DNA of 64,000 bases from Chloroflexota bacterium (GTDB lineage Bacteria > Chloroflexota > Anaerolineae > Aggregatilineales > Ch27), in the NCBI GenBank assembly GCA_019873685.1, contig JAIOAT010000013.1, positions 1 to 64,000 on the forward strand, written 5' to 3'. Positions 1-64,000 of this stretch are shown piece after piece. A program made the position numbers and the translations under genes. The first letter of the stretch is position 1. Every line of letters begins with the position of its first letter. The notes beneath the pieces are model-generated. The model was not told the DNA's origin. It did no database searches and saw only the letters and a program-made list of their open reading frames with translations.

Positions 1-168
1 AAATTGGCTTACGGCACAAACGGCTCACTGAGGGAAGGAAAGCCGTTCCCCCCCACCTTGCGCGATAGTTCTACAGGCTGATTGTGCGAATGCGGCGCTT
101 GGTCGTAGAATGCCTGTAGAGAGTAGAGATACGTATACTGGACGAGATGGGGCTGGTTTCCACCCTGG

Positions 169-204
169 TTGACTCGGTTTTTTGCCGGGGGTATAATGCC
201 CGGC
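169..204 (+). promoter_or_regulatory. sigma70-type promoter with inverted repeat around the -10
   Basis: TTGACT at 169-174 and TATAAT at 192-197 are separated by 17 bases, close to the housekeeping consensus. The expected transcription start is near 204, giving a leader of about 58 nt before the ATG at 262. The -10 box sits inside an inverted repeat, GCCGGG (184-189) and CCCGGC (199-204), which could be an operator or a start-site hairpin. It probably drives the 262-4654 gene run. Bases 1-160 upstream show no gene I can support. Confidence 0.72.
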
Positions 205-261
205 AGTCCAACATGGGTCGCCAACTCGATACTCTGTCCACAGATCAAGAACAGGTCATGG

Positions 262-1137
262 ATGGCGCTTAAAGGTAATCTCAGAGACTTCAGCACGACC
301 CAGCTTTTGAACCTCATCAATCTCGCCAAGAAGACCGGTATCCTGAAGATTTACGAGGGTATCCCTACCACTGAGAGAGACGCGAACGACAGGATCAAGT
401 ATGTGCCCGGTAATGAGCGGGCGAGCGTCGCCTTCAGGGAGGGGAAGCTGGTTCATGCGTCGATGGGCAACCAGGACGGTAACCTGGCCACGGTGCTCTA
501 TAAGGCTGGCAAGCTCAACCAGCGCCAGGCCCAGGTGATCCGCGACCGCGCCGGCAACACCAGCGACAAGGCGCTGGCTTTGTTGTTGATCCAGGCCAAT
601 TACGTCACGCAGGTCGATATTGTCACCAGCATTCAGCAGTACATGCTGGACATCATCTACGACCTCCTGACCTGGTCGGAAGGGCCATTCCTGTTTGATG
701 AGGGTCAACAGGTTGGCGATGACCGGATCACCGTCCCGATTGATCTTGAAGATGTGATTATGGAAGCCAGCCGCCGCATCCGTGAGGTGGCCTTGCTGAA
801 CGAGGAGTTGCCCAACCTCGACCTGGCGCTGAAGTTCCCAGAGGCGCCGGGCGACAAGTTCAAGGGGCTTCACCTCAGCCAGGATGAGTGGCGCGTGGTT
901 TCCTATGTTAATCCCAAGAACTCGATCCGCCAGATCGCCAAAGCGACCAACCTGAGCGACACGCAGATCCGGCGGATTGTCTACGGGTTGCTGCAGGCGG
1001 GATTGGTGGAACTGGTCCGCCCGCCGGAGATGGTGGAGCAGGCCCGTCAGGCGGCGGCCCTGCGTCGCCGCCGGGAGATGTCCCAGGTGCAGCCAACCGT
1101 CATCAACAAGCTTATCGAACGTATCCGGACGCTTTAG
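262..1137 (+). CDS. DUF4388 (PATAN-type) domain protein
   Basis: This protein of 291 residues opens with MALKGNLRDFSTTQLLNL, the typical start of a DUF4388/PATAN domain, which is common in bacterial signalling proteins and often sits beside small GTPases or response regulators. The domain covers about residues 1-150; the C-terminal part (about 200-260) reads like a winged helix (SIRQIAKATNLSDTQIRRI), and the tail is Arg-rich. I chose the ATG at 262 because the domain begins there; the in-frame extension back to 169 overlaps the promoter. It is the first gene of a run with the GTPase at 1200. A role as adaptor or regulator in the GTPase pathway is inference. Confidence 0.8.
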   Translation: MALKGNLRDFSTTQLLNLINLAKKTGILKIYEGIPTTERDANDRIKYVPGNERASVAFREGKLVHASMGNQDGNLATVLYKAGKLNQRQAQVIRDRAGNTSDKALALLLIQANYVTQVDIVTSIQQYMLDIIYDLLTWSEGPFLFDEGQQVGDDRITVPIDLEDVIMEASRRIREVALLNEELPNLDLALKFPEAPGDKFKGLHLSQDEWRVVSYVNPKNSIRQIAKATNLSDTQIRRIVYGLLQAGLVELVRPPEMVEQARQAAALRRRREMSQVQPTVINKLIERIRTL

Positions 1138-1199
1138 GCGTTCTGTTCTGTCCGGTTATGGACAGGCGTAGTGCGTGGGGAAAAAGCGAGTAGCCAGTT

Positions 1200-1733
1200 A
1201 TGCAAACAGTCAAGATGGTCATCACCGGCCCCTTTAGTTCGGGCAAAACGGAATTCATCCGCTCCATCTCGGAAATTGAAGTCGTCTCCACCGAACGCGA
1301 CCTGCATAATCCTGCCGAGCAGGAGATCAAGGAGCAGACGACGGTGGCGATGGACTTCGGGCGCATCACAGTCGATGACGACCTGGTGCTGTACCTGTTT
1401 GGCACGCCCGGCCAGCGCCGCTTTGACTTTATGTGGGAGATTCTGGCCGAGGGGATGCTGGGCTTTGTGGTGATGGTCGATAGCTCCAAGCCGGAGACCT
1501 TCCGTGAGGCCAAGAGCATCCTGGAGACTTTCCGCGCATACGCCCCCACGCCGTATGTTGTGGCCGCCAACAAGCAGGATCACGAAGACGCCTGGTCGCC
1601 GGAAGATCTGCGGATTGCCCTGCGCATCGACGACAACGTCAAGCTGCTGCCGTGCGTGGCGCTGGACAAAGAAAGCGTCAAGAACGTTCTGCTGGAGCTG
1701 CTGTATTCCATCCTGGAAGAGATGGAAACCTGA
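1200..1733 (+). CDS. MglA-like small Ras-family GTPase
   Basis: This is a 177-residue single-domain GTPase. The P-loop GPFSSGKTEF lies near residues 10-19, a switch I threonine falls near TTVAMDFG, the G3 motif is FGTPGQRRF, and the G4 motif is NKQD. TPGQ in place of DTAGQ is typical of bacterial MglA/Gtr-like GTPases. Such proteins are cytoplasmic switches that often set polarity or gate signalling. It follows the DUF4388 gene by 62 bases, an arrangement seen in several bacterial phyla. No roadblock/MglB-type GAP gene is present in the window, so its activator is unknown. The Shine-Dalgarno is weak. Confidence 0.85.
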   Translation: MQTVKMVITGPFSSGKTEFIRSISEIEVVSTERDLHNPAEQEIKEQTTVAMDFGRITVDDDLVLYLFGTPGQRRFDFMWEILAEGMLGFVVMVDSSKPETFREAKSILETFRAYAPTPYVVAANKQDHEDAWSPEDLRIALRIDDNVKLLPCVALDKESVKNVLLELLYSILEEMET

Positions 1734-1829
1734 TGCGCACCGGCTCCAATCCGACCGGGCCTGAGCGAATTGCAGTCTGGCGGATGAGAAGCGTGCGGGG
1801 ATAGACCAGCGCAGGGGGGGCCGGCTGCC

Positions 1830-2624
1830 GTGGCGTCACTGGTGACTGATCAGGGCATTGTCCATTATGAGACGTATGGCCGGGGGCGGCCTGTCCTGCT
1901 GCTGCATGGCTGGCTTGGCTCCTGGGCGCTGTGGCGGGACACGATCGAAGTCCTGGGCCGGGAATTCAAGACCTACTCCCTGGATTTCTGGGGCTTCGGA
2001 ACCAGCAGCCCGATTGAGGAAGGCTTCAGCTTTTCGGTGCCCAACTTTATCGAACTGGTTAACCAGTTCATGGATCGGCTGGGGATTCGCCAGGCGCCGC
2101 TGATCGGCCATTCGATGGGCGGGACGGTCTCGCTGGGGACAGCTATCAAGTATCCGGAACGGGTGACCAAGGTCGGGGTGGTTGGGTCGCCGATCGTTGG
2201 GTCGTCGCTGAACCTGTTGCTGAAGGCGTCTGGCTACAGGGCGGTGGCCCGGTTCTTCTTTCTATCGCCGCCGGCGGTCAAGCTATTCCTGCGCGGTTAC
2301 GCTTACTTCATGGCTAACGACGGCGCGCGGATGTCCCGGATGATCACCGAGGATTTTTCCCAGGTGACCGTCAATTCGTTCTTTGAAAGCATTGGCACCC
2401 TGCGCCGGACCGATCTCCGTCCGGCGCTCTCCAGCGTGCGCATCCCGACGCTGGGTATTTATGGGCGCAAGGACATCATCGTGCATCCTAACCAGCACCG
2501 GGTGCTGGCCGCCGGCGTGCCCCACGCCCAGGTGCACCTCTTTCAGAATTCCGGTCATTTTGTCATGCTGGATGAACCGGAGAAGTTTCACGAGATCGTG
2601 CTTGGCTTTTTGCGCAGCGCCTAG
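1830..2624 (+). CDS. alpha/beta hydrolase
   Basis: This 264-residue alpha/beta-hydrolase-fold protein has an oxyanion region LLLHGWLGSW (about 23-32), nucleophile elbow GHSMGG with Ser95, an acid in GIYGRKD, and a late histidine in NSGHFVMLDEP. All three catalytic positions are present, so activity is expected; the substrate is unknown. It starts at GTG 1830 behind a G-rich Shine-Dalgarno (1813-1820). It is clearly paralogous to the hydrolase at 18538: both share the HYE..GRGRPV..HGWL.SW block. The next gene starts 12 bases after its stop, suggesting one transcript. Confidence 0.85.
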   Translation: MASLVTDQGIVHYETYGRGRPVLLLHGWLGSWALWRDTIEVLGREFKTYSLDFWGFGTSSPIEEGFSFSVPNFIELVNQFMDRLGIRQAPLIGHSMGGTVSLGTAIKYPERVTKVGVVGSPIVGSSLNLLLKASGYRAVARFFFLSPPAVKLFLRGYAYFMANDGARMSRMITEDFSQVTVNSFFESIGTLRRTDLRPALSSVRIPTLGIYGRKDIIVHPNQHRVLAAGVPHAQVHLFQNSGHFVMLDEPEKFHEIVLGFLRSA

Positions 2625-2636
2625 CAGGAGGCGGCT

Positions 2637-3299
2637 GTGGTCGGGCCGCAGATGGATCAGCCCCCGCTGATGGCGGGCAACGAGCGGCGTTACACTTATC
2701 CGAACCGGATGGGGCGTATCCTGCTGCTCTCATACGAGGAGGTACTGGGCCGCACCGGCTTGCAGGCGCTGCTCAACCTGGCCGGGCATGCCCACTATGC
2801 CCAGTCCCCGCCGCCCAATAATTCCGACCGGCAGTTCAGCTTTGAGGTCATCGGCGGCCTGACGCAGGCCCTGCTGGACATGTACGGACCGCGCAGCGCG
2901 CGCGGCATTGCGCTGCGGGTGGGGCGGGTGTGCTTTAAGCACGGCATCCGCGAATACGGGCCGATGATGGGACTGGCTGAACTCACCTTCCATCTGCTGC
3001 CGTTCAGCATCAAGCTCTCCCAGGGCGCCAGGGCGTTCTGCGAGCTTTTCAACCGCCAGACAGACCAGATCGTGCGGCTTCAGGACACCCCGGAGACGCT
3101 GTTGTGGATCATCGAACGCAATCCGGTGTGCTGGGGGGTGACCGCTGATCGCCCGTGTTGCCATGTCGCTGTCGGCCTGCTGCAGGAATCGCTGCTGTGG
3201 CTCAGCGGCGGCAAGACCTTCCAGGTGGAAGAGACAACCTGCATGGGCTGCGGTGACGAGGTCTGCACGATTGCCATCACCAAGAAGCCACTTGACTGA
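2637..3299 (+). CDS. V4R (4-vinyl reductase-like) domain protein
   Basis: This 220-residue protein has a C-terminal V4R-type domain. It ends with the characteristic cysteine-rich segment ETTCMGCGDEVCTIAI (about 199-214), with three cysteines, and shows the upstream helix RGIALRVGR. V4R domains bind small hydrophobic ligands or act in tetrapyrrole- and aromatic-related signalling. Start GTG 2637 is chosen because AGGAGG lies 5-10 bases upstream; ATG 2652 is too far from it. The gene is packed between the hydrolase and the beta-helix gene, with 12- and 5-base gaps. The ligand is not predictable from sequence. Confidence 0.7.
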   Translation: MVGPQMDQPPLMAGNERRYTYPNRMGRILLLSYEEVLGRTGLQALLNLAGHAHYAQSPPPNNSDRQFSFEVIGGLTQALLDMYGPRSARGIALRVGRVCFKHGIREYGPMMGLAELTFHLLPFSIKLSQGARAFCELFNRQTDQIVRLQDTPETLLWIIERNPVCWGVTADRPCCHVAVGLLQESLLWLSGGKTFQVEETTCMGCGDEVCTIAITKKPLD

Positions 3300-3304
3300 C
3301 GACT

Positions 3305-4654
3305 ATGGCCCCTAAACTGCGCAAATTCATCCTGCAGGACGAACGGCACATCCCGCCGTTCAACGAACCGGCCAGCGAACTGTCCTTTATGGGTAAGCAG
3401 CTCAAGCTGCACCAGGAGGACCTGCTGGCGGAATACTTCGGCGAGCAGCTTGAGCCGACCGCGGAGTTGCCGCTGACCCGGCTGGAAGAACTGGCGGAAC
3501 GCGATGTTGATGGGCCATGCCTGGTCTTCCGCGCCAGCATTTACTTTGACCGTGAGTATCTGGACGCCTTCTACCGGGCGGCGCGACGGCTGGCGCAGCA
3601 GACCGGGCGGGCGATGCGGGCGGCTTATGCGCCGGATGATCGCGTCTTTCAGACCTATGTCCGGCCGCTGACGCGCGGCTTTGAACCGTACTATGGCCCC
3701 GATGGAGAAGTGGCCTGTTACATGGCCGACCTGTGGTACTTCCCCGCCGGGTACACGGATGACATCCAACCGATGATCATCCCCACCGATCCGCAGGAGA
3801 AGGGCTTCTATTCCGTCCCGCACTACATGTCCCAGGATGGGCAGGACCTAACCCACTTCCTTTCCGAGCGGGTGCTGTTTTCCATCGAGAGCTGGGTGCA
3901 CGTCTACTTCGCCAATACGGTGCAGGGTGTCTTTGCCCGTGGGAGCCGCTTTGAGGAACGGATCAAGCGCAGCAACTTCCTGCAACTGAAGATGTTGTGG
4001 CGGGCCATCCTGGAATGGAAGCAGTTGCTCTCCAGCTCGGCGCTGGTGAAGGTGGGCAAGAACACTCAGATTCACCCATCAGCGACCATCCTGGGACCGA
4101 CCACCATCGGCGATAACTGCTACATCGGGCCGGGGGTGGTGATCGACAACTGTCACATCGGGGATAACGTCAGCATCGACCAGGGTTGCCAGTTGATGAC
4201 CAGCGTCATCGGCAACAATTGTTTCTTCCCCTTCCGAGCCTCGTGCTACTTCAGCGTATTCATGAATAACTCTATCCTGGCCCAGAACACGTGCGTGCAG
4301 ATGTGTGTGATCGGACGCAACACGTTCATCGGCGCAGGCAACACCTTCACCGATTTCAACCTGCTGCCCACGCCGATCCGGGCGATGAGCATCCATGGCC
4401 TAGAAGAAGTCGGGCAGATCGTGCTGGGTGGTTGTGTGGGGCATAACTGCCGCATCGGTTCCGGGTTTGTGATCTTCCCGGCGCGGATGATCGAGTCAGA
4501 TACCGTTGTGGCCGCCGATCCGAATAATCGCGTGATCATGCGTAATGTGACGTTTGAACAGAGTGCGCACCATAACATGCCGGATTACATCCGCGAGATG
4601 CACCCGCGCTACTACCCGCGCCCCGGCGAGGCCGCTGAGGAGGAGGAGTGGTAG
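3305..4654 (+). CDS. left-handed beta-helix (hexapeptide repeat) protein
   Basis: This 449-residue protein has an N-terminal globular region (about 1-240) and a C-terminal left-handed parallel beta-helix (about 250-400) built from hexapeptide repeats such as IHPSATILGPTTIGDNCYIG and VIDNCHIGDNVSI. The layout resembles GlmU/sugar-nucleotidyltransferase-type proteins, but I see no clear nucleotide-binding signature (GxGTRL) at the N terminus. The tail is acidic (EEEEW). An acyl- or sugar-handling role is plausible but unproven. Its last 43 bases overlap the convergent minus-strand gene. Confidence 0.72.
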   Translation: MAPKLRKFILQDERHIPPFNEPASELSFMGKQLKLHQEDLLAEYFGEQLEPTAELPLTRLEELAERDVDGPCLVFRASIYFDREYLDAFYRAARRLAQQTGRAMRAAYAPDDRVFQTYVRPLTRGFEPYYGPDGEVACYMADLWYFPAGYTDDIQPMIIPTDPQEKGFYSVPHYMSQDGQDLTHFLSERVLFSIESWVHVYFANTVQGVFARGSRFEERIKRSNFLQLKMLWRAILEWKQLLSSSALVKVGKNTQIHPSATILGPTTIGDNCYIGPGVVIDNCHIGDNVSIDQGCQLMTSVIGNNCFFPFRASCYFSVFMNNSILAQNTCVQMCVIGRNTFIGAGNTFTDFNLLPTPIRAMSIHGLEEVGQIVLGGCVGHNCRIGSGFVIFPARMIESDTVVAADPNNRVIMRNVTFEQSAHHNMPDYIREMHPRYYPRPGEAAEEEEW

Positions 4655-6264
4655 GTTGTCTTGCGCCAGATGTCTGTTTGGGCCACGGGGCTTTGTGGTA
4701 TATCAGGACAATCTGCATCCAGATTTAGATAAATCTTGCCAATCTCCGTTGACGCAATTGGTTGCAGGCGGGCAACTTCCCCCAGAATGGCATAGCTCTC
4801 GTTACTGATCAACAGATAGCGAGATTTGATTTCGGTGTACTGCTCAAGATTGTCTGCCCAGGAAATCCCTATACCTGGTGGAACTCCTACCATTCGACTG
4901 TCCATATAGGCTGGAAAATCGACAAGCAAAGTATTACACCACCCTCCCGCTTCGGGGTTGTAGGCCATTACGGACGAGATCCTGCTCTCAAATTGCTCGA
5001 CAGCCCTCTGGTCGACTTCGAAATGAATGGATTTATGTTCCTGGGTGGCTTTCAGGAATTCTGGCGTTACGAGAAGGTTGGTCATGACAATCAAAGCCAC
5101 CAGAGTTTGTCTTCTATGAGCAATTAGAAGGATAATCGCAAATAGAAGCATAGGGGCAATTAGGCGATAGTCTCTCCAGTCACCAACATCGAATAGCAGG
5201 ATGTTCTCCATAAGCAGGATGGAGAGACTGATTCCGATTACCAGCCCACTCCGAGCAAGGGCCTGATCACGTTTGGTCCGCAGGGCATACAGGAATCCCA
5301 CAACGATTACCAATAGAGCCTGGAAACGGAGCATAAGCCAGAGGGGGTTATCATCAGGTTTAAAGAAATGACGGAGACTCAGCAGTGCGTGATCAACGAA
5401 GGTCTCAATACCAGTTCTGAGTGATACCTTGAAAGCAGAGATTAAATCTGTTGTGAAGTATGGATAGGGTGCAATAATGAGGGAATAGATGCCATAGGCG
5501 ATTACAGTAACTAACCCGCTAATCGCGATAGCCCCCAAAACTGAGAGTTTTAAGCGACGACGAATCAGCAGGAAATACGGCAAGTACAGTATTGTCCAAC
5601 TAATCTTGAAGAGGCTGAGGTAGGTAATCAGCAGGCCACAACAGATAGGCAGAGCGGTCGAGCAAGACTCGGCTTTGGTGGAAAGTCGATAGAAACCAGC
5701 TGCCAGGACAATCGCCAACGCGTCAAATAAGACCTCACGCATATTGGTCGGCGTGTAAATCAACGCAGGCCAAAAGGTGAGCATAATGAGTGCGGTCAAG
5801 ACCAATTGTACGTGGCTTGGGCGTGTCAGGAAGACAAAAAGTGCGAGGCTCAGTACCATCATGGCCACGTTCAGATATGGCATATAGTAGAGTTTCCAGC
5901 CGATTAGGCGGGCGAGTAAGCCAAATGTAATCGGATAGCTAGGGCCGTGAAAGTTGAAGTGACTTAACGGAGCAGGGGCGGGATGCTCGTCTATCGTATA
6001 GTATCCGCCGTTGAAACCCGCTTCTTTGAATGTGGCAACCTGGTGCCAGTGGTAGATCTCGTCAATCCAACCCGGGAAGAACTCTTGAGGGGAAACCTTC
6101 AAGTGTTCTCCGATCAGTAATGTGGCTGCAAGAATAGGAGATGTGATTACAAGGATGCATAATAGAAAATACAAACTTGAGTGACGGACATTGGATGGCA
6201 TACTGTATTGTCTGCCAAGAGAGTGGTCTGCAGTGAGTTCTGGGGCTATCCGCGATCTGTGCAT
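4612..6264 (-). CDS. polytopic membrane protein, GT-C glycosyltransferase-like
   Basis: This 550-residue protein has about ten to twelve hydrophobic segments spread over residues 25-405 and a soluble C-terminal tail. After the first segment it carries FPGWIDEIYHWHQ, an acidic DE motif in the first extracytoplasmic loop as in GT-C glycosyltransferases, so lipid-linked sugar transfer is a reasonable guess. The ATG at 6264 is preceded by AGGA. It is the only minus-strand gene in this stretch. Its DNA is visibly AT-richer than its neighbours, suggesting transfer. The last 14 codons are antisense to the 3' end of the beta-helix gene, giving a low-complexity SSSSAASPGRG end. Confidence 0.65.
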   Translation of the reverse strand: MHRSRIAPELTADHSLGRQYSMPSNVRHSSLYFLLCILVITSPILAATLLIGEHLKVSPQEFFPGWIDEIYHWHQVATFKEAGFNGGYYTIDEHPAPAPLSHFNFHGPSYPITFGLLARLIGWKLYYMPYLNVAMMVLSLALFVFLTRPSHVQLVLTALIMLTFWPALIYTPTNMREVLFDALAIVLAAGFYRLSTKAESCSTALPICCGLLITYLSLFKISWTILYLPYFLLIRRRLKLSVLGAIAISGLVTVIAYGIYSLIIAPYPYFTTDLISAFKVSLRTGIETFVDHALLSLRHFFKPDDNPLWLMLRFQALLVIVVGFLYALRTKRDQALARSGLVIGISLSILLMENILLFDVGDWRDYRLIAPMLLFAIILLIAHRRQTLVALIVMTNLLVTPEFLKATQEHKSIHFEVDQRAVEQFESRISSVMAYNPEAGGWCNTLLVDFPAYMDSRMVGVPPGIGISWADNLEQYTEIKSRYLLISNESYAILGEVARLQPIASTEIGKIYLNLDADCPDIPQSPVAQTDIWRKTTYHSSSSAASPGRG

Positions 6265-6380
6265 GGGGAATCCTAACTTGGTGTTGCCTTAGTTGCGTTC
6301 TTCCAAGTTCAAGGGGACTTTTGCTGATTAATGTCTCGTACAAAGGAACTTCCGGGGTATTGTACATGCAGGAAAGCGAT

Positions 6381-7511
6381 ATGCAAGAGGGCGAGAAACA
6401 GCCACACACCTTTGCCTTTATCATCCACCCGATTGACCCCAAAAAGGATGTCTCGCGCAAGTGGCCCTGGCTGGGCCGCCTGTTGACTCCTGAGCAGGTG
6501 GACTTTTTCTCGCTGTTTTTCCCGCCGGTTTACATCTCCGAGATCACAGGGATTCGTTCCGCCAGCACCGGGCGCGAGTTGCGAGGCTGGTTTGTGGCCT
6601 GCCCGTTCACGCCGCAGCGGATGATGACCCTGCCGGAAGAGCGTGTGTACCGCAAGATCATTGCTACAGGTCGGCTGGCCGAGCGGCTTGGGGCGCGGAT
6701 ACTGGGCCTGGGCGCCTACACGTCGGTGGTGGGCGACGCCGGGATCACCATCGCCCGCGCTCTGGATGTGCCGGTGACCACCGGAGACGCTTACACGATC
6801 GCTATGGCTGTGGAAGCGGTGCGCCGGGCGGCGGAGATCATGGGCATCGCCCTGGGGCAGGCCCATGCGGCGGTAGTCGGCGCGACCGGCGCGATCGGGC
6901 AGGTCTGCGCCGAACTCTTGGCCGGGGATGTCGCCCGCCTGACTCTGGTGAGCCGTCGGCCTGATGCGCTGGCAGCGCTCCGGGAACGCTGCGCCGCAGC
7001 CGGCAGCGCGGAGCTGATCACGAGCACCGACCCGGTCAGCATCTACGACGCCGACCTGGTGCTGACCGTGACCAGCGCCATCACTGCCGTGATCGAACCG
7101 GAGCATCTCAAGCCGGGGGCGGTCGTCTGTGATGTAGCCCGCCCGCGCGATGTCTCCCGGCGGGTGGGGGAGCAGCGCGATGACGTGCTGGTGATCGAGG
7201 GCGGCATGGTGGAAGTGCCCGGAGACGTGGACTTTCACTTCGATTTTGGCTTCCCGCCGCGTATGGCCTATGCCTGCATGGCCGAGACGATGGCCCTGGC
7301 CCTGGAAGGCCGCTATGAGGATTACAGCCTGGGCAAACAGATTTCCCGCGCCCGCGTGGAGGAGATCAGCGCGATTGCTGCCCGGCACGGCTTTCGGCTG
7401 GGGCTTTTCCGCAGTTTTGAGCGCGGCCCGGTCACGCCGGAGACAATCGCCCGCGTGCAGGAACGCGCTGCCAGTGAGCGGCGGCGCTGGTCGCCGCGTC
7501 ACAGCAGTTAA
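6381..7511 (+). CDS. acyl-ACP reductase (AAR)-like oxidoreductase
   Basis: This protein of about 376 residues resembles cyanobacterial long-chain acyl-[acyl carrier protein] reductase along its length. Shared features are LGAYTSVVGDAG, TTGDAYT, a Rossmann loop VVGATGAIGQVCAEL, VIEGGMVEVPGDVDFHFDFG, and the tail CMAETMALALEGR..YSLGKQ. Cyanobacterial AAR reduces acyl-ACP to fatty aldehyde with NADPH. I chose ATG 6381 because AGGAAAG lies just upstream; ATG 6366 is an alternative. No aldehyde-deformylating oxygenase gene is in the window, so the aldehyde, if made, would go elsewhere. A shikimate-dehydrogenase-like function is less likely. Confidence 0.72.
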   Translation: MQEGEKQPHTFAFIIHPIDPKKDVSRKWPWLGRLLTPEQVDFFSLFFPPVYISEITGIRSASTGRELRGWFVACPFTPQRMMTLPEERVYRKIIATGRLAERLGARILGLGAYTSVVGDAGITIARALDVPVTTGDAYTIAMAVEAVRRAAEIMGIALGQAHAAVVGATGAIGQVCAELLAGDVARLTLVSRRPDALAALRERCAAAGSAELITSTDPVSIYDADLVLTVTSAITAVIEPEHLKPGAVVCDVARPRDVSRRVGEQRDDVLVIEGGMVEVPGDVDFHFDFGFPPRMAYACMAETMALALEGRYEDYSLGKQISRARVEEISAIAARHGFRLGLFRSFERGPVTPETIARVQERAASERRRWSPRHSS

Positions 7512-7661
7512 ACCGCCCGGGGGAAGGGCCGGGGCGCGCCTGCCGGTGGCGGTTGGGCCGTTTCGTATGTATAGTTTAGGCGCAGGTATCAACAGGTGGA
7601 GAGGGTGAATGGCCTGACCGACCGGCATGGCTGGCGGGCCTTTGGCGCTGGAGAGCAGCCC

Positions 7662-8591
7662 ATGAACAACAAAGCCAAGCTTCTGGTTGTTGAGGATGAT
7701 GTCGATATCTCCAACATGCTGTGCATCTACTTCAAGAGCCAGGGATACGATGTCCACGTTGCGCCACGTGGCGGTGATGCGCTGGAGTACACCCGCCGGC
7801 AACTGCCACACCTGATCGTGCTGGATATCATGTTGCCGGATATGGATGGCTATACCATCTGCCGGGAACTGCGGACGACAACCCGTACCAGTCACATCCC
7901 GATCATCTTCCTGACCCAGAAAGACGAACGCAGCGATAAGATCGCCGGGCTGGAACTGGGCGCGGACGACTACATCACCAAACCTTTCGACATCGAGGAG
8001 CTGCGGTTGCGCGTCCAGAACGCCATCCAGCGTTCGGAGATGATCTCCCTGACCGACCCCAACTCTAACCTGCCCAGCGGGCGGCTGATCGAGGAGCAAC
8101 TGCGCAGTCTGCTGCGGAATCCTTCCAACAACACGTGGACGTACATTGACCTTAAGATCAACCATCTGGAAGCCTTCAAGGAAGTGTACGGTTTTCTGGC
8201 CGGCAATGATGTGCAGCGTTTTACCGCGCTGCTGCTCGGCGAAGTCGTGGACGAACTGGGCACCCCTAACGATTTCGTCGGTCATCCCGGCGGGGACAAC
8301 TTCATCATCATCACCCACAGCCCCGATCCGGACGCGATGCGGGCGCGGATCGAAACCCGCTTTGAGAACGAGATCAAGCAGCATTATTCGTTTATCGACC
8401 GCGAGCGCGGTTATGTGATTGTCCAGAGTGAGGGGATCGAGCGGCAGGCGCCGCTGATGACCATCTCCACCGGCGCGGTATCCGCGCGGATGCATGCCTT
8501 TGCCGACATCCGCGAGATCACGGAACTGGCCGCCGAGGATCGCCGGTCAGGCGGGCAGGCAGCGATCGAAGATTACGAGACGGAGTGGTGA
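7662..8591 (+). CDS. response regulator: receiver plus degenerate GGDEF domain
   Basis: This 309-residue protein has an N-terminal receiver domain (about 5-120) with the acidic pair EDD, phosphoacceptor Asp in VLDIMLPDMDG, Thr in IIFLTQ, and Lys in YITKPF. The second half (about 130-280) has the shape of a GGDEF domain (DPNSNLPSGRLIEEQL), but the signature reads HPGGDNF. Glu is replaced by Asn, so diguanylate cyclase activity is unlikely; it may bind nucleotide or a partner instead. ATG 7662 follows GGAGAG at a good distance, while the in-frame GTG at 7596 does not. It lies 41 bases before the giant kinase and is probably its partner. Confidence 0.85.
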   Translation: MNNKAKLLVVEDDVDISNMLCIYFKSQGYDVHVAPRGGDALEYTRRQLPHLIVLDIMLPDMDGYTICRELRTTTRTSHIPIIFLTQKDERSDKIAGLELGADDYITKPFDIEELRLRVQNAIQRSEMISLTDPNSNLPSGRLIEEQLRSLLRNPSNNTWTYIDLKINHLEAFKEVYGFLAGNDVQRFTALLLGEVVDELGTPNDFVGHPGGDNFIIITHSPDPDAMRARIETRFENEIKQHYSFIDRERGYVIVQSEGIERQAPLMTISTGAVSARMHAFADIREITELAAEDRRSGGQAAIEDYETEW

Positions 8592-8632
8592 GCCGGCCCG
8601 CTCCTGCCGCACCATAGCAGAGCTGTACGACC

Positions 8633-11600
8633 ATGAACCTGGCGCTAGTGTTCATCATCGCCGGTGTTGTGCTGCTGGCAGGCGTGTATGTCGCCCTGCG
8701 CTACCGGCCCCAGACTGCCCCGCCTGCCTCCGGGCCGCCGGTGCCGGTCAGCCTGGCCAGCACAACCGACGCCATCCTGTTGGCCAGCGGCTACGGGCGG
8801 ATCGCCTTCGCCAACCGCCATGCCCGCGATTGGTTCTCGCTGGATGATAGCGAGCCGGACCTGGAACTGCTGGCCACGCAGGTTCGCCCGGCAGATGCCT
8901 TCCGCGATCTCTTCGCCGCGGAGGGACGGGCGATGCTTCAGGTCGGCCAGCGACGCGTGGAAGCGGCCTCGTACGCCCTGCCGGGGGAGACGGGCCGCTA
9001 CCAGGTGGTGATCCTGCGCGATACCGCCAGTGCACGTACCGTCTACGGCCCGGACACCGCGCGGGCGCTGACGACGCTGGGTGAGATCGGCCAGCGCATC
9101 GGCGATGGTACCCCTCTGCCGGATACACTGAACGCCATTCTGGCTACGTTGCGACGGGCCATTCCCTTTGATGCCGGGCAGGTGCTGATCGCCAGCGCCG
9201 AGGGTCAGCCGCTGCGATCCCTGGCGGCTGTTGGCGAGCGAGCGATCCTCCAGGCGCTGGAACGCCAGGCGCGGGAAGGCCAGGGCAACAGCGGCTGGAT
9301 CATGACCTACCGCGAGCCGCTGCTGGTGGAACGCGCTCCGGATTCCGGTGCGGGGCGCGAGGCTCCCCTCTTTGAGAGCTACATTGGCGCGCCGCTGCGC
9401 ATCGGTGGGCAGTTCATTGGTGTGCTGCAGGTGGTCAAGGCGGAGCCAGAAGCGTTTGACTTCGATGACCTGAGCCTGCTCAGCGCCGCGGCGGATCAGA
9501 CGGCGGCGGCGATTGACCGCGCCTGGTTGCTGGATGAGAAGATCGCCCGCGCCAGGGAACTGGCCGGGCTACAGGCTATCATCCAGGTGGCGGCTGGCGC
9601 AGCCGATCGGGAGGCCCTCTTTGCCGCATTGACCCGCCAGGTAGCCGAGGCGATGGATGTCGAATTGTGCGGCGTCTTCGTCTATGATCCGGCGGGCGCC
9701 CGGCTGGTTGCCGCCCCGCCGTTCTATGGCGTCCCTGAAGCAGCGGTCGCCGCGGCCCGCTACTCCCTGGCGGAAGGCACGCTGACGCGCCGCGCCTGGC
9801 TACGTGACGAAGGCTGGTACGCCAACGATCTGCGCGAGGGCGGGCTGATCGATAGCCTGGGCTGGCGCGACCATGCCGCAGCGATGGGCCTGCGTACGCT
9901 GGCGCTGATGCCGTTGCTGGTGGGGCGGCGGCGGGTGGGTCTGATCCTGCTGGGCAACCGACGCGGCGGGCAACTTTTTGGCCCGGCAGAATTGCAGCGG
10001 CTGCGCCTCTTTGCTGCCCAGACGGCAGTAATTGTGGAGGCCGCAGCGCTGGCCGAGCGTGATCGCCGCCGCCACCGTGAACTGGGCGCATTGCAGAGCT
10101 TCAGCCTGGCCGTGGGGCGGGCAGGCAAAGCCGAAGCCGTGTTTCGGGCGGCTGCCGAGCAGATCACGGCGCTGCTGGGGGCGGAGATGGGCGGCGTGCT
10201 GCTGCTGGACGACCGCGTCAGTGTGCTGGCGGCCCATCCCACTTTTTACGGCGTTGACCCGGCGCTGATCGAATCGGTGCATCTGCCTGTCCCGGCAGGG
10301 AGCAAACTGGCCAATCTGTGGGCGGCGGAGGGCTGGCTGTGCAACGATCTCAGCCAGGACCCGGTGGCGCAGGAAGCCGGCCTCGAACAACTGGCCGACT
10401 GGGTTGGTATGCGCCAGATGTTGCTGGCGCCGCTGATTGTCAGCGGTCGCCCGATCGGCGCGTTACTGGTCAGCAACAAACGGGATGGCAGCGGCTTCAC
10501 CCCCGACGACGCCCGGCTGGCGAACATCTTCGCCGCCCAGGTGGCCGTGATCCAGGCCAATTCCCGTCTACAGGCCGAGGCGCAGGCTCAGGCAACTGAG
10601 GCGCGTGTCCTGGGCGAACTGGCGGAACGTCTGGCCTCTCCCGCCTCTCTTGATGCTCTGGTAGGCGAGACGCTGGCGGCGGTTGCTCGCCTGTTTGATA
10701 GCCCGGTCGCGCTGGTCGACCTCCGGGATGAGATCGGCGGCGCGCTGAAGGTGGAGCCGGAACATGTGCGCGGCGCGGCGCTGAGTCAGCCGCTGTTGCT
10801 GCCGGAGGCGACTCCGTTCGAGCAGCCCCTGCTGAGCAACGATCTGCTCCGGGAAAGTGGCCTGCCGATCGCTTATCGCCCGTTGATCGAACAACTTGGC
10901 TTGCGGAAGGCCCTTATCGCACCCCTGCGCGGCGGCAGCCAGACGCTGGGCGATCTCGTCGTCGCCAATCGCGGGCGCGCCGATTACAGTCCGGCTGAAC
11001 TGCGCACCCTGACACTGATCGCGGCTCAGCTCAGCGCCGCCGTGGAACGCCAGCGTCTGGCGGCCATGACCGATCAGGCGCTACAGGCCCGGCTGGCCGA
11101 ACTGGAGGCGCTGGGCCGGGTCAGCAATGCGCTGGGCCTGAGCGTCGAACTGGAACACATCCTGCAGGTCATTCGCCAGGAGGCGACACGCGTCACCGGG
11201 GCTGAATGCACCATCCTCATGCTCGCCCCTCAGGAAGACTGGGCCGACCTGGATCAGCCGGAGATCATGCGTCGTCATGGTGCAGAAGATCGGCTGACGG
11301 AGATCGCGCCGGTCGAGCAAATGGCGCTGGAGAGCGGCGAGATCGTCCGCATCCCGGACTACGCCGCCGTTGCGCTGGCTCCGGCTCCAGCGGGGGCGGC
11401 TTCGGCGTTGATCGTGCCGGTGCAGTACAGCGGGCGGGTGGTCGGCGCGATCCATGTCTTCGCCGGTGCGCCGGGCGCTTTTGACGCCCGGACGGAAGAC
11501 TTCCTGACCGCGCTGGCGCTCAAGGCTTCTACCGCCTACGCTAACGCCGCGCACTTCCGGGAGCAGATCAGTCGCAACCAGTTGCTCAGTCGCCGTGTGG

Positions 11601-14600
11601 AGCAACTCAACCAGGTCTTCGAACTGGGGCAGGTCATCCGCGCCGGGCGCAACGTGGATGAGTTGCTGGAAGCGGTCGCTCATGCCGTGCAGTCGGCGGC
11701 GGGTTATGCGGTCGTGCTGATCAGCCTGTATGACGAAACGGTTGACGGTTTCCGCCGCACGGCCCAGGCGGGCATCCCACTGGCGACCTTTGAGGCGATG
11801 CGCGGGGTGGTGCTGCGCCGGTCGCGGATCGAGGGTCTGCTACAGGAGAAGTTCCGCATCAGCCACTCGTATTTCTTCCCGGCGGAGCGCGCCGCTGAAT
11901 GGCGTCCATTCCTGACGGACGAGGAGATCGTCTACCACCGCGAGTACGTTCAGGATGAACAGGTCAGTGCGTTGTGGCAGCCGGATGATGCGCTGGTGGT
12001 GCCGCTGCGGGATACGCGCGGCGGGCTGCTGGGCATCATGACCGTCGATGCGCCGCTGGATGGCCGCCGCCCGACCGCCGCCACGCTGGAGCCGCTGGAG
12101 ATCTTCGCCCAGCAGGCGGCGATCGGCGTGGAGAACGCCCGCCTGCTGGAGGTGATCCAGCGGGAGGCGCAGGTTGCCCGCCGCGACCGCGACCTGATGG
12201 AGCGCCTGTACGCCGTTTCCACCCAGATTCAACAGGCCCTGGATGTGCCTTCCCGCCTGCAGGTGGTGGCTCAGGGCATCCAGAACGCCGGCTGGCGGCA
12301 TGTATCGATCACCCTGCGCGACGCCAACCTGGACCCGACCACCCTGATCGCGGTGGGCTATACGGAGGCGGAACTGGATGCGCTGCAGGCGAGCCTGGAA
12401 AGCGGTCGCCAGCTGCGCGCCTGGCTGGATGATCCTCTGTTTTATGAGACGCGGGTCGGGGCTGCTTTCTACCTGCGCTATGACGCTCCCTGGGTGATTC
12501 AGAATCTGCGCGGCGGTCAGCCGCCCGACCCCGCCGAGGCTGTCCCTGCCGGGCGCTGGCATCCCTCTGATCGGATTCTGTTGCCAGTCTACGGGGCCGA
12601 GAACCGGCTGATCGGCCTGATCGGCATGGCTGACCCGGCGGATGGCCGGGCGCCGACCGAGGACAGTCTGCGACCGATCCAGCTATTCGCCAGCCAGGCC
12701 GCCAGCGCCATCGAGCTAACCCGGCTGTACCAGGAAACCAGTCGTGCCGCCGAACAGGAAGCGCTGTTCAACCAGATGATGCAGGCCGTGACCGGCACGC
12801 TGGATGTCGAGCAGATCATCCAGGCGGTGGCGGAAGGGTTGCAGCACTTCCTGCTGTTCACCCACATGAGCGTGGCTCTGTATAACACCGCCGACGACCG
12901 GTTTGACCTGCTGGAGGCCAGCTTTGTCGCGGTAGATCGTGTTGAGGTGCAATCCGGCGGCTCCCTGCCCGCAGCCGGGACAGCGCTGGCCGCCGTGCGG
13001 GAGGCCAACCGCGGTCAGGTGCGCTTTGCCCCGGCCAGCCTGGAGCCATCTCTGGAGCCGGATGTTCGCCAGTGGTGGGAAGCCGGCGAGCGTTCGACGA
13101 TGCTGATCCCGATGCCGGCAGGCGGCGAGGTGATTGGCGTCCTGCATCTGGGCAGCGAGAGCCAGCGTGCTTTTGGCTTTGACGAAGCGACAATGGCGCT
13201 GGTCCAGCGCATGACTAACCTGGCCTCGGTGACCATCGCCAACGCCCGGCTTTACCAGCGGACGGTTGAGCGCGAGCAATTCTCGGCGGCGCTCGTCCGG
13301 CTGGGCAACGAACTGAACGCCACCCTCGATCTTTCCGCCATCCTGGCCAGCATCTGCCAGGAGAGCCTGGCCATCCTGGAGGTGGATGGGGCGTACATCT
13401 GGCAGGCCGAGCGCGATGAACTGGTGGGTATTGCCGGGGTAGGGCCGGCCAGCGATCGCTTTGTGGGTCTGCGCGTTCCCCAGGCTGATGACCGGCTGCT
13501 GGCGTCGCGCGTCTTTGCCACGCGGGAGCCGCTGTCGGTCAACCGCTTTGCGGAGCAAGAGGCGATACGCATCGCTCTCGCTGAGGAGATCACAGCCAGG
13601 GCGGTGATGGGCGTGCCATTGCTGCGGGAGGGGCATGCACTGGGCGTGCTGGTCGTCGCCCGTACGGCCTCTGACCGGCCGTTTACCGCCGATAGCCTGG
13701 AACGGGCGGCCATCTTTGCCACGCAGGCGTCCATCGCGGTGCAGAACGCCCGCCTGTACCAGGACATGCGCGACCTGCAGGGCTACACCAGCGCGATCAT
13801 TGAGTCCATCCAGCAGGGTATTGTCGTGCTGGATCGTGCTGGGCGGATCACGCTGTTCAACTCCGCCATGCGCCGCGCCTATGGCTGGGGGCCGGAGGCG
13901 ACGGGTCAGCCGCTTGCGGCTTACCGCCCGGAACTCGCCGCCCTGCTGGCGGAGGCTATGGGCGCTGTCCTGGCGGAGGGCGAGCCGCGTCTGGTGTACA
14001 ACGCCCCGGCTCGCACGGTCAGCGGGCAGGCGGTTATCCAGAACCTCTATCTGTATCCGCTGCAGCAGGGATCAGAAGTCGCCGGGCTGGTGTTGCTGGT
14101 GGACGATGTCACCGAGCGCGCCCAGCTTGAAGCCGACCTGGAACGCCGGGCAGAGCAGCTGGCTGCCCTGACCGATATCTCCAGCCGGTTGACGGCTACG
14201 CTGGAACCGGACGACGTGATCCGGCTGGTGCTGGATCAGCTTGGCCGGGTGGTGGCCTACGATGGGGTGACGCTATGGCTGCGGGAAGGGGATGCCCTGC
14301 GGGTCGCCGCAATCCGCGGCTACAGCGATGACACCGGCAACGGCGCCGGCGAGCCGATCGGTCAGACGACCGCCATTGCCGACAGCCCGCTGTTCGTGGA
14401 GATGGCTACCCGCCAGCAGGCGCTCAACGTGCTGGACATGACCCGCGATCCTCGCTTCCCACCGGAGATGCGGCGCGGGATGCGCAGCTGGCTGGGCGCG
14501 CCGCTGGTCAGCAAGGGCGAGATGATCGGACTGCTGGCCCTGGATAAAGCTGAGCCGGTCTACTACACCACCGCCGATGAGCAGCTGATCCTGGCCTTTG

Positions 14601-17600
14601 CCAACCAGGCCACTGTCGCCCTGGAAAACGCCCGGCTCTTCGCTGAGGCTCGCCGCCGTACGCAGGAGTTGACGCAGCAGACCGCGCGCCTGAGCCTGCT
14701 CAACCGCGTTTCGACCAAGCTGGCCCAGTCGCTGGACATTGAAAACATCTTTGAGGTAGCCCTGCAGGAAAGCATGCAGGCGCTGGGGGCCACTTCAGCG
14801 CGGGCGTTGCTCTTTGACCAGGAGCTACACATCGCCTCAGTGTTGATCGCCGTGCCGCGCGGCGATACCCCACCGACCGAAGTTGTCCCGCTGAACGATC
14901 CGGCGCTGGCGCACCTGCGGCACACCTCCCAGCCGCTGGTGGTGGCCGACGTCCGGGAAGAGCCGCTGCTGGCGGGGATGCAGGCCCGGCTGGTCGAGCG
15001 CGGCGTGACCGCCCTGATGCTTCTCCCTCTGCAGGTCGGACGCCAGGTGATCGGCGCATTGATGCTGGAAGCGGCGGGTGCGCCGCGCGCCTTCACGCCG
15101 GAGCAGGTCGAGCTGGCCGGGACGATCGCCGGCCAGGCTGCCATTGCCGTCCAGAACGCCAACCTGCTGGAACAGTCGTTTGTCCGCACGCGGGAACTGG
15201 AGACGCTGCTGGAAGCGTCCCAGATGATGTCCCTGACGCTGGAACTCGGCGAAGTGACTCGCAGTGTCGCCACGCAGGTCGCCTACGCCCTGGAAGCTGA
15301 CCGCTGCGCGGTGATGCTGTGGGACGAGGTTGAACAAGCGCTGGTGGTCTCCGCTGATGTTCGGCGGGAAGGCGACGCGATTCTCCCGGCGCCAGCAGAG
15401 GCGGTCTGGCCGCTGGAGAACTATCCGGCGCGTCGTCAGGCGCTGGAATCGCGGGCGGCGATTCTGGTGCGCCAGGGCGAGGCGGAGCATCCTCATGAGC
15501 GTACGGACATGGCGGCGCAGGGCTGCGCCATCCGCGCGCTGGTGCCGCTGGTCGTCCGGGAAAATGCCATCGGCCTGATCCAGATCGACATCAATGATAA
15601 GTACCGCAGCTTTGGCCTGCGCGAGCAGCGCATCGCCCGGACGCTGGCCGGGCAGGCGGCCATCGCCATTGAGAACGCCCGCCTGAACAGCGAGACGGCG
15701 GCCCAGGTGCAGGAAGCTTTCCTGATCAACGATTTGAGCCGGGCGGTGTCAGCAGCGGTGGATATGCGCGAACTGCTGCCGATTGTGCGCTCCCAGATTC
15801 CAGCGTTGACCCGCGCCGGCTGGCTGTACCTGGCCATCTACGATCAGGAGCATGATGTCCTGAGCTTCCCGGTAGCGATCCGCGACGGCGTGGAGCATCC
15901 GCTGGAAGCCCGCCCGCTGGCGAATGATGAGTTCTCCTGGATCGTGCGCAACAATCGCCCGCTGCTGCTGGTCGGCGACGATCTGGCGGAAGTGCGCCGC
16001 AACCTGGAGATCGAAACGCTGTTGCCAGAAGCGCGCAGTCTGCTCGGCGTGCCGCTGTCGGTTGGCTCCAGCGCGGTGGGCGTGCTGGTGGTGGCCGACG
16101 CGCAGCGCACGCGGGCGTTTGGGCTGAGCGAACAGCGCGTCCTGACCACCGTCGCCAACCAGCTGGCTGTCGCCGTCCAGAACACTAATCTGTTCTCCGA
16201 ACTGCGTCGTCTGACGCTTGACCTGGAGATGCGTGTCCACGAGCGCACCGAGGAACTGCGCGCTGAGCGCGACCGGCTGAACGTGCTGTACCGCATGACC
16301 GCCGAGCTTTCGGCCACGCTTGACCTGGATCGCGTGCTGAACCGGGCGCTGAGCCTGCTGGCCGGGGCCGTCGGCGCTGATCAGGGCCTGATCATGTTGA
16401 TCGATCATGCCCAGTCCCGGCTGTACAAACGGGCCGAACTGGGCGCGGAGTTCGCCAGCGCCGGGATGGACGCCGGTCTGCGGCTGGATGAAGGGCTGGC
16501 TGGCTGGGTGATCCAGAACCGCGAGTCGGTGGTGATCGACGATGTGCAGGGCGATCCGCGCTGGGTGGTCACCGCGCCGCACCACCGCGAGCCGCGTGGC
16601 ACGCTGGCCGTACTGCTGGAAACCAGCGATGATGTGCTCGGCGTGCTGTTGCTCTACAGCGTCCGGCCAGGGGCCTTCAACCAGGATCATCTGCGCCTGG
16701 CCATCGCCGCCGGTAACCAGCTGGCTACATCGATCAACAACGCCGAACTGTACCTGTTCATCCGCGAACAGGCGGAACGGCTGGGCGATATGGTCCGTGA
16801 GCAACAGGTGGAGGCTTCCAAGAGCAACGCTGTCCTGGAAGGCGTGGCTGACGGCGTGATGTTTGCCAACGAGTTCGGCGAGATCACGCTGTTCAACAAT
16901 GCGGCGGAGCGCGTGCTTAACCTGCGCCGCCAGGACGTGATCGGGCGTTCCATCCGCACCTTGACCGGCCTGTACGGCGGCGGCGGGCGGCGCTGGGCCG
17001 AGCGCATCGAAGCCTGGATGCGCGAACCGGGCGATATCCGCCCCGGCGAATACTTCTCCGAGACGCTGGAACTGGGTGAGCGGGTGGTCAACGTGACCCT
17101 GGCTCCGGTCAACCTCGGCGATCAATTCCTGGGGACGGTGTCGGTCTTCCGCGACATCACCCGCGATGTCGAGGTTGACCGGATGAAGACCGAGTTCATC
17201 TCCAACGTGTCCCACGAGTTACGCACGCCGTTGACGAGCATCAAGGGGTACGCCGACCTGCTGGTCAAAGGGGCGGCGGGTCAGGTCAGCGATCTGCAGA
17301 TGAACTTCCTGACCACGATCAAGAACAACGCTGACCGCCTCAACCGGCTGGTCGATGACCTGCTGAACATCTCGCGCATCGATTCCGGGCGTGTGGCGCT
17401 GGACCTCCGCCCGGTGCAGCTTGACCTGCTGGCGCGGGAGGTCTTCAATAACCTGCGCGGGCGTTGCGCCAGTGAGGGCAAGGCCCTGACGCTGGTCGAT
17501 GACATCCCTGATGACCTCCCGATCACGTATGCTGACCCGGACAAGCTGACGCAAATCCTCACCAACCTGACGGACAACGCCTATCGGTACACTCCTGAAG

Positions 17601-17902
17601 GTGGTAAGATCACCCTGTCGATCCGCCTGGAGGATGGCCGGTTCCTGATCGCGGTGCAGGATACCGGGATCGGCATTCCGGAGGAAGTCCAGGCGCGTGT
17701 ATTTGAGCGCTTCTTCCGCTACAGCGAACACCCGCTGGTGATCGAGACGCCGGGCACCGGCCTGGGGTTGGCGCTGACGCGCGAACTGGTGGAGATGCAT
17801 CACGGCACTATCTGGCTGGAGAGCGCGGTTGGTCAGGGGTCGACCTTCTTTGTCTCGCTGCCGCTGGTAGAAGCGCCCCCGGCTGATGACGCCGGGTTGT
17901 GA
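8633..17902 (+). CDS. giant multi-GAF/PAS sensor histidine kinase
   Basis: This single uninterrupted 3089-residue protein begins with one membrane segment (about 3-24) and a PAS-like domain (about 40-130). About nine GAF domains follow, ending near residues 300, 470, 645, 815, 980, 1175, 1370, 1545 and 1710. Then come a PAS domain (1722-1840), five more GAFs ending near 2005, 2180, 2355, 2520 and 2708, and a third PAS (2730-2845). The kinase core has HisKA with SHELRTP (His2861), N box (NLTDNAYRYTP), G1 (DTGIGIPEE), F (ERFFRY) and G2 (GTGLGLAL), so it looks active. Many GAFs end in a shared QAAIAVxNARL helix. It is flanked by two receiver genes. The ligands are unknown. Confidence 0.93.
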   Translation: MNLALVFIIAGVVLLAGVYVALRYRPQTAPPASGPPVPVSLASTTDAILLASGYGRIAFANRHARDWFSLDDSEPDLELLATQVRPADAFRDLFAAEGRAMLQVGQRRVEAASYALPGETGRYQVVILRDTASARTVYGPDTARALTTLGEIGQRIGDGTPLPDTLNAILATLRRAIPFDAGQVLIASAEGQPLRSLAAVGERAILQALERQAREGQGNSGWIMTYREPLLVERAPDSGAGREAPLFESYIGAPLRIGGQFIGVLQVVKAEPEAFDFDDLSLLSAAADQTAAAIDRAWLLDEKIARARELAGLQAIIQVAAGAADREALFAALTRQVAEAMDVELCGVFVYDPAGARLVAAPPFYGVPEAAVAAARYSLAEGTLTRRAWLRDEGWYANDLREGGLIDSLGWRDHAAAMGLRTLALMPLLVGRRRVGLILLGNRRGGQLFGPAELQRLRLFAAQTAVIVEAAALAERDRRRHRELGALQSFSLAVGRAGKAEAVFRAAAEQITALLGAEMGGVLLLDDRVSVLAAHPTFYGVDPALIESVHLPVPAGSKLANLWAAEGWLCNDLSQDPVAQEAGLEQLADWVGMRQMLLAPLIVSGRPIGALLVSNKRDGSGFTPDDARLANIFAAQVAVIQANSRLQAEAQAQATEARVLGELAERLASPASLDALVGETLAAVARLFDSPVALVDLRDEIGGALKVEPEHVRGAALSQPLLLPEATPFEQPLLSNDLLRESGLPIAYRPLIEQLGLRKALIAPLRGGSQTLGDLVVANRGRADYSPAELRTLTLIAAQLSAAVERQRLAAMTDQALQARLAELEALGRVSNALGLSVELEHILQVIRQEATRVTGAECTILMLAPQEDWADLDQPEIMRRHGAEDRLTEIAPVEQMALESGEIVRIPDYAAVALAPAPAGAASALIVPVQYSGRVVGAIHVFAGAPGAFDARTEDFLTALALKASTAYANAAHFREQISRNQLLSRRVEQLNQVFELGQVIRAGRNVDELLEAVAHAVQSAAGYAVVLISLYDETVDGFRRTAQAGIPLATFEAMRGVVLRRSRIEGLLQEKFRISHSYFFPAERAAEWRPFLTDEEIVYHREYVQDEQVSALWQPDDALVVPLRDTRGGLLGIMTVDAPLDGRRPTAATLEPLEIFAQQAAIGVENARLLEVIQREAQVARRDRDLMERLYAVSTQIQQALDVPSRLQVVAQGIQNAGWRHVSITLRDANLDPTTLIAVGYTEAELDALQASLESGRQLRAWLDDPLFYETRVGAAFYLRYDAPWVIQNLRGGQPPDPAEAVPAGRWHPSDRILLPVYGAENRLIGLIGMADPADGRAPTEDSLRPIQLFASQAASAIELTRLYQETSRAAEQEALFNQMMQAVTGTLDVEQIIQAVAEGLQHFLLFTHMSVALYNTADDRFDLLEASFVAVDRVEVQSGGSLPAAGTALAAVREANRGQVRFAPASLEPSLEPDVRQWWEAGERSTMLIPMPAGGEVIGVLHLGSESQRAFGFDEATMALVQRMTNLASVTIANARLYQRTVEREQFSAALVRLGNELNATLDLSAILASICQESLAILEVDGAYIWQAERDELVGIAGVGPASDRFVGLRVPQADDRLLASRVFATREPLSVNRFAEQEAIRIALAEEITARAVMGVPLLREGHALGVLVVARTASDRPFTADSLERAAIFATQASIAVQNARLYQDMRDLQGYTSAIIESIQQGIVVLDRAGRITLFNSAMRRAYGWGPEATGQPLAAYRPELAALLAEAMGAVLAEGEPRLVYNAPARTVSGQAVIQNLYLYPLQQGSEVAGLVLLVDDVTERAQLEADLERRAEQLAALTDISSRLTATLEPDDVIRLVLDQLGRVVAYDGVTLWLREGDALRVAAIRGYSDDTGNGAGEPIGQTTAIADSPLFVEMATRQQALNVLDMTRDPRFPPEMRRGMRSWLGAPLVSKGEMIGLLALDKAEPVYYTTADEQLILAFANQATVALENARLFAEARRRTQELTQQTARLSLLNRVSTKLAQSLDIENIFEVALQESMQALGATSARALLFDQELHIASVLIAVPRGDTPPTEVVPLNDPALAHLRHTSQPLVVADVREEPLLAGMQARLVERGVTALMLLPLQVGRQVIGALMLEAAGAPRAFTPEQVELAGTIAGQAAIAVQNANLLEQSFVRTRELETLLEASQMMSLTLELGEVTRSVATQVAYALEADRCAVMLWDEVEQALVVSADVRREGDAILPAPAEAVWPLENYPARRQALESRAAILVRQGEAEHPHERTDMAAQGCAIRALVPLVVRENAIGLIQIDINDKYRSFGLREQRIARTLAGQAAIAIENARLNSETAAQVQEAFLINDLSRAVSAAVDMRELLPIVRSQIPALTRAGWLYLAIYDQEHDVLSFPVAIRDGVEHPLEARPLANDEFSWIVRNNRPLLLVGDDLAEVRRNLEIETLLPEARSLLGVPLSVGSSAVGVLVVADAQRTRAFGLSEQRVLTTVANQLAVAVQNTNLFSELRRLTLDLEMRVHERTEELRAERDRLNVLYRMTAELSATLDLDRVLNRALSLLAGAVGADQGLIMLIDHAQSRLYKRAELGAEFASAGMDAGLRLDEGLAGWVIQNRESVVIDDVQGDPRWVVTAPHHREPRGTLAVLLETSDDVLGVLLLYSVRPGAFNQDHLRLAIAAGNQLATSINNAELYLFIREQAERLGDMVREQQVEASKSNAVLEGVADGVMFANEFGEITLFNNAAERVLNLRRQDVIGRSIRTLTGLYGGGGRRWAERIEAWMREPGDIRPGEYFSETLELGERVVNVTLAPVNLGDQFLGTVSVFRDITRDVEVDRMKTEFISNVSHELRTPLTSIKGYADLLVKGAAGQVSDLQMNFLTTIKNNADRLNRLVDDLLNISRIDSGRVALDLRPVQLDLLAREVFNNLRGRCASEGKALTLVDDIPDDLPITYADPDKLTQILTNLTDNAYRYTPEGGKITLSIRLEDGRFLIAVQDTGIGIPEEVQARVFERFFRYSEHPLVIETPGTGLGLALTRELVEMHHGTIWLESAVGQGSTFFVSLPLVEAPPADDAGL

Positions 17903-17952
17903 GCGTTCTGCTGAGGGCTGTCCCCGCCCCGGTGGGGACGGTGGGGAGTGCT

Positions 17953-18528
17953 ATGGCCAGGATTCTGATTGCTGAAGACGAGCGCGACATCCGCGATCTG
18001 GTGGACTTCACGCTCAAATTCGCCGGGCATGAGGTGCACACTGCCGCCAACGGCCTTGAGGCGGTTGAGCTGGCTCCGCAGGTCATGCCTGACCTGATCC
18101 TGCTGGATGTGCGGATGCCGCACATGACTGGCTACGAAGCCTGCCGCGCCCTTAAGCAACTGGAGACCGTCAAAGACATCCCTGTCGTGTTCCTTTCCGC
18201 CAAAGGGCAGGATGTTGAGATGCAGGCCGGGCTGGCAGCCGGGGCGGTGGATTACATCCTCAAGCCCTTCGCCCCGGATGACCTGGCGCGGCGGGTGGCG
18301 GAAATCCTGCAGGCGCATCCTCGCGTTGTGACCGCACCCGCTGGCGCGGAAGCGAGCGGGACGGTTACGGCAGGCCCGGCTACTGAGGCTGCTGAACCGG
18401 CGGTAGAGGCAGCTGGCCCGCAGACGGCAGAGCAGGCGCCGCCGCCAGCCGCCGAAGCCGGCCCGGAAGCTACAGCAGGGGATGAAACAGCGGGCCTTCC
18501 GGCAACCGACGTGGATGAGACCGGGTGA
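17953..18528 (+). CDS. single-domain response regulator with Ala/Pro-rich tail
   Basis: This 191-residue protein is a complete receiver domain (about 1-120): acidic EDE near residue 9, phosphoacceptor Asp in LILLDVRMPHMTG, VFLSAKG, and Lys in YILKPFAPDDL. It is followed by about 65 residues rich in Ala, Pro, Glu and Thr, probably disordered. There is no DNA-binding or enzymatic output domain, so it likely acts through protein contact or as a phosphate sink. ATG 17953 follows GGGGAG; a GTG at 17899 overlapping the kinase stop is less likely. It lies 50 bases after the kinase and 9 before the hydrolase, consistent with one operon. Confidence 0.88.
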   Translation: MARILIAEDERDIRDLVDFTLKFAGHEVHTAANGLEAVELAPQVMPDLILLDVRMPHMTGYEACRALKQLETVKDIPVVFLSAKGQDVEMQAGLAAGAVDYILKPFAPDDLARRVAEILQAHPRVVTAPAGAEASGTVTAGPATEAAEPAVEAAGPQTAEQAPPPAAEAGPEATAGDETAGLPATDVDETG

Positions 18529-18537
18529 AAGGCGAGC

Positions 18538-19572
18538 ATGAGCGCCATAACCATTGACAACGATCTGGTGCACTATGAGGTGCTGGGTCGGGGCCGCCCG
18601 GTGGTCTTTGTGCACGGCTGGCTGAGTTCCTGGCGATACTGGCTGCCGTCCATGCAGCACCTGTCCATGAAGTACCGGACGTACGCGCTGGATCTATGGG
18701 GGTACGGCGATTCCAGCAAGGACACCGAAAAGCTGTCGCTGGAAGCACAGGTCGACCTGCTGAGCCAGTTCATGGATCGGCTGGGCATCTCCAAGGCGGC
18801 TTTCATCGGTCATTCGCTGGGTGCGGCAGTGATGGTCCGCTACGCGTTGTTGCACCCGGAACGTGTAGCGCGGCTGTTGCTGATCAGTCCGCCGATTTTT
18901 GAGCAGGGTCCTCAGCCCGTAGAGGCTCCCGATGCGCCGCCAGCCCGCCCGGCCAATCCGCCTTCGACGCCGACCCCGGCAGCACGGCGGTTGCCGCCCG
19001 TGGATAGCCTGGCCCGCCCGCCTGTTGTAACGCCCGGACGGTTGCCCGCTTTCCGCCCGCCGACGACTCTCAGCCGCGCTACGGTACAGAATCCGCCGCC
19101 GCGTAACCCGGTTCCGCCGGTGCGCCCGGATCCGGCGGCCAACCCCTTGCGCAGCTTGTTGCTGGATGTGACGCCGACCGAATTGCTGGCCCAGCATCTG
19201 GAACGGGAGACGCCGGAATACGACCGGCATATGGTCGAAGCGGCCAAGACTGCCCAGGCGGCGCTGGCCGCCAGCGTGGCGTCCTTTGACCGGGTTAACC
19301 TGGCCCTGGAGATCCGCTACCTGGTGGAAACGCCGACGCTGATCCTGCACGGCCAGGATGATCGCTTCCTACCGCCTCCCGGCGATCGGGTGGTGCAGTT
19401 GCTGGGCGGCAATCGGCCTACCCTGCGCTGCGAGATCGTGCCCTCGACCGGGCACTTCCCCATGCTCAGCGACCCCACGAATTTCCAGCGCCTGATCATG
19501 GACTTCTTGGAAGCGACGGATCTCACCAGTCTGGTGCTGCACAAGGAGCGCTGGGTGCGCCGGGTGCGCTAG
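18538..19572 (+). CDS. alpha/beta hydrolase with proline-rich insertion
   Basis: This 344-residue alpha/beta hydrolase has the oxyanion region VFVHGWLSSW, nucleophile elbow GHSLGAA, acid in HGQDDRF and histidine in STGHFPML. It is a paralogue of the hydrolase at 1830: the first 115 residues align without gaps. It differs by about 70-85 residues rich in Pro, Ala and Arg (about 122-205) placed where the lid domain sits, probably a flexible linker. It starts 9 bases after the receiver gene and belongs to the kinase gene group. The substrate is unknown. Confidence 0.83.
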   Translation: MSAITIDNDLVHYEVLGRGRPVVFVHGWLSSWRYWLPSMQHLSMKYRTYALDLWGYGDSSKDTEKLSLEAQVDLLSQFMDRLGISKAAFIGHSLGAAVMVRYALLHPERVARLLLISPPIFEQGPQPVEAPDAPPARPANPPSTPTPAARRLPPVDSLARPPVVTPGRLPAFRPPTTLSRATVQNPPPRNPVPPVRPDPAANPLRSLLLDVTPTELLAQHLERETPEYDRHMVEAAKTAQAALAASVASFDRVNLALEIRYLVETPTLILHGQDDRFLPPPGDRVVQLLGGNRPTLRCEIVPSTGHFPMLSDPTNFQRLIMDFLEATDLTSLVLHKERWVRRVR

Positions 19573-19598
19573 GGCAGAAGCGATCCCGGTTGCTCCCG

Positions 19599-19625
19599 CG
19601 CCGCCCCCTGACCGGGCGGCGTCGT
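19599..19625 (+). terminator. hairpin after the hydrolase
   Basis: An 8-bp GC stem (19599-19606 with 19614-19621) with a 7-base loop is followed by a weak T-containing tail (TCGTGTTTG). It may end the kinase operon, but the poor T-tract leaves doubt. Confidence 0.4.
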
Positions 19626-19655
19626 GTTTGCTGGCCGCTTGCACAAGGAGGTGCT

Positions 19656-20306
19656 ATGCAGGCGCTGATCTTCGCCAATGGCGATCTCAATCCTGGCCCG
19701 CTGGTAGACTACGTCCTGCAGGATGCAGGCGATGCGCTAACCATTGCGGCGGATGGCGGGGCGCGGCATATGCTGGCCCTGGGCCTGGCTCCGCAGGTGG
19801 TGATCGGTGACATGGATTCGCTGAGCGAGACCGAACTGGCGCACTGCGCGGCGCTGGGCGCGGCCATCCTGCGCTATCCGCCTGCCAAGGATGAGACCGA
19901 TCTGGAGCTGGCGCTGTTGTATGCCGCCGGGCGCGGCGCGGAGACAGTGCGTGTGATCGGCGCGATGGGCGGGCGGCTGGATCAAACGCTGGCCAACATC
20001 CTGCTGCTGACCCTGCCGGTTCTGCGCGGGCGGGATGTGCGGCTAGTGGCCGGGCGGCAGGCCGCCTGGTTGCTCTGGCCCGGCCAGCACCGCCTGGACG
20101 GCCAGATCGGGGACACGCTGTCGCTCATCCCACTGGGCGGGGAGGCAGCGGGAGTTGCCACAGATGGGCTGGCCTATCCACTGCGGGATGAAACGCTGCT
20201 CTTTGGCCCGGCGCGGGGCATCAGCAATGTCTTCAGCGCGGATGCTGCAGCCGTACGCTTCAGCGCCGGGATGCTGCTGGTCGTCCACACGCTGGGCCGG
20301 GCGTAA
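19656..20306 (+). CDS. thiN: thiamine pyrophosphokinase
   Basis: This 216-residue protein converts thiamine plus ATP to thiamine pyrophosphate in the cytoplasm. Family signatures are the N-terminal AADGGARHM, the metal-binding GDMDSL, the KDETDLELAL segment and the GAMGGRLDQTLAN motif. The length is normal for bacterial enzymes. ATG 19656 sits 5 bases after a strong AAGGAGG (19645-19651). Other thiamine genes are not in the window, so this may serve salvage. Confidence 0.9.
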   Translation: MQALIFANGDLNPGPLVDYVLQDAGDALTIAADGGARHMLALGLAPQVVIGDMDSLSETELAHCAALGAAILRYPPAKDETDLELALLYAAGRGAETVRVIGAMGGRLDQTLANILLLTLPVLRGRDVRLVAGRQAAWLLWPGQHRLDGQIGDTLSLIPLGGEAAGVATDGLAYPLRDETLLFGPARGISNVFSADAAAVRFSAGMLLVVHTLGRA

Positions 20307-20388
20307 CTTCCGCCCGTCCGGGGGGTATACCTGATCAGGGAGGCGGATCGCGGCGATTGACCGGCGATCCTTGACGAAGGAGACCGGG

Positions 20389-21270
20389 ATGCAGATCGTG
20401 ACCGATCGCGGGATGGATCTTTCCGCTGAGCAGTGGACTGGCCTTGACAATGTTCATCTTGTGCCGCTGCTGCTGACCCTGGATGGTAAGACTTACCGCA
20501 GCGGCGTGGACATCCAGCCGGACGAATTCTACCGTTTGCTGGCCCGGACCGAGAGCTACCCAACTACATCCCAGCCTTCTGCCGGAGACTTCGCCGAACT
20601 CTACCGCACGCTGGCTAAAGATGATCCGGAGATTCTGTCGGTGCACATCTCCTCCGGTCTGAGCGGCACGCTCAATGCGGCCCGCCAGGGCGCGCAGATG
20701 GTCCCGGAGGCTCGCGTGACCTTTGTCGATTCGCTGACACTCTCCGGTCCGCAGGGCTGGCAGGTGGAGGCTGCGGCGCGGGCGGCCAAAGCTGGCTGGG
20801 ATAAAGACCGCATCGTTGACCTGCTGGCCGTGATTGCTGCGGCAACCGAGACGATCTTCACGCTGGATGAGTTGCGCTATCTGGTGCACGGCGGGCGGAT
20901 CAGCCATATGAAGGGGCTGCTGGCTTCGCTGCTGCAGATCAGGCCGGTCATCGGGGTGTCCAAGGATGAAGGCGTCTACTACCAGCGGGGCCAGGCTCGC
21001 ACCTTCAAGCGGGCGCTGCGGACGCTGGTCGACGTGCTGGCCCACCAGTTTGGCGAAGGCGCTCATCTGCGCGTGCAGGTGATGCATGCGCAGAATCCGG
21101 CGGGGGCAGAGGAACTACGGAGTCTGCTGGCGGAACGCTTTGACTGCCACTTCCTGCCTGTGGCGACCATTGCGCCGGTGCTGGGCGCGCATACCGGCCC
21201 GACGCTGGTCGGTGTGGGTTGCGCGCCGGAGGCAATCTTCGCTGGCTTGCCCTGGGAAGCCGGACGTTAG
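20389..21270 (+). CDS. DegV family fatty-acid-binding protein
   Basis: This 293-residue DegV protein has the N-terminal TDRGMDLS segment, the PTTSQPS stretch, and SSGLSGT, whose serine and threonine contact the bound fatty-acid carboxylate in known DegV/FakB proteins. The C-terminal half carries the usual RPVIGVSKDEG. In Firmicutes FakB works with the kinase FakA; no FakA-like gene is in the window. ATG 20389 follows AAGGAG (20377-20382). Confidence 0.88.
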   Translation: MQIVTDRGMDLSAEQWTGLDNVHLVPLLLTLDGKTYRSGVDIQPDEFYRLLARTESYPTTSQPSAGDFAELYRTLAKDDPEILSVHISSGLSGTLNAARQGAQMVPEARVTFVDSLTLSGPQGWQVEAAARAAKAGWDKDRIVDLLAVIAAATETIFTLDELRYLVHGGRISHMKGLLASLLQIRPVIGVSKDEGVYYQRGQARTFKRALRTLVDVLAHQFGEGAHLRVQVMHAQNPAGAEELRSLLAERFDCHFLPVATIAPVLGAHTGPTLVGVGCAPEAIFAGLPWEAGR

Positions 21271-21305
21271 ACCCGGTCAATCTATTGCAGGCCGCCCCTC
21301 CGGGG

Positions 21306-22151
21306 TCATCCGAACTGACTGAAGTCAAACCCCGCCCAGGTGCCGGTGAGCTGGTAGCGTAGCAGGTCGATGCTGCCGATGAGCAGGAAGGTCAGCGCCA
21401 ACCCGGCCAGCAGCGGCACGATCAGATCGGCGGCGCGGTGGGCGGTGTTCTCCCGGCGGGTCAGGCTGACGAACAGCACGGCCCAGACCATGGTCAGGAT
21501 CAGCACGGGGCCGAGGGCGCTCAGGTAGCCGAAGACAATCAGCGCCGGGGCGCTGCCCAGTAGCACCAGTGCATCGGCCAGGCCGATCACGAGCAGCAAC
21601 GCGGCCAGTTCGCGCAGCCCGCGCAGGGGCGGCTGCGTCGCCGGGCGCGCCCACATCGTGACGCTGAAAACCGGCAGGAGCAGGGTGATCATGGCGACGC
21701 CGGTCAGCGAGCCGGTGATCAGACGCAGCCAGTTCTGCGGCTCGTACGGGCCTTCGTAGCCGGGGAACAGGTGCAGGTAGCTGTTGAGGCCGTCCAGGCC
21801 CATCACCACCACAAAGATCGCCAGCACGATCAGCACGCGGCGTGGGGCGAATTGCGCAGCTTTGCCCCGCCGCCCGGCGACCAGCACCAGAAAGCTGATC
21901 ATCACGCCCATGTACATCCCGGTGCAGCGAACACATAACGGGAGTTGCACGCCGTCCACGTGGAAAGAGCGGTCGACGATGCGGTGGCAGACAGCGTAGC
22001 CGATGGCGTCGGCTTTCCCGGCCAGGCCGGAGGGCGTACCCAGCCACCACAGGGCCATGATCAGCCCGGCCAGCGCCGTGATCAGGGCAGCGGTCGCCCG
22101 GCGGCGGGGACGGGTCTGGGCGGGCGAGTCGGCGGCGGGCGGCTGGATCAT
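21306..22151 (-). CDS. DUF2085 membrane protein
   Basis: This 281-residue protein has about seven hydrophobic segments. Residues about 52-80 hold the DUF2085 signature: AVCHRIVDRSFHVDG and LPLCVRCTGMYMG, with conserved His and three Cys that could bind a metal near the membrane. The function of the family is not known. It is transcribed away from the epimerase gene and has its own extended -10 promoter. Confidence 0.82.
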   Translation of the reverse strand: MIQPPAADSPAQTRPRRRATAALITALAGLIMALWWLGTPSGLAGKADAIGYAVCHRIVDRSFHVDGVQLPLCVRCTGMYMGVMISFLVLVAGRRGKAAQFAPRRVLIVLAIFVVVMGLDGLNSYLHLFPGYEGPYEPQNWLRLITGSLTGVAMITLLLPVFSVTMWARPATQPPLRGLRELAALLLVIGLADALVLLGSAPALIVFGYLSALGPVLILTMVWAVLFVSLTRRENTAHRAADLIVPLLAGLALTFLLIGSIDLLRYQLTGTWAGFDFSQFG

Positions 22152-22201
22152 GACGCGAATATCCGGTGGTGAAAGGCAAAGGGCACAGCGACGACGGTCG
22201 G

Positions 22202-22212
22202 ATTATAGCATA
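22202..22212 (-). promoter_or_regulatory. extended -10 promoter for the DUF2085 gene
   Basis: On the minus strand the sequence reads TATGCTATAAT, a perfect -10 with the TG extension. No good -35 is visible at the expected distance. The predicted start lies about 44 bases before the ATG at 22151. Confidence 0.6.
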
Positions 22213-22314
22213 CGCTGGCCGGGCTGCTTTTTTGCTTTTTTGGCGGAAGCCGGATTGAATCGGGCATGGTAAGATGAGCGGGCTATCCGCGGGAGTATCC
22301 GCGAAGGAAGGCGT

Positions 22315-23238
22315 ATGCGTTTTCTGATTACCGGTGGGGCGGGCTTCCTGGGGGCGGCGCTGGCCAATCGGCTGGTGGCCGCCGGGCACGAGGTGCGCGT
22401 GCTGGACGACCTGAGCAATGGCGATCAAACGCGCCTCTCGCCGCGCGTCTCGTTCACCCGTGGCGATGTCGGAGATGTGCCGCGCCTGTGGACGCTGCTG
22501 CAGGGGGTGGAGTGCGTCTACCATCTGGCGGCGCGGGTGCATGTTCCGGAGAGCCTGCAATACCCCCGTGAGTACAACACGGTCAATGTAGGCGGGACGG
22601 TGTGTGTGCTGGAGGCGATGCGCGACGCCGGGGTTCGGCGGGTGGTGCTGGCCTCATCAGGCGCGGTCTACGGGGAACAGGCCGAGCAGCCTGTCCGCGA
22701 GGATATGACGCCCAATCCACAGTCGCCTTACGCCGTCAGCAAGCTGGCCGCTGAATATTACGTGCGCACAATCGGCCTGCTGTGGGGGATTGAGGCTGTG
22801 TGCCTGCGCATTTTCAATGCTTACGGGCCGGGCCAACCGTTGCGGGCATCCTTCCCGCCGGTTATCCCCTCCTTTTTGCAGCGCATCCTTTCCGGCGGCA
22901 GCGTGATCATTCACGGGGACGGCAGCAGCACGCGCGACTTCGTGTACATCGATGATGTGGTGGATGCCCTGGTCACTGCCGGGAGCGCATCCAATGTGGA
23001 TCGGCGCGTGATCAACGTTGGCAGCGGGGTGGAAACCAGCGTCAGGGACCTGTTGCGTCTGGTGGAACGGGTGACCGGACGCGAGGCGCAAACGCTCAAT
23101 TCCCGCACGCCCTCCGGCGCGTCGCGCCTGTGCGCCGATCTGACGCTGGCCCACGAACTGCTGGGCTATACGCCGCAGGTGACGCTGGAGGAGGGACTGC
23201 GTCGCATCCTGGCGGAGGATCCCCGCTTCAGGGAGTAG
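22315..23238 (+). CDS. NAD-dependent epimerase/dehydratase (extended SDR)
   Basis: This 307-residue extended short-chain dehydrogenase has the NAD-binding loop GGAGFLGAAL (about 7-16), DDLSNG, catalytic SSG near residue 119, and YAVSK with Tyr and Lys near 140. C-terminal features (NAYGPGQ, GDGSSTRDFVYIDDVV) match UDP-sugar 4-epimerases and related nucleotide-sugar enzymes. The exact sugar is uncertain. It is followed after 27 bases by murJ, fitting a cell-envelope setting. Confidence 0.85.
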   Translation: MRFLITGGAGFLGAALANRLVAAGHEVRVLDDLSNGDQTRLSPRVSFTRGDVGDVPRLWTLLQGVECVYHLAARVHVPESLQYPREYNTVNVGGTVCVLEAMRDAGVRRVVLASSGAVYGEQAEQPVREDMTPNPQSPYAVSKLAAEYYVRTIGLLWGIEAVCLRIFNAYGPGQPLRASFPPVIPSFLQRILSGGSVIIHGDGSSTRDFVYIDDVVDALVTAGSASNVDRRVINVGSGVETSVRDLLRLVERVTGREAQTLNSRTPSGASRLCADLTLAHELLGYTPQVTLEEGLRRILAEDPRFRE

Positions 23239-23265
23239 TGTATCCGCCGCAAGGGATGGAGACGC

Positions 23266-24891
23266 ATGCCAGACACAGACACCGATACTCAGGCAGTTGA
23301 AGCGCTTTCCGGCGGGCGGATGGCCCGCGCGGCGCTGGTGGTGATGCTGGCCTATGTGGCCAGCGCGGCGCTGGGACTGGTGCGGCAGAGCCTGGTTGGG
23401 GCGACTTTTGGCGCGTCCGGCGATCTGGACGCTTTCTTCGCCGCAACACGCATCCCGGAGCTGCTTTTCAATCTGATTGCCGGGGGCGCACTGGGGTCAG
23501 CGTTTATCCCGGTATTTACCGGCTTCCTGGCCCGCGGCGAGCGTGACGCCGCCTGGCGGCTGGCCAGCGCGGTGCTGACCCTGTGGACGGCAGCGGCAGC
23601 CTTGCTGGCGGCGGCGATGTTCGTCCTGGCGCCGGAAGTGGTGCGCGCTGTTCTGCTGCCCGGTGACGCGCCGGACAAGCAGCGTCTGGCGGTGGAACTG
23701 CTGCGGATCATGCTCAGTACGGTCGTCATCTTCAGCCTCAGCGGCCTGCTGATGGCCATCCTCAACGCTCGCCAGCACTTCTGGCGACCGGCTTTCGCCC
23801 TCAGCCTGTACAACCTGGGGATCATCGGCGGGGTGGTATTCCTGGCCGGGCCGCTGGGGATTCATGGCGTGGCCTGGGGCACGGTGATCGGGGCGCTGCT
23901 GCACGCCGGAATCCAGATTCCGGGCCTGCGCCGCGTCGACGCCCGCCTGCACTTCTCGCTCAATATCCACACGCCGGGCGTGCTGCGGGTGCTGGGGCTG
24001 ATGCTCCCGCGGATCGTCGGGCAGGCGGTGGTGCAGATCAACTTTGTGGTCATCACGGCGTTTACGTCGTTCATGGTCGACGGCGCGCAGGTCAGCATTG
24101 GCACAGCTTTCACGCTGATGTTCACCGTGCTGGGCATCCTCGGCCAGAGCATCGGCACGGCGGCCTTCCCGTCGCTGGCGGCGCTGGCCTCCACCGAAGA
24201 CTGGGACGGCTTCCGGCGGCTGCTGGGCGGCGTGTTGCGCAGTGTGCTGTTCCTGGCCATCCCGGCGACGGTCGGCCTGATCCTCGTCGCAGAACCGCTG
24301 GTGCGGGTGCTGTTTGAGCGCGGGCGCTGGCTGCCGGAGGCGACGGCGGGCACAGCCTGGGCGCTGCAGTTCTTTGCCCTGGGGCTGGCGGCGCACGCCC
24401 TGCTGGAGATTCTGGCGCGTTCCTTTTACGCTCTGCAGGATACCTGGACGCCGGTGATCGTTGGCGTGATCACCATGGCGATCAATGTCCTGCTGGATGT
24501 GCTGCTGATCCGGGTGATCGGGGAGCCGGGCAGTCTGGCGCGCGGGCCATTCGCCGGGCTGGCGCTGGCGATGAGCGTGGCTACCGCCCTGGAAGCGGCG
24601 ACGCTATGGTTGCTGCTGCGGCGGCGGATCGGCGGGATCGAGGGGCGGCGGGTGTGGGCGCTAGCCTGGCGGGCGGCACTGGCCGCGGCGGGCATGGGCG
24701 CGCTGGTCTGGGGGGCGTTGACCCTGACTGAACGGCTGGTTCCGGTTATCGGGTTGCTGCTGGCGGCGGCGCTGGGCGTGAGCGCCTACTTTGGCCTGAG
24801 CATGGCACTGGGACTGGAGGAAGCCCTGACGGCGCCGCGCCTGATCCTGCGGCGGCTGGGCTGGCGGCGCAGTCATACCGGCGTAGGGTAG
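23266..24891 (+). CDS. murJ: lipid II flippase MurJ
   Basis: This 541-residue protein of the MviN/MurJ branch of the MOP superfamily has about fourteen membrane segments. Family hallmarks include the early GATFGASGDLDAFFAATRIPELLFNL and the first-lobe GALGSAFIPVFT segment. MurJ moves lipid-linked peptidoglycan precursor across the cytoplasmic membrane. The C-terminal two helices are Ala/Leu-rich. It lies just downstream of the epimerase. Confidence 0.9.
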   Translation: MPDTDTDTQAVEALSGGRMARAALVVMLAYVASAALGLVRQSLVGATFGASGDLDAFFAATRIPELLFNLIAGGALGSAFIPVFTGFLARGERDAAWRLASAVLTLWTAAAALLAAAMFVLAPEVVRAVLLPGDAPDKQRLAVELLRIMLSTVVIFSLSGLLMAILNARQHFWRPAFALSLYNLGIIGGVVFLAGPLGIHGVAWGTVIGALLHAGIQIPGLRRVDARLHFSLNIHTPGVLRVLGLMLPRIVGQAVVQINFVVITAFTSFMVDGAQVSIGTAFTLMFTVLGILGQSIGTAAFPSLAALASTEDWDGFRRLLGGVLRSVLFLAIPATVGLILVAEPLVRVLFERGRWLPEATAGTAWALQFFALGLAAHALLEILARSFYALQDTWTPVIVGVITMAINVLLDVLLIRVIGEPGSLARGPFAGLALAMSVATALEAATLWLLLRRRIGGIEGRRVWALAWRAALAAAGMGALVWGALTLTERLVPVIGLLLAAALGVSAYFGLSMALGLEEALTAPRLILRRLGWRRSHTGVG

Positions 24892-25127
24892 CCGTAGGGG
24901 AAGGGCTACCGGGTCGTCAAGCAGGCTGCCGGGCGCTCGTTTATAGTAACGCTCGGTATTGCCTGTCGGGCAATGCCACCGCCCGACCATCAGGGCAGAG
25001 GGGGGAAACCCTCTGCAGCCCATCACTGTCACAACCCTTGCTGCCAGAATCGGCCATTAGCTGTGGACCGCACTGCAACGCTGATGGGGGCGCTTTGCGC
25101 AGCCTTTCCCTAAAGAGGGGGGAAACG

Positions 25128-25604
25128 ATGTACCGCTTGTGGATTGCCTTGCTGGCGTTTTGCGCCATTTTCACGGTTGCGGGCGTCGCCGACATCGCCG
25201 GGACGCCTGCCGCTGCTGCCCAGGAGGCGGCCTCACCGCAGAAAGTTGTCGATGGCTTCTATGCCTGGTATCTGGCGTATCTGACTCCCGATGCACAGGG
25301 GAACTTCGCCAATCCGCTGGTTGACCGTGCCTATCGTGGAAGCCCCTTCCTGACCGCTGATCTGATCGCTAGGCTGGACGCCATGCTGGAGTCGGACGAG
25401 CCGCGCCTGGCTGATCCGATCCTGTGCGCCCAGGATATCCCGGCGGCGTTCACAGTCGAGGCGACGGAAGATGGCGCCTACCGGGTTAGCGGTCTGTTCC
25501 CTGCGGGGCCGGAAACCTTGACGGCTTACCCCCTGGCCCGCGTCCAGGTGGAGACCGGGCCGACCGGCTGGCGGATCACCGCTATCCGTTGCGAAGCCCG
25601 CTAA
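25128..25604 (+). CDS. secreted protein of unknown function, DUF3828-like
   Basis: This 158-residue protein has a signal peptide (MYRLWIALLAFCAIF to an AAAAQ cleavage site near residue 28). The mature part begins VVDGFYAWYLAYL, like DUF3828 proteins, and contains two cysteines. ATG 25128 follows GAGGGGGGA. I do not recognise a function. The 236 bases upstream, after murJ, contain only a small hairpin (ATTGCC/GGCAAT) and a possible TATAGT box. Confidence 0.6.
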   Translation: MYRLWIALLAFCAIFTVAGVADIAGTPAAAAQEAASPQKVVDGFYAWYLAYLTPDAQGNFANPLVDRAYRGSPFLTADLIARLDAMLESDEPRLADPILCAQDIPAAFTVEATEDGAYRVSGLFPAGPETLTAYPLARVQVETGPTGWRITAIRCEAR

Positions 25605-25637
25605 AGTTCACCCCGCAGGGCCGACACAGGCAGGACA

Positions 25638-25675
25638 ACAGCGCCGGAGATCACCGCCGGCGCTGTGCGTTTTCT
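25638..25675 (+). terminator. rho-independent terminator
   Basis: A 10-bp perfect stem ACAGCGCCGG (25638-25647) pairs with CCGGCGCTGT (25657-25666) across a 9-base loop, followed by GCGTTTTCT. It lies 34 bases after the secreted-protein stop. Confidence 0.7.
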
Positions 25676-25747
25676 CCGTGTGATCTTGTGTGTGAAGCCG
25701 CGCTGGCAGGCGGTTCTGACCGGTTCCTTACGCGCGCGCCGTTATGC

Positions 25748-25774
25748 GTTATCCCAAATGATTTTTGGGATAAC
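25748..25774. repeat. AT-rich perfect inverted repeat downstream of xseB
   Basis: GTTATCCCAAA (25748-25758) and its exact complement (25764-25774) flank TGATT. It lies between convergent genes. It lacks a T-tract, so it is a poor terminator; an operator or the remnant of a mobile-element end is possible. The AT content stands out from the surroundings. Confidence 0.6.
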
Positions 25775-25834
25775 TTGGGAAAAGCCTCCTGACAAAGCAG
25801 GCCGATTGTCACTTCCTGCCTGGCGCAGTCAGCT

Positions 25835-26041
25835 TCAGTCAAGCTCGGTCAATTCGCGGACGCGCAGTTCGGCGCTATCCAGCGCATCCTGGCAGAAGGC
25901 GGCCAGCCGCTGGCCCTGCTCAAACAGCGCCACCGAGTCTTCCAGTGTCAGGCTGCCTTCCTCAAGCCGGGTGATGATCTGCTCCAGACGGGCCAGCGCT
26001 TCCTCAAAGGTCAGGGAATCGGGCAGGGGTTGCTGTGTCAT
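25835..26041 (-). CDS. xseB: exodeoxyribonuclease VII small subunit
   Basis: This 68-residue protein has the standard XseB pattern: LTFEEALARLEQIITRLEEGSLTLEDSVALFEQG. It forms the elongated small-subunit part of exonuclease VII, which degrades single-stranded DNA with XseA. It starts 5 bases after the xseA stop, so the two are co-transcribed. Confidence 0.95.
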   Translation of the reverse strand: MTQQPLPDSLTFEEALARLEQIITRLEEGSLTLEDSVALFEQGQRLAAFCQDALDSAELRVRELTELD

Positions 26042-26046
26042 GAGGA

Positions 26047-27285
26047 CTACTCCGGGAGAATATCTTCCACGCGGGCGCGCAGGCTGCCCTGCGCAAAGTG
26101 CACGGCCAGCCCATCGCCCGGCGCAGCGTCGGCAGCGCGACGCAGGCGGATGCCATCCCCCGCGCGTTCCACGATCGCGTAGCCGCGAGCCATGATCGCC
26201 CGCGGATCAGCGGCAACCAGCGCCCGGCGACGAGCCGCCAGCCGTTCCCGCTGCAGGGCGACGATCTGCTGGCAGGCGCGCGCGCCCCGCGCCGTCAGGT
26301 CGTCGATGCGCTGGCGGGCGCTTTCGATGCGGCGCAGGGGGGTAAGCGTGGCCAGGAAGCGCGTCTCGCCTTCCAGCCGCCGGCGGCGCTCGGCCAGATC
26401 GGCCTGGATAGCTTCCAGCAGGCGCTCCCGTGAACGGGCAACGGTATAGCGCAGGTCTTCGATGTCAGGGGTGACGATCTCCGCAGCGGCGGAAGGCGTG
26501 GGCGCGCGCCGATCGGCGACAAAATCGGCGATGGTGAAGTCGATCTCATGCCCGACCCCGGTCACCACCGGGATGCGGCTGGCCCGGACGGCATAGGCTA
26601 CGCGCTCGTCGTTAAAAGCCCACAGGTCTTCCAGGCTGCCGCCGCCGCGCACCAGCAGGATCACGTCCACATCCTGGCGGTTGATGCGCTCCAGCGCGGC
26701 GACAATCTGCGGCGGGGCTTCATCGCCCTGGACCAGCGTCGGGCTGAGCACCACCTCGGCCAGCGGAAAGCGGCGGCTGAGCACGTTAAGCACGTCCTGA
26801 AAGGCGGCGGCAGTGGGCGAAGTGACCACGCCAATGCGCCGGGGGAAGGGGGGCAGGGGGCGCTTGAGGGCCTGGTCGAACAATCCTTCTGCCTCCAACC
26901 GGGCTTTGAGGGCCTCGAAGCGGGCGTTCAGGTCGCCGCGCCCGGCGGGCTGCAACAGGTCAGCGTAGAGCTGGTATTGCCCGCCAGCCTCGTAGACGGT
27001 GACGCGCCCGTGCACCAGCACGCCATCGCCCTGGCGCGGCCGGTAGCGCAGGCGGATGGTATCCCCCTTCCACATCACGCACTTGAGCGTGGCAGCTTCG
27101 TCCTTGAGGGTAAAATACCAGTGGCCGGATTGCGCTGCGGTGAAGTTGCTGATCTCGCCCTGCACCCATACGTCCTGCAGGCGCAGGTCGGCGTCAAACA
27201 GGTGGCGGATGTAGGCAGTCAGGCCGGAGATGGTATAGGCGTCCGGGTGGTTGAGCAAGGGTACACTCCCCCAGGTGGCCGGCAC
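26047..27285 (-). CDS. xseA: exodeoxyribonuclease VII large subunit
   Basis: This 412-residue catalytic subunit has an N-terminal OB-fold (about 15-110, VWVQGEISNF, GHWYFTLKDE), the central domain with VVTSPTAAAFQDVL, RGGGSLEDLWAFNDE and TGVGHEIDFTIADFVADRRAPTPSAAAE, and a coiled-coil C-terminal part (about 265-370). Length is close to the family norm. The start is uncertain: GTG 27285 gives the full frame, while a TTG ten codons later (near 27258) has a better G-rich Shine-Dalgarno. Confidence 0.93.
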   Translation of the reverse strand: MPATWGSVPLLNHPDAYTISGLTAYIRHLFDADLRLQDVWVQGEISNFTAAQSGHWYFTLKDEAATLKCVMWKGDTIRLRYRPRQGDGVLVHGRVTVYEAGGQYQLYADLLQPAGRGDLNARFEALKARLEAEGLFDQALKRPLPPFPRRIGVVTSPTAAAFQDVLNVLSRRFPLAEVVLSPTLVQGDEAPPQIVAALERINRQDVDVILLVRGGGSLEDLWAFNDERVAYAVRASRIPVVTGVGHEIDFTIADFVADRRAPTPSAAAEIVTPDIEDLRYTVARSRERLLEAIQADLAERRRRLEGETRFLATLTPLRRIESARQRIDDLTARGARACQQIVALQRERLAARRRALVAADPRAIMARGYAIVERAGDGIRLRRAADAAPGDGLAVHFAQGSLRARVEDILPE

Positions 27286-27402
27286 GTGCTACAATGCTAG
27301 CGCCGCATAAGTCCGATATTAGCCGATCCGGCGCCAAAATCAAACGTCGCGCCGCGCCGGGGTCCTTGCACCGCCCGTACACTAGAGGAGCACAACGGAC
27401 GC

Positions 27403-27717
27403 ATGATCAAGATGCTGCACAGGCTGACTGAACAGGAGATGCAGGAACTGGCCGAAAAACTGATCGGCATGAAGATCAACAAGGCTCGCGGCTACACCCG
27501 CCGTCTTGATCCGGAGTCGGAACTGGAATTGCTGCGCGTAGGCGTCGGGCATGAGCTGTTGACGCGCTACCGCCTGCCAAACCTGGGCGTCCGGGTGACG
27601 CTGGTTGAGTTGCCACGGGAGCGTGTCTTTGAAGATGGCGGCAACATCCCCGCCTTTGCTACCCGCAAACGGTTCGAGCCGGAGTTCATCGAAGCGCGGG
27701 TGGAACCGCTTGAGTGA
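27403..27717 (+). CDS. small conserved-looking hypothetical protein
   Basis: This is a 104-residue soluble protein with no membrane segment. A helical N terminus (LTEQEMQELAEKLIGMKINKA) precedes a region rich in charged and beta-forming residues. ATG 27403 follows AGAGGAG at a slightly long distance; ATG 27412 is an alternative. It is divergent from xseA and ends before a strong hairpin. I do not recognise the family. Confidence 0.6.
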   Translation: MIKMLHRLTEQEMQELAEKLIGMKINKARGYTRRLDPESELELLRVGVGHELLTRYRLPNLGVRVTLVELPRERVFEDGGNIPAFATRKRFEPEFIEARVEPLE

Positions 27718-27732
27718 AGCGCCTGCAAGCAG

Positions 27733-27762
27733 GCAGACAAGGGGTTTCGGCCCCTTGTCTGC
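27733..27762. terminator. 12-bp hairpin between convergent genes
   Basis: GCAGACAAGGGG (27733-27744) pairs perfectly with 27751-27762 across TTTCGG. It is placed to end transcription of the 27403 gene and possibly the minus-strand 27795 gene. The T-tract is weak on both strands. The stem shares AGACAAGGGG with the hairpin at 55841. Confidence 0.6.
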
Positions 27763-27794
27763 TTAATCCTGTCGCATCAATCTTGTTTCGCCTG

Positions 27795-29084
27795 TCAGTT
27801 GCCGGGGGCGAAAGGCGTCGGCGTGGCGAAGATCGGCAGCGCTGGCAGGGCGAAGGGCGTCGGCGTGGGCAGCAATCCCACCGGCGGCAGCCCGTACATG
27901 GCCCGGAATTCGTTCTCAACCTCTACAAACGGCTTGCCCAGTACTTCCGCGATGGCCCCTTCGACTCCTCGGCCCGGCATGGCTTCCACGATGCGGCGGT
28001 GAGTCTCCAGACCGCCGTAGTTGGTCACGAGGAAGCGGATGAACGACTCGCCTACGGCGTAACCCAGAGCATGGCAGCCATCCGCTGACCGGGTTGCACC
28101 GCCGCCAAGCTGATCGCCCTGCAGGGTGGGTAACTCATAGCCGGCAGCGCCGTAGGCGATCATCCGCGCCTCGGAGTCCCTGTTGCGCCAGCCGGAGAGC
28201 GAGGAGAAGTAGTCGGCCTGTCCCTCCGTCCAGAAGAACGGCCCGCTGCGGTTGAAATCGGACTGGTACAGGTGAACGGTCTCGTGGACGATGGTGTGGA
28301 CGGTATCCTGTACCCGCCATTCCTCAGGGGTATTTTCCCGGTTGCCGTACCAGTAACCGCCGCACTGGGTGCGCAGTTCCTCGTGGCGCTCCGGGCTGCG
28401 GGGATCGCCCATGCTCTGCACAGTGAAGCCCTCAGCGGGGTTGGTGAATCCGGCAGCGTTCGGGTTGACGCCGCCGGCGACGTACTCATTCCAGATGTCA
28501 CCGGGCGGGAACAGGATCGCCAGCGGCTTATAGCTGAGCGTGCGGCCCCAGCCCAGGGTGAAGTATTCGCGCATTTCGGCCATGGTCGCGGCCACCCGCT
28601 CGCCCAGTTCCGGCATTTCGCCGAACCAGTAGAGCGTAATGTCTTCGGTGTCGATGCTCCACCAGTCGCGGGTATTGTCCTCGTAGATGCCGTACTGCTT
28701 TTCCGTCTCAAAGGTGTTGCCCGCGCTGTCGGTCAGCAACCACCAGTAATGAAAGTCCACCCATGGCGGCAGGCCGCCGCCCTGCCGGTAAGGCTCGGCT
28801 ACCCAGCGCCCTTCAGCGTCCTGGGCGGCATTAGCCCGTTCGCGCAGGCCGGTGCGCAGTTCATAGAACAGCGTGGCGCGGGTGATCTCCCCGGCGCTGC
28901 TGGCGGCGTCGATGGTGAAGGTCATGCCGCGCGGGTAATGGGATTCCAGCGTGGTGGCGTTGACGGTGAAAACAGCCGCTTCCTGAGCGTGGACGGGCGA
29001 CTGTACCGATGGAAAAACAATTGCCGCAAACGCCAGCATCACAATCGATGCGATTCCCCAGACCAACAAGCCTCTTTTCCTCAT
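27795..29084 (-). CDS. secreted gluzincin-type metallopeptidase
   Basis: This 429-residue protein has a signal peptide (about 1-33, ending VHAQ). It carries a zinc site HETVH (His267, Glu268, His271) with a downstream Glu287 in WTEGQADYF, the spacing of gluzincin/peptidase-MA-like enzymes, so proteolytic activity is plausible. The N-terminal part (34-150) looks like a beta-sandwich. The C terminus is a Thr/Pro tail (PTPTPFALP), perhaps a wall-associated linker. The substrate is unknown. Confidence 0.72.
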   Translation of the reverse strand: MRKRGLLVWGIASIVMLAFAAIVFPSVQSPVHAQEAAVFTVNATTLESHYPRGMTFTIDAASSAGEITRATLFYELRTGLRERANAAQDAEGRWVAEPYRQGGGLPPWVDFHYWWLLTDSAGNTFETEKQYGIYEDNTRDWWSIDTEDITLYWFGEMPELGERVAATMAEMREYFTLGWGRTLSYKPLAILFPPGDIWNEYVAGGVNPNAAGFTNPAEGFTVQSMGDPRSPERHEELRTQCGGYWYGNRENTPEEWRVQDTVHTIVHETVHLYQSDFNRSGPFFWTEGQADYFSSLSGWRNRDSEARMIAYGAAGYELPTLQGDQLGGGATRSADGCHALGYAVGESFIRFLVTNYGGLETHRRIVEAMPGRGVEGAIAEVLGKPFVEVENEFRAMYGLPPVGLLPTPTPFALPALPIFATPTPFAPGN

Positions 29085-29226
29085 GACGTCATCCTCTAGA
29101 CCACAGACCAGTTCAAAAGGAGCGCAGCAGAATGTTGCGCCTGCCGGTTGTGGAAAAGCATACCGTCAGGGATAGGCCAGGCGCAACAATCCGCTCGTGG
29201 ATCCGCCTGCGGCGCTCCGTAGCGGG

Positions 29227-30033
29227 CTATTCCAGGTTGAACTGTGCCCGCTGTTCCTCGGTCATGGTCAGGCCCAGGATGTTGTAGCCCGCGTCGACGT
29301 AGATTGTCTCGCCGGTGATGGCGCTTCCCAGGTCAGAGGCCAGCCACAGGGCGGTGTTGCCCACATCTTCCTGGGTGATCAGGCGGCGCAGCGGGGCGGC
29401 TTCCTCGCTAAATTTGAGCATGGTGCGGAACCCGGCGATGCCGGAGGCGGCCAGCGTCTTGACCGGCCCGGCGCTGATAGCGTTGACGCGGATGTTCTGC
29501 GGCCCCAGTTCGTAGGCCAGGTAGCGCACGGAGCATTCCAGGGCGGCTTTGGCCACCGCCATCACGTTGTAGCGGGGCATGACTTTTTCCGCGCCATAGT
29601 AGGTCAGGGTGAGGATGCTGCCGCCGTTGGTCATCAGCGGGGCGGCGCGTTTGGCCAGCGCCACCAAGCTGTAGGCGCTGGTCTCCAGGGCGATCTTGAA
29701 CCCTTCCCGGCTGGTGTCAATGTACTGGCCGCTCAGGTCCTCGCGGGTGGCATAGGCGATGGCATGCACCAGCACGTCAAGGCGGCCAAAGTGTTCCTTC
29801 GCTTTGGCGAAGACGGCGTCCAGCTCGTCGTCGTTGTTGGCATCGGCGCGTTCTACGAACGTGCAGCCGATCGATTCCGCCAGCGGGAAGACACGCTTTT
29901 CCAGCTGGGGGATGGCATAGCTCAGGCCGATGTTGGCCCCGGCCTCGTGCAGGGCCTGGGTGATGCCCCAGGCCAGCGACTTGTTGTTGGCTACGCCGAA
30001 GATGAGTGCGTTCTTGCCGTCCATCAAGCCCAT
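29227..30033 (-). CDS. fabI: enoyl-[acyl-carrier-protein] reductase (NADH) FabI
   Basis: This 268-residue enzyme catalyses the last reduction step in fatty-acid elongation. It shows the FabI-specific N terminus [12 protein letters not shown] and HAIAYA. The catalytic pair sits in RYNVMAVAK (Tyr-x6-Lys), followed by [18 protein letters not shown]. Length matches the family. The start ATG 30033 has AAGGAG upstream on the minus strand. It stands alone, with a 3-methyladenine glycosylase gene upstream. Confidence 0.95.
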
Positions 30034-30123
30034 GACTGTCAGCTCCTTCTGTGTGGATCACGGTTTTGTGTGGGCGCGCTGCGCCAGCCGGATTTGACGA
30101 CCCGTTACATCTATAAAACGCCG

Positions 30124-30720
30124 TCAGCGCCCTTTGGATACGTCGGCGCTGTCCGCCAGCCAGAATCGCCAGGGCCGGGAGCGCCACGGTTCCGGCGCGT
30201 AGGCAATGCCCACCCGCGGCCCTGTATGGATCGCCGCTTCCGGCGGGGTCTGCCCGGCCTCGATCACCAGCGGCCCGGCAGCGGTGAGATCGACGCCGTT
30301 AAGCGCCCCGTCGATAGCCAGCGCCCGCGTCAGCCGGGCCGGGCCGGAAGTCCATTCGCGGCGCGGCCGTCCGGCGCGCAGGGCGGCGATGCGCGCCAGC
30401 CCTTCCAGCGGTTCCAGCGCCCGGATGAGCACGGCGGCGGGCTGGCCCGCCCTTTCAGTGACGACATTGAGCAGCCAGTGCAGGCCATAGGTGAAGTAGA
30501 TGTAGGCGTGGCCGGGCGGGCCAAACATCACTGCGTTGCGCTCTGTCCGCCCGAAGCGGGCGTGGCAGGCCCCGTCTTCCTGGCCGATGTAAGCTTCTAC
30601 CTCGACAATGCGCCCCGCCAGGCGCTCGCCGTCAAGCTGGCGGACAAGTACGCAGCCCAGCAGGTCGCGGGCGACTTCCAGGGTGGGGCGGTCGTAGAAG
30701 CTACGCGGCAGAATCGTCAT
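30124..30720 (-). CDS. mpg: 3-methyladenine DNA glycosylase (AAG/MPG family)
   Basis: This 198-residue base-excision-repair enzyme removes alkylated purines. Family features are LPRSFYDRPTLEVARDLLG, the catalytic VEVEAYIGQEDGACHA, and MFGPPGHAYIYFTYGLHW. I chose ATG 30720 because the homology begins there; the longer frame upstream has no Shine-Dalgarno and low-complexity sequence. An extended -10 box lies only 8 bases upstream, so the message may be leaderless. Confidence 0.92.
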   Translation of the reverse strand: MTILPRSFYDRPTLEVARDLLGCVLVRQLDGERLAGRIVEVEAYIGQEDGACHARFGRTERNAVMFGPPGHAYIYFTYGLHWLLNVVTERAGQPAAVLIRALEPLEGLARIAALRAGRPRREWTSGPARLTRALAIDGALNGVDLTAAGPLVIEAGQTPPEAAIHTGPRVGIAYAPEPWRSRPWRFWLADSADVSKGR

Positions 30721-30727
30721 GGGGCGG

Positions 30728-30736
30728 ATTTTAGCA
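30728..30736 (-). promoter_or_regulatory. extended -10 giving a leaderless mpg message
   Basis: On the minus strand TGCTAAAAT lies directly before the glycosylase gene. A start 6-7 bases downstream of the box would fall at about 30721, one base from the ATG. No Shine-Dalgarno is present. Confidence 0.5.
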
Positions 30737-30927
30737 CAGGGTCGGGCCGGGGCACGAGAAGTCAGGAGAACAGGGCGTGGCCCGCGCCTGTCCGGGAGGC
30801 CAGGAGGGCAGAATGCCGGGAGGTCGCCGGGCGCCGGGGCGCTGCATACGGCGGCGATCACGCTGGCGGTTGCCGCAGGGTTCACGCGGCTGCAGAGAGT
30901 ATGTTTACTGGGGTGTACCAAAAGGAC

Positions 30928-30957
30928 GCGGCCTGGGGACGCCGAACCCCAGGCCGC
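30928..30957 (-). terminator. 11-bp hairpin, likely terminator of the TauE/SafE gene
   Basis: GCGGCCTGGGG (30928-30938) pairs perfectly with 30947-30957 over an 8-base loop. On the minus strand it is followed by GTCCTTTTGG, a short T-tract. It lies about 180 bases after the minus-strand stop at 31140. Confidence 0.5.
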
Positions 30958-31139
30958 TGTCAAAAGGAGGAGAAGAAGAGATTTCGCCCTTCGAGGATAA
31001 AAATACACTACTTTGTGAATATTTTCCTGACGACTGCCCTACGCTTGCCCTACGCTTGCGTGAAATTTCCGTGAATCCTCCGATCAGATCGTCTGTCAGA
31101 ACTGTGATCGCCGGCCCCCAAAAGAGTTCTTTGGCACGG

Positions 31140-31952
31140 CTAAACGATCTGGAAGATGAAGCGCAGGCTGATGACGAGCAGGAATACGCCGTAGAGACGT
31201 TTGACCGTTGCCGAAGGCAGGCCCAGCGCGATGCGCGCCCCGCCCAGCGCCCCGAAGACCAGCCCAACGGCTACCGTGAGCGCCGTAGGGATATGAATAT
31301 AGCCTGCATTGTAGTAGGTGATGATCCCGCCGATGCCGACCGGCGGCAGCAGGGCCGCCAGCGACGTCCCGACGGCGCGCTTCTGGTCGAAGTGCATGGC
31401 GCCGACCAGCAGCGGGACAATGATCACGCCGCCGCCGATCCCGAACATACCGGAGGCAATCCCGGCGATCAGACCGATACCCAGCAACGCCAGCCAGGAC
31501 GACGCTTCCGGCTGCGCTGGCGGGCGGTCTTCACCCGGATTGCTGGCGGGCGCGCCGTTCAGACGCGTTCCCAGGGCAGCCAGAGCTTTGCGCGGTTCGG
31601 CAAAGCGCCAGCCGATATAGACGAGAAACAGGCCGTACAGCCGCTGCAGGGTTTCCCGCGGCAGGTTGATGGCGAGTTGGGCGCCCAGCAGGGTGGCGAT
31701 CACCAGTCCCAGGCCGATCAGGACGGCGGCCCGGATGTTGATCAGATGGGCGCGGTAGTAAGCGATCACAGCGAAGATGGCGACCGGCCAGATCAGCACA
31801 GCCAGCGAGGTGCCCAGCGCTTCTTCCAGCGGGTAGCCCATGATGATGGTCAGCGCCGGGACGATGATCACGCCGCCGCCGATCCCGAACAGGCCGGACA
31901 TCACGCCGGCGACCAGACCCAGCAACAGCAAGGCTACAGCATGTTCAGGCAT
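31140..31952 (-). CDS. TauE/SafE family membrane transporter
   Basis: This 270-residue protein has about eight membrane segments. Two internal repeats each carry GLFGIGGGVIIVP and GMFGIGGGVIIVPLL, the family signature. Members export sulfite or organosulfonate-derived anions; the substrate here is unknown. ATG 31952 follows GGAGA at good spacing, and the longer frame to 32006 adds only non-homologous residues. Neighbours do not point to sulfur metabolism. Confidence 0.88.
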   Translation of the reverse strand: MPEHAVALLLLGLVAGVMSGLFGIGGGVIIVPALTIIMGYPLEEALGTSLAVLIWPVAIFAVIAYYRAHLINIRAAVLIGLGLVIATLLGAQLAINLPRETLQRLYGLFLVYIGWRFAEPRKALAALGTRLNGAPASNPGEDRPPAQPEASSWLALLGIGLIAGIASGMFGIGGGVIIVPLLVGAMHFDQKRAVGTSLAALLPPVGIGGIITYYNAGYIHIPTALTVAVGLVFGALGGARIALGLPSATVKRLYGVFLLVISLRFIFQIV

Positions 31953-32217
31953 AAGGTCTCCACAGGGGTCAGGATGACCGGGTCTCACGGGGAAGGCGTC
32001 GCCCATTGTACCGGAAATAGCCTCAGGGGCAAGGCCAAACCCAGGATCGTCGCCGGGGATACAGCCCCCTGGCTCCGGCGGCGCTGGCCTGTATCCGCCT
32101 GGGCGAGCGATAGGGTTTTGGCGCGGACTGTGCTATCCTACTGGTTGCTCAAGCCCGGCCTGCAACCGGTCGCTGCATCCGGTGGCCGGCTATGTGTAAG
32201 GAGGAAAGCCAACTGGC

Positions 32218-33240
32218 ATGGACGATAAGGTGACCGTCCTGGTGACGCTGCACGCTGACGAGTCTCTCCTCCAGCGGTTACGTGACGTGTCGCCCCGCCT
32301 GGAGGTGATCCACCGCCCGGCCCAGACGGTGGCGGAAATCCCGCCGGATGTGTGGCAGGAAGTGGAAGTGCTGCTGACCTGGGGGGATGTGTTGCCGGAT
32401 CGGGAGATGGCGCCCAATTTGCGCTGGGTGCAGGTGACTTCCGCTGGTGTTGACCGGCTGCTGGGCAATCCGCTGTTTGAGCAGCGCGATGTACTCCTGA
32501 CCACGACCAGCGGTATCCATGCGGTGACCATGGCCGAGTATGCGCTGGGGATGATGCTGGCCTTTGCCCATCATCTCCCCCGGTTTATGGCCTTACAGCA
32601 GGCGCGTGAGTGGCCGCGCCAGCGGGAGGCGTTCACGCCGCGGCTGCTGCGCGGGGCGACGCTGGGTATTGTCGGCTATGGGAGCATTGGCCGCGAACTG
32701 GCGCGGCTGGCGCGAGCCTTCGGTATGCAGGTGCTGGCGACCAAGCGCGACGCTATGCACCCGGCCAGCCTGCCCGAATATGTGGAGCCGGGGACAGGCG
32801 ATCCGGACGGCGTGATGTGCCACCGCCTGTATCCCTCGCAGGCGCTCAAGTCGATGGTCAGGGAATGCGACTATGTGGTGGTGCTTGCCCCGTTGACGCC
32901 GGAAACCGTCAATATGGTCAATGCGGAAGTGCTGAACGCCGTCAAGCCCGGCGCGGTGCTGATCAACCTGGCGCGGGGTGGAATCGTTGACGAGGCCGCC
33001 TTGCTGGCAGCCCTGAAGTCAGGGCTGCTGGGCGGTGCAGCCTGCGATGTCTTCGCCGAAGAGCCGCTGCCGGAAGAGAGTCCGCTCTGGGATGCGCCTA
33101 ACCTGATCATTAGCCCGCATGTGGCCGGGATGATGCCCGACTACATGGATCGAGCGGCTGATGTGTTTGTGGAAAATCTGCGGCGCTACCTGGCGCACCA
33201 GCAGCTGCTGAATGTGGTGGACTGGGAGCGCGGATACTGA
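32218..33240 (+). CDS. D-isomer-specific 2-hydroxyacid dehydrogenase
   Basis: This 340-residue NAD(P)-dependent dehydrogenase has the Rossmann motif GIVGYGSIGREL (about 148-159), catalytic Arg in INLARGG, Glu in FAEEPLPEES, and His in ISPHVAG. It has a roughly 30-residue insertion after the nucleotide loop (PASLPEYVEPGTGDPDG) compared with standard members. It most likely reduces a 2-keto acid; the exact substrate cannot be read. ATG 32218 follows AAGGAGG (32199-32205). Confidence 0.87.
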   Translation: MDDKVTVLVTLHADESLLQRLRDVSPRLEVIHRPAQTVAEIPPDVWQEVEVLLTWGDVLPDREMAPNLRWVQVTSAGVDRLLGNPLFEQRDVLLTTTSGIHAVTMAEYALGMMLAFAHHLPRFMALQQAREWPRQREAFTPRLLRGATLGIVGYGSIGRELARLARAFGMQVLATKRDAMHPASLPEYVEPGTGDPDGVMCHRLYPSQALKSMVRECDYVVVLAPLTPETVNMVNAEVLNAVKPGAVLINLARGGIVDEAALLAALKSGLLGGAACDVFAEEPLPEESPLWDAPNLIISPHVAGMMPDYMDRAADVFVENLRRYLAHQQLLNVVDWERGY

Positions 33241-33324
33241 CGCTTGCTCCGCAACCCCTGGCCTGATCGCTACGTAATATCAAACAGAGACGCTCGCATT
33301 CTACCGGTACAGGAGAAGGTGACT

Positions 33325-33654
33325 ATGGCAGAGCAGGAACCGATCATCACCGAAGCGATGGAAGAGGCCGTGGAGAGCGAAGAAGAAATGCTCCGCGACG
33401 AGAAGGAAAGCGTGCTGGAAGCCTTCATGCGTTACCAGTGCGAAGCAGCCCGCGAGGCTCGCATGGCCCTCGAGGCGCTGATCCCGGAGGGCACCCGTTC
33501 GCATGGCAAGGCCGCCAAGCGCGCCTTCCGCAAGGCGTTCAAAGTGGTCCTGCAGGACCTGGCCCGGCGGATTGAACTGCCCGAAGAAGAGAAAGGGCCA
33601 GGCCGCCCGCCGAGCACAACCGGCAAGGCCAAGGTCAAGGTCGAAGTGAGCTAA
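33325..33654 (+). CDS. small charged hypothetical protein
   Basis: This 109-residue soluble protein has a strongly acidic N-terminal third (EAVESEEEMLRDEKE), a helical middle and a basic C terminus (KGPGRPPSTTGKAKVKV). GRPP resembles an AT-hook core, so nucleic-acid contact is possible but unproven. ATG 33325 follows AGGAGAAGG closely. It is followed by a clear terminator. I do not recognise the family. Confidence 0.65.
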   Translation: MAEQEPIITEAMEEAVESEEEMLRDEKESVLEAFMRYQCEAAREARMALEALIPEGTRSHGKAAKRAFRKAFKVVLQDLARRIELPEEEKGPGRPPSTTGKAKVKVEVS

Positions 33655-33709
33655 GTGGACGGCTGCCGGTTCAGCCCGGACACCTGGCCGGCAGAGGTCT
33701 TTCCGGTCG

Positions 33710-33746
33710 GGAGGCTGGCCTCATGAGGGGGCCGGCCTCCTGTTTT
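33710..33746 (+). terminator. rho-independent terminator
   Basis: An 11-base stem (33710-33720 with 33730-33740, one G-T pair) with a 9-base loop is followed by TGTTTT. It ends the 33325 gene just before the convergent UbiB-type gene. Confidence 0.75.
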
Positions 33747-33758
33747 ATCGGGTATGGG

Positions 33759-35540
33759 TCAGGGCCGGCGAGCGCTGTCGGCCAGCAGGGCCAGCAAGGC
33801 CAGGCTGCTCAACGCCAGACCGCCCAGCCCCAGCGCCATCTCCCCGACGCTGATCAACAGCGCTCCGGCCAGAGCAAAGCCCCCGGCTGCCAGTCCCAGT
33901 CCGATTGGTCGGCCATTTGGAGCGCCGCGCTGCTGGCCGCCTGAATCGCTCTCCGCCGGGCGAACCCGAATCTGCAGCTCACCCCGTTCAAGCTGTGTAA
34001 GGACACTGTCCAGCCGGGCTGGCAGGCTGGCGAGCCGTTCCAGCGTGCTTCGCCCGGCATCCAGGGCCAGACCTACCGCCTCCGGCGAAAGCAAGGTGCG
34101 CAGTGTTTCCAGCGTCAGCAAGTCCATCCAGCCCTTTTTTTCCGCGCGGGCGCCATCTTCCGCCAATAGCTGCCGCACGAACGGCTGAATGGACCGCCAG
34201 GGGTCAAAATCCGGGTCGAGGCCGGTGCACATGCCGCTCAGGATGCCCACTGCACGCCCCAGGTAGATGAAATCCTGCGGCACCTGGAACGGCAGGCTGA
34301 ACAACAGGTCGCTGAACTCCCGGCCAATATCACGTATTACGGCCAGGTCCAGGTGGGCGATCTCGGCCATGGGCAGACCCCACACCCGATCGAAGACAGC
34401 ATCGCTGGCGGTGGCAATGCGTTCCAGGTCAGCGCCGGGCAGGATGATGCCCAGTTGCTGGTAACTGCGCACCAGCCGCTGCGAGTCGCGTGTGATCAGG
34501 GCGATCAGCGTCTCCCGTAGCCCGGCGACCAGGGCAGGGGTCAACTCAGCGGTCATGCCAAAGTCGACGAAGATCAGGTAGAACGGGCGTTGGCCCGGAA
34601 GATATTCCTGACCGTCGGCGGGCAAAGGATAGACGAAGATGTTGCCGGGGTGGGGGTCGGCGTGGAAGAAGCGGTGAACAAACACCATCGTCAGGTAGGT
34701 GTTGAGCAGCCGCTGGGCGACAATGCGCCGGTCGATGCCCGCCGCTTCGATGGCCTCGTAGTCGCTCAGCTTGATCGCGGTTACGTCCTCCAGAGTCAGC
34801 ACCCGGCGGGTGGTTAGCTCGCGGTAGACTGCCGGGATGTAGACGCCGTGATCGTCCCGGAAGAGGGTGGCGAAGCGTTCGGCATTGGCCGCTTCATGCT
34901 CATAGTCCAGCTCCTGCCACAGGACGCGGGCGAATTCCTCCAGCAGCAGGGGCAGGTTTGCCCGGCGGCGGATGAAGGAGAAGCGCATACCGATCCGGGC
35001 GACGACGTTTAGCGCCTGCAGGTCAGTGTAGACAATGTCGGCGATGCCGGGGCGCTGAACCTTCACCACGACGCGCTCGCCATTGACCAGCTGGCCGCGG
35101 TACGCCTGGCCCAGGGAGGCAGCGGCCACCGCGTTTTCATCCAGGGCGGCGAAGCGACTCCGCCAGTCCGCGCCAAGTTCCTGGTGCAGGGTAGGCTCCA
35201 TGGCGGTGAAGGGCAGGGGCGGCACTTCATCCAGCAGGTCGGCCAGTTCGTTGATGACTGAGGATGGCAGGATATCGATGCGGCTGGAAATGAACTGTCC
35301 CAGCTTGATCATCACCCCGCCCAGGGCGACAGCCAGTTCCCGGAATTGGCGCGCCCAGCGGCGCAAGCGCTGTTCTTCCCCCCTGCGGATGGCATCGCGG
35401 CCCACCAGCGGCTGAAGGATGACGTACAGCAAGACGGCCTGGGCTGCCAGCCACAGAAAAAACGCCACAATCCGCAGGTAGCGGATGTGGCTGAGGCGGT
35501 ACGGCAGTTGTGGCGGTGATGAACGATCGGTTGTGCTCAT
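33759..35540 (-). CDS. ABC1/UbiB family atypical protein kinase
   Basis: This 593-residue UbiB-like protein has the family-specific KxGQ motif in MIKLGQFISSR, the alanine-rich nucleotide loop AAASLGQAYRG, Lys in VVVKVQRPG, FHADPHPGNIF and the metal-binding VDFGM. Two hydrophobic segments near the C terminus (about 540-590) and one near residues 24-44 anchor it in the membrane. Family members act as ATPases in isoprenoid-lipid or quinone pathways. No quinone genes are adjacent. Confidence 0.9.
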   Translation of the reverse strand: MSTTDRSSPPQLPYRLSHIRYLRIVAFFLWLAAQAVLLYVILQPLVGRDAIRRGEEQRLRRWARQFRELAVALGGVMIKLGQFISSRIDILPSSVINELADLLDEVPPLPFTAMEPTLHQELGADWRSRFAALDENAVAAASLGQAYRGQLVNGERVVVKVQRPGIADIVYTDLQALNVVARIGMRFSFIRRRANLPLLLEEFARVLWQELDYEHEAANAERFATLFRDDHGVYIPAVYRELTTRRVLTLEDVTAIKLSDYEAIEAAGIDRRIVAQRLLNTYLTMVFVHRFFHADPHPGNIFVYPLPADGQEYLPGQRPFYLIFVDFGMTAELTPALVAGLRETLIALITRDSQRLVRSYQQLGIILPGADLERIATASDAVFDRVWGLPMAEIAHLDLAVIRDIGREFSDLLFSLPFQVPQDFIYLGRAVGILSGMCTGLDPDFDPWRSIQPFVRQLLAEDGARAEKKGWMDLLTLETLRTLLSPEAVGLALDAGRSTLERLASLPARLDSVLTQLERGELQIRVRPAESDSGGQQRGAPNGRPIGLGLAAGGFALAGALLISVGEMALGLGGLALSSLALLALLADSARRP

Positions 35541-35563
35541 AGCTTCCTGACCGCCTGGGGCGC

Positions 35564-36322
35564 TCAGGAAGTCGTCTGCACCTGGGTGCCCTCCGGCGCC
35601 ACCTGCGGCGCGGGCTGGCGGGCGGTGACCAGCACGTCGACCAGCACGCCCACCGCGATCAGCGCGAACAGCAGCGCTTCCTGGCTCTCCCTAAGTTCCG
35701 TGATGCGGCCACCATAGGATTCCCGGACGGCCCCCAGCGGCCCATACAGTTTGGACAGGATATATAACAGCAGGAACTGCGCTCCTATTATAAGCGGGGT
35801 GAGGGGAATGCCAACTGCCACATAGAGACGACGCAGCCGCTCACTGAACATCGCACTGGCCGGAATGAGAATACCCAGCGTGAACCAGAAGTACAGGAAC
35901 ATCCGGTTCATCTGAAACAGGTTGCCGATGTTGGTGGTATTGAAGAACGGCAGGTTGTGGATAGTGAACTCCTCCTGTTCGTTTTCCTGCAGGAAGTCGG
36001 GCGTTTCAAAGCCCAGGATGCGCTGCCCCCAGCTGATCTCCTCTCCTGCGCCGAACAGCAGGATCAGTGCCAGCGCCAGGTATGCAACGTTGCGCCGCGT
36101 ACGAAACAGGCCAAAGTTGCTGCCCGTGCGCGAGTATACGAAGGCCAGAAACCAGGCAACGGCTGATGTGAAAAAGAATATGGTCGTCAGGTATTCCGGT
36201 ACGCTGTCTTCGCGTACCAGGCTGGCGACTGTCTCCTCTGGCAGGATGAAAGGCAGGGACCAGGTGATTAAGCCATAAACTAGACCAATGGATGCCAGAA
36301 CAATCGTCCAGTTGGGAAACAT
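35564..36322 (-). CDS. polytopic membrane protein of unknown function
   Basis: This 252-residue protein has about six membrane segments. A conserved-looking motif GAGEEISWGQRILG at about residues 90-103 lies at the end of the third segment, with two adjacent glutamates that could be functional. ATG 36322 follows AGGAGG. It is 23 bases upstream of the UbiB-type gene on the same strand and probably co-transcribed. I do not recognise a function. Confidence 0.7.
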   Translation of the reverse strand: MFPNWTIVLASIGLVYGLITWSLPFILPEETVASLVREDSVPEYLTTIFFFTSAVAWFLAFVYSRTGSNFGLFRTRRNVAYLALALILLFGAGEEISWGQRILGFETPDFLQENEQEEFTIHNLPFFNTTNIGNLFQMNRMFLYFWFTLGILIPASAMFSERLRRLYVAVGIPLTPLIIGAQFLLLYILSKLYGPLGAVRESYGGRITELRESQEALLFALIAVGVLVDVLVTARQPAPQVAPEGTQVQTTS

Positions 36323-36649
36323 AAGGCCTCCTAAGCGACACCAGGATAATCAGGATAGTGGTGTTGCTCCGGCTGAATAGTGATGTGCGGCAACCCTTCC
36401 TTTCTGCCGGGTGAAGATACTGTCTGTGCAGCCTTGCCCCGGTCTTTGTTGATGACGGAATCTGGCTATAACGACACAAATGAGAAGAACTGTTTAAGTG
36501 TTTACGTTGATTTTAACGCACATATGGGTGTAACGATGGTAAATTTTGGTAAATTCGCGGCGGGAAATCCGGCAACAGGCAACCGGGCGCGGCATAAACG
36601 GGCTGCGCCCGGCGCTGTTAACTAAAGAGCGAAGTGCAGACGGGGAATA
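36323..36649. other. 327-base AT-rich intergenic region
   Basis: This gap between two minus-strand genes is clearly AT-richer than its surroundings around 36470-36560. It holds two copies of TGGTAAATT (36537-36545 and 36547-36555), ten bases apart, one helical turn, which might be a protein-binding site. An open frame at 36380-36625 has no Shine-Dalgarno or protein-like composition. Confidence 0.45.
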
Positions 36650-37825
36650 CTAAGCTGGGATGAAGCGGATCTTAAGCACGGCCTGGTCAAATCGGGCGCC
36701 TTCGATCTCCATGCTGTGCAGGGCGTACGGCAGCACGATGTTGCGGCGGTATGGCCCGACGCGCAGGGTCAATTCATCGCGGGAACGGTACAGGTCCAGG
36801 TCGTTGCGGTCGGCAAAGGGCAGCGGCACCTGCAGCGTGTAGCCTTCGCCAGCCGGGTCTTTCTCGATGGTGTGCGTGCGCCCGGCGAAGAACACTTCCG
36901 CCGGGTTGCGCTGGGCGTACAGTGCGTCGGCCAGCCGCCGTAGATGATCCAGGCCGCCCATCTCCGTGTCAAAGAGGGGCGCTTTTAGCAGGGGCAACTC
37001 GCCGAAGGCCTCGGCAATGAGCGCCAGATTTTCCCGCTGAGCATCCTGCCAGGCGCGAAAGTAAGGGTCGGTCACCGTGTCCGGGATGATGCGGTTGCAG
37101 ATCACGGCATCGGTCGGATACCCGTAGAGGTTCAGGTAGGTGTAGGTGCGTTGCGTCTCTTTGATGACCATCTTCTCCGCGTTGACGACCAGGCGGATGC
37201 TGCTCATTGTCGGGTCAGCCAGCAGCTCGCGGACGCGATCGAGTGTATCGAAGAGGTCCTTGACCGCTTTGAGCGCTTCGTTGTCCGGCAGGTCGCTGCC
37301 CATTGCCAGGCGGCTGAGCGGACGCAGCAGACGGGCCGCCGTTCCCCCGGCCAGAGCGATGATCTTCTCCAGCCACCAGCGCGTGGCGTCCGGCAGGCTG
37401 AGCAGGCGCAGCGTCTCGGCGGTTGGCGCGGCGTCTACCACCAGCACGTCAAACTCCTGCTCCTCAAAATACTTGTTGATCCAGAGCAGGTGCGCGCCTT
37501 CTTCCAGGCCCGGCAGCAGGGTCACTTCCTCCGCCACGATCGCCTCTACCCCGCGCTGGGTGAACAGGGTGACCATGTATTCCTGGAACTTACCCCAGTA
37601 CTTCTCCATCGAGTAGCGGGCGTCGACTTCCTGCGCCCACAGGTTGGGCAGGATGGCGACTGGCTCCGGCCCGATCTTGACATCGAGCGAATCGGCCAGG
37701 CTGTGGGCCGTGTCGGTGCTGATCACGATCGTCTTGAGGCCCAGGTCGGCGCAGCGCAGCGCGGTTGCCGCTGAGATGCTCGTCTTGCCCACGCCGCCTT
37801 TGCCGGTGTGTACGATGATACGCAT
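36650..37825 (-). CDS. ArsA/Get3 family ATPase with C-terminal Hsp20-like domain
   Basis: This 391-residue protein has the deviant Walker A GKGGVGKTS (about 8-16), switch I DTAHSLADS, a DAAPTAETLRLL switch II and the VVNAEK segment. The last 85 residues (from about 305) form a small beta-rich domain resembling the Hsp20/alpha-crystallin-like domain attached to many ArsA-type ATPases. It has one ATPase half and no arsenite-linked cysteines or ars genes nearby, so it is more likely a chaperone-type ATPase. ATG 37825 is preferred over the TTG at 37834. Confidence 0.87.
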   Translation of the reverse strand: MRIIVHTGKGGVGKTSISAATALRCADLGLKTIVISTDTAHSLADSLDVKIGPEPVAILPNLWAQEVDARYSMEKYWGKFQEYMVTLFTQRGVEAIVAEEVTLLPGLEEGAHLLWINKYFEEQEFDVLVVDAAPTAETLRLLSLPDATRWWLEKIIALAGGTAARLLRPLSRLAMGSDLPDNEALKAVKDLFDTLDRVRELLADPTMSSIRLVVNAEKMVIKETQRTYTYLNLYGYPTDAVICNRIIPDTVTDPYFRAWQDAQRENLALIAEAFGELPLLKAPLFDTEMGGLDHLRRLADALYAQRNPAEVFFAGRTHTIEKDPAGEGYTLQVPLPFADRNDLDLYRSRDELTLRVGPYRRNIVLPYALHSMEIEGARFDQAVLKIRFIPA

Positions 37826-37943
37826 GTGCTCCAACTCCCGTTGAAACGCTCTTCCGGTGGATTGCAGCCCTATCCCGTTATACGCAGCCCGTCTGCGGAA
37901 GTTCTACCGCGCTGCGGGGGTGTCGACAAGTTGCTCCCGGCAG

Positions 37944-37972
37944 TTGCCGATCCGGGCGACGCTCCCTATACT
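37944..37972 (+). promoter_or_regulatory. sigma70-type promoter for the LarA-like gene
   Basis: TTGCCG (37944-37949) and TATACT (37967-37972) are 17 bases apart. A start near 37979 would leave a leader of about 26 nt containing AAGGGGGAG before ATG 38005. Confidence 0.6.
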
Positions 37973-38004
37973 GGGCAACGGGTCAACTGTCAGAAGGGGG
38001 AGCT

Positions 38005-39318
38005 ATGGATCACACACTACGCCTGCCCTGGGGCAGGGAAACACTGACGCTACACCTGCCGGAGAACTGGTCACTGCTGGGGGAGATGACGCCGCAGCCC
38101 CTGCCAGCCGTGGCGGATGTGACAGCAGAGACTGCCCGCGCCCTGGAGAAACCCTATGGCATGTCACGCCTGGCGGAACTGGTGGGCGCGGCAGCGCGGA
38201 TCGCCCTGGTGATCGATGATGACAGCCGCCCGACTCCGGTCGCCCGGCTGCTGCCGGCGGTCATTGCCGAGATTGAACGCGGCGGCGCCGGGCTGGAACG
38301 GGTAACCCTGATCGCGGCGCTGGGGGTGCACCGCCCGATGACCGATGCTGAGATTGCCCGCCGTGTTGGCGAGCAGGTAGCGCCCCGACTGAAGATCGCC
38401 ACGCACAACCCTGATGATCCGGCAGGGTTGGCTGAACTGGGAACAACAAGTCGCGGTACGCCGGTGCAGATCAGCCGCGTGGTCGCAGAGGCCGATCTGG
38501 TGATCTCGATCGGCTGCATCGAGCCGCATATCATCGCCAGCTTTGGCGGCGGGTACAAAAACCTGGTGCCTGGCGTGGCCGGGCGGGCGACCATCGCCCA
38601 CAATCACGCTCTGAACTGCCAGCCGGCTACGTTCAACAGCGTTGGCCAGCCGATCGATCGCAACCCCGTGCGCCTGGACCTGGAAGAAGCGGCGGCGATG
38701 ATTCGCCCGCCGGTGTTTGTGGTCAACGCTGTGCTGAACAGCGCCCTGGATGTCGTGCGGGTAGTGGCCGGGCATCCGGTTGCCGCCCACCGGGAAGGGG
38801 CGCAGGTCAGCGCCGCGATCTACGGCGTGCGCATTCCCAAGCTGGCCGATGTGGTGATCACTTCCTCGCATCCCATGGATCAGGACCTTCGCCAGGGCGT
38901 CAAGGCGTTGGCCAACACGATCCGGGCGGTACGGCGGGGTGGAGTTCTGCTCACGCTGGTGCGGGCGGAAGAAGGCGTGGGCGTGTTCGGGTTGGCGAAC
39001 CGCCGCCTGCCGCTGGGACGGGGGACATTGCGGACGCTGGCACCGGTGCTGCTGGCGCTCTTGCCGCGCCTCAAGCTCAAGAACATGGGCGAGGAAGATC
39101 GGTTCTTCCTGTACTTTGCTCTGCAGGCCATGCGCCACGCCACCCTGTTGCTCTACGCGCCGACTATCCCGCCAGAGGTGCGGGCTAACCTGCCTTTTGT
39201 GCAGTTCGTCGATTCCGTGGAGGAAGGCATCGCGCTCGCCCGGGGCAAATTCCCAGGGCGGGCGGAGGTGCTTGCCTTCCCGCATGGCGGGAGCACGTAC
39301 CCGATTCTGCCGGAATGA
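38005..39318 (+). CDS. larA: LarA-like nickel-pincer racemase/epimerase (DUF2088)
   Basis: This 437-residue protein belongs to the lactate racemase family. In Lactiplantibacillus LarA, the NPN cofactor is bound through a lysine and a histidine; equivalents here are Lys185 in GGYKNL and His175 in IEPHII. Catalytic His109 (GVHRPMT), the DDDSRP motif (71-76) and Lys300 (QGVKAL) are also in place. The substrate may be lactate or another 2-hydroxyacid. The cofactor-making genes larB, larC and larE are absent from the window, so they must lie elsewhere if the protein is active. Confidence 0.8.
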   Translation: MDHTLRLPWGRETLTLHLPENWSLLGEMTPQPLPAVADVTAETARALEKPYGMSRLAELVGAAARIALVIDDDSRPTPVARLLPAVIAEIERGGAGLERVTLIAALGVHRPMTDAEIARRVGEQVAPRLKIATHNPDDPAGLAELGTTSRGTPVQISRVVAEADLVISIGCIEPHIIASFGGGYKNLVPGVAGRATIAHNHALNCQPATFNSVGQPIDRNPVRLDLEEAAAMIRPPVFVVNAVLNSALDVVRVVAGHPVAAHREGAQVSAAIYGVRIPKLADVVITSSHPMDQDLRQGVKALANTIRAVRRGGVLLTLVRAEEGVGVFGLANRRLPLGRGTLRTLAPVLLALLPRLKLKNMGEEDRFFLYFALQAMRHATLLLYAPTIPPEVRANLPFVQFVDSVEEGIALARGKFPGRAEVLAFPHGGSTYPILPE

Positions 39319-39325
39319 GCCTCTG

Positions 39326-40702
39326 TTAGTGCCCCATATGGCCGTTGCTTGCGGCAGCGATGGCCAGCCCTGAGGAGACGCTCAGAAACGGCTTGTGCGG
39401 GCGCAGTTTTTCCTGGCCAAAGCGGGCGGCGAGCAGATCGGTGATCGCTGGCGTGGCCGACGCACCGCCGGTGCAGATCACAATAGCGATGTCAGCGGGC
39501 GTGCGTCCGGCGGCGCTGACCACCCGGCTGACTGCCCGGTCGATCTGATCGAGATAGTCCTGGATGGCCCGCGTGAACATCTGCCGGGTGATACGCTGGT
39601 CGATGTCGATTCCCTCTACGTGGAACGAGAGGGTGACTTCTTCCTGCTGGGAAAGCGCGATCTTGGCCTGTTCGATAGCCTCGAATAGCTGATAACCGTG
39701 CTTGTTGTTGATCAGCGTGTAGAGGGCAGTGAATTCCGGCCCGGCTTTGTTAACAGTGGCCGCCCGCTTGATCTCGCGGAAGTACTGGTGCCGGGTCAGG
39801 TCGGGATGGCGCGCCCAGTCCAGCAGGTAGTCGTAGACCTCGTAGGAGAGCTTGCGGTCGCCTTCGTGCGCCTTGCCATAGCCGAAGTGCTTCCACAGGA
39901 ACTTCTCCATGATGCGCTGGTCAAAGTTGTTGCCGCCGATGAGCAACCCTTCCGTGGCCAGCACAACGGGCAACTCCGGGCCGCCGATCTCCGCTACGGT
40001 TAGGTCAAGCGTGCCGCCGCCAAAGTCGAAGATCAGAGCCGCCTGGCGTTCGCTCAGGCTGGCATGGTAGGAATAGGCCGCGGCGATCGGCTCCAGCATG
40101 AAGCCGACGCGCTGGAATCCGGCGGCGTGAGCGGCCTGGCGCAGGATCGCCTCGGCGCGGGCGTCATTGCGCGGGCTGCCGGTGAAGGTCACCGGGCGGC
40201 CAAGCAGCACCTCCTGCACCGGCTGTCCAGCGGCGCGCTCGGCGGCCCCGTGCAGCTCCCGCAGCAAGAGGGTGATCAGTTCCTCGATGGTATACAGGCG
40301 GCCAAAGATGGCGGTCCCGGCGTAGTTAGGGTTGCGCAGGGCGGTCTTGATCGATTGCAGCAGGCGGCCATAAGCGCCAATGTCTTCCTGCACGAAGACG
40401 TCGTGGTGGATCAACACCGGCTCGACCTGGCCACCCAGCGCAGAAGGCATGTCAATGGTTACCCAGTAGTCGATCGTCCCCGCGTGACGTGTTTCCCAGA
40501 CGGCGGGCCGACCGGTGTCCTCGCTCAGGTAGCGGCGGGCAGCGGCCTTGCCGAGCAGGTAGTCGTAGCTGCGCATGATGTACAGCAGCGAGGGCAGCAC
40601 CCCTGATTCCTCGCTGAACGAGGACTGCACGATCGTCAGGTCGCCGTCCCGGTAGAGTGCGGCACTGGAATTGGTCGTGCCAAAATCAAGCCCCAGGATC
40701 AT
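39326..40702 (-). CDS. short Hsp70-family protein (YegD-like)
   Basis: This 458-residue protein has the Hsp70 actin-like ATPase fold: phosphate-1 loop GLDFGTTNSSAAL, phosphate-2 IFDFGGGTLDLTV and adenosine motif VICTGGASATPAI. It ends about 150 residues short of DnaK and lacks a normal substrate-binding domain and lid, as in YegD-type proteins. ATG 40702 follows AGGGACAGGGGG. Its 3' end lies 7 bases from the convergent larA-like stop. Confidence 0.85.
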   Translation of the reverse strand: MILGLDFGTTNSSAALYRDGDLTIVQSSFSEESGVLPSLLYIMRSYDYLLGKAAARRYLSEDTGRPAVWETRHAGTIDYWVTIDMPSALGGQVEPVLIHHDVFVQEDIGAYGRLLQSIKTALRNPNYAGTAIFGRLYTIEELITLLLRELHGAAERAAGQPVQEVLLGRPVTFTGSPRNDARAEAILRQAAHAAGFQRVGFMLEPIAAAYSYHASLSERQAALIFDFGGGTLDLTVAEIGGPELPVVLATEGLLIGGNNFDQRIMEKFLWKHFGYGKAHEGDRKLSYEVYDYLLDWARHPDLTRHQYFREIKRAATVNKAGPEFTALYTLINNKHGYQLFEAIEQAKIALSQQEEVTLSFHVEGIDIDQRITRQMFTRAIQDYLDQIDRAVSRVVSAAGRTPADIAIVICTGGASATPAITDLLAARFGQEKLRPHKPFLSVSSGLAIAAASNGHMGH

Positions 40703-40755
40703 CCCCCTGTCCCTCTTGGTCCCCTGGCCAACCGGCCGTGTTCCGTTTTGGTGGT

Positions 40756-40802
40756 AAAGCGCTGAAAGCGCTAACAATACCGTGCTACGGCACGTCTGGC
40801 AA
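40756..40802 (-). promoter_or_regulatory. promoter and tandem operator-like repeat for the Hsp70-like gene
   Basis: On the minus strand TTGCCA (40802-40797) and TATTGT (40779-40774) are 17 bases apart. The expected start falls inside two direct copies of AAAGCGCT (40756-40763 and 40765-40772, plus-strand reading), which also form an inverted repeat. The spacer holds a CGTGC-TACG-GCACG hairpin (40781-40794). It differs from the CIRCE element. Confidence 0.5.
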
Positions 40803-41042
40803 CAATTTGTATGGCGCAGCTAAAGGCACGGTTGTCAACGATTCCACCAGACAGTTGGGGATGGGAAGCGACAACCATACAGCCTTACCGCCGCTGTGAA
40901 ACCAGCGCTCGCCTTCTGCCTCTGGTTTACCCTTTCGTCTGCCGCTGCGCTGGTTGTGGTGCATCCTCCGATAACGGGTTTGCCAATGGTCGGTGGTGAA
41001 GCGCGGCTTGCAGGCGTGCGGCGAGAGCGGCGAGATCGACTC

Positions 41043-41071
41043 TTGTCGGGGCGGGGCGGATAAGGTAAGAT
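41043..41071 (+). promoter_or_regulatory. sigma70-type promoter for rplI
   Basis: TTGTCG (41043-41048) and TAAGAT (41066-41071) are separated by 17 bases. The start would lie near 41078, with a 34-nt leader carrying GGAAGGAA before ATG 41112. Confidence 0.6.
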
Positions 41072-41111
41072 AGCGCCCTGATACTCCATCAGAGGGAAGG
41101 AATCCGGGAAG

Positions 41112-41708
41112 ATGAAAGTTATCCTCACGGCAGATGTCTACAAGCACGGCGTGGCAGGTGAGGTGGTCAGGGTAGCGGATGGGTACGCCCGTAACTATTT
41201 GATCCCCCAGGGCCTGGCCGTCAAGGCGACGCCCGGTGCGCTCAAGCAGAGCGAAAAACTGCGGGAGACGGCGGCGGCCCGTAAGGCAGCCCTGGAGAAC
41301 CAGCTGAATGAACTGGCGCGCCAGATCGATGGCGTGACGCTGGTCTTTGGCCGGCGCGCCGGCGCTAACGGCAAACTCTACGGCTCTGTGACCTCGACTG
41401 ACATTCAGCAGGCGCTGCTGGAAAAGACCGGCGTTGACCTGAACCGCCGCCGGATCGCCCAGCAGTCCATCCGTGAACTGGGCGAGTTTGAGGTGCCGGT
41501 TCGCCTGGGCAGCGAATTCACGCCCAAGCTCAACGTGATCGTCGTCCGCGAAGAGGAACTGGCCAGCTACCTGGCTCCGGCAGCGGAAGCCGCGGCCCCC
41601 GCGGAAGAGGAAGCGGCTCCGGAACTGGCTGGCGAGAAGATTGTCGAACTGATCAAGGAAGCCGAAGCCAGAGCAGCCACCCTCGGCGAGACCGGGTCGG
41701 CGGAATAG
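41112..41708 (+). CDS. rplI: 50S ribosomal protein L9
   Basis: This 198-residue L9 has the hallmark N terminus MKVILTADVYKHGVAGEVVRV and the DGYARNYLIPQGLA signature, followed by the long helix and the C-terminal domain (GKLYGSVTSTDI). It is about 50 residues longer than the usual 150, owing to an Ala/Glu-rich tail after residue 155. L9 binds 23S rRNA and helps maintain reading frame. It is followed 7 bases later by a zinc-ribbon-type gene. Confidence 0.95.
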   Translation: MKVILTADVYKHGVAGEVVRVADGYARNYLIPQGLAVKATPGALKQSEKLRETAAARKAALENQLNELARQIDGVTLVFGRRAGANGKLYGSVTSTDIQQALLEKTGVDLNRRRIAQQSIRELGEFEVPVRLGSEFTPKLNVIVVREEELASYLAPAAEAAAPAEEEAAPELAGEKIVELIKEAEARAATLGETGSAE

Positions 41709-41715
41709 GCCGCGC

Positions 41716-42066
41716 ATGCCCTCTGACTCTGATCGCGAACATGCGACGCTGATCCGTTACCTGATCGACACGTTGCCCTGCGTGGAATGTGGCGGTTCTT
41801 ATGGCACGCAGGATATCACCGTCGTCGATGAGGACGCGGAAAGCTGGACCCTGGTAGCCCAGTGCCCGCATTGCGGAGCGGAGAGCGTCGTCAGGGCGGT
41901 GCTGGATGAGGACGCCGGGGAGCCGGCGGTTGAAGCTGGCGAGCCGGCTGCGCCCGAAGCCGGGGATATCGCGGTCGATCTGCCTCCCGATGCGGCGGAG
42001 GTCGCCGCCTGGCGACGCTTTCTGCGCGAATTTGATGGCGATCTGCGCGATCTGCTGCGGAGCTAG
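41716..42066 (+). CDS. small zinc-ribbon-like protein
   Basis: This 116-residue protein has two CxxC pairs, CVEC (about 22-25) and CPHC (about 50-53), spaced as in a zinc ribbon. The middle is acidic and Ala/Pro-rich (65-90) and the C terminus is a charged helix. It starts 7 bases after rplI, so the two are likely co-transcribed. A role in nucleic-acid or protein binding is a guess; the family is not recognised. Confidence 0.65.
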   Translation: MPSDSDREHATLIRYLIDTLPCVECGGSYGTQDITVVDEDAESWTLVAQCPHCGAESVVRAVLDEDAGEPAVEAGEPAAPEAGDIAVDLPPDAAEVAAWRRFLREFDGDLRDLLRS

Positions 42067-42127
42067 CTGCGCGGCAGTCGCCGCGTTTGATTCTGCCGGG
42101 TGAGGCTTGTCAAGCGAACGGGCCAGC

Positions 42128-43372
42128 ATGGACGCCGAGAGGCTGGGACAGCAGCTGCGCAGCGCGCGCGAAGCCCGGGAACTGACCCTGGAAGAGGTGG
42201 AGCAGGCGCTTCGCATCCGGGCCAGGTACCTGGAGGCTTTTGAAGCGGGCGCATATGGTGACCTGCCGGGGGCCGTGCAGGCCCGCGGCTTTTTGCGCAA
42301 TTATGCCCGCTTCCTGCGCCTGGATGAGGAAGCGATCCTGGCGCAGTTTGAGGCGGCCTGGGCCGCGCATGGCGGCGGGCAGGGGCGTACCCCTGTTGTC
42401 CGCCGTGGCGCCCCTCCCGCAACAGGGCCGTTGTCGCCCGTCACCCCCCTGGCGGAACATCCTTTTGCTGTGGCTGTTGAAGCAGGACGGCGTCGACGGG
42501 CCGGGATCGTTTTCGGGACGTTGATCGGGATCGTTGCCCTGATCGGGTTATGCCTGGGCGGGACGAGGCTGGTGGAGCGATTGCTGACCGCGCAGGCGGA
42601 TCGGGCCAGCACCGATCTGGTGAGCATCCTGCCGACCGTGCCTTCGCTTACGCCCAGCGCCACGTTCCTGCCTTCACCCACGCCTCTGCCAGGAGCGCGG
42701 CAGGTTGCCGGGGCGACGCCGATCACCGACCGGGTCGTGCTGGATGTGACCGTGGTGCAGCGCACTTACCTGCGGGTGACGGTTGACGGCGTGGAGATCT
42801 TCAACGGCCTGGTCCGACCGGGTACGCAGCTGCAGTATCAGGCTCAGCAGGTGCTTAACCTGCAGGCCAGCAATGGCGCCGGGCTGGAAGTGGTCTTCAA
42901 CAACCTGCCGCTGGGGCCGCTGGGGCTGCGCGGCGAGGCGATTGATACGACTTTCACGCCTGACCTGGTACTGACTCCTACCCCCGACCTGGCTCCAACG
43001 GCGACCTTTACCCCTTCACCAACGCCGGTGATTGACGTCACCTTTGCCACAGTGGAAGGCACGCCTGACCCGGCGCTTTCCGGCAAGGCGGGGCAGGGGG
43101 CTGGCGCTCCGACTCCGCTGCCGCTGCCGGATGTCGCCCGCGATGTTTCCGGCGGTGCGACCTTGACCGGCGTCCCGTCGGAGCCATCGCCAACGTTGCC
43201 CGTTCCGGGCGGCATCCCAACCCTCGCGCCTTCCGTCACACCCACGCTGACGGCTACACCATCCCCCACGCCGACGCTCACCGTCACTCCGTCGCCGACG
43301 TTCACGCCGTCACCGACGCCGATTCTGCCGCCGCGCCTGACCAGCACGCCGATACCCGTCAAAGAACCCTAG
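42128..43372 (+). CDS. rodZ: RodZ-like helix-turn-helix membrane protein
   Basis: This 414-residue protein has an N-terminal Xre-type helix-turn-helix (about 2-75: LGQQLRSAREARELTLEEVEQ), a membrane helix (about 122-145) and an extracytoplasmic DUF4115 beta domain (about 200-275). The tail is about 130 residues rich in Thr, Pro and Ser. This is the RodZ layout, a protein linking MreB to the cell wall, although the tail is unusually long. ATG 42128 is chosen by domain start; TTG 42107 is possible. Confidence 0.8.
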   Translation: MDAERLGQQLRSAREARELTLEEVEQALRIRARYLEAFEAGAYGDLPGAVQARGFLRNYARFLRLDEEAILAQFEAAWAAHGGGQGRTPVVRRGAPPATGPLSPVTPLAEHPFAVAVEAGRRRRAGIVFGTLIGIVALIGLCLGGTRLVERLLTAQADRASTDLVSILPTVPSLTPSATFLPSPTPLPGARQVAGATPITDRVVLDVTVVQRTYLRVTVDGVEIFNGLVRPGTQLQYQAQQVLNLQASNGAGLEVVFNNLPLGPLGLRGEAIDTTFTPDLVLTPTPDLAPTATFTPSPTPVIDVTFATVEGTPDPALSGKAGQGAGAPTPLPLPDVARDVSGGATLTGVPSEPSPTLPVPGGIPTLAPSVTPTLTATPSPTPTLTVTPSPTFTPSPTPILPPRLTSTPIPVKEP

Positions 43373-43386
43373 AAAGACGCCCGCTG

Positions 43387-44814
43387 ATGTCCCGTCGCCG
43401 CCAACACTACTACCTGCTCAGCCTCGGTTGCGCCAAGAATACCGTCGATTCGCAGAGCATGGCTCAGCTCCTGGAGGGCGCGGGCCTGCGCGGGACGGAC
43501 GATCCTACCCGGGCCGGCGTGTTGATCGTCAACACCTGCGGATTCATCGAAAGCGCCCGCCAGGAATCGATCGCGGCGCTGAACGATCTGGCTGCGCTCA
43601 AGCGCGATGGCCAGTTGCTGATCGCCGCCGGTTGCCTGTCCCAGCGCTACGGGCAGGAGCTAGCCCGGCAGGTGCCCGGACTGGACGGCGTGATCGGCAC
43701 GCGGCGCTGGATGGATATCGTCGATCTGGTCAGCCGCCTGCGCCAGCGCCGCCACCCGGAGCCGATCTACCACCTGCCGGATGAGGCGCTCACGGTTGGC
43801 GCGGATGAGCGGGGCACACTGCGGGCCGCCCGCCAGGGAGCCAGCGCCTACCTGAAGATCGCCGACGGTTGCCGCCGCCCGTGCGCTTTTTGCGCCATCC
43901 CCATGATCAAGGGCACAGCGGTCAGCCGACCGCTGGCTGCCATCCTCGACGAAGCCCGCCGCCTCCGCGACAGCGGAGTCAAAGAGCTGATCCTGATCGC
44001 GCAGGATCTGACCGATTACGGCCATGATCTGGGTCTCAAGGACGGCCTGGCGCAGTTGCTGGAGGCGCTGGTCAGGGCGGTGCCGGATATGCCCTGGATT
44101 CGGCTGATGTACGCCTATCCGGGGGCGGTCACGCCACGCCTGATCGACCTGATGGCGGAGACGCCACAGATCTTGCCCTACCTGGATATCCCGTTGCAGC
44201 ATGGCCACCGCGATACCCTGCTCCGGATGCGCCGCCCGGCCAATGTGGAGTGGGTCTACCGCACCATCGCGGCCATGCGCGCCCGGATGCCCGACCTGGC
44301 GATCCGCACCACGTTCATCGTTGGCTACCCTGGCGAGACCGAAGAGGAATTCGCGGCGCTGCTGCAGATGGTGCGCGATCTACAGTTCGACCGGGTGGGT
44401 GTGTTTACCTACTCCTATGAAGCCGGGACGCCCAGCGCCGCCCTGCCGGGCCACCTGCCGGAGGAAGTCAAGGAAGCCCGCCGTGACGCCCTCATGGCAC
44501 TCCAGCAGGGCATCTCCCTGGCCCGCAACCAGGCCCAGGTGGGCCGGACACTAGATGTGCTGGTGGAAGGTCACGCCCGCGCGGAGGATGAGCATGGTCA
44601 GCCGCTGGAAATGATCATCAGCGTGGGGCGCAGCTACCGCGACGCGCCGGAGATCGATGGCTACGTGGTGGTGGAGGGCGAGCTGCCGGTCGGGGAGATC
44701 GTGCCGGTGCGCATCACTGGAGCGATGACCTACGACCTGATCGGGACGCCGGAACTGGCGCCGGGGCGGGTGGTCACGCCGGGGCAGGTCTACGGACCAG
44801 GCGATTTGACGTAA
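43387..44814 (+). CDS. rimO: ribosomal protein S12 methylthiotransferase RimO
   Basis: This 475-residue radical-SAM enzyme methylthiolates an aspartate of ribosomal protein S12. It has the N-terminal domain with SLGCAKNTVDS and NTCGFIESARQES, the radical-SAM cluster motif CRRPCAFC followed by AIPMIKG (RimO-specific), TTFIVGYPGETEEEF, and a C-terminal TRAM-like domain (about 390-460). All six cluster cysteines appear present. It starts 15 bases after the RodZ-like gene. Confidence 0.94.
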   Translation: MSRRRQHYYLLSLGCAKNTVDSQSMAQLLEGAGLRGTDDPTRAGVLIVNTCGFIESARQESIAALNDLAALKRDGQLLIAAGCLSQRYGQELARQVPGLDGVIGTRRWMDIVDLVSRLRQRRHPEPIYHLPDEALTVGADERGTLRAARQGASAYLKIADGCRRPCAFCAIPMIKGTAVSRPLAAILDEARRLRDSGVKELILIAQDLTDYGHDLGLKDGLAQLLEALVRAVPDMPWIRLMYAYPGAVTPRLIDLMAETPQILPYLDIPLQHGHRDTLLRMRRPANVEWVYRTIAAMRARMPDLAIRTTFIVGYPGETEEEFAALLQMVRDLQFDRVGVFTYSYEAGTPSAALPGHLPEEVKEARRDALMALQQGISLARNQAQVGRTLDVLVEGHARAEDEHGQPLEMIISVGRSYRDAPEIDGYVVVEGELPVGEIVPVRITGAMTYDLIGTPELAPGRVVTPGQVYGPGDLT

Positions 44815-44894
44815 GCTCCGACGGCACAGTCTGACCGCACTGCTGACCTTACCCGCTTGTCGTGCGGGGTAGTGGCCCAGTTGTGCGGGACCCC

Positions 44895-44918
44895 TGCCGG
44901 AGTGTCCGGCACGATAAT
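44895..44918 (+). promoter_or_regulatory. hairpin next to a GATAAT box
   Basis: A 7-bp inverted repeat (TGCCGGA at 44895-44901, TCCGGCA at 44905-44911) abuts GATAAT (44913-44918). It may be part of the promoter of the haem-domain gene at 44967. No convincing -35 is visible, so support is weak. Confidence 0.3.
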
Positions 44919-44966
44919 GCTCCCTGTTCGCTCGCCGGTCGCCAGATGACCGATGGAGGCAAAGAG

Positions 44967-45440
44967 ATGCAGCCGCGCCAGAGAAGATTCTTGTCGATTG
45001 TTGTAGGGGTAGTGGTTGTCGGATTCATTGTTCTACAGGTCATTCCCTTCAAACAACGTACCAACCCGCCGGTGACGCTACAGATTGCCTGGGATTCCCC
45101 GCAAACGGAAACGCTGGTCAGAAACGCCTGCTTTGACTGTCACAGCAACGAGACACGCTGGCTCTGGTATTCGGCTATCGCGCCGGTGCGGTGGTTGCTC
45201 GTGGATCATGTCGAAGATGGGCGGGATGCCATGAACTTTTCCACAGGCGATCTGGAACTGGATGAGATCGTCAAAGAGATCGAACGCGGGGCAATGCCCC
45301 CGGCGTATTACACACCGCTGCATCCGGAGGCGAATCTGACGTCTACCCAGCGCGGGCAACTCATCGCTGGCCTGCGCGCATCGCTGGCGAATCTGCCCGG
45401 GGGGGAGGGTGAGCGGGAAGGCGACGGGGATGAAGGTTAA
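44967..45440 (+). CDS. membrane-anchored CxxCH haem-binding domain protein
   Basis: This 157-residue protein has one membrane helix (about 7-27) and an extracytoplasmic domain holding CFDCH (about 56-60), a c-type haem attachment site. The pattern NACFDCHSNETRWLWYSAIAP and the later MPPAYYTPLHPEA match the Haem_bd family. The methionine in AMPP is a possible axial ligand. ATG 44967 follows GGAGG (44955-44959). It probably carries electrons at the membrane; partners are not in the window. Confidence 0.82.
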   Translation: MQPRQRRFLSIVVGVVVVGFIVLQVIPFKQRTNPPVTLQIAWDSPQTETLVRNACFDCHSNETRWLWYSAIAPVRWLLVDHVEDGRDAMNFSTGDLELDEIVKEIERGAMPPAYYTPLHPEANLTSTQRGQLIAGLRASLANLPGGEGEREGDGDEG

Positions 45441-45462
45441 TCCGGGCAAGGCAGCCTGGCAG

Positions 45463-45495
45463 GGGGCGCATCTCCGGTATGCGCCCCTTTTGTTG
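45463..45495 (+). terminator. rho-independent terminator
   Basis: A 9-bp stem GGGGCGCAT (45463-45471) pairs with 45479-45487 over a 7-base loop, followed by TTTTGTTGT. It lies just after the haem-domain gene. Confidence 0.85.
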
Positions 45496-45618
45496 TCATA
45501 AAGCGGTCGTGATAAGACGCATGCATCGCCGGCCGCTTTCGGTATGATGTAGGCGGCAAATGTCTGGAGAACTGATTAGGAGGGGTTGATTGTCGTCGCT
45601 CATCATGACGTGTGTCAC

Positions 45619-45655
45619 TTGAGGATTAATTTGCATTTTACTACTCTTAAATGCA
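45619..45655 (+). promoter_or_regulatory. candidate promoter with inverted repeat before the Rrf2 gene
   Basis: TTGAGG (45619-45624) and TACTCT (45642-45647) are 17 bases apart. A 7-bp inverted repeat, TGCATTT (45632-45638) and AAATGCA (45649-45655), straddles the weak -10. This fits an autoregulatory operator for the Rrf2 protein, but the promoter is poor and the assignment is inference. Confidence 0.4.
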
Positions 45656-45708
45656 GAATAAGCCCAACAGGCACTTGCTCTTGTGTTGCCTGCGATATGG
45701 AGTCGATT

Positions 45709-46143
45709 ATGCAGATAACGCGTCAAGCTGATTATGCCGTTCGCGCCGTTCTTCATGTGGCTCAGCTCAAGGAAAATGAACGGCTCGCTACTTCCGTCAT
45801 TGCGGAAGAAGAGAACATTCCTCTGCCGTTCCTGGCTAAGATTGTCTCTCAGCTGTCGGTCAAGGGTATTCTGGATGCCATGCGCGGGGCCAGCGGTGGG
45901 GTACGCCTGGCTCGCCCGGCAGGCGAGATCTCTTTGCTTGAGGTGATCGAGGCGATTGACGGGGAGATTAGCCTTAACCGCTGTGTGCTGAACGAGGAAG
46001 CCTGCACCAGCACGGCTACCTGCCCGGTGCATGAGGTCTGGTGTGAGGCGCAGCGCGACCTGGTGCGTCGTTTGCAGGCAACCAAGTTTGACCAGTTGCT
46101 GGAACGCCAGGCGGCGCTTTCCCAGCAGACGCAATCCGCCTGA
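45709..46143 (+). CDS. Rrf2-family transcriptional regulator, probable Fe-S sensor
   Basis: This 144-residue winged-helix regulator starts MQITRQADYAVRAVLHVA, typical of Rrf2. The recognition region is FLAKIVSQLSVKGIL with RGASGGVRLA. Three cysteines near residues 87-100 (C-x6-C-x5-C, ending CPVHEVW) match the cluster-ligand arrangement of IscR/NsrR-type proteins, so it may sense iron-sulfur status, NO or redox. ATG 45709 follows GGAG at 6 bases; ATG 45697 is possible. Targets are unknown. Confidence 0.88.
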   Translation: MQITRQADYAVRAVLHVAQLKENERLATSVIAEEENIPLPFLAKIVSQLSVKGILDAMRGASGGVRLARPAGEISLLEVIEAIDGEISLNRCVLNEEACTSTATCPVHEVWCEAQRDLVRRLQATKFDQLLERQAALSQQTQSA

Positions 46144-46166
46144 CTCATCCGCAGAACGCCCGGCGT

Positions 46167-46212
46167 GACAGGCCGGATCGTGTGGCTAGCAGCCTGCACG
46201 ATCCGGCCTGTC
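46167..46212. terminator. 16-bp bidirectional hairpin between convergent genes
   Basis: A perfect 16-bp stem (46167-46182 with 46197-46212) encloses a 14-base loop. It lies between the Rrf2 gene and the convergent rnz gene and can act on both strands, though neither side has a long T-tract. Confidence 0.6.
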
Positions 46213-46234
46213 GCCGTTCGGGAGCTACCCGGCG

Positions 46235-47185
46235 TTACGCTCTGGCTGGTTCCAGGCGGGTGACCGGCTGGTTCTTGACAATGCTGAAGCGGTCAAAGTC
46301 GCGGGCAACAAACGTATTGGGAAAGATGGCTGCAGCTTCGTCCAGGATGTCCCGTTCCCGGTTGCGGCGGGAGAGGTGGGTCAGGATCAGCGTCTTGACG
46401 CCGGCCTCCTGTGCGTAGGTCGCCGCCCTGGCCGCCGTCATGTGGCCAAAATCCTCGGCGAAGTCGGCTTCATCGCTGCGGTACGTCGCCTCCATCACCA
46501 GCGCGTCGGCGCCGTGAATCGATTCCGGCAGGTTGTCCGTTCGGGCGATGTCGCCGATGAGCACCAGCCGCGCCCCCGGAACAATTTCCCCCAGCACGTC
46601 ATCAGGATGGATAACCCGGCCATCCGCCAGGGTGACTGATTCGCCCGCGGAAAGGCGGCTGCGCTCCGGCCCGGCGGGGACGCCGAGCGCCTCGGCCCGT
46701 TCCGCCAGAAAGGGGCGGCGCGGCTTTTCCGCGAAGATGAAACCAAAGTTGCCCGGCCCGCGGTGGGTGACCGGGAAGGCCTCGATGGTGAACTTCTTCG
46801 TGTCAAAAGCGATTCCCGGCTGCAGATCCACCAGGTGGATCGGCATCGGGGGGCGCTGACCGCGCAGAACCACACCGTAAATCAGGTCCTGGACGCGGTC
46901 AAGGGTATGGCGACCGCCCCAGATTTCTAGCGAATCGATGCTTTCCCAGCGCATAAAGGTGGAGAGCAGCCCGGCCAGGCCAAGGATATGATCCAGGTGG
47001 CCGTGAGTGAGCAGGATGCGGTTGAGGCGCTTGAAGCCAATGCCGCTCTTGAGCAACTGGCGCTGCGTGCCTTCGCCGCAATCCACCAGAAAGCGGTACT
47101 CCTCGGCCAGGACAATCTGCGCGGGCAGCCCGCGCAGCACGGAGGGCGCCGAAGCGGAGGTTCCCAGGAAGACCAGTTCGAACAT
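46235..47185 (-). CDS. rnz: ribonuclease Z
   Basis: This 316-residue metallo-beta-lactamase-fold tRNA 3'-endonuclease has LGTSASAPS at the N terminus, the zinc motif THGHLDHILGL, the PxKxxxG-like exosite, a GDIARTDNL Asp, and the final TLILTHLSRR histidine. It processes tRNA 3' ends. It is the last gene of a minus-strand run and starts 8 bases after the stop of the glycosyltransferase gene. Confidence 0.93.
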   Translation of the reverse strand: MFELVFLGTSASAPSVLRGLPAQIVLAEEYRFLVDCGEGTQRQLLKSGIGFKRLNRILLTHGHLDHILGLAGLLSTFMRWESIDSLEIWGGRHTLDRVQDLIYGVVLRGQRPPMPIHLVDLQPGIAFDTKKFTIEAFPVTHRGPGNFGFIFAEKPRRPFLAERAEALGVPAGPERSRLSAGESVTLADGRVIHPDDVLGEIVPGARLVLIGDIARTDNLPESIHGADALVMEATYRSDEADFAEDFGHMTAARAATYAQEAGVKTLILTHLSRRNRERDILDEAAAIFPNTFVARDFDRFSIVKNQPVTRLEPARA

Positions 47186-47193
47186 GCGCTGTC

Positions 47194-49233
47194 CTAGCCT
47201 GTGGCTTCGCCCGGCGCTGTGACCGTGATCTGGTACAGGAAGAGCCGGTCGCCGCGCACACGATCGCCGTCGAAAACGGGCAGGCGCAATCCGGAACCGG
47301 CCTGGTAAGCACCGATAGACAGGTCATACTGGCCGGGCGGGATCGAATCGGGCAGAGTGACGTAGCTGACCTGCAGGAAGATGTCCCGGTTGCAGAGCGA
47401 AGGTGGCCAGACGTTGATCACCGAACTCTGGCTGACAATCGCTGCTGGATCGGAAAGCACGTGGGTGAAGATGCGCAGGTCTGCCGGGACGGGGCCATCC
47501 GTCCGCCAGTAGGTGATGACCGGCACGACATCGCCGGGAGCATAGGTAGGGTCATCCGGCGGCGCGTAGCCCAGGTAGGTGATGTTGCCGCCGAAGCGCA
47601 CCGGCAGCCTCGCCGCGCCCGCACCGCCTGGCGATTCCGGGGCGTAGCCGGTCGGCGCCGTGGTCATGAAACGGCCGACGGTGTCACCCAGGGTGCGGGC
47701 GACATCCACCTGCAGCACGCTGCCGTCGACCAGACCGGACACGGAGACAGAGGGCTGGCCTTCCAGCCAGGCCCGCAGGGTCGGGTGAATGCGGTCATAA
47801 AGCGTCCGGTCAGTGAAGACGATCTGCTGCCGGGCGCCGCCTTCAGCCAGAATCAACCCGTTGGCGCAGTCAACGTAACGCAGCGGCGCGTCCTCCCGGT
47901 GCATCATCAGTTCCAGCAACAGGGGATCGCCGGGCTGGGCCGCTGTGTTCTGCAGGTGCGGGCTGCACACAACGGTCGGGATGCGGTGAGCGGTGCGGTC
48001 GAGATAGGCGGCCAGTGCGCCGCGTCCGGCATTGAAGGCCTGCCGCACTGCAGGCTGCGCCGGAAAGCGAATCAGCAGATCGCTGCCCGCCCAGACGAAG
48101 TTGGCGGCAATCAGTCCTGCGGCCAACCAGGGTAAGGCAGACCGCAGACCGGGCCGATAATCAACCAGCACATCCAGGGCCAGGTCGGCCCCGCGCCCGG
48201 CCAGCAGAACCAACATCGGCAGGGCGCCGGTCAGGGCCATGAACGAGCCGGGGCGGGTGCTCAGCAGGGCGGGCACCAGGCTGATGGCTGCCGCCAGCAC
48301 CGGCAGGAAGGCCGAAGGTCGCCGCCAGTAGGCCAACCCGTGGGCCACCCCGCCCAGCAGCAGAAACGCGCTGAGGGGTCCAAACAAGGGTCGTCCGGGC
48401 AGGTTGAAGGCCGGGTCCGGGTCGCCGCGCGGGAAGATCGCCGCCAGCGCATTGATGATCGATCTGGGCAGGCTTTCTGGAGACATTGCTGCCTGCAGGG
48501 CGGCCAAGCCGCTCACTTCTGGCAGGCGTACCGTCGTAGCCAGATATGGGATGATGACGATGATCGAGAGCAGGATGGCGAAGATGCTGGCGCCAAAAGC
48601 GTGGCGTGAAATCGGCTGGCGGCTCAGGAACAGATAGGCAACGGCTGCCGTGACGATGACAGCCAGGAAGATGCCAAACCAGTGCACATACAGGCTGCTG
48701 GCGACGACGATGCCCAGCAGCGTGTAGCCGGTCAGGGTGGGAGTTTCCGGGGAAACACGCTGGCGGATGTGGAAGGCGTTGACCAGGGCCAGCAGGGCGG
48801 TGACCGTCCACAGCGGCACCAGCGCCTCCCGCAGGGAAAGGCGGCTGAGCAGGGCCGGCCAGAAGCCAGCGGCCAGCAACCCGGCGGCCAACAGCGCTGC
48901 CCGCGGCCCGTATAGCCGCCGGGCGAGGGCGTAAAGCAGCGCCACGGTCAGCAGGCCGCTCCAGACGGAAGGCAGGCGCAGGGTGATCAGCCCTTTGCCG
49001 GTTGGGCCGGTCAGTACCGCCTGCAGGACATGAAACATCATCTCCTCGATCTGGCCCAGCTCCCGGTCGAAAACGCGGATCGCGCCGGCGCTGGCGTGCT
49101 CGGTCATGAGCAGGCTGGCCATCTCGGTGCTGTTGAAGCCGGGCGGGATCGTCCCCAGGTCCCACAAACGCAGACCCGCCGCCAGCAACAGAAGGAGGGT
49201 GGCCAGGACGAGATGGAGATGACGTTGGCTCAA
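47194..49233 (-). CDS. GT-C (ArnT/PMT-like) membrane glycosyltransferase
   Basis: This 679-residue protein has an N-terminal membrane part with ten or more helices (about 5-410) and a soluble extracytoplasmic C-terminal domain. The architecture matches GT39/ArnT-type enzymes that move sugars from lipid carriers, but the first-loop DE motif is replaced by PGFNSTEMASL, so the catalytic acid is uncertain. TTG 49233 follows AGGAG at 8 bases; the frame extends upstream without support. It lies in the same run as the glycosidase-like genes, hinting at a shared surface-glycan role. Confidence 0.72.
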   Translation of the reverse strand: MSQRHLHLVLATLLLLLAAGLRLWDLGTIPPGFNSTEMASLLMTEHASAGAIRVFDRELGQIEEMMFHVLQAVLTGPTGKGLITLRLPSVWSGLLTVALLYALARRLYGPRAALLAAGLLAAGFWPALLSRLSLREALVPLWTVTALLALVNAFHIRQRVSPETPTLTGYTLLGIVVASSLYVHWFGIFLAVIVTAAVAYLFLSRQPISRHAFGASIFAILLSIIVIIPYLATTVRLPEVSGLAALQAAMSPESLPRSIINALAAIFPRGDPDPAFNLPGRPLFGPLSAFLLLGGVAHGLAYWRRPSAFLPVLAAAISLVPALLSTRPGSFMALTGALPMLVLLAGRGADLALDVLVDYRPGLRSALPWLAAGLIAANFVWAGSDLLIRFPAQPAVRQAFNAGRGALAAYLDRTAHRIPTVVCSPHLQNTAAQPGDPLLLELMMHREDAPLRYVDCANGLILAEGGARQQIVFTDRTLYDRIHPTLRAWLEGQPSVSVSGLVDGSVLQVDVARTLGDTVGRFMTTAPTGYAPESPGGAGAARLPVRFGGNITYLGYAPPDDPTYAPGDVVPVITYWRTDGPVPADLRIFTHVLSDPAAIVSQSSVINVWPPSLCNRDIFLQVSYVTLPDSIPPGQYDLSIGAYQAGSGLRLPVFDGDRVRGDRLFLYQITVTAPGEATG

Positions 49234-49293
49234 GACGTGGACTCCTCGGCAGGATGGTCTGCGCCACCGGCCCCCCGGCGGCACAGCGCCCGA

Positions 49294-49800
49294 TTATAGC
49301 GCGGTTGCCACCGCCGTAAAGGCCAGCACCAGAGCGCCCAGCGCCAGGTTGAGCGCGTTGAGCCGCCGTTCCCGGCGCAGCAGGCGGGTGGCTTCCGCCG
49401 GATCAGCCTTGCCACGGGTACGCAGGATCGCCAGCCGCTCCTGCGCCGGGGCTACCCCGAACTGCAGCAACACGCCAACGATGATCATCCCCCCGATGGC
49501 GATGTGCTTGAGCAGGATGGCCTGGCTCCACGTGCTGTCAAAGACGAGCAGGCCGTTGTAGTTGGGATCGCCGCTGGTCTGGAAGAGGCCCGTCACGATC
49601 AGGACGACCAGGCTCAGGTTGGCCAGGGGGGTGAAGCGTCGGCGTAACTCGGCCAGCAGCTCCGGCCAGCGCGGATCATCGCCCAGCGTGCGGGCTGCTG
49701 CTGGCCAGACCACCAGCACCAGCAGCGCCAGCCCGCCGATCCAGACGATGGTCGCCAGCAAGTGGAAGAAGTAGCTAATGGCGAGGACTGAGGGGTTCAT
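49294..49800 (-). CDS. CopD-like membrane protein
   Basis: This 168-residue protein has four membrane segments. The N-terminal FFHLLATIVWIGGLALL (a His followed by WIGG) and the later histidine in LLKHIAIGGMI match the CopD/DUF2269-like fold. CopD proteins are linked to copper uptake, but no other copper gene is near. ATG 49800 lies inside the end of the upstream gene (26-base overlap), suggesting translational coupling. Confidence 0.65.
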   Translation of the reverse strand: MNPSVLAISYFFHLLATIVWIGGLALLVLVVWPAAARTLGDDPRWPELLAELRRRFTPLANLSLVVLIVTGLFQTSGDPNYNGLLVFDSTWSQAILLKHIAIGGMIIVGVLLQFGVAPAQERLAILRTRGKADPAEATRLLRRERRLNALNLALGALVLAFTAVATAL

Positions 49801-51043
49801 GCTGCACACTCTCAGGGTCGCGGGCAGGGATGATGGTGTCCCCCATGATCTTTTCCATGTTGGCCAGGTCGATGTACGCCTGCCGCACGCCGTAATCCTC
49901 GCCGAAGCCAGGCGTCGTCACCGCCCACCAGTACTCTTCGTCAGCTTCGGTCCATTCCGGCGCGGCAATGTAGATTGTGCTCATCAGCCCGACCCAGGGC
50001 CGCCAGTGCTCGGCAGCATAGCGGTACGCGCCGACCAGATAAGCAGCCTGCGTCGCCTCGTCCACCGCGAACCAGGCATAGTCCGGGTGAATGCCGGGGT
50101 TGATGTGCCAGCCGAATTCCAGCAGCGCAACCTGCCGTTCGGCGTCGCCGTTGGCGATCTGGATGCGGCGCATGTCCTCCACATGGCGGAAGACCATCCA
50201 GCGCCGCTGACCGGCTGCCTCCGCCTCGTCGGGCGACATCTCCGGCGGGTTGTTGTAGCCGGGGGCGTGCAGCCCCAGGACATCATAGACTCCGCTCAGG
50301 CCAGCGTCAAACATCTGCTGCAGGTAACGCTCATCGGGGACGGCCGTCGGCGGCTCAGTCTCGGTCGGAGCCAACCCGGCGGAGATCACGATCGCGGCAG
50401 GGTCAGCGGCCTTAATTGCCCGGTAGCACGCGCCCAGCAGCTTGACGTAACCGGCGGCATCCGGCGGGTAACCGGCCCATTCGCGCTGGAGGTTCGGCTC
50501 GTTCCAGACCTGATACCCGGCGATCTGGCCCTTGTAGCGAGCGGCCAGCGCCCCGCAGAACGCCGCGTAAGCCTCCACGTCAAAGGGGATGCCATCAGGG
50601 CGGGTGGCCGGATCGACAATCGCCCAGTCAGGGGGATGGTCGACGCGGGCGACTAGCTGGCGGCCCCGGTACAGCACTTCGGCTACTACCTCATCGGCCC
50701 GACTCCAGTCCCACATATCCGGCTGCGGTTGAATGTCGCCCCAGGCGAAGATCTGCTTGACATGGGTGAAGTTCATCAGCCGGATCATCTCCAGGTCGAA
50801 GGTCCGCGCGTCGGGACTCCACCACAGGAAAGCCTGAATGCCATACGTGAGCGACTCAAAGCGCGGCTCAGCGATCGGCTCCGGGGCAAGCGGCCCGTTG
50901 TAAGTCGGGACGGGCGTCGCCGTTGGCGCTGCGATCGGGGTAGGAACGGCCAGCAGAGCGCACCCCGCCAGCAGGTTAGCAGCAAAAAGGGTCAGGCCAA
51001 GCGCGATCACGCTCGCCCTGACCCTCTGGTTCCAGAGGCTCAT
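49775..51043 (-). CDS. lipoprotein glycoside-hydrolase-like protein (clan GH-A type)
   Basis: This 422-residue protein has a lipoprotein signal with LAGC (Cys28), a Thr/Pro linker (32-55) and a TIM-barrel-like domain. Probable catalytic acids are Glu182 in VWNEPN and Glu309 in LLEFGW, the positions of acid/base and nucleophile in GH5/GH39-type enzymes. It is anchored outside the cytoplasmic membrane. Its ATG follows the stop of the upstream gene directly (TAGATG). It is the shortest of four paralogues in this run and lacks the CPAC end. The substrate is unknown. Confidence 0.75.
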   Translation of the reverse strand: MSLWNQRVRASVIALGLTLFAANLLAGCALLAVPTPIAAPTATPVPTYNGPLAPEPIAEPRFESLTYGIQAFLWWSPDARTFDLEMIRLMNFTHVKQIFAWGDIQPQPDMWDWSRADEVVAEVLYRGRQLVARVDHPPDWAIVDPATRPDGIPFDVEAYAAFCGALAARYKGQIAGYQVWNEPNLQREWAGYPPDAAGYVKLLGACYRAIKAADPAAIVISAGLAPTETEPPTAVPDERYLQQMFDAGLSGVYDVLGLHAPGYNNPPEMSPDEAEAAGQRRWMVFRHVEDMRRIQIANGDAERQVALLEFGWHINPGIHPDYAWFAVDEATQAAYLVGAYRYAAEHWRPWVGLMSTIYIAAPEWTEADEEYWWAVTTPGFGEDYGVRQAYIDLANMEKIMGDTIIPARDPESVQHEPLSPRH

Positions 51044-52495
51044 CTACGGTCCGAAGCGCTCCAGGCGGTATTGAGCGATGGCGTCCCACGCCGGGGCGGG
51101 TTTGCTATCCGGGCGCAGGATCGAGTAGGGCACATTGTCGTTGTTGGGGTCAAAGCCGGCCTGGGCGCCGTAATTCAGGTTCCAGATCCAGGCCAGCCAG
51201 ATGATGCCCGATTCCTCAAACCACTGCACCGCTTCGATGAAGTATTCCGCCTGTTCCTGCAGGGTATTGTCCTGGGCGAACTCAAAGCCACGCGGGTACC
51301 CGCCCAGGTCCTCGGAAACAGCCCAGCCAAACTCGGTCACGCACAGGCGCTGATTGCCGCCGGCCAGCCGGACCTTGTTGGCGTAAGTGGTCAGCGTGGA
51401 GTACATGCTCCAGGAATGGTGCGGGTTGTCGAACGGGCCGCGGAAGCGAGCGGTGCGCGCCTCCGGCTCACGCGGGGCCACGTCCCAGGCTACCAGCGGG
51501 CCGATGTTGTAGCCGTTATGATGTGCGCCCACGCAATCCGCGTAGTTGAGCATGCCGTTATTGAGCAGCGCATCCAGGTAAGTGAAGTCGTCAATGGCGG
51601 TCACGCGGCCATCCGGCTCTGTCCAGCCGCCGCCCGGCGAAAGCGCGCCGCTGATCACGATGATGCCGGGATCGATGGCCTTGATGGCGTTGTAGGTGGC
51701 GGAGAGCAGAGCGATGTATTCGCGGCTGCTGAGGCCATTGACCGAGGCCCATTCGCGGTCGAGGTTCATCTCATTCCAGACCTCGATCGCGCCGATTGTG
51801 CCGGGATACTCGTCCAGATAGCGGTTGAGGATGGCCGTGACGAAGTTGACGTAGTCCTGTGGGTTGGCGGGCGGGCCGTGCTTGCTGAGGTCAGCGCCCG
51901 GCTGGCGCGCCCAATCCGGCGCGGTGACGATGCTCAACATCACGTTGACGCCCTTCTTGTGGGCTTCCGGGATGACGATGTCCAGGATCGTCCAGTCGAT
52001 GTTGCCCTTCTGCGGCTCCATGACTTCCCAGCGGGTCTGGTGCTTGATCCAGTCCAGATGAAGCTGGTCTTTGACGACGGTCATCCAGTACTCGTAGATG
52101 TCGTAGCTTTCCTGCACCTGGATGCCGAAGTCGAAGTCGGTGCGCTGGATAAAGGGCAGGGTGGGTTCTGGTGTCGGCTCAGGCGGCTCGGTAGCGGTAG
52201 CGGTTGGGGCCTGAGTCACCACTGTCGGTGTTGAGGTAGGCCGGGCCTGGGCCAGTTGCGGGATCGGCGTAGCTGCTACGACGCGCGTCGGGAAGGCCGT
52301 TGGCTGGTTGATCTCGGCGGCGCTGACCACGACCTGGCTCGACGACTCCGGCAACAGCAGGCCGGAAGCCAGGAAGATAGCGACAAAGGTCGCCAGGCCG
52401 AGCACCAGAGTCAGGGCGGTCCAGATCAGGGCAAAGGCGCGCATCTGGCGGCGGCGTTTGCGTTCTGATTGCACAGCAGGGATTTCCATCGTCAT
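51044..52495 (-). CDS. membrane-anchored glycoside-hydrolase-like protein (clan GH-A type)
   Basis: This 483-residue protein has a short basic cytoplasmic N terminus (SERKRRRQMR), one membrane helix (about 20-46), a Thr/Pro linker (64-114) and a TIM-barrel-like domain. Candidate catalytic residues are Glu242 in IEVWNEMNLDREWA and Glu388 in CVTEFGW. It is a paralogue of its neighbours on both sides. It ends with the shared LRP segment but without the cysteines seen in the two larger paralogues. ATG 52495 follows AAGGAG. Confidence 0.78.
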   Translation of the reverse strand: MTMEIPAVQSERKRRRQMRAFALIWTALTLVLGLATFVAIFLASGLLLPESSSQVVVSAAEINQPTAFPTRVVAATPIPQLAQARPTSTPTVVTQAPTATATEPPEPTPEPTLPFIQRTDFDFGIQVQESYDIYEYWMTVVKDQLHLDWIKHQTRWEVMEPQKGNIDWTILDIVIPEAHKKGVNVMLSIVTAPDWARQPGADLSKHGPPANPQDYVNFVTAILNRYLDEYPGTIGAIEVWNEMNLDREWASVNGLSSREYIALLSATYNAIKAIDPGIIVISGALSPGGGWTEPDGRVTAIDDFTYLDALLNNGMLNYADCVGAHHNGYNIGPLVAWDVAPREPEARTARFRGPFDNPHHSWSMYSTLTTYANKVRLAGGNQRLCVTEFGWAVSEDLGGYPRGFEFAQDNTLQEQAEYFIEAVQWFEESGIIWLAWIWNLNYGAQAGFDPNNDNVPYSILRPDSKPAPAWDAIAQYRLERFGP

Positions 52496-52577
52496 CGCTC
52501 AGTAGCTCCTTACTGGAAGCCGGGAAGGAAAGGTGGGCGGGGGGCGGCCCTTGCAGCCGCCCCCGGCGCAGGCAGGT

Positions 52578-55500
52578 TTACCCGGCGACGCTACGCAGAG
52601 CGTCACAGGCCGGACAGCCGCCGCCCGGACGGACGATGGCGTAACCGGCCATGGGGTCCCCGGCGTAGTTGGTGAAGTTGACGTTCCAGATGATCATCAG
52701 GCGGACCTTGCCGCTGCTGCTGAGCAGCACGGCGGCGCGAGCCAGCCAGGCAGCCTGCTGGGCGACGGTGGTGTTGCCGCCCCACTCAAAACCAGCAGGC
52801 GGCGGGCCATAGCCTTCCGGCGAAAGATAGCCCAGTTCGGTGTAGCACACCGGGCGGGAGCCGCCGAAGGGCGCCCAGGCGCGGTCGGTCATCGTCGTCA
52901 GGAAGTAGGTGGGGTAGCCACCGCGTGGATCGCCGCCGACCTGATCGGGCGGGACGATGCCCTCGTTGTAGTGGGCGCCGATGCAGTCGGCGAAGTTCGC
53001 CGCGCCGGCGGCGGCCATGCCAGCATAGTAGCGGTCGTCATTCCAGACGCGGTCGGTGCCAAAGGCGCCTTCCGCGCCGGTGGGGGCCAGCGCGCCGGTG
53101 ATGACCATTGTGCTGCCATTGGCCCCTTTGATGGCGTTGTAAGACGCCTGCAGCATCCGGACGTACATGCCGGGGTCGATCCGACCGGTGGGCCATTCCC
53201 GGTCGATGTTCATCTCGTTCCAGACCTCAATGGCGTCTGCGCCCAGCGCGGCCAGGCCAGCATTGAAGCGGGCAAAGGCGGCAAAGTAATCGCCTTCCGA
53301 AATGCTGGCCAGTTCGTTGGGGTAGCCCACAGAGCCGATCAGAATCTTGAAGCCGTTGGCGTGGGCGGCGTTGATGATGCCCGCCTGCCCACCCGGGTCG
53401 GCGCCGTAGTTATAGCGCACCTGAACTTTAACCCAGCGCATCCCGGCGGCCTGCATATAGGGCACGGCGCTGTTGAAGTCCGCGACATGCCCGCCGATCT
53501 CAAAGCCGCCGCTGATCCGCCCCGCCGGGACGACCGGCGCAGCGCCGCCCCCGCTGGGCGCGGCAGCTACCGGGCGCGGCGTGGGCGTCGGCGTGGGTGT
53601 TGGCGTGGCGGTTGGCGCAGGGGTGTTGGTGGGGAAGGCGACGGCCACCTGCTGTCCGCCGCGACCGCTTTCCTCACCACCGCCGACCACGGCCACGTTG
53701 ATGGCGTAATTGCCGTCCTGGTCAACCGCCTGCCACTGGAAGCGTTCGCCAACGCCGGTGGTGGCTTCTTCCACAACCGCGCCGGAAGAGGCGACGACTG
53801 TCCATCGCAGGGCCAGGTCGAGATCACTGCCAGCTGGCGGGGCAGCGTTGAGGGCGAAGTCGGTGAGGGCCTGCAGGATGTCCGGGTGAGTTTCCCCGTT
53901 CAGCAGGTCGCGGATGGCCACGCCGCCGATATTGAACGGCCTGATGACGTTCATGCGGTGCAACAGGGCGCCGCGGGTGGTCAGCCAGATGCGATTGCCG
54001 CCCTCGTATTCGATGTAGGGGGTCTGGGCGGCCTGGTCAAAGCCGGTTGTGGCGGGCGTGCCGTTGAGCGTCGCCTCGATGGTTGTCCCCGGCAGGAAGT
54101 AGTGCCGCTCGCTGGTCGTCACAATCTCGACATCGCCCAGCCCGGCAACGGCTTCCGCAAAGGTGATCGGGACAAAGACAGGCGTCTCCCCACCGATCTG
54201 ACGGAAGCTCCGGGCGGAAAGGCTGATCTGTAGCTTGTAACGGCTGATCTCGCCCACGCCCCAGCGCAGCATCCGTTCCACCAGCCCGCCGGAGACGAAA
54301 TCGACCGGGTTGTCGCCCAGCGTGACCTGCACGTAGTCGGCGTAGCGGCCAATCTCCCGCCAGTCGTAGGCGCCGGTATTCCATGGCTCGCCAACCGCGC
54401 CTTCCTGCGCCGCCGGGACGACTACCAGCAAGCTGCGGCCATTGGCGTGCAAGGCGCGCCCCAGCCCGCGGATGAATAGCGAGAACTGATCGCGGTAGGC
54501 CGGATCAATGCCGCGGTAGTCAATGGCGATGCCGGTGACGGCGGTGCCCTGGTAGCAGGCCTGGGCGCAATTGGCCAGCTCCTGGATGTGCGCCGCCAGC
54601 AGATTCTCGCTGCTCAGGATGGTCTCCACCGTGCCGGTATCCAGCGCGTTGGGATCGCTGTAGTTGCGGACGGCCAGGAAGACCCCGTAGCCCGCCCCGG
54701 TCTGGAAATTAGCGGCCAGGCTGCCCTGCAGCGTGCCCTGCAGCGTAGGCTGTAGCCCGGCTGGCAGCACCATGCTGGCGACCTGAGCGACCTCCGGGGT
54801 GAGCGCCTCGGTCACATCCAGCGGGACAGCGACGATCGGCGCAGGTGCGGCGGTCTGGAAGACAGCCACATGCTGCGGGATATAGGGCAGGTCAGTGACA
54901 ATGGCGGCGCTGCCCTCAGCCAGCTGGGAGGGGATGAACGCCCACTGGCCGGTTGTCTCGTCGTAGCTGTAGAGATCGAGCGTGTCCAGCGGTTCCGCAC
55001 CGGGGGGGATGGTGACGCGCAGGGCAATGCGACCGGGCGCTTCGCCCTCATAGGTGATAGTGTATACCGGGCTGAGCAGGGTCAGCGCCGGGGGCAGGCT
55101 CCGGCGGGCGTCGGCGACCCATGCTGCGTCTGACGTACCGCTGGCAAAGGCGGAGGCCTCTACCGCGCTGAGGGCCACGCCGAACCCCTCGCCCGGCTGG
55201 GCCGGGTCAATGGTCAGCGTCAGGCCGTCAGGATGGCTGACGCCCGGCGTTTCGGCGTTGAGGGCCACATACTGCGGGCCGGTCAGCCGGTCCAGCAGCG
55301 AGAAGGGCGGCAGCAGCAGGCCAATCACCACCAGCACGATGACGATAAAGCCGAGCACCAGTGCTGGCAGCAGGCAGCCGCCGCGCTGTTGCGCTGGTCG
55401 GCGTCCCTGTGGCGGTGGGACGGGCGGCATACCCCGCGGCGGTGTGACCGCCCTGGAGCTGTCCCGTTCCGGCTTCACGGCAGGCAGCGAAGGCGGCGTC

Positions 55501-55589
55501 TTGGGCGATTCGTGGCGAGGGGCTTCCGCGTTATCCTGCGCCTGTGGCTCAAGTTCCGGTTGAGAATCGTCGTTAGTCACGAATGTCAT
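52578..55589 (-). CDS. large multidomain glycoside-hydrolase-like membrane protein
   Basis: This protein of about 1003 residues has a Pro-rich cytoplasmic N terminus, a membrane helix (about 75-97) and a beta-rich domain (105-250). Next is a GH18/YaaH-like region (about 295-580) whose acid motif reads GIAIDYRGID without the catalytic Glu. A Thr/Pro linker (655-672) leads to a GH-A-type domain with Glu792 in IEVWNEMN and Glu918 in YTELGY. The C terminus has RPGGGCPACDAL. The last 310 residues closely match the 55953 gene. ATG 55589 has AAGGA upstream; ATG 55604 is possible. Confidence 0.78.
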   Translation of the reverse strand: MTFVTNDDSQPELEPQAQDNAEAPRHESPKTPPSLPAVKPERDSSRAVTPPRGMPPVPPPQGRRPAQQRGGCLLPALVLGFIVIVLVVIGLLLPPFSLLDRLTGPQYVALNAETPGVSHPDGLTLTIDPAQPGEGFGVALSAVEASAFASGTSDAAWVADARRSLPPALTLLSPVYTITYEGEAPGRIALRVTIPPGAEPLDTLDLYSYDETTGQWAFIPSQLAEGSAAIVTDLPYIPQHVAVFQTAAPAPIVAVPLDVTEALTPEVAQVASMVLPAGLQPTLQGTLQGSLAANFQTGAGYGVFLAVRNYSDPNALDTGTVETILSSENLLAAHIQELANCAQACYQGTAVTGIAIDYRGIDPAYRDQFSLFIRGLGRALHANGRSLLVVVPAAQEGAVGEPWNTGAYDWREIGRYADYVQVTLGDNPVDFVSGGLVERMLRWGVGEISRYKLQISLSARSFRQIGGETPVFVPITFAEAVAGLGDVEIVTTSERHYFLPGTTIEATLNGTPATTGFDQAAQTPYIEYEGGNRIWLTTRGALLHRMNVIRPFNIGGVAIRDLLNGETHPDILQALTDFALNAAPPAGSDLDLALRWTVVASSGAVVEEATTGVGERFQWQAVDQDGNYAINVAVVGGGEESGRGGQQVAVAFPTNTPAPTATPTPTPTPTPRPVAAAPSGGGAAPVVPAGRISGGFEIGGHVADFNSAVPYMQAAGMRWVKVQVRYNYGADPGGQAGIINAAHANGFKILIGSVGYPNELASISEGDYFAAFARFNAGLAALGADAIEVWNEMNIDREWPTGRIDPGMYVRMLQASYNAIKGANGSTMVITGALAPTGAEGAFGTDRVWNDDRYYAGMAAAGAANFADCIGAHYNEGIVPPDQVGGDPRGGYPTYFLTTMTDRAWAPFGGSRPVCYTELGYLSPEGYGPPPAGFEWGGNTTVAQQAAWLARAAVLLSSSGKVRLMIIWNVNFTNYAGDPMAGYAIVRPGGGCPACDALRSVAG

Positions 55590-55725
55590 AGCTTCATCCT
55601 TCATCTGGAGGGCCGCCCGGCAGGGGCGCTGCTCTCCATCATCGTCAATTCCGCTGGCACGATGCTGAGGGTAGGCGGCGGACTAGGGCAGGCCGCCCAC
55701 CCTGGTGAATGTGATCAGCGGGCGA

Positions 55726-55753
55726 TATATACCATATCCCGGCGAATTGTCCA
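55726..55753 (-). promoter_or_regulatory. candidate promoter for the 52578-55589 gene
   Basis: On the minus strand TGGACA (55753-55748) and TATATA (55731-55726) are 16 bases apart. It sits after the upstream gene's hairpin and about 140 bases before the start codon. Confidence 0.45.
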
Positions 55754-55840
55754 TAGCGTGCTGCGGTCTGTGGTTTCCATTGTGTGCGATGGCGGCAAGG
55801 GAACCCGTAGAGCTGCCGGGCAGAAGGTCAAAGAGAGGGC

Positions 55841-55880
55841 CAGACAAGGGGCTTAAGCCCCTTGTCGCTGTCCCTTGTCT
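55841..55880 (-). terminator. 24-bp perfect palindrome and overlapping hairpin
   Basis: Bases 55843-55866 form an exact palindrome with half-site GACAAGGGGCTT. A further CCCTTGTCTTG near 55872-55882 can compete for the same left arm, giving two alternative hairpins. It lies after the minus-strand stop at 55953, where a terminator is expected. The arm matches the hairpin at 27733. Confidence 0.55.
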
Positions 55881-55952
55881 TGCTCGCTTCAGCCGGAAGA
55901 CCGGGGTGTCTACCAAACTTGCGGGTCCTTTGTTTGCGCGGCTGCCCGCCGC

Positions 55953-57638
55953 TTACCAGATTCCGGCCAGGGCGCGGCAGGCCGGGCAATCCCCGCCGGG
56001 ACGCACGATCGCATAGCCGCCCTGCGGGTCCTCACCCCAGCGTCCGGTGAAGTCCACATTCCAGACGATGAACAGGCGAACCCGGCCGCTGCTGCGCGCC
56101 ATGCGGGCGGCCTCGGCCAGCCACTGGGCCTGCTGGGCGACGGTTACATTGGCAGCCCAGGAAAAGCCGCCGGGCACCGGGCCGTAGCCTTCCCCGGAGA
56201 GGTAGCCAATCTCGGTGAAGCACAGCGGTCGCTGCCCGCCAAAGGCGTTCCAGTAGAGGTCAACCATGCTGCGGTAGTACCAGCTATAGTGCCCACCGCC
56301 TGGATGACCGCTGGTCTGGCTTGGCGCGGTGGCGCCAGCGTTGTAATGGATGCCCACGCAGTCCATGTAGCGTGCCGCGCCGGCGGCGGCCATGCCGCGG
56401 ATGTACCGATCGTCATTCCAGACCCGGTCGCTGCCAAACCAGCCCTCTGCGCCGGTGGGGGCTGGCGCGCCGCTGATGACCAGCGTGGAGCCGTTGTTGG
56501 ACTTGATGGCGTTGTAGGCAGCAGCCAGCATCTGCGTGTACCAGTTCGGGTCAATGCGGCCGGTCGGCCATTCCCGGTCGATGTTTTGCTCGTTCCAGAC
56601 CTCGATGGCGTCTGCGCCCAGGCGGGCCAGGCCGCCCAGGTATCCGGCGAAGTTGTTGAGATAGTTCGGATCGCTGGCCAGGTCGCTGGCATGGCCTTTG
56701 ACGCTGAGCAGGATGCGGAAGCCACGGTTATGGGCGTCAGCAATCAACCCGGCCTGGCCGCCCGGATCAGCGCCGTTGTTGTAGGTCACCTGGCGCTTGA
56801 CCCAGGTCATCCCGGCGGCCTGCATCCAGCCCTGCTGGCTGAAGTCGGCCACCTGGCCGCCCAGCATAAAGCCGCCGGAAGGCGCCGGGTTGGCCACCGG
56901 GGGCGGCGGCGCGGCAGCAGGAGCGCCGGAGGCGGCGGGCTGCGCCTGCGCTGCCGGGACCGCCGCCTGCGCGGCTACGGCGCTGACGCCGCTGGGCGCA
57001 GAGGAGTCCAGCACGGGCAGGCTCCCCAGTGTGGCAGCGGTGACATCAGTATAGCGGGCTACCACCCAGCCGGTGATCCCGGTGCTGGTGGTGCCATAAG
57101 CCCACAGGCCGCTGGCGTCGCGGCCCTTGAGGCCGATCTGCACGCCCAGCGCCAGCGTCCCCAGGCGGCGATGCTGGGTGCCGGGGCCGCTGCGGATGTT
57201 CACCCGCGTGACAACGGTGGCTGTTGCGCCATAGCTACCCGGATCGAAAGCAGCATTCAGCGATGCACTCCCGGGAGCGCTGGCCGGCGCGGAGACGGAG
57301 ACGGTTTCCCCGCTGATGGGCAGGCTGTTGATGTTCAGGTCCAGGCGCAGGGCCAGCCAGCTGGCCTTGACCCAGCCGGTGACATTCGCTGAGGTGGCGG
57401 CCAGCAGCCAGGTGCCGTCTTCGGTGCGGCCTCGCAGGGTCAGCAGTGTGCCGTTGGTCAGCCGCTGGACGATCGGGGCGCTTTCGTCAGGCGCGGCCCG
57501 CATGTTCAGGTAGGTCGTGACCACCTGTGCATCGGCGACAGGCCCCTGCGCCTCAACCGGCGGCAGGGTCGTGACCAGCAGGGTCACTACCAGCACCAGC
57601 GCACTCAGGCGCGGCAGGAGGGATTGCAGATTCTTCAT
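55953..57638 (-). CDS. secreted SH3b glycoside-hydrolase-like protein (clan GH-A type)
   Basis: This 561-residue protein has a signal peptide (about 1-30, ending VEAQ), two bacterial SH3-like domains (37-97 and 141-198, each with LNMRAAP/VNIRSGPG) and an Ala/Pro linker (212-255). The TIM-barrel-like domain has Glu350 in IEVWNEQN and Glu476 in CFTEIGY. It ends RPGGDCPACRALAGIW. SH3b domains often bind peptidoglycan, so it may act at the cell wall. ATG 57638 is chosen because the signal peptide begins there. DNA identity with the 52578 gene over the last third is high. Confidence 0.82.
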   Translation of the reverse strand: MKNLQSLLPRLSALVLVVTLLVTTLPPVEAQGPVADAQVVTTYLNMRAAPDESAPIVQRLTNGTLLTLRGRTEDGTWLLAATSANVTGWVKASWLALRLDLNINSLPISGETVSVSAPASAPGSASLNAAFDPGSYGATATVVTRVNIRSGPGTQHRRLGTLALGVQIGLKGRDASGLWAYGTTSTGITGWVVARYTDVTAATLGSLPVLDSSAPSGVSAVAAQAAVPAAQAQPAASGAPAAAPPPPVANPAPSGGFMLGGQVADFSQQGWMQAAGMTWVKRQVTYNNGADPGGQAGLIADAHNRGFRILLSVKGHASDLASDPNYLNNFAGYLGGLARLGADAIEVWNEQNIDREWPTGRIDPNWYTQMLAAAYNAIKSNNGSTLVISGAPAPTGAEGWFGSDRVWNDDRYIRGMAAAGAARYMDCVGIHYNAGATAPSQTSGHPGGGHYSWYYRSMVDLYWNAFGGQRPLCFTEIGYLSGEGYGPVPGGFSWAANVTVAQQAQWLAEAARMARSSGRVRLFIVWNVDFTGRWGEDPQGGYAIVRPGGDCPACRALAGIW

Positions 57639-57771
57639 ACTTCTCTGCTCCAGTCGTGGCTTCGGGATTGCGGACGGGAGGTGATGATCATGGCTGACAA
57701 AGCAATAATGACCCGTTTTAGGAACACGGATGCGCTCAGCAGGGCAGGCTGTACCCCCTGAGGCTGGCTGT

Positions 57772-57799
57772 AGTTTAGCATCTACAGAAGGGATTGCAA
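57772..57799 (-). promoter_or_regulatory. candidate promoter for the SH3b glycosidase-like gene
   Basis: On the minus strand TTGCAA (57799-57794) and TAAACT (57777-57772) are 16 bases apart, with TGC just before the -10. It lies about 130 bases upstream of ATG 57638 in the divergent gap with the methyltransferase gene. Confidence 0.5.
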
Positions 57800-57922
57800 C
57801 CACCCCTGCCTGACGCTCAACCGCCGTTGACCTGATAGGCAGATGACGGCGGGCCTTCACAGCAGGCGGGCAGCGTGCTATGCTGACGGGGCACGATGAG
57901 CCGGGTTGGAGGAGTGTGGCGC

Positions 57923-58708
57923 GTGAGCGCAAACGAATCACGGGACTTTTACGAACTGGTGGCGCGGTACTACGACGCGGAAAACGCGCACTGGACTGAT
58001 GATCTGCCGTTCTATGCGGAGATGGCCGCCCAGACCGGCGGGCCGATCCTGGATATCGGCAGCGGGACCGGGCGGGTGCTCTTCTACCTGGCCCGGCACG
58101 GCTACCGGGTATGGGGGTTTGAAACGTCGCCGCAGATGCTGGCCCGCGCCCGTCGCCATCTGGAAGAACTGCCAGCGTTGCAGAAGCGCGTGACCATGCT
58201 GGAGGGTGATGTGTTGGGCATCCAGCTGGAGGAGCGCTTTGCCCTGATCACGATCTCCTACCATACCTTCATGCATCTGCGCACTCAGGAGGAGCAGATC
58301 GCGGCGCTGGAGCGTTGCCGTGAATGGCTCAAACCAGGCGGCCAGGTGGTCATCGATCTGCCGGATGTGGGCAGCCTCTTCGCTACGCCGGATGATGGAT
58401 CGGTTGTCTTGGAACGCACGTTTGTTGAGCCAGAGAGTGGACGGCTGGTCATGCAGCAGTCGGTCAGCGAGCTGGATCGCGCCGCCCAGTTGATGCACAT
58501 CACCTGGATCTATGATGAACTGGATGCCGATGGCGTGGTGCGGCGGCTGGTTGCACCCCTGACATTGCATTACTATTTCCCGGCGGAGATGCATCTGTTG
58601 CTACGTCTGGCCGGACTGCGCGAAGTCGCCTTCTATGGCGATTATGACTTCGGGCCGTTTGCGGATGGCTGCCCGCGTATGATTGTGGTAGCGGAGAAAG
58701 GCGCCTGA
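57923..58708 (+). CDS. class I SAM-dependent methyltransferase
   Basis: This 261-residue methyltransferase has motif I ILDIGSGTGRVLFYLA (about 40-55), an acidic end of strand 2 (GFETS), the EGDV motif and the post-strand-4 helix. The late LVAPLTLHYYFPAEMHLLLRLAGL is typical of small-molecule methyltransferases. The substrate cannot be predicted. GTG 57923 is chosen because GGAGGAG ends 8 bases upstream; ATG 57896 precedes that site. The next gene starts 3 bases after its stop. Confidence 0.88.
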   Translation: MSANESRDFYELVARYYDAENAHWTDDLPFYAEMAAQTGGPILDIGSGTGRVLFYLARHGYRVWGFETSPQMLARARRHLEELPALQKRVTMLEGDVLGIQLEERFALITISYHTFMHLRTQEEQIAALERCREWLKPGGQVVIDLPDVGSLFATPDDGSVVLERTFVEPESGRLVMQQSVSELDRAAQLMHITWIYDELDADGVVRRLVAPLTLHYYFPAEMHLLLRLAGLREVAFYGDYDFGPFADGCPRMIVVAEKGA

Positions 58709-58711
58709 GCG

Positions 58712-59578
58712 ATGAGCAAGCGTCTGTGGCTGGGGCTGGCAGTCGTGGCGATTCTGCTGGCGGGTTGTGAGGAGGTCGGGCCGACTCCGTTGCCCACCCG
58801 CACGCGGATGCCGGAGATCGCCCCCAGCCCGACGGTCAACCCCGTGCTGCCCAGCATCGATCCCTTCAGCCAGCCAGGGCAGAACATCCCGGAGGCCGCC
58901 GCCGCGCCCAGCGGCATGGACATCGAGAGCGTGATCCCGCTGCCGGGCGAGTCCAGTTACGAGGTAGTCGCCAGCCAGGATCGGCTGCGATTGCAGGCCA
59001 TGCTCTACCCTGCCGATGTGCAGCCAGCCCCGGCAGTGCTCCTGTTGCCGATGCTCAATGGCCGCAAAGAAGATTGGCGGCCTCTGGTGCCGGTATTGCA
59101 GCAGGCTGGCTATACCGTGCTGACAGTGGACCTGCGCGGGCAGGGGGCGACCGGCGGCACGCCCAACTGGACGCAGGCCCGCCAGGACGTGCTGGATATG
59201 CTGGCTGACCTGCAGGCGATGGATGGCGTCGACGGGGAACGCATCGCCGTGATCGGGGCGGGGATCGGGGCTAACCTGGCCCTGACGGGCTGCGCGGTCA
59301 GTACCTTCTGTGACGCGGTGGCGGCGCTCAGCCCTGGCCTGGACGATCAGGGAGTGCTGACAGAGGGCGCGGTGACCCAGCTCGGTGACCGTCCGCTGCT
59401 GTTGATCGCGGCGATTGATGACACGGTGGCCGCTGCGGCGGCGCAGCGGCTGGACGGGCTGGCGAGCGGTCCGCATGAGTTGTTGCTGCTTGAAGGCAGC
59501 GCGCGGGGGACGGCCCTGCTGCAGGCGCGGCCTGACCTGCCGGGCACGCTGCTGGCCTGGTTGAACGCCAATTTGTAG
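58712..59578 (+). CDS. lipoprotein with alpha/beta-hydrolase fold lacking the nucleophile Ser
   Basis: This 288-residue protein has a lipoprotein signal ending LAGC (Cys19), a Thr/Pro linker (24-60) and a hydrolase-fold domain resembling dienelactone hydrolases (VLLLPMLNGRKEDW, VLTVDLRGQGAT). The elbow that should be GxSxG reads GAGIG, with Ala in place of the serine. An acid candidate lies at IDDTVA, but I see no clear final histidine. It is probably a non-catalytic binding protein. It overlaps no gene and is coupled to the methyltransferase. Confidence 0.72.
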   Translation: MSKRLWLGLAVVAILLAGCEEVGPTPLPTRTRMPEIAPSPTVNPVLPSIDPFSQPGQNIPEAAAAPSGMDIESVIPLPGESSYEVVASQDRLRLQAMLYPADVQPAPAVLLLPMLNGRKEDWRPLVPVLQQAGYTVLTVDLRGQGATGGTPNWTQARQDVLDMLADLQAMDGVDGERIAVIGAGIGANLALTGCAVSTFCDAVAALSPGLDDQGVLTEGAVTQLGDRPLLLIAAIDDTVAAAAAQRLDGLASGPHELLLLEGSARGTALLQARPDLPGTLLAWLNANL

Positions 59579-59613
59579 CGGTAAGGCCGGCGGGAAAGGG
59601 CTGGAATTTTGCC

Positions 59614-59641
59614 TTGACACCGGCTCCCGGCAGCGTATAAT
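59614..59641 (+). promoter_or_regulatory. sigma70 promoter of the tRNA-Lys gene
   Basis: TTGACA (59614-59619) and TATAAT (59636-59641) are both perfect consensus, with a 16-base spacer. The expected start near 59648 is 8 bases before the mature tRNA. Confidence 0.88.
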
Positions 59642-59655
59642 GTCGGTTACAAGCT

Positions 59656-59728
59656 GGCCCCGTAGCTCAATTGGCAGAGCAGTTGACTCTTAATCAATTG
59701 GTTGGAGGTTCGAGTCCTCCCGGGGTCA
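59656..59728 (+). tRNA. tRNA-Lys (anticodon CUU)
   Basis: A 73-base cloverleaf fits fully: acceptor stem GGCCCCG with CGGGGTC, D arm GCTC/GAGC, anticodon arm GTTGA/TCAAT with loop CTCTTAA giving anticodon CTT, T arm GGAGG/CCTCC with TTCGAGT, and discriminator A. The CCA end is not encoded. It has its own promoter and terminator. Confidence 0.96.
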
Positions 59729-59737
59729 CAGTGACTG

Positions 59738-59768
59738 AAAGCGCCCACCACGAACGGGCGCTTTTTTT
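59738..59768 (+). terminator. rho-independent terminator after tRNA-Lys
   Basis: AAAGCGCCC (59738-59746) pairs with GGGCGCTTT (59756-59764) over a 9-base loop and runs into a seven-T tract. Confidence 0.9.
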
Positions 59769-59786
59769 GTTCGGGGTTGACCGGGT

Positions 59787-59816
59787 TTGCGCAGGTAGAC
59801 CGGTTATTAGCATAAT
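59787..59816 (+). promoter_or_regulatory. candidate promoter for the helicase fusion gene
   Basis: TTGCGC (59787-59792) and CATAAT (59811-59816) are 18 bases apart, between the tRNA terminator and ATG 59868. GGAGG lies just upstream of the start codon. Confidence 0.45.
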
Positions 59817-59867
59817 TGGAGGCTCATTCCGGCAATTCGCGGTGGTTCAACAGGAGGAAGGCGCAGC

Positions 59868-62000
59868 ATGTACAAACTCGCCTTGAAACCAACTTTCCTC
59901 GATCATTTTTCCGCTTTACACCGGGTAGAACAGAAGCAGTGTTGCAGGGCGATCGAGGTGCTGAGAGAGACTCCTGACAACACACGAAGCAAGAACATCG
60001 AGCGACTGCACAACTGGGAGCGACTGTGGACGATCCGGGTCAGCGACGATGTGCGCCTGCTCTATGCCATCCACCCCGGCTACGTGGTGCAACTCCTTGA
60101 TGTTGGCAACCATGACTATATCTACAACCATGCTGCGCCGAAGATCGATCAGTATGACAACATCGGGGCAGAGACCTTTGACTTCAGGGCGTTGGAGGAT
60201 GTAATGGACCCCACCAGCCCGACGACAGCGGCGCAGGTGCCAAACTACCCTGTTCCAAAACGTCGGGCTTCACCCACCACGCCTGGCAGCGCCAAAATCC
60301 CGATGGCAATCACCCCCAATGTACTGGAACGTTTCAATGTCCCGGAGCAGTATCACCGGGCGCTCCTTGACGCCGTAACCGAGGATGACTTGCTGGAGGC
60401 TGTGCAGGGCAATGACGTGCTATTTGAGACCCTATTGGACTGGCTCTACAACCAGCCTACGCTGGCCGACATTGCCCAGCAGCCCAATTACATCCTCAGT
60501 ACTCCGGAAGACCTGGAGCGCTTTGCGGAACGCAACTTGCTGGAATTTCTGCTGTGGCTTGATCCCGAGCAGCAATCGCTGGTTGACTTTGCGCTGCAGG
60601 GGCCGACGCTGATCAAAGGCGGCCCTGGCTCTGGCAAGAGCACCGTGGCCCTGTACCGGGTGCGCGAACTGTGCAGCCAGCTTCCTGGTCTGACTCCTAC
60701 TATCCTGTTCACGACCTACACCAAGGCGCTCATCAGGGCTTCCGAACAGCTGTTGACTCAGTTGATGGGCCGTCTGCCGGAAAACGTGACCGTTAGCACA
60801 CTGGACAGCATTGCCCGGCGCATTGTGTGCGAGGTGGAGGGCACCAATCGCCTGGAAATGACCAGCGCGGACGCCTGGCGTGACGCACTGGCTACAGCGC
60901 GGACAGTGCTGCGGACTACCGAGCCAGAATCGCTGGCTGCGCAATTGTTGAATCCGTATGCGACACTGTTCCCGGAATCGTACCTGATTGACGAAATGCA
61001 GTGGGTTATCGAAGGTCAGGGGCTGGAGTCGCTGGAAAGCTACCTGAATGTGCAGCGTACAGGGCGCAGCTATCCACTCAATGCTGAGCAGCGGCGGGCA
61101 ATCTGGCGGATTTACGAACTGGCCGCGCAGTACTTCGCTGCCAATGGTCTGCTGACCTGGGACGCCCTGCGTCGGCGCGCGCTGAAGTACGTCAGGGATG
61201 GGGACTATCCCTACCGCTATGACTATGTGCTGGTTGACGAGGCCCAGGATCTGACTCCGGTGCAGATCGAACTTTGCCTGCACCTGTGCAAGACTCCTGC
61301 CGGGCTGTTCCTGACCGCCGATCAATCGCAGTCAATTTATAACAAGGGTTTCTCCTGGCAGCGCGTGCACGATGATCTGCGTGTGAAGGGCCGTACCCGT
61401 CACCTCAAGCGCAACTATCGCACCGCGCTGGAGATTGCAGAGGCGGCGCATCAATTCCTGCACAGCACCAGCGGAGGCGATGCGGAGACCCTCAGTCAGC
61501 ACTACGTATTTCGGGGCAGCAAGCCCGTGGTCTTTCCGGCTCCAAATGAAGGGGAGCAGATCGCCTGGCTGTGCAGGAATCTTCATTCGGCGTCGCGGTC
61601 GCTCAACAGGGGGCTGGAAGCCGTGGCGGTACTTGTCCCCAGTAAAGATCTCGGCCAATCGCTGGTTCATGCCTTCAGGTCGTATCAGACTCCAGCCATG
61701 TTCATCGAGAGCGGCGACGAATTCAACTGGGAGGCGCCGATGATCAAGATCATGACCATGCATGCGGCCAAGGGGCTGGAGTTCCCGATCGTCGCTCTGC
61801 CTTACCTTGAAGCTGGCCGGTTGCCGCGTGACCTGGTTCCGCAGGATCGCGACTACCAGGAGAAGCTGGATGAGCAACGGCGGCTGTTCTATGTGGCCGC
61901 AACGCGGGCCATGCGTTACCTCTTTGTGACGTTCAACCGCAACAGACCATCGCCATTTATTGCTGATCTGTCGCGGGACCACTGGTATTTTGTCGAGTAG
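59868..62000 (+). CDS. RelE/ParE-like domain fused to UvrD/Rep-type SF1 helicase
   Basis: This 710-residue protein has an N-terminal domain (1-90) that reads like RelE/ParE toxins: ERLHNWERLWTIRVSDDVRL, LYAI, LLDVGNHDYIY. After a linker (90-240), a complete superfamily I helicase follows: Walker A GGPGSGKST (about 251-259), motif Ia TTYTKAL, II LVDEAQDL, III LTADQSQSIY, IV KRNYRTALEI, V TMHAAKGLEFP, VI YVAATRAM. ATP-driven DNA or RNA unwinding is expected. Whether the toxin-like fold cuts RNA is unknown. No antitoxin-like small gene is adjacent. Confidence 0.85.
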   Translation: MYKLALKPTFLDHFSALHRVEQKQCCRAIEVLRETPDNTRSKNIERLHNWERLWTIRVSDDVRLLYAIHPGYVVQLLDVGNHDYIYNHAAPKIDQYDNIGAETFDFRALEDVMDPTSPTTAAQVPNYPVPKRRASPTTPGSAKIPMAITPNVLERFNVPEQYHRALLDAVTEDDLLEAVQGNDVLFETLLDWLYNQPTLADIAQQPNYILSTPEDLERFAERNLLEFLLWLDPEQQSLVDFALQGPTLIKGGPGSGKSTVALYRVRELCSQLPGLTPTILFTTYTKALIRASEQLLTQLMGRLPENVTVSTLDSIARRIVCEVEGTNRLEMTSADAWRDALATARTVLRTTEPESLAAQLLNPYATLFPESYLIDEMQWVIEGQGLESLESYLNVQRTGRSYPLNAEQRRAIWRIYELAAQYFAANGLLTWDALRRRALKYVRDGDYPYRYDYVLVDEAQDLTPVQIELCLHLCKTPAGLFLTADQSQSIYNKGFSWQRVHDDLRVKGRTRHLKRNYRTALEIAEAAHQFLHSTSGGDAETLSQHYVFRGSKPVVFPAPNEGEQIAWLCRNLHSASRSLNRGLEAVAVLVPSKDLGQSLVHAFRSYQTPAMFIESGDEFNWEAPMIKIMTMHAAKGLEFPIVALPYLEAGRLPRDLVPQDRDYQEKLDEQRRLFYVAATRAMRYLFVTFNRNRPSPFIADLSRDHWYFVE

Positions 62001-62376
62001 CCCTTGTTCAGGCGGGGTGTGGGACGTTAGCACGTCCTTGCGCCGATCGCCGCCAGCAAGCAGACGTGGTATTTGTCGGCCCACATGTGCATCCGGCGCC
62101 CCCGGTTGGAACCCGGTCATATGAGTTTGAAGGGAAAGACCATACTCGACCTGCGCATCTGCAAATAAGCTGCTGTACTGACCCGTTGCAGCAATGCCAT
62201 CCAGCCCACCAGATGGCCCCGTCGCTTTTTTTGTGCGGTTGTCATGCCTGCCCGGACTCTGATGCACCTCTTATCTGCTTTCGACGCGCTTCTTATACTA
62301 CCTGCCTATAGTGGGAACGGTAAACACACCAACATGACAGAAACTCCCCCATCAGGGGGATTATTGGGAGTATCTT
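62001..62376. other. 376-base intergenic region upstream of clpB
   Basis: This gap holds a small hairpin (GGACGT/ACGTCC at 62023-62038), the candidate clpB promoter at 62271-62299 and a CCCCC/GGGGG hairpin at 62346-62358 just before the clpB ribosome site. The hairpin could affect translation. I see no gene and no CIRCE element. Confidence 0.5.
62271..62299 (+). promoter_or_regulatory. candidate clpB promoter
   Basis: TTATCT (62271-62276) and TATACT (62294-62299) are 17 bases apart. The -10 is good and the -35 poor, so a heat-shock or activator-dependent promoter is possible. The leader is about 70 bases. Confidence 0.45.

Positions 62377-64000
<1,624 letters not shown>

Follow-up and report, generated by a model that had tools for sequence, protein, structure and literature searches.

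Multi-input sensor kinases are common, and how the signals of many sensor domains add up is an open question. Histidine kinases with several GAF domains are known as a kind. GAF beads on long helices are found in the tandem-GAF phosphodiesterases PDE5 and PDE6 and in the cyanobacterial adenylyl cyclase (1ykd), which have two GAFs, an NKFDE motif and a cyclic-nucleotide ligand. Known prokaryotic tandem GAFs are described as having anti-parallel coiled coils between their GAFs (PMC1592074). In the LOV kinase YF1, activity varies with linker length in a seven-residue period, and steps of 4 residues (stutter) and of 18/5 are recognised coiled-coil variants (PMC6798134). The literature that we searched, with incomplete coverage, yielded no described giant multi-GAF kinase in Chloroflexi. 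A phylum-wide family of such giants with fixed partner genes is apparently unstudied.

The window, that is the whole stretch of 64,000 nucleotides analysed here, comprises bases 1-64000 of an 83-kb contig from a draft genome of 4.1 Mb in 109 contigs. It encodes a giant GAF-array sensor histidine kinase of 3089 residues (8633..17902; this and all features below are on the plus strand unless stated otherwise). PDE5, PDE6 and 1ykd are some of the best-matching PDB folds for its GAFs 5 to 7, and the layout of GAF beads on long helices is predicted to be common to all of them, but the kinase has 14 GAFs and a kinase output, and NKFDE is not conserved. With phytochromes and cyanobacteriochromes, it shares an N-terminal PAS-GAF order and a helical path to a HisKA core; however, it lacks their bilin Cys arrangement and has 13 further GAFs. 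Orthodox HisKA kinases of the PnpS, WalK and PhoR type have the same C-terminal core of PAS, HisKA and HATPase (NCBIfam PnpS 303 bits and WalK 280 bits, both under the curated cut-offs), but the giant kinase places 14 GAFs and two extra PAS domains ahead of it.

An initial annotation, made from the sequence alone, had described an unbroken 9.3-kb frame with about 14 GAF and 3 PAS domains, an intact HisKA/HATPase core and a single membrane helix, and all of this was borne out. The frame is open from ATG to TGA. One hydrophobic helix is present, at residues 3-24 (8639..8704; Kyte-Doolittle 2.79 over 19 residues). The domain search proposed at the time, which might have returned far fewer GAFs, recovered 14: Pfam gave 14 stretches with GAF_2 (E 1.5e-140), 13 with GAF and 14 with GAF_3, and a family-specific HMM positioned 14 units. 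Both Pfam and the family HMM support GAF 1 (9104..9520), GAF 2 (9593..10042), GAF 4 (10637..11050), GAF 10 (14192..14629), GAF 11 (14723..15157), GAF 12 (15230..15676), GAF 13 (15749..16183) and GAF 14 (16310..16741), the last also by phylum comparison. The family HMM supports GAF 3 (10118..10561), GAF 8 (12791..13243) and GAF 9 (13316..13747) and, together with an AlphaFold2 model, GAF 5 (11135..11545) and GAF 7 (12230..12718). GAF 6 (11639..12136), likewise positioned by the family HMM, is further supported by genome searches and the model; it is the sensory unit best conserved phylum-wide (31-44% identical), and GAF 14 is the second. Two PAS domains were seen by Pfam, B (13793..14122; PAS_4) and C (16829..17161; PAS), the latter immediately N-terminal of the kinase core. 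The third, PAS-like domain A (about residues 44-137, 8762..9043), gave no Pfam match; in an AlphaFold2 model based on 26 orthologues, its strands and helices follow one another as in PAS domains, and Foldseek matched it to phytochrome PAS-GAF.

Single HisKA (17183..17389, residues 2851-2919, E 1.9e-20) and HATPase_c domains (17534..17866, residues 2968-3078, E 1.4e-29) close the protein. The phospho-acceptor of the H-box, His2861, is kept in 28 of 28 aligned sequences, and the ATP-site motifs N, G1 and G2 are intact, with N2982, D3010-x-G3012 and G3041/G3043/G3045 nearly invariant. The kinase had been called a hybrid, wrongly: Pfam found no Response_reg match within the 3089 residues, and the receivers are separate adjoining genes. 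It is an orthodox kinase, with no receiver in the same polypeptide.

An order-level search covered 41 genomes, namely the window's own, 4 of the same genus or family, and 36 Aggregatilineales (Anaerolineae), and 38 of them had a kinase match at E <= 1e-60. A same-genus copy has 3083 residues and is 96% identical; a 3130-residue orthologue lies on a 2.1-Mb contig in a different family of Aggregatilineales. Between the window and the same-genus copy, dS is 0.33 and dN 0.020 (dN/dS 0.061, and at most 0.14 for any GAF unit), which indicates purifying selection on every GAF unit. A phage search with the kinase gene gave no match. In one relative, the kinase is broken into several ORFs, the longest of 989 and 935 residues, and the adjoining REC-GGDEF gene loses frame midway, through sequencing errors or decay.

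Beyond the order, a search of the class with the N-terminal 1170 residues matched 59 of 199 genomes at E <= 1e-40, single-contig genomes included, and a search of the phylum with GAFs 5-6 matched 43 of 251 at E <= 1e-30. Related loci in named genomes carry the taxon labels Aggregatilineales, Anaerolineae, Anaerolineales, Ardenticatenia and Chloroflexi. Within Aggregatilineales, complete orthologues carried 10-17 GAFs; the range was 7-13 for the rest of Anaerolineae and 9-17 for Chloroflexia, so that a count first thought rare turned out to be ordinary for relatives within Chloroflexota. Three complete Chloroflexia genomes, which we take to be those of Chloroflexus aurantiacus J-10-fl, Roseiflexus sp. 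RS-1 and Herpetosiphon aurantiacus DSM 785, respectively, have kinases with 13, 9 and 17 GAFs. As in the window, these combine a GAF array with PAS, HisKA and HATPase, and have hexapeptide and REC-GGDEF genes upstream, with a V4R gene in two of the three. Unlike the window kinase, they have no hydrophobic helix among their N-terminal 60 residues, and they match it clearly only in GAF 6 and GAF 14, the units of clearest identity across Chloroflexota. Sequence comparison thus indicates an old kinase family, spread over much of the phylum and usually beside the same partner genes.

Upstream of the kinase, domain searches and synteny identified a DUF4388 (PATAN) protein (169..1137), a small Ras-like GTPase (1200..1733), an alpha/beta hydrolase (1830..2624), a V4R-domain protein (2637..3299), a left-handed beta-helix (hexapeptide) protein (3305..4654), a reductase distantly related to acyl-ACP reductase and the PigE N-terminus (6321..7511; E 1.5e-33, under the curated cutoff), and a response regulator with REC and a degenerate GGDEF, GGDNF (7596..8591, likely start 7662), which stops 41 bases before the kinase start. 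A single-REC regulator with an A/P/E-rich tail follows (17953..18528; in its longest frame, from 17899, it overlaps the stop codon of the kinase), then a second alpha/beta hydrolase (18538..19572) and a thiamin pyrophosphokinase (19590..20306), both often conserved. This order, from PATAN to thiamin pyrophosphokinase, recurs in other Anaerolineae families, among them in a 4.4-Mb single-contig genome. No gene of the locus is better conserved than that of the GTPase, next to the PATAN gene: identity is 71-94% across the compared loci, and 71-79% in other Anaerolineae families. The GTPase matched Pfam Ras, Arf and ATP_bind_1 and, besides these, TIGR00231 only; the upstream genes inspected in one complete genome included no Roadblock. 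A minus-strand ORF at 6309-8495 was rejected as a gene, as it overlies conserved plus-strand genes.

Both immediate partners of the kinase are REC proteins by Pfam, the single REC also by alignment, and in nearly all Aggregatilineales loci REC-GGDEF lies directly upstream and single-REC directly downstream. REC-GGDEF also adjoins the kinase at the level of the class and the phylum. Among the 199 class genomes, 57 had both kinase and REC-GGDEF, 2 the kinase only, 13 the regulator only and 127 neither (Fisher p 2e-34, a value that ignores shared ancestry). The upstream partner has the architecture and the invariant REC Asp of diguanylate cyclases of the PleD kind, the phospho-acceptor Asp being present in all 46 copies that could be read. 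Unlike theirs, however, its signature motif is degenerate in every copy: GG[DE]EF was intact in none of 48, and GGDNF, GSDNF, GRDNF, GNDNF, GGDDF and other variants were found instead. In the same-genus genome, this gene is split by an insert (locus 2629-4854) carrying an opposite-strand ORF of 377 residues that looks like an IS-type transposase, and the regulator may be dispensable in that strain.

Linkers between GAFs (558 in all) have few lengths, mostly 24 or 25, 28, 31 or 32, 42 and 49 residues, a clustering whose chi-square is not valid as a probability since the linkers share ancestry. In the window, the 12 linkers of ordinary length measure 24, 25, 25, 28, 31, 31, 24, 24, 31, 24, 24 and 42 residues. 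Lengths differ by 4, 7, 18 and 25 residues, which roughly keeps helical phase. The window linkers gave a phase resultant of 0.78-0.79, a value attained in 0 to 1 of 5000 trials under a jitter of ±3 residues; this test, limited to the window, is fairer than chi-square, and its 12 linkers may also share descent. Phase coherence was absent from GAF domain lengths (0.02). An AlphaFold2 model of GAFs 5-7 (pLDDT 85) has 53-residue helices, at model residues 148-200 and 345-397, running between the GAFs, and its best fold matches were the tandem-GAF phosphodiesterases PDE5/PDE6 and phytochromes; it is a monomer with a pTM of 0.46, at which domain orientation is not reliable. Together, quantised linkers and long predicted helices favour a dimeric coiled-coil spine bearing GAF beads. 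Anti-parallel coiled coils of the kind known from other prokaryotic tandem GAFs would break such an in-line spine.

We infer dimerisation, signalling along the spine, the phosphotransfer partners and the output, and the reading that we hold to be somewhat probable is that, in a dimeric orthodox kinase, a helical spine integrates several inputs from the cytoplasm, and that the kinase phosphorylates the REC-pseudoGGDEF protein, the single-REC protein, or both. The kinase would be tethered to the membrane, with its 14 GAFs and 3 PAS domains along a near-continuous coiled coil of helices that exit one GAF and enter the next. Ligands or partner proteins at some GAFs would alter the twist of the spine, most likely at least at GAF 6 and GAF 14, the pair retained across the phylum. 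PAS C would relay this change to HisKA, leading to autophosphorylation at His2861, and the phosphoryl group would pass to the neighbouring REC-pseudoGGDEF, with the single-REC protein as a second recipient in Anaerolineae. As no copy retains the GGDEF motif, the output probably takes the form of contact between proteins, the Ras-like GTPase and PATAN protein of this locus being possible targets, and not of c-di-GMP synthesis or DNA binding. A cytoplasmic integrator of many ligands, as the kinase was first read, is a plausible description that we retain, although column conservation brought out no signature of ligand binding, and some GAF units may bind no ligand.

The array could be thought recent, grown by tandem duplication, or its length an assembly expansion, as the exit motif QAAIAVxNARL is repeated in the kinase. 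Growth by tandem duplication, suggested by the initial annotation on these grounds, is real, yet recent only in one cousin family, where 2-4 extra units of the unit-11 type, with 45-64% identity, lie between unit 8 and PAS B. In the window, the all-against-all comparison then proposed found no paralogues above 34% identity over at least 75 residues (the closest full-length pair being GAF 2 and GAF 3, at 34%), higher identities being confined to stretches of less than 60 residues, and units at the same position in cousins were far closer. In a tree of 377 GAF units (29 proteins compared), 12 of the 14 window units fell in well-populated clades without a second window unit, and clades had essentially one member per protein, with unit 11 as one exception and unit 5, in four proteins, as the other. 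Support was 0.61 for the unit 5 clade and at least 0.93 for most others; the GAF 9 clade was patchy (9 of 29 proteins), and units 2 and 3 were intermixed. As these 12 units group with the same-position units of cousins, the array is older than the diversification of Aggregatilineales. Recent expansion in the window is ruled out by the unit tree and reciprocal best matches, and an assembly artefact by independent assemblies and long contigs with kinases of similar length, some of them in single-contig genomes; overall, we consider this explanation very improbable. A photoreceptor of the phytochrome or cyanobacteriochrome type is hardly credible either. Bacteriophytochromes were the top Foldseek matches of PAS A plus GAF 1 (E about 1e-9), but at 7-14% identity. 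Column conservation revealed in no unit a conserved Cys or His placed as in a bilin or haem site, so that the cofactor residues for which a check of each GAF had been advised were not found; GAF 1 has no conserved His, and the protein has 7 Cys in 3089 residues, of which C346 (unit 2) and C2225 (unit 12) are conserved and, on our reading of the alignment, appear to sit in a core strand.

A more serious alternative to many-input integration is that most GAFs are ligand-free dimerisation beads forming a long rod, and that only GAF 6, GAF 14 and the kinase-adjacent PAS sense. It is possible, if unlikely. Good identity in almost every lineage is seen only for units matching GAF 6 and GAF 14, whereas the other units vary in number and identity; the conserved residues of the bilin/haem class come down to a strand Cys; and the NKFDE motif is full in no unit, unit 3 having an N-K...F...D-D resemblance at which few columns could be checked across orthologues. 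Conversely, each unit is strongly constrained, and most have held their own identity since the order arose, beyond what a generic spacer needs. The range of 7-17 GAFs among relatives does imply that most units are not each essential in all species. As to the partners, the kinase might feed the downstream CheY-like single-REC protein only, the REC-pseudoGGDEF being a bystander or acting upstream. The single-REC gene follows the kinase closely in most Anaerolineae loci, and the split REC-GGDEF gene of the same-genus strain fits this idea; it is made doubtful by Chloroflexia, which keep REC-pseudoGGDEF beside the kinase and in whose examined regions the single-REC partner had no match. Integration along a spine, with phosphotransfer to either or both regulators, is the reading that we keep.

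In its boldest form, it would make the locus an undescribed phylum-wide system in which a coiled-coil spine, with GAF dimers numbering up to 17 and its helical phase kept over about 3000 residues, integrates many metabolites of the cytoplasm and controls the Ras-like GTPase/PATAN pair through a catalytically dead REC-GGDEF; we regard this as quite unlikely. One array has been repeatedly lengthened and shortened, from 7 to 17 GAFs, while linker phase, kinase core and partner genes were kept, and this offers a set of natural variants on which the passage of signals along coiled coils can be tested. The locus is conserved and apparently unstudied, in a large phylum that is hard to culture, and relatives are available in complete genomes of cultured members.

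Two further observations were made on this genome. A minus-strand ORF (4612-6264) lies between the hexapeptide gene and the reductase gene, two direct neighbours in the same-genus genome, and encodes a probable membrane protein of 550 residues; it had no Pfam or NCBIfam match and was absent from every comparison locus, its GC content is about 0.52 against about 0.66 nearby, and it looks like a lineage-specific insertion. Elsewhere in the genome, GAF_2 gave 65 matches, and further long GAF frames of 1304, 1376, 1633 and 1708 codons were found, so that the window kinase appears to be the extreme of a general expansion.
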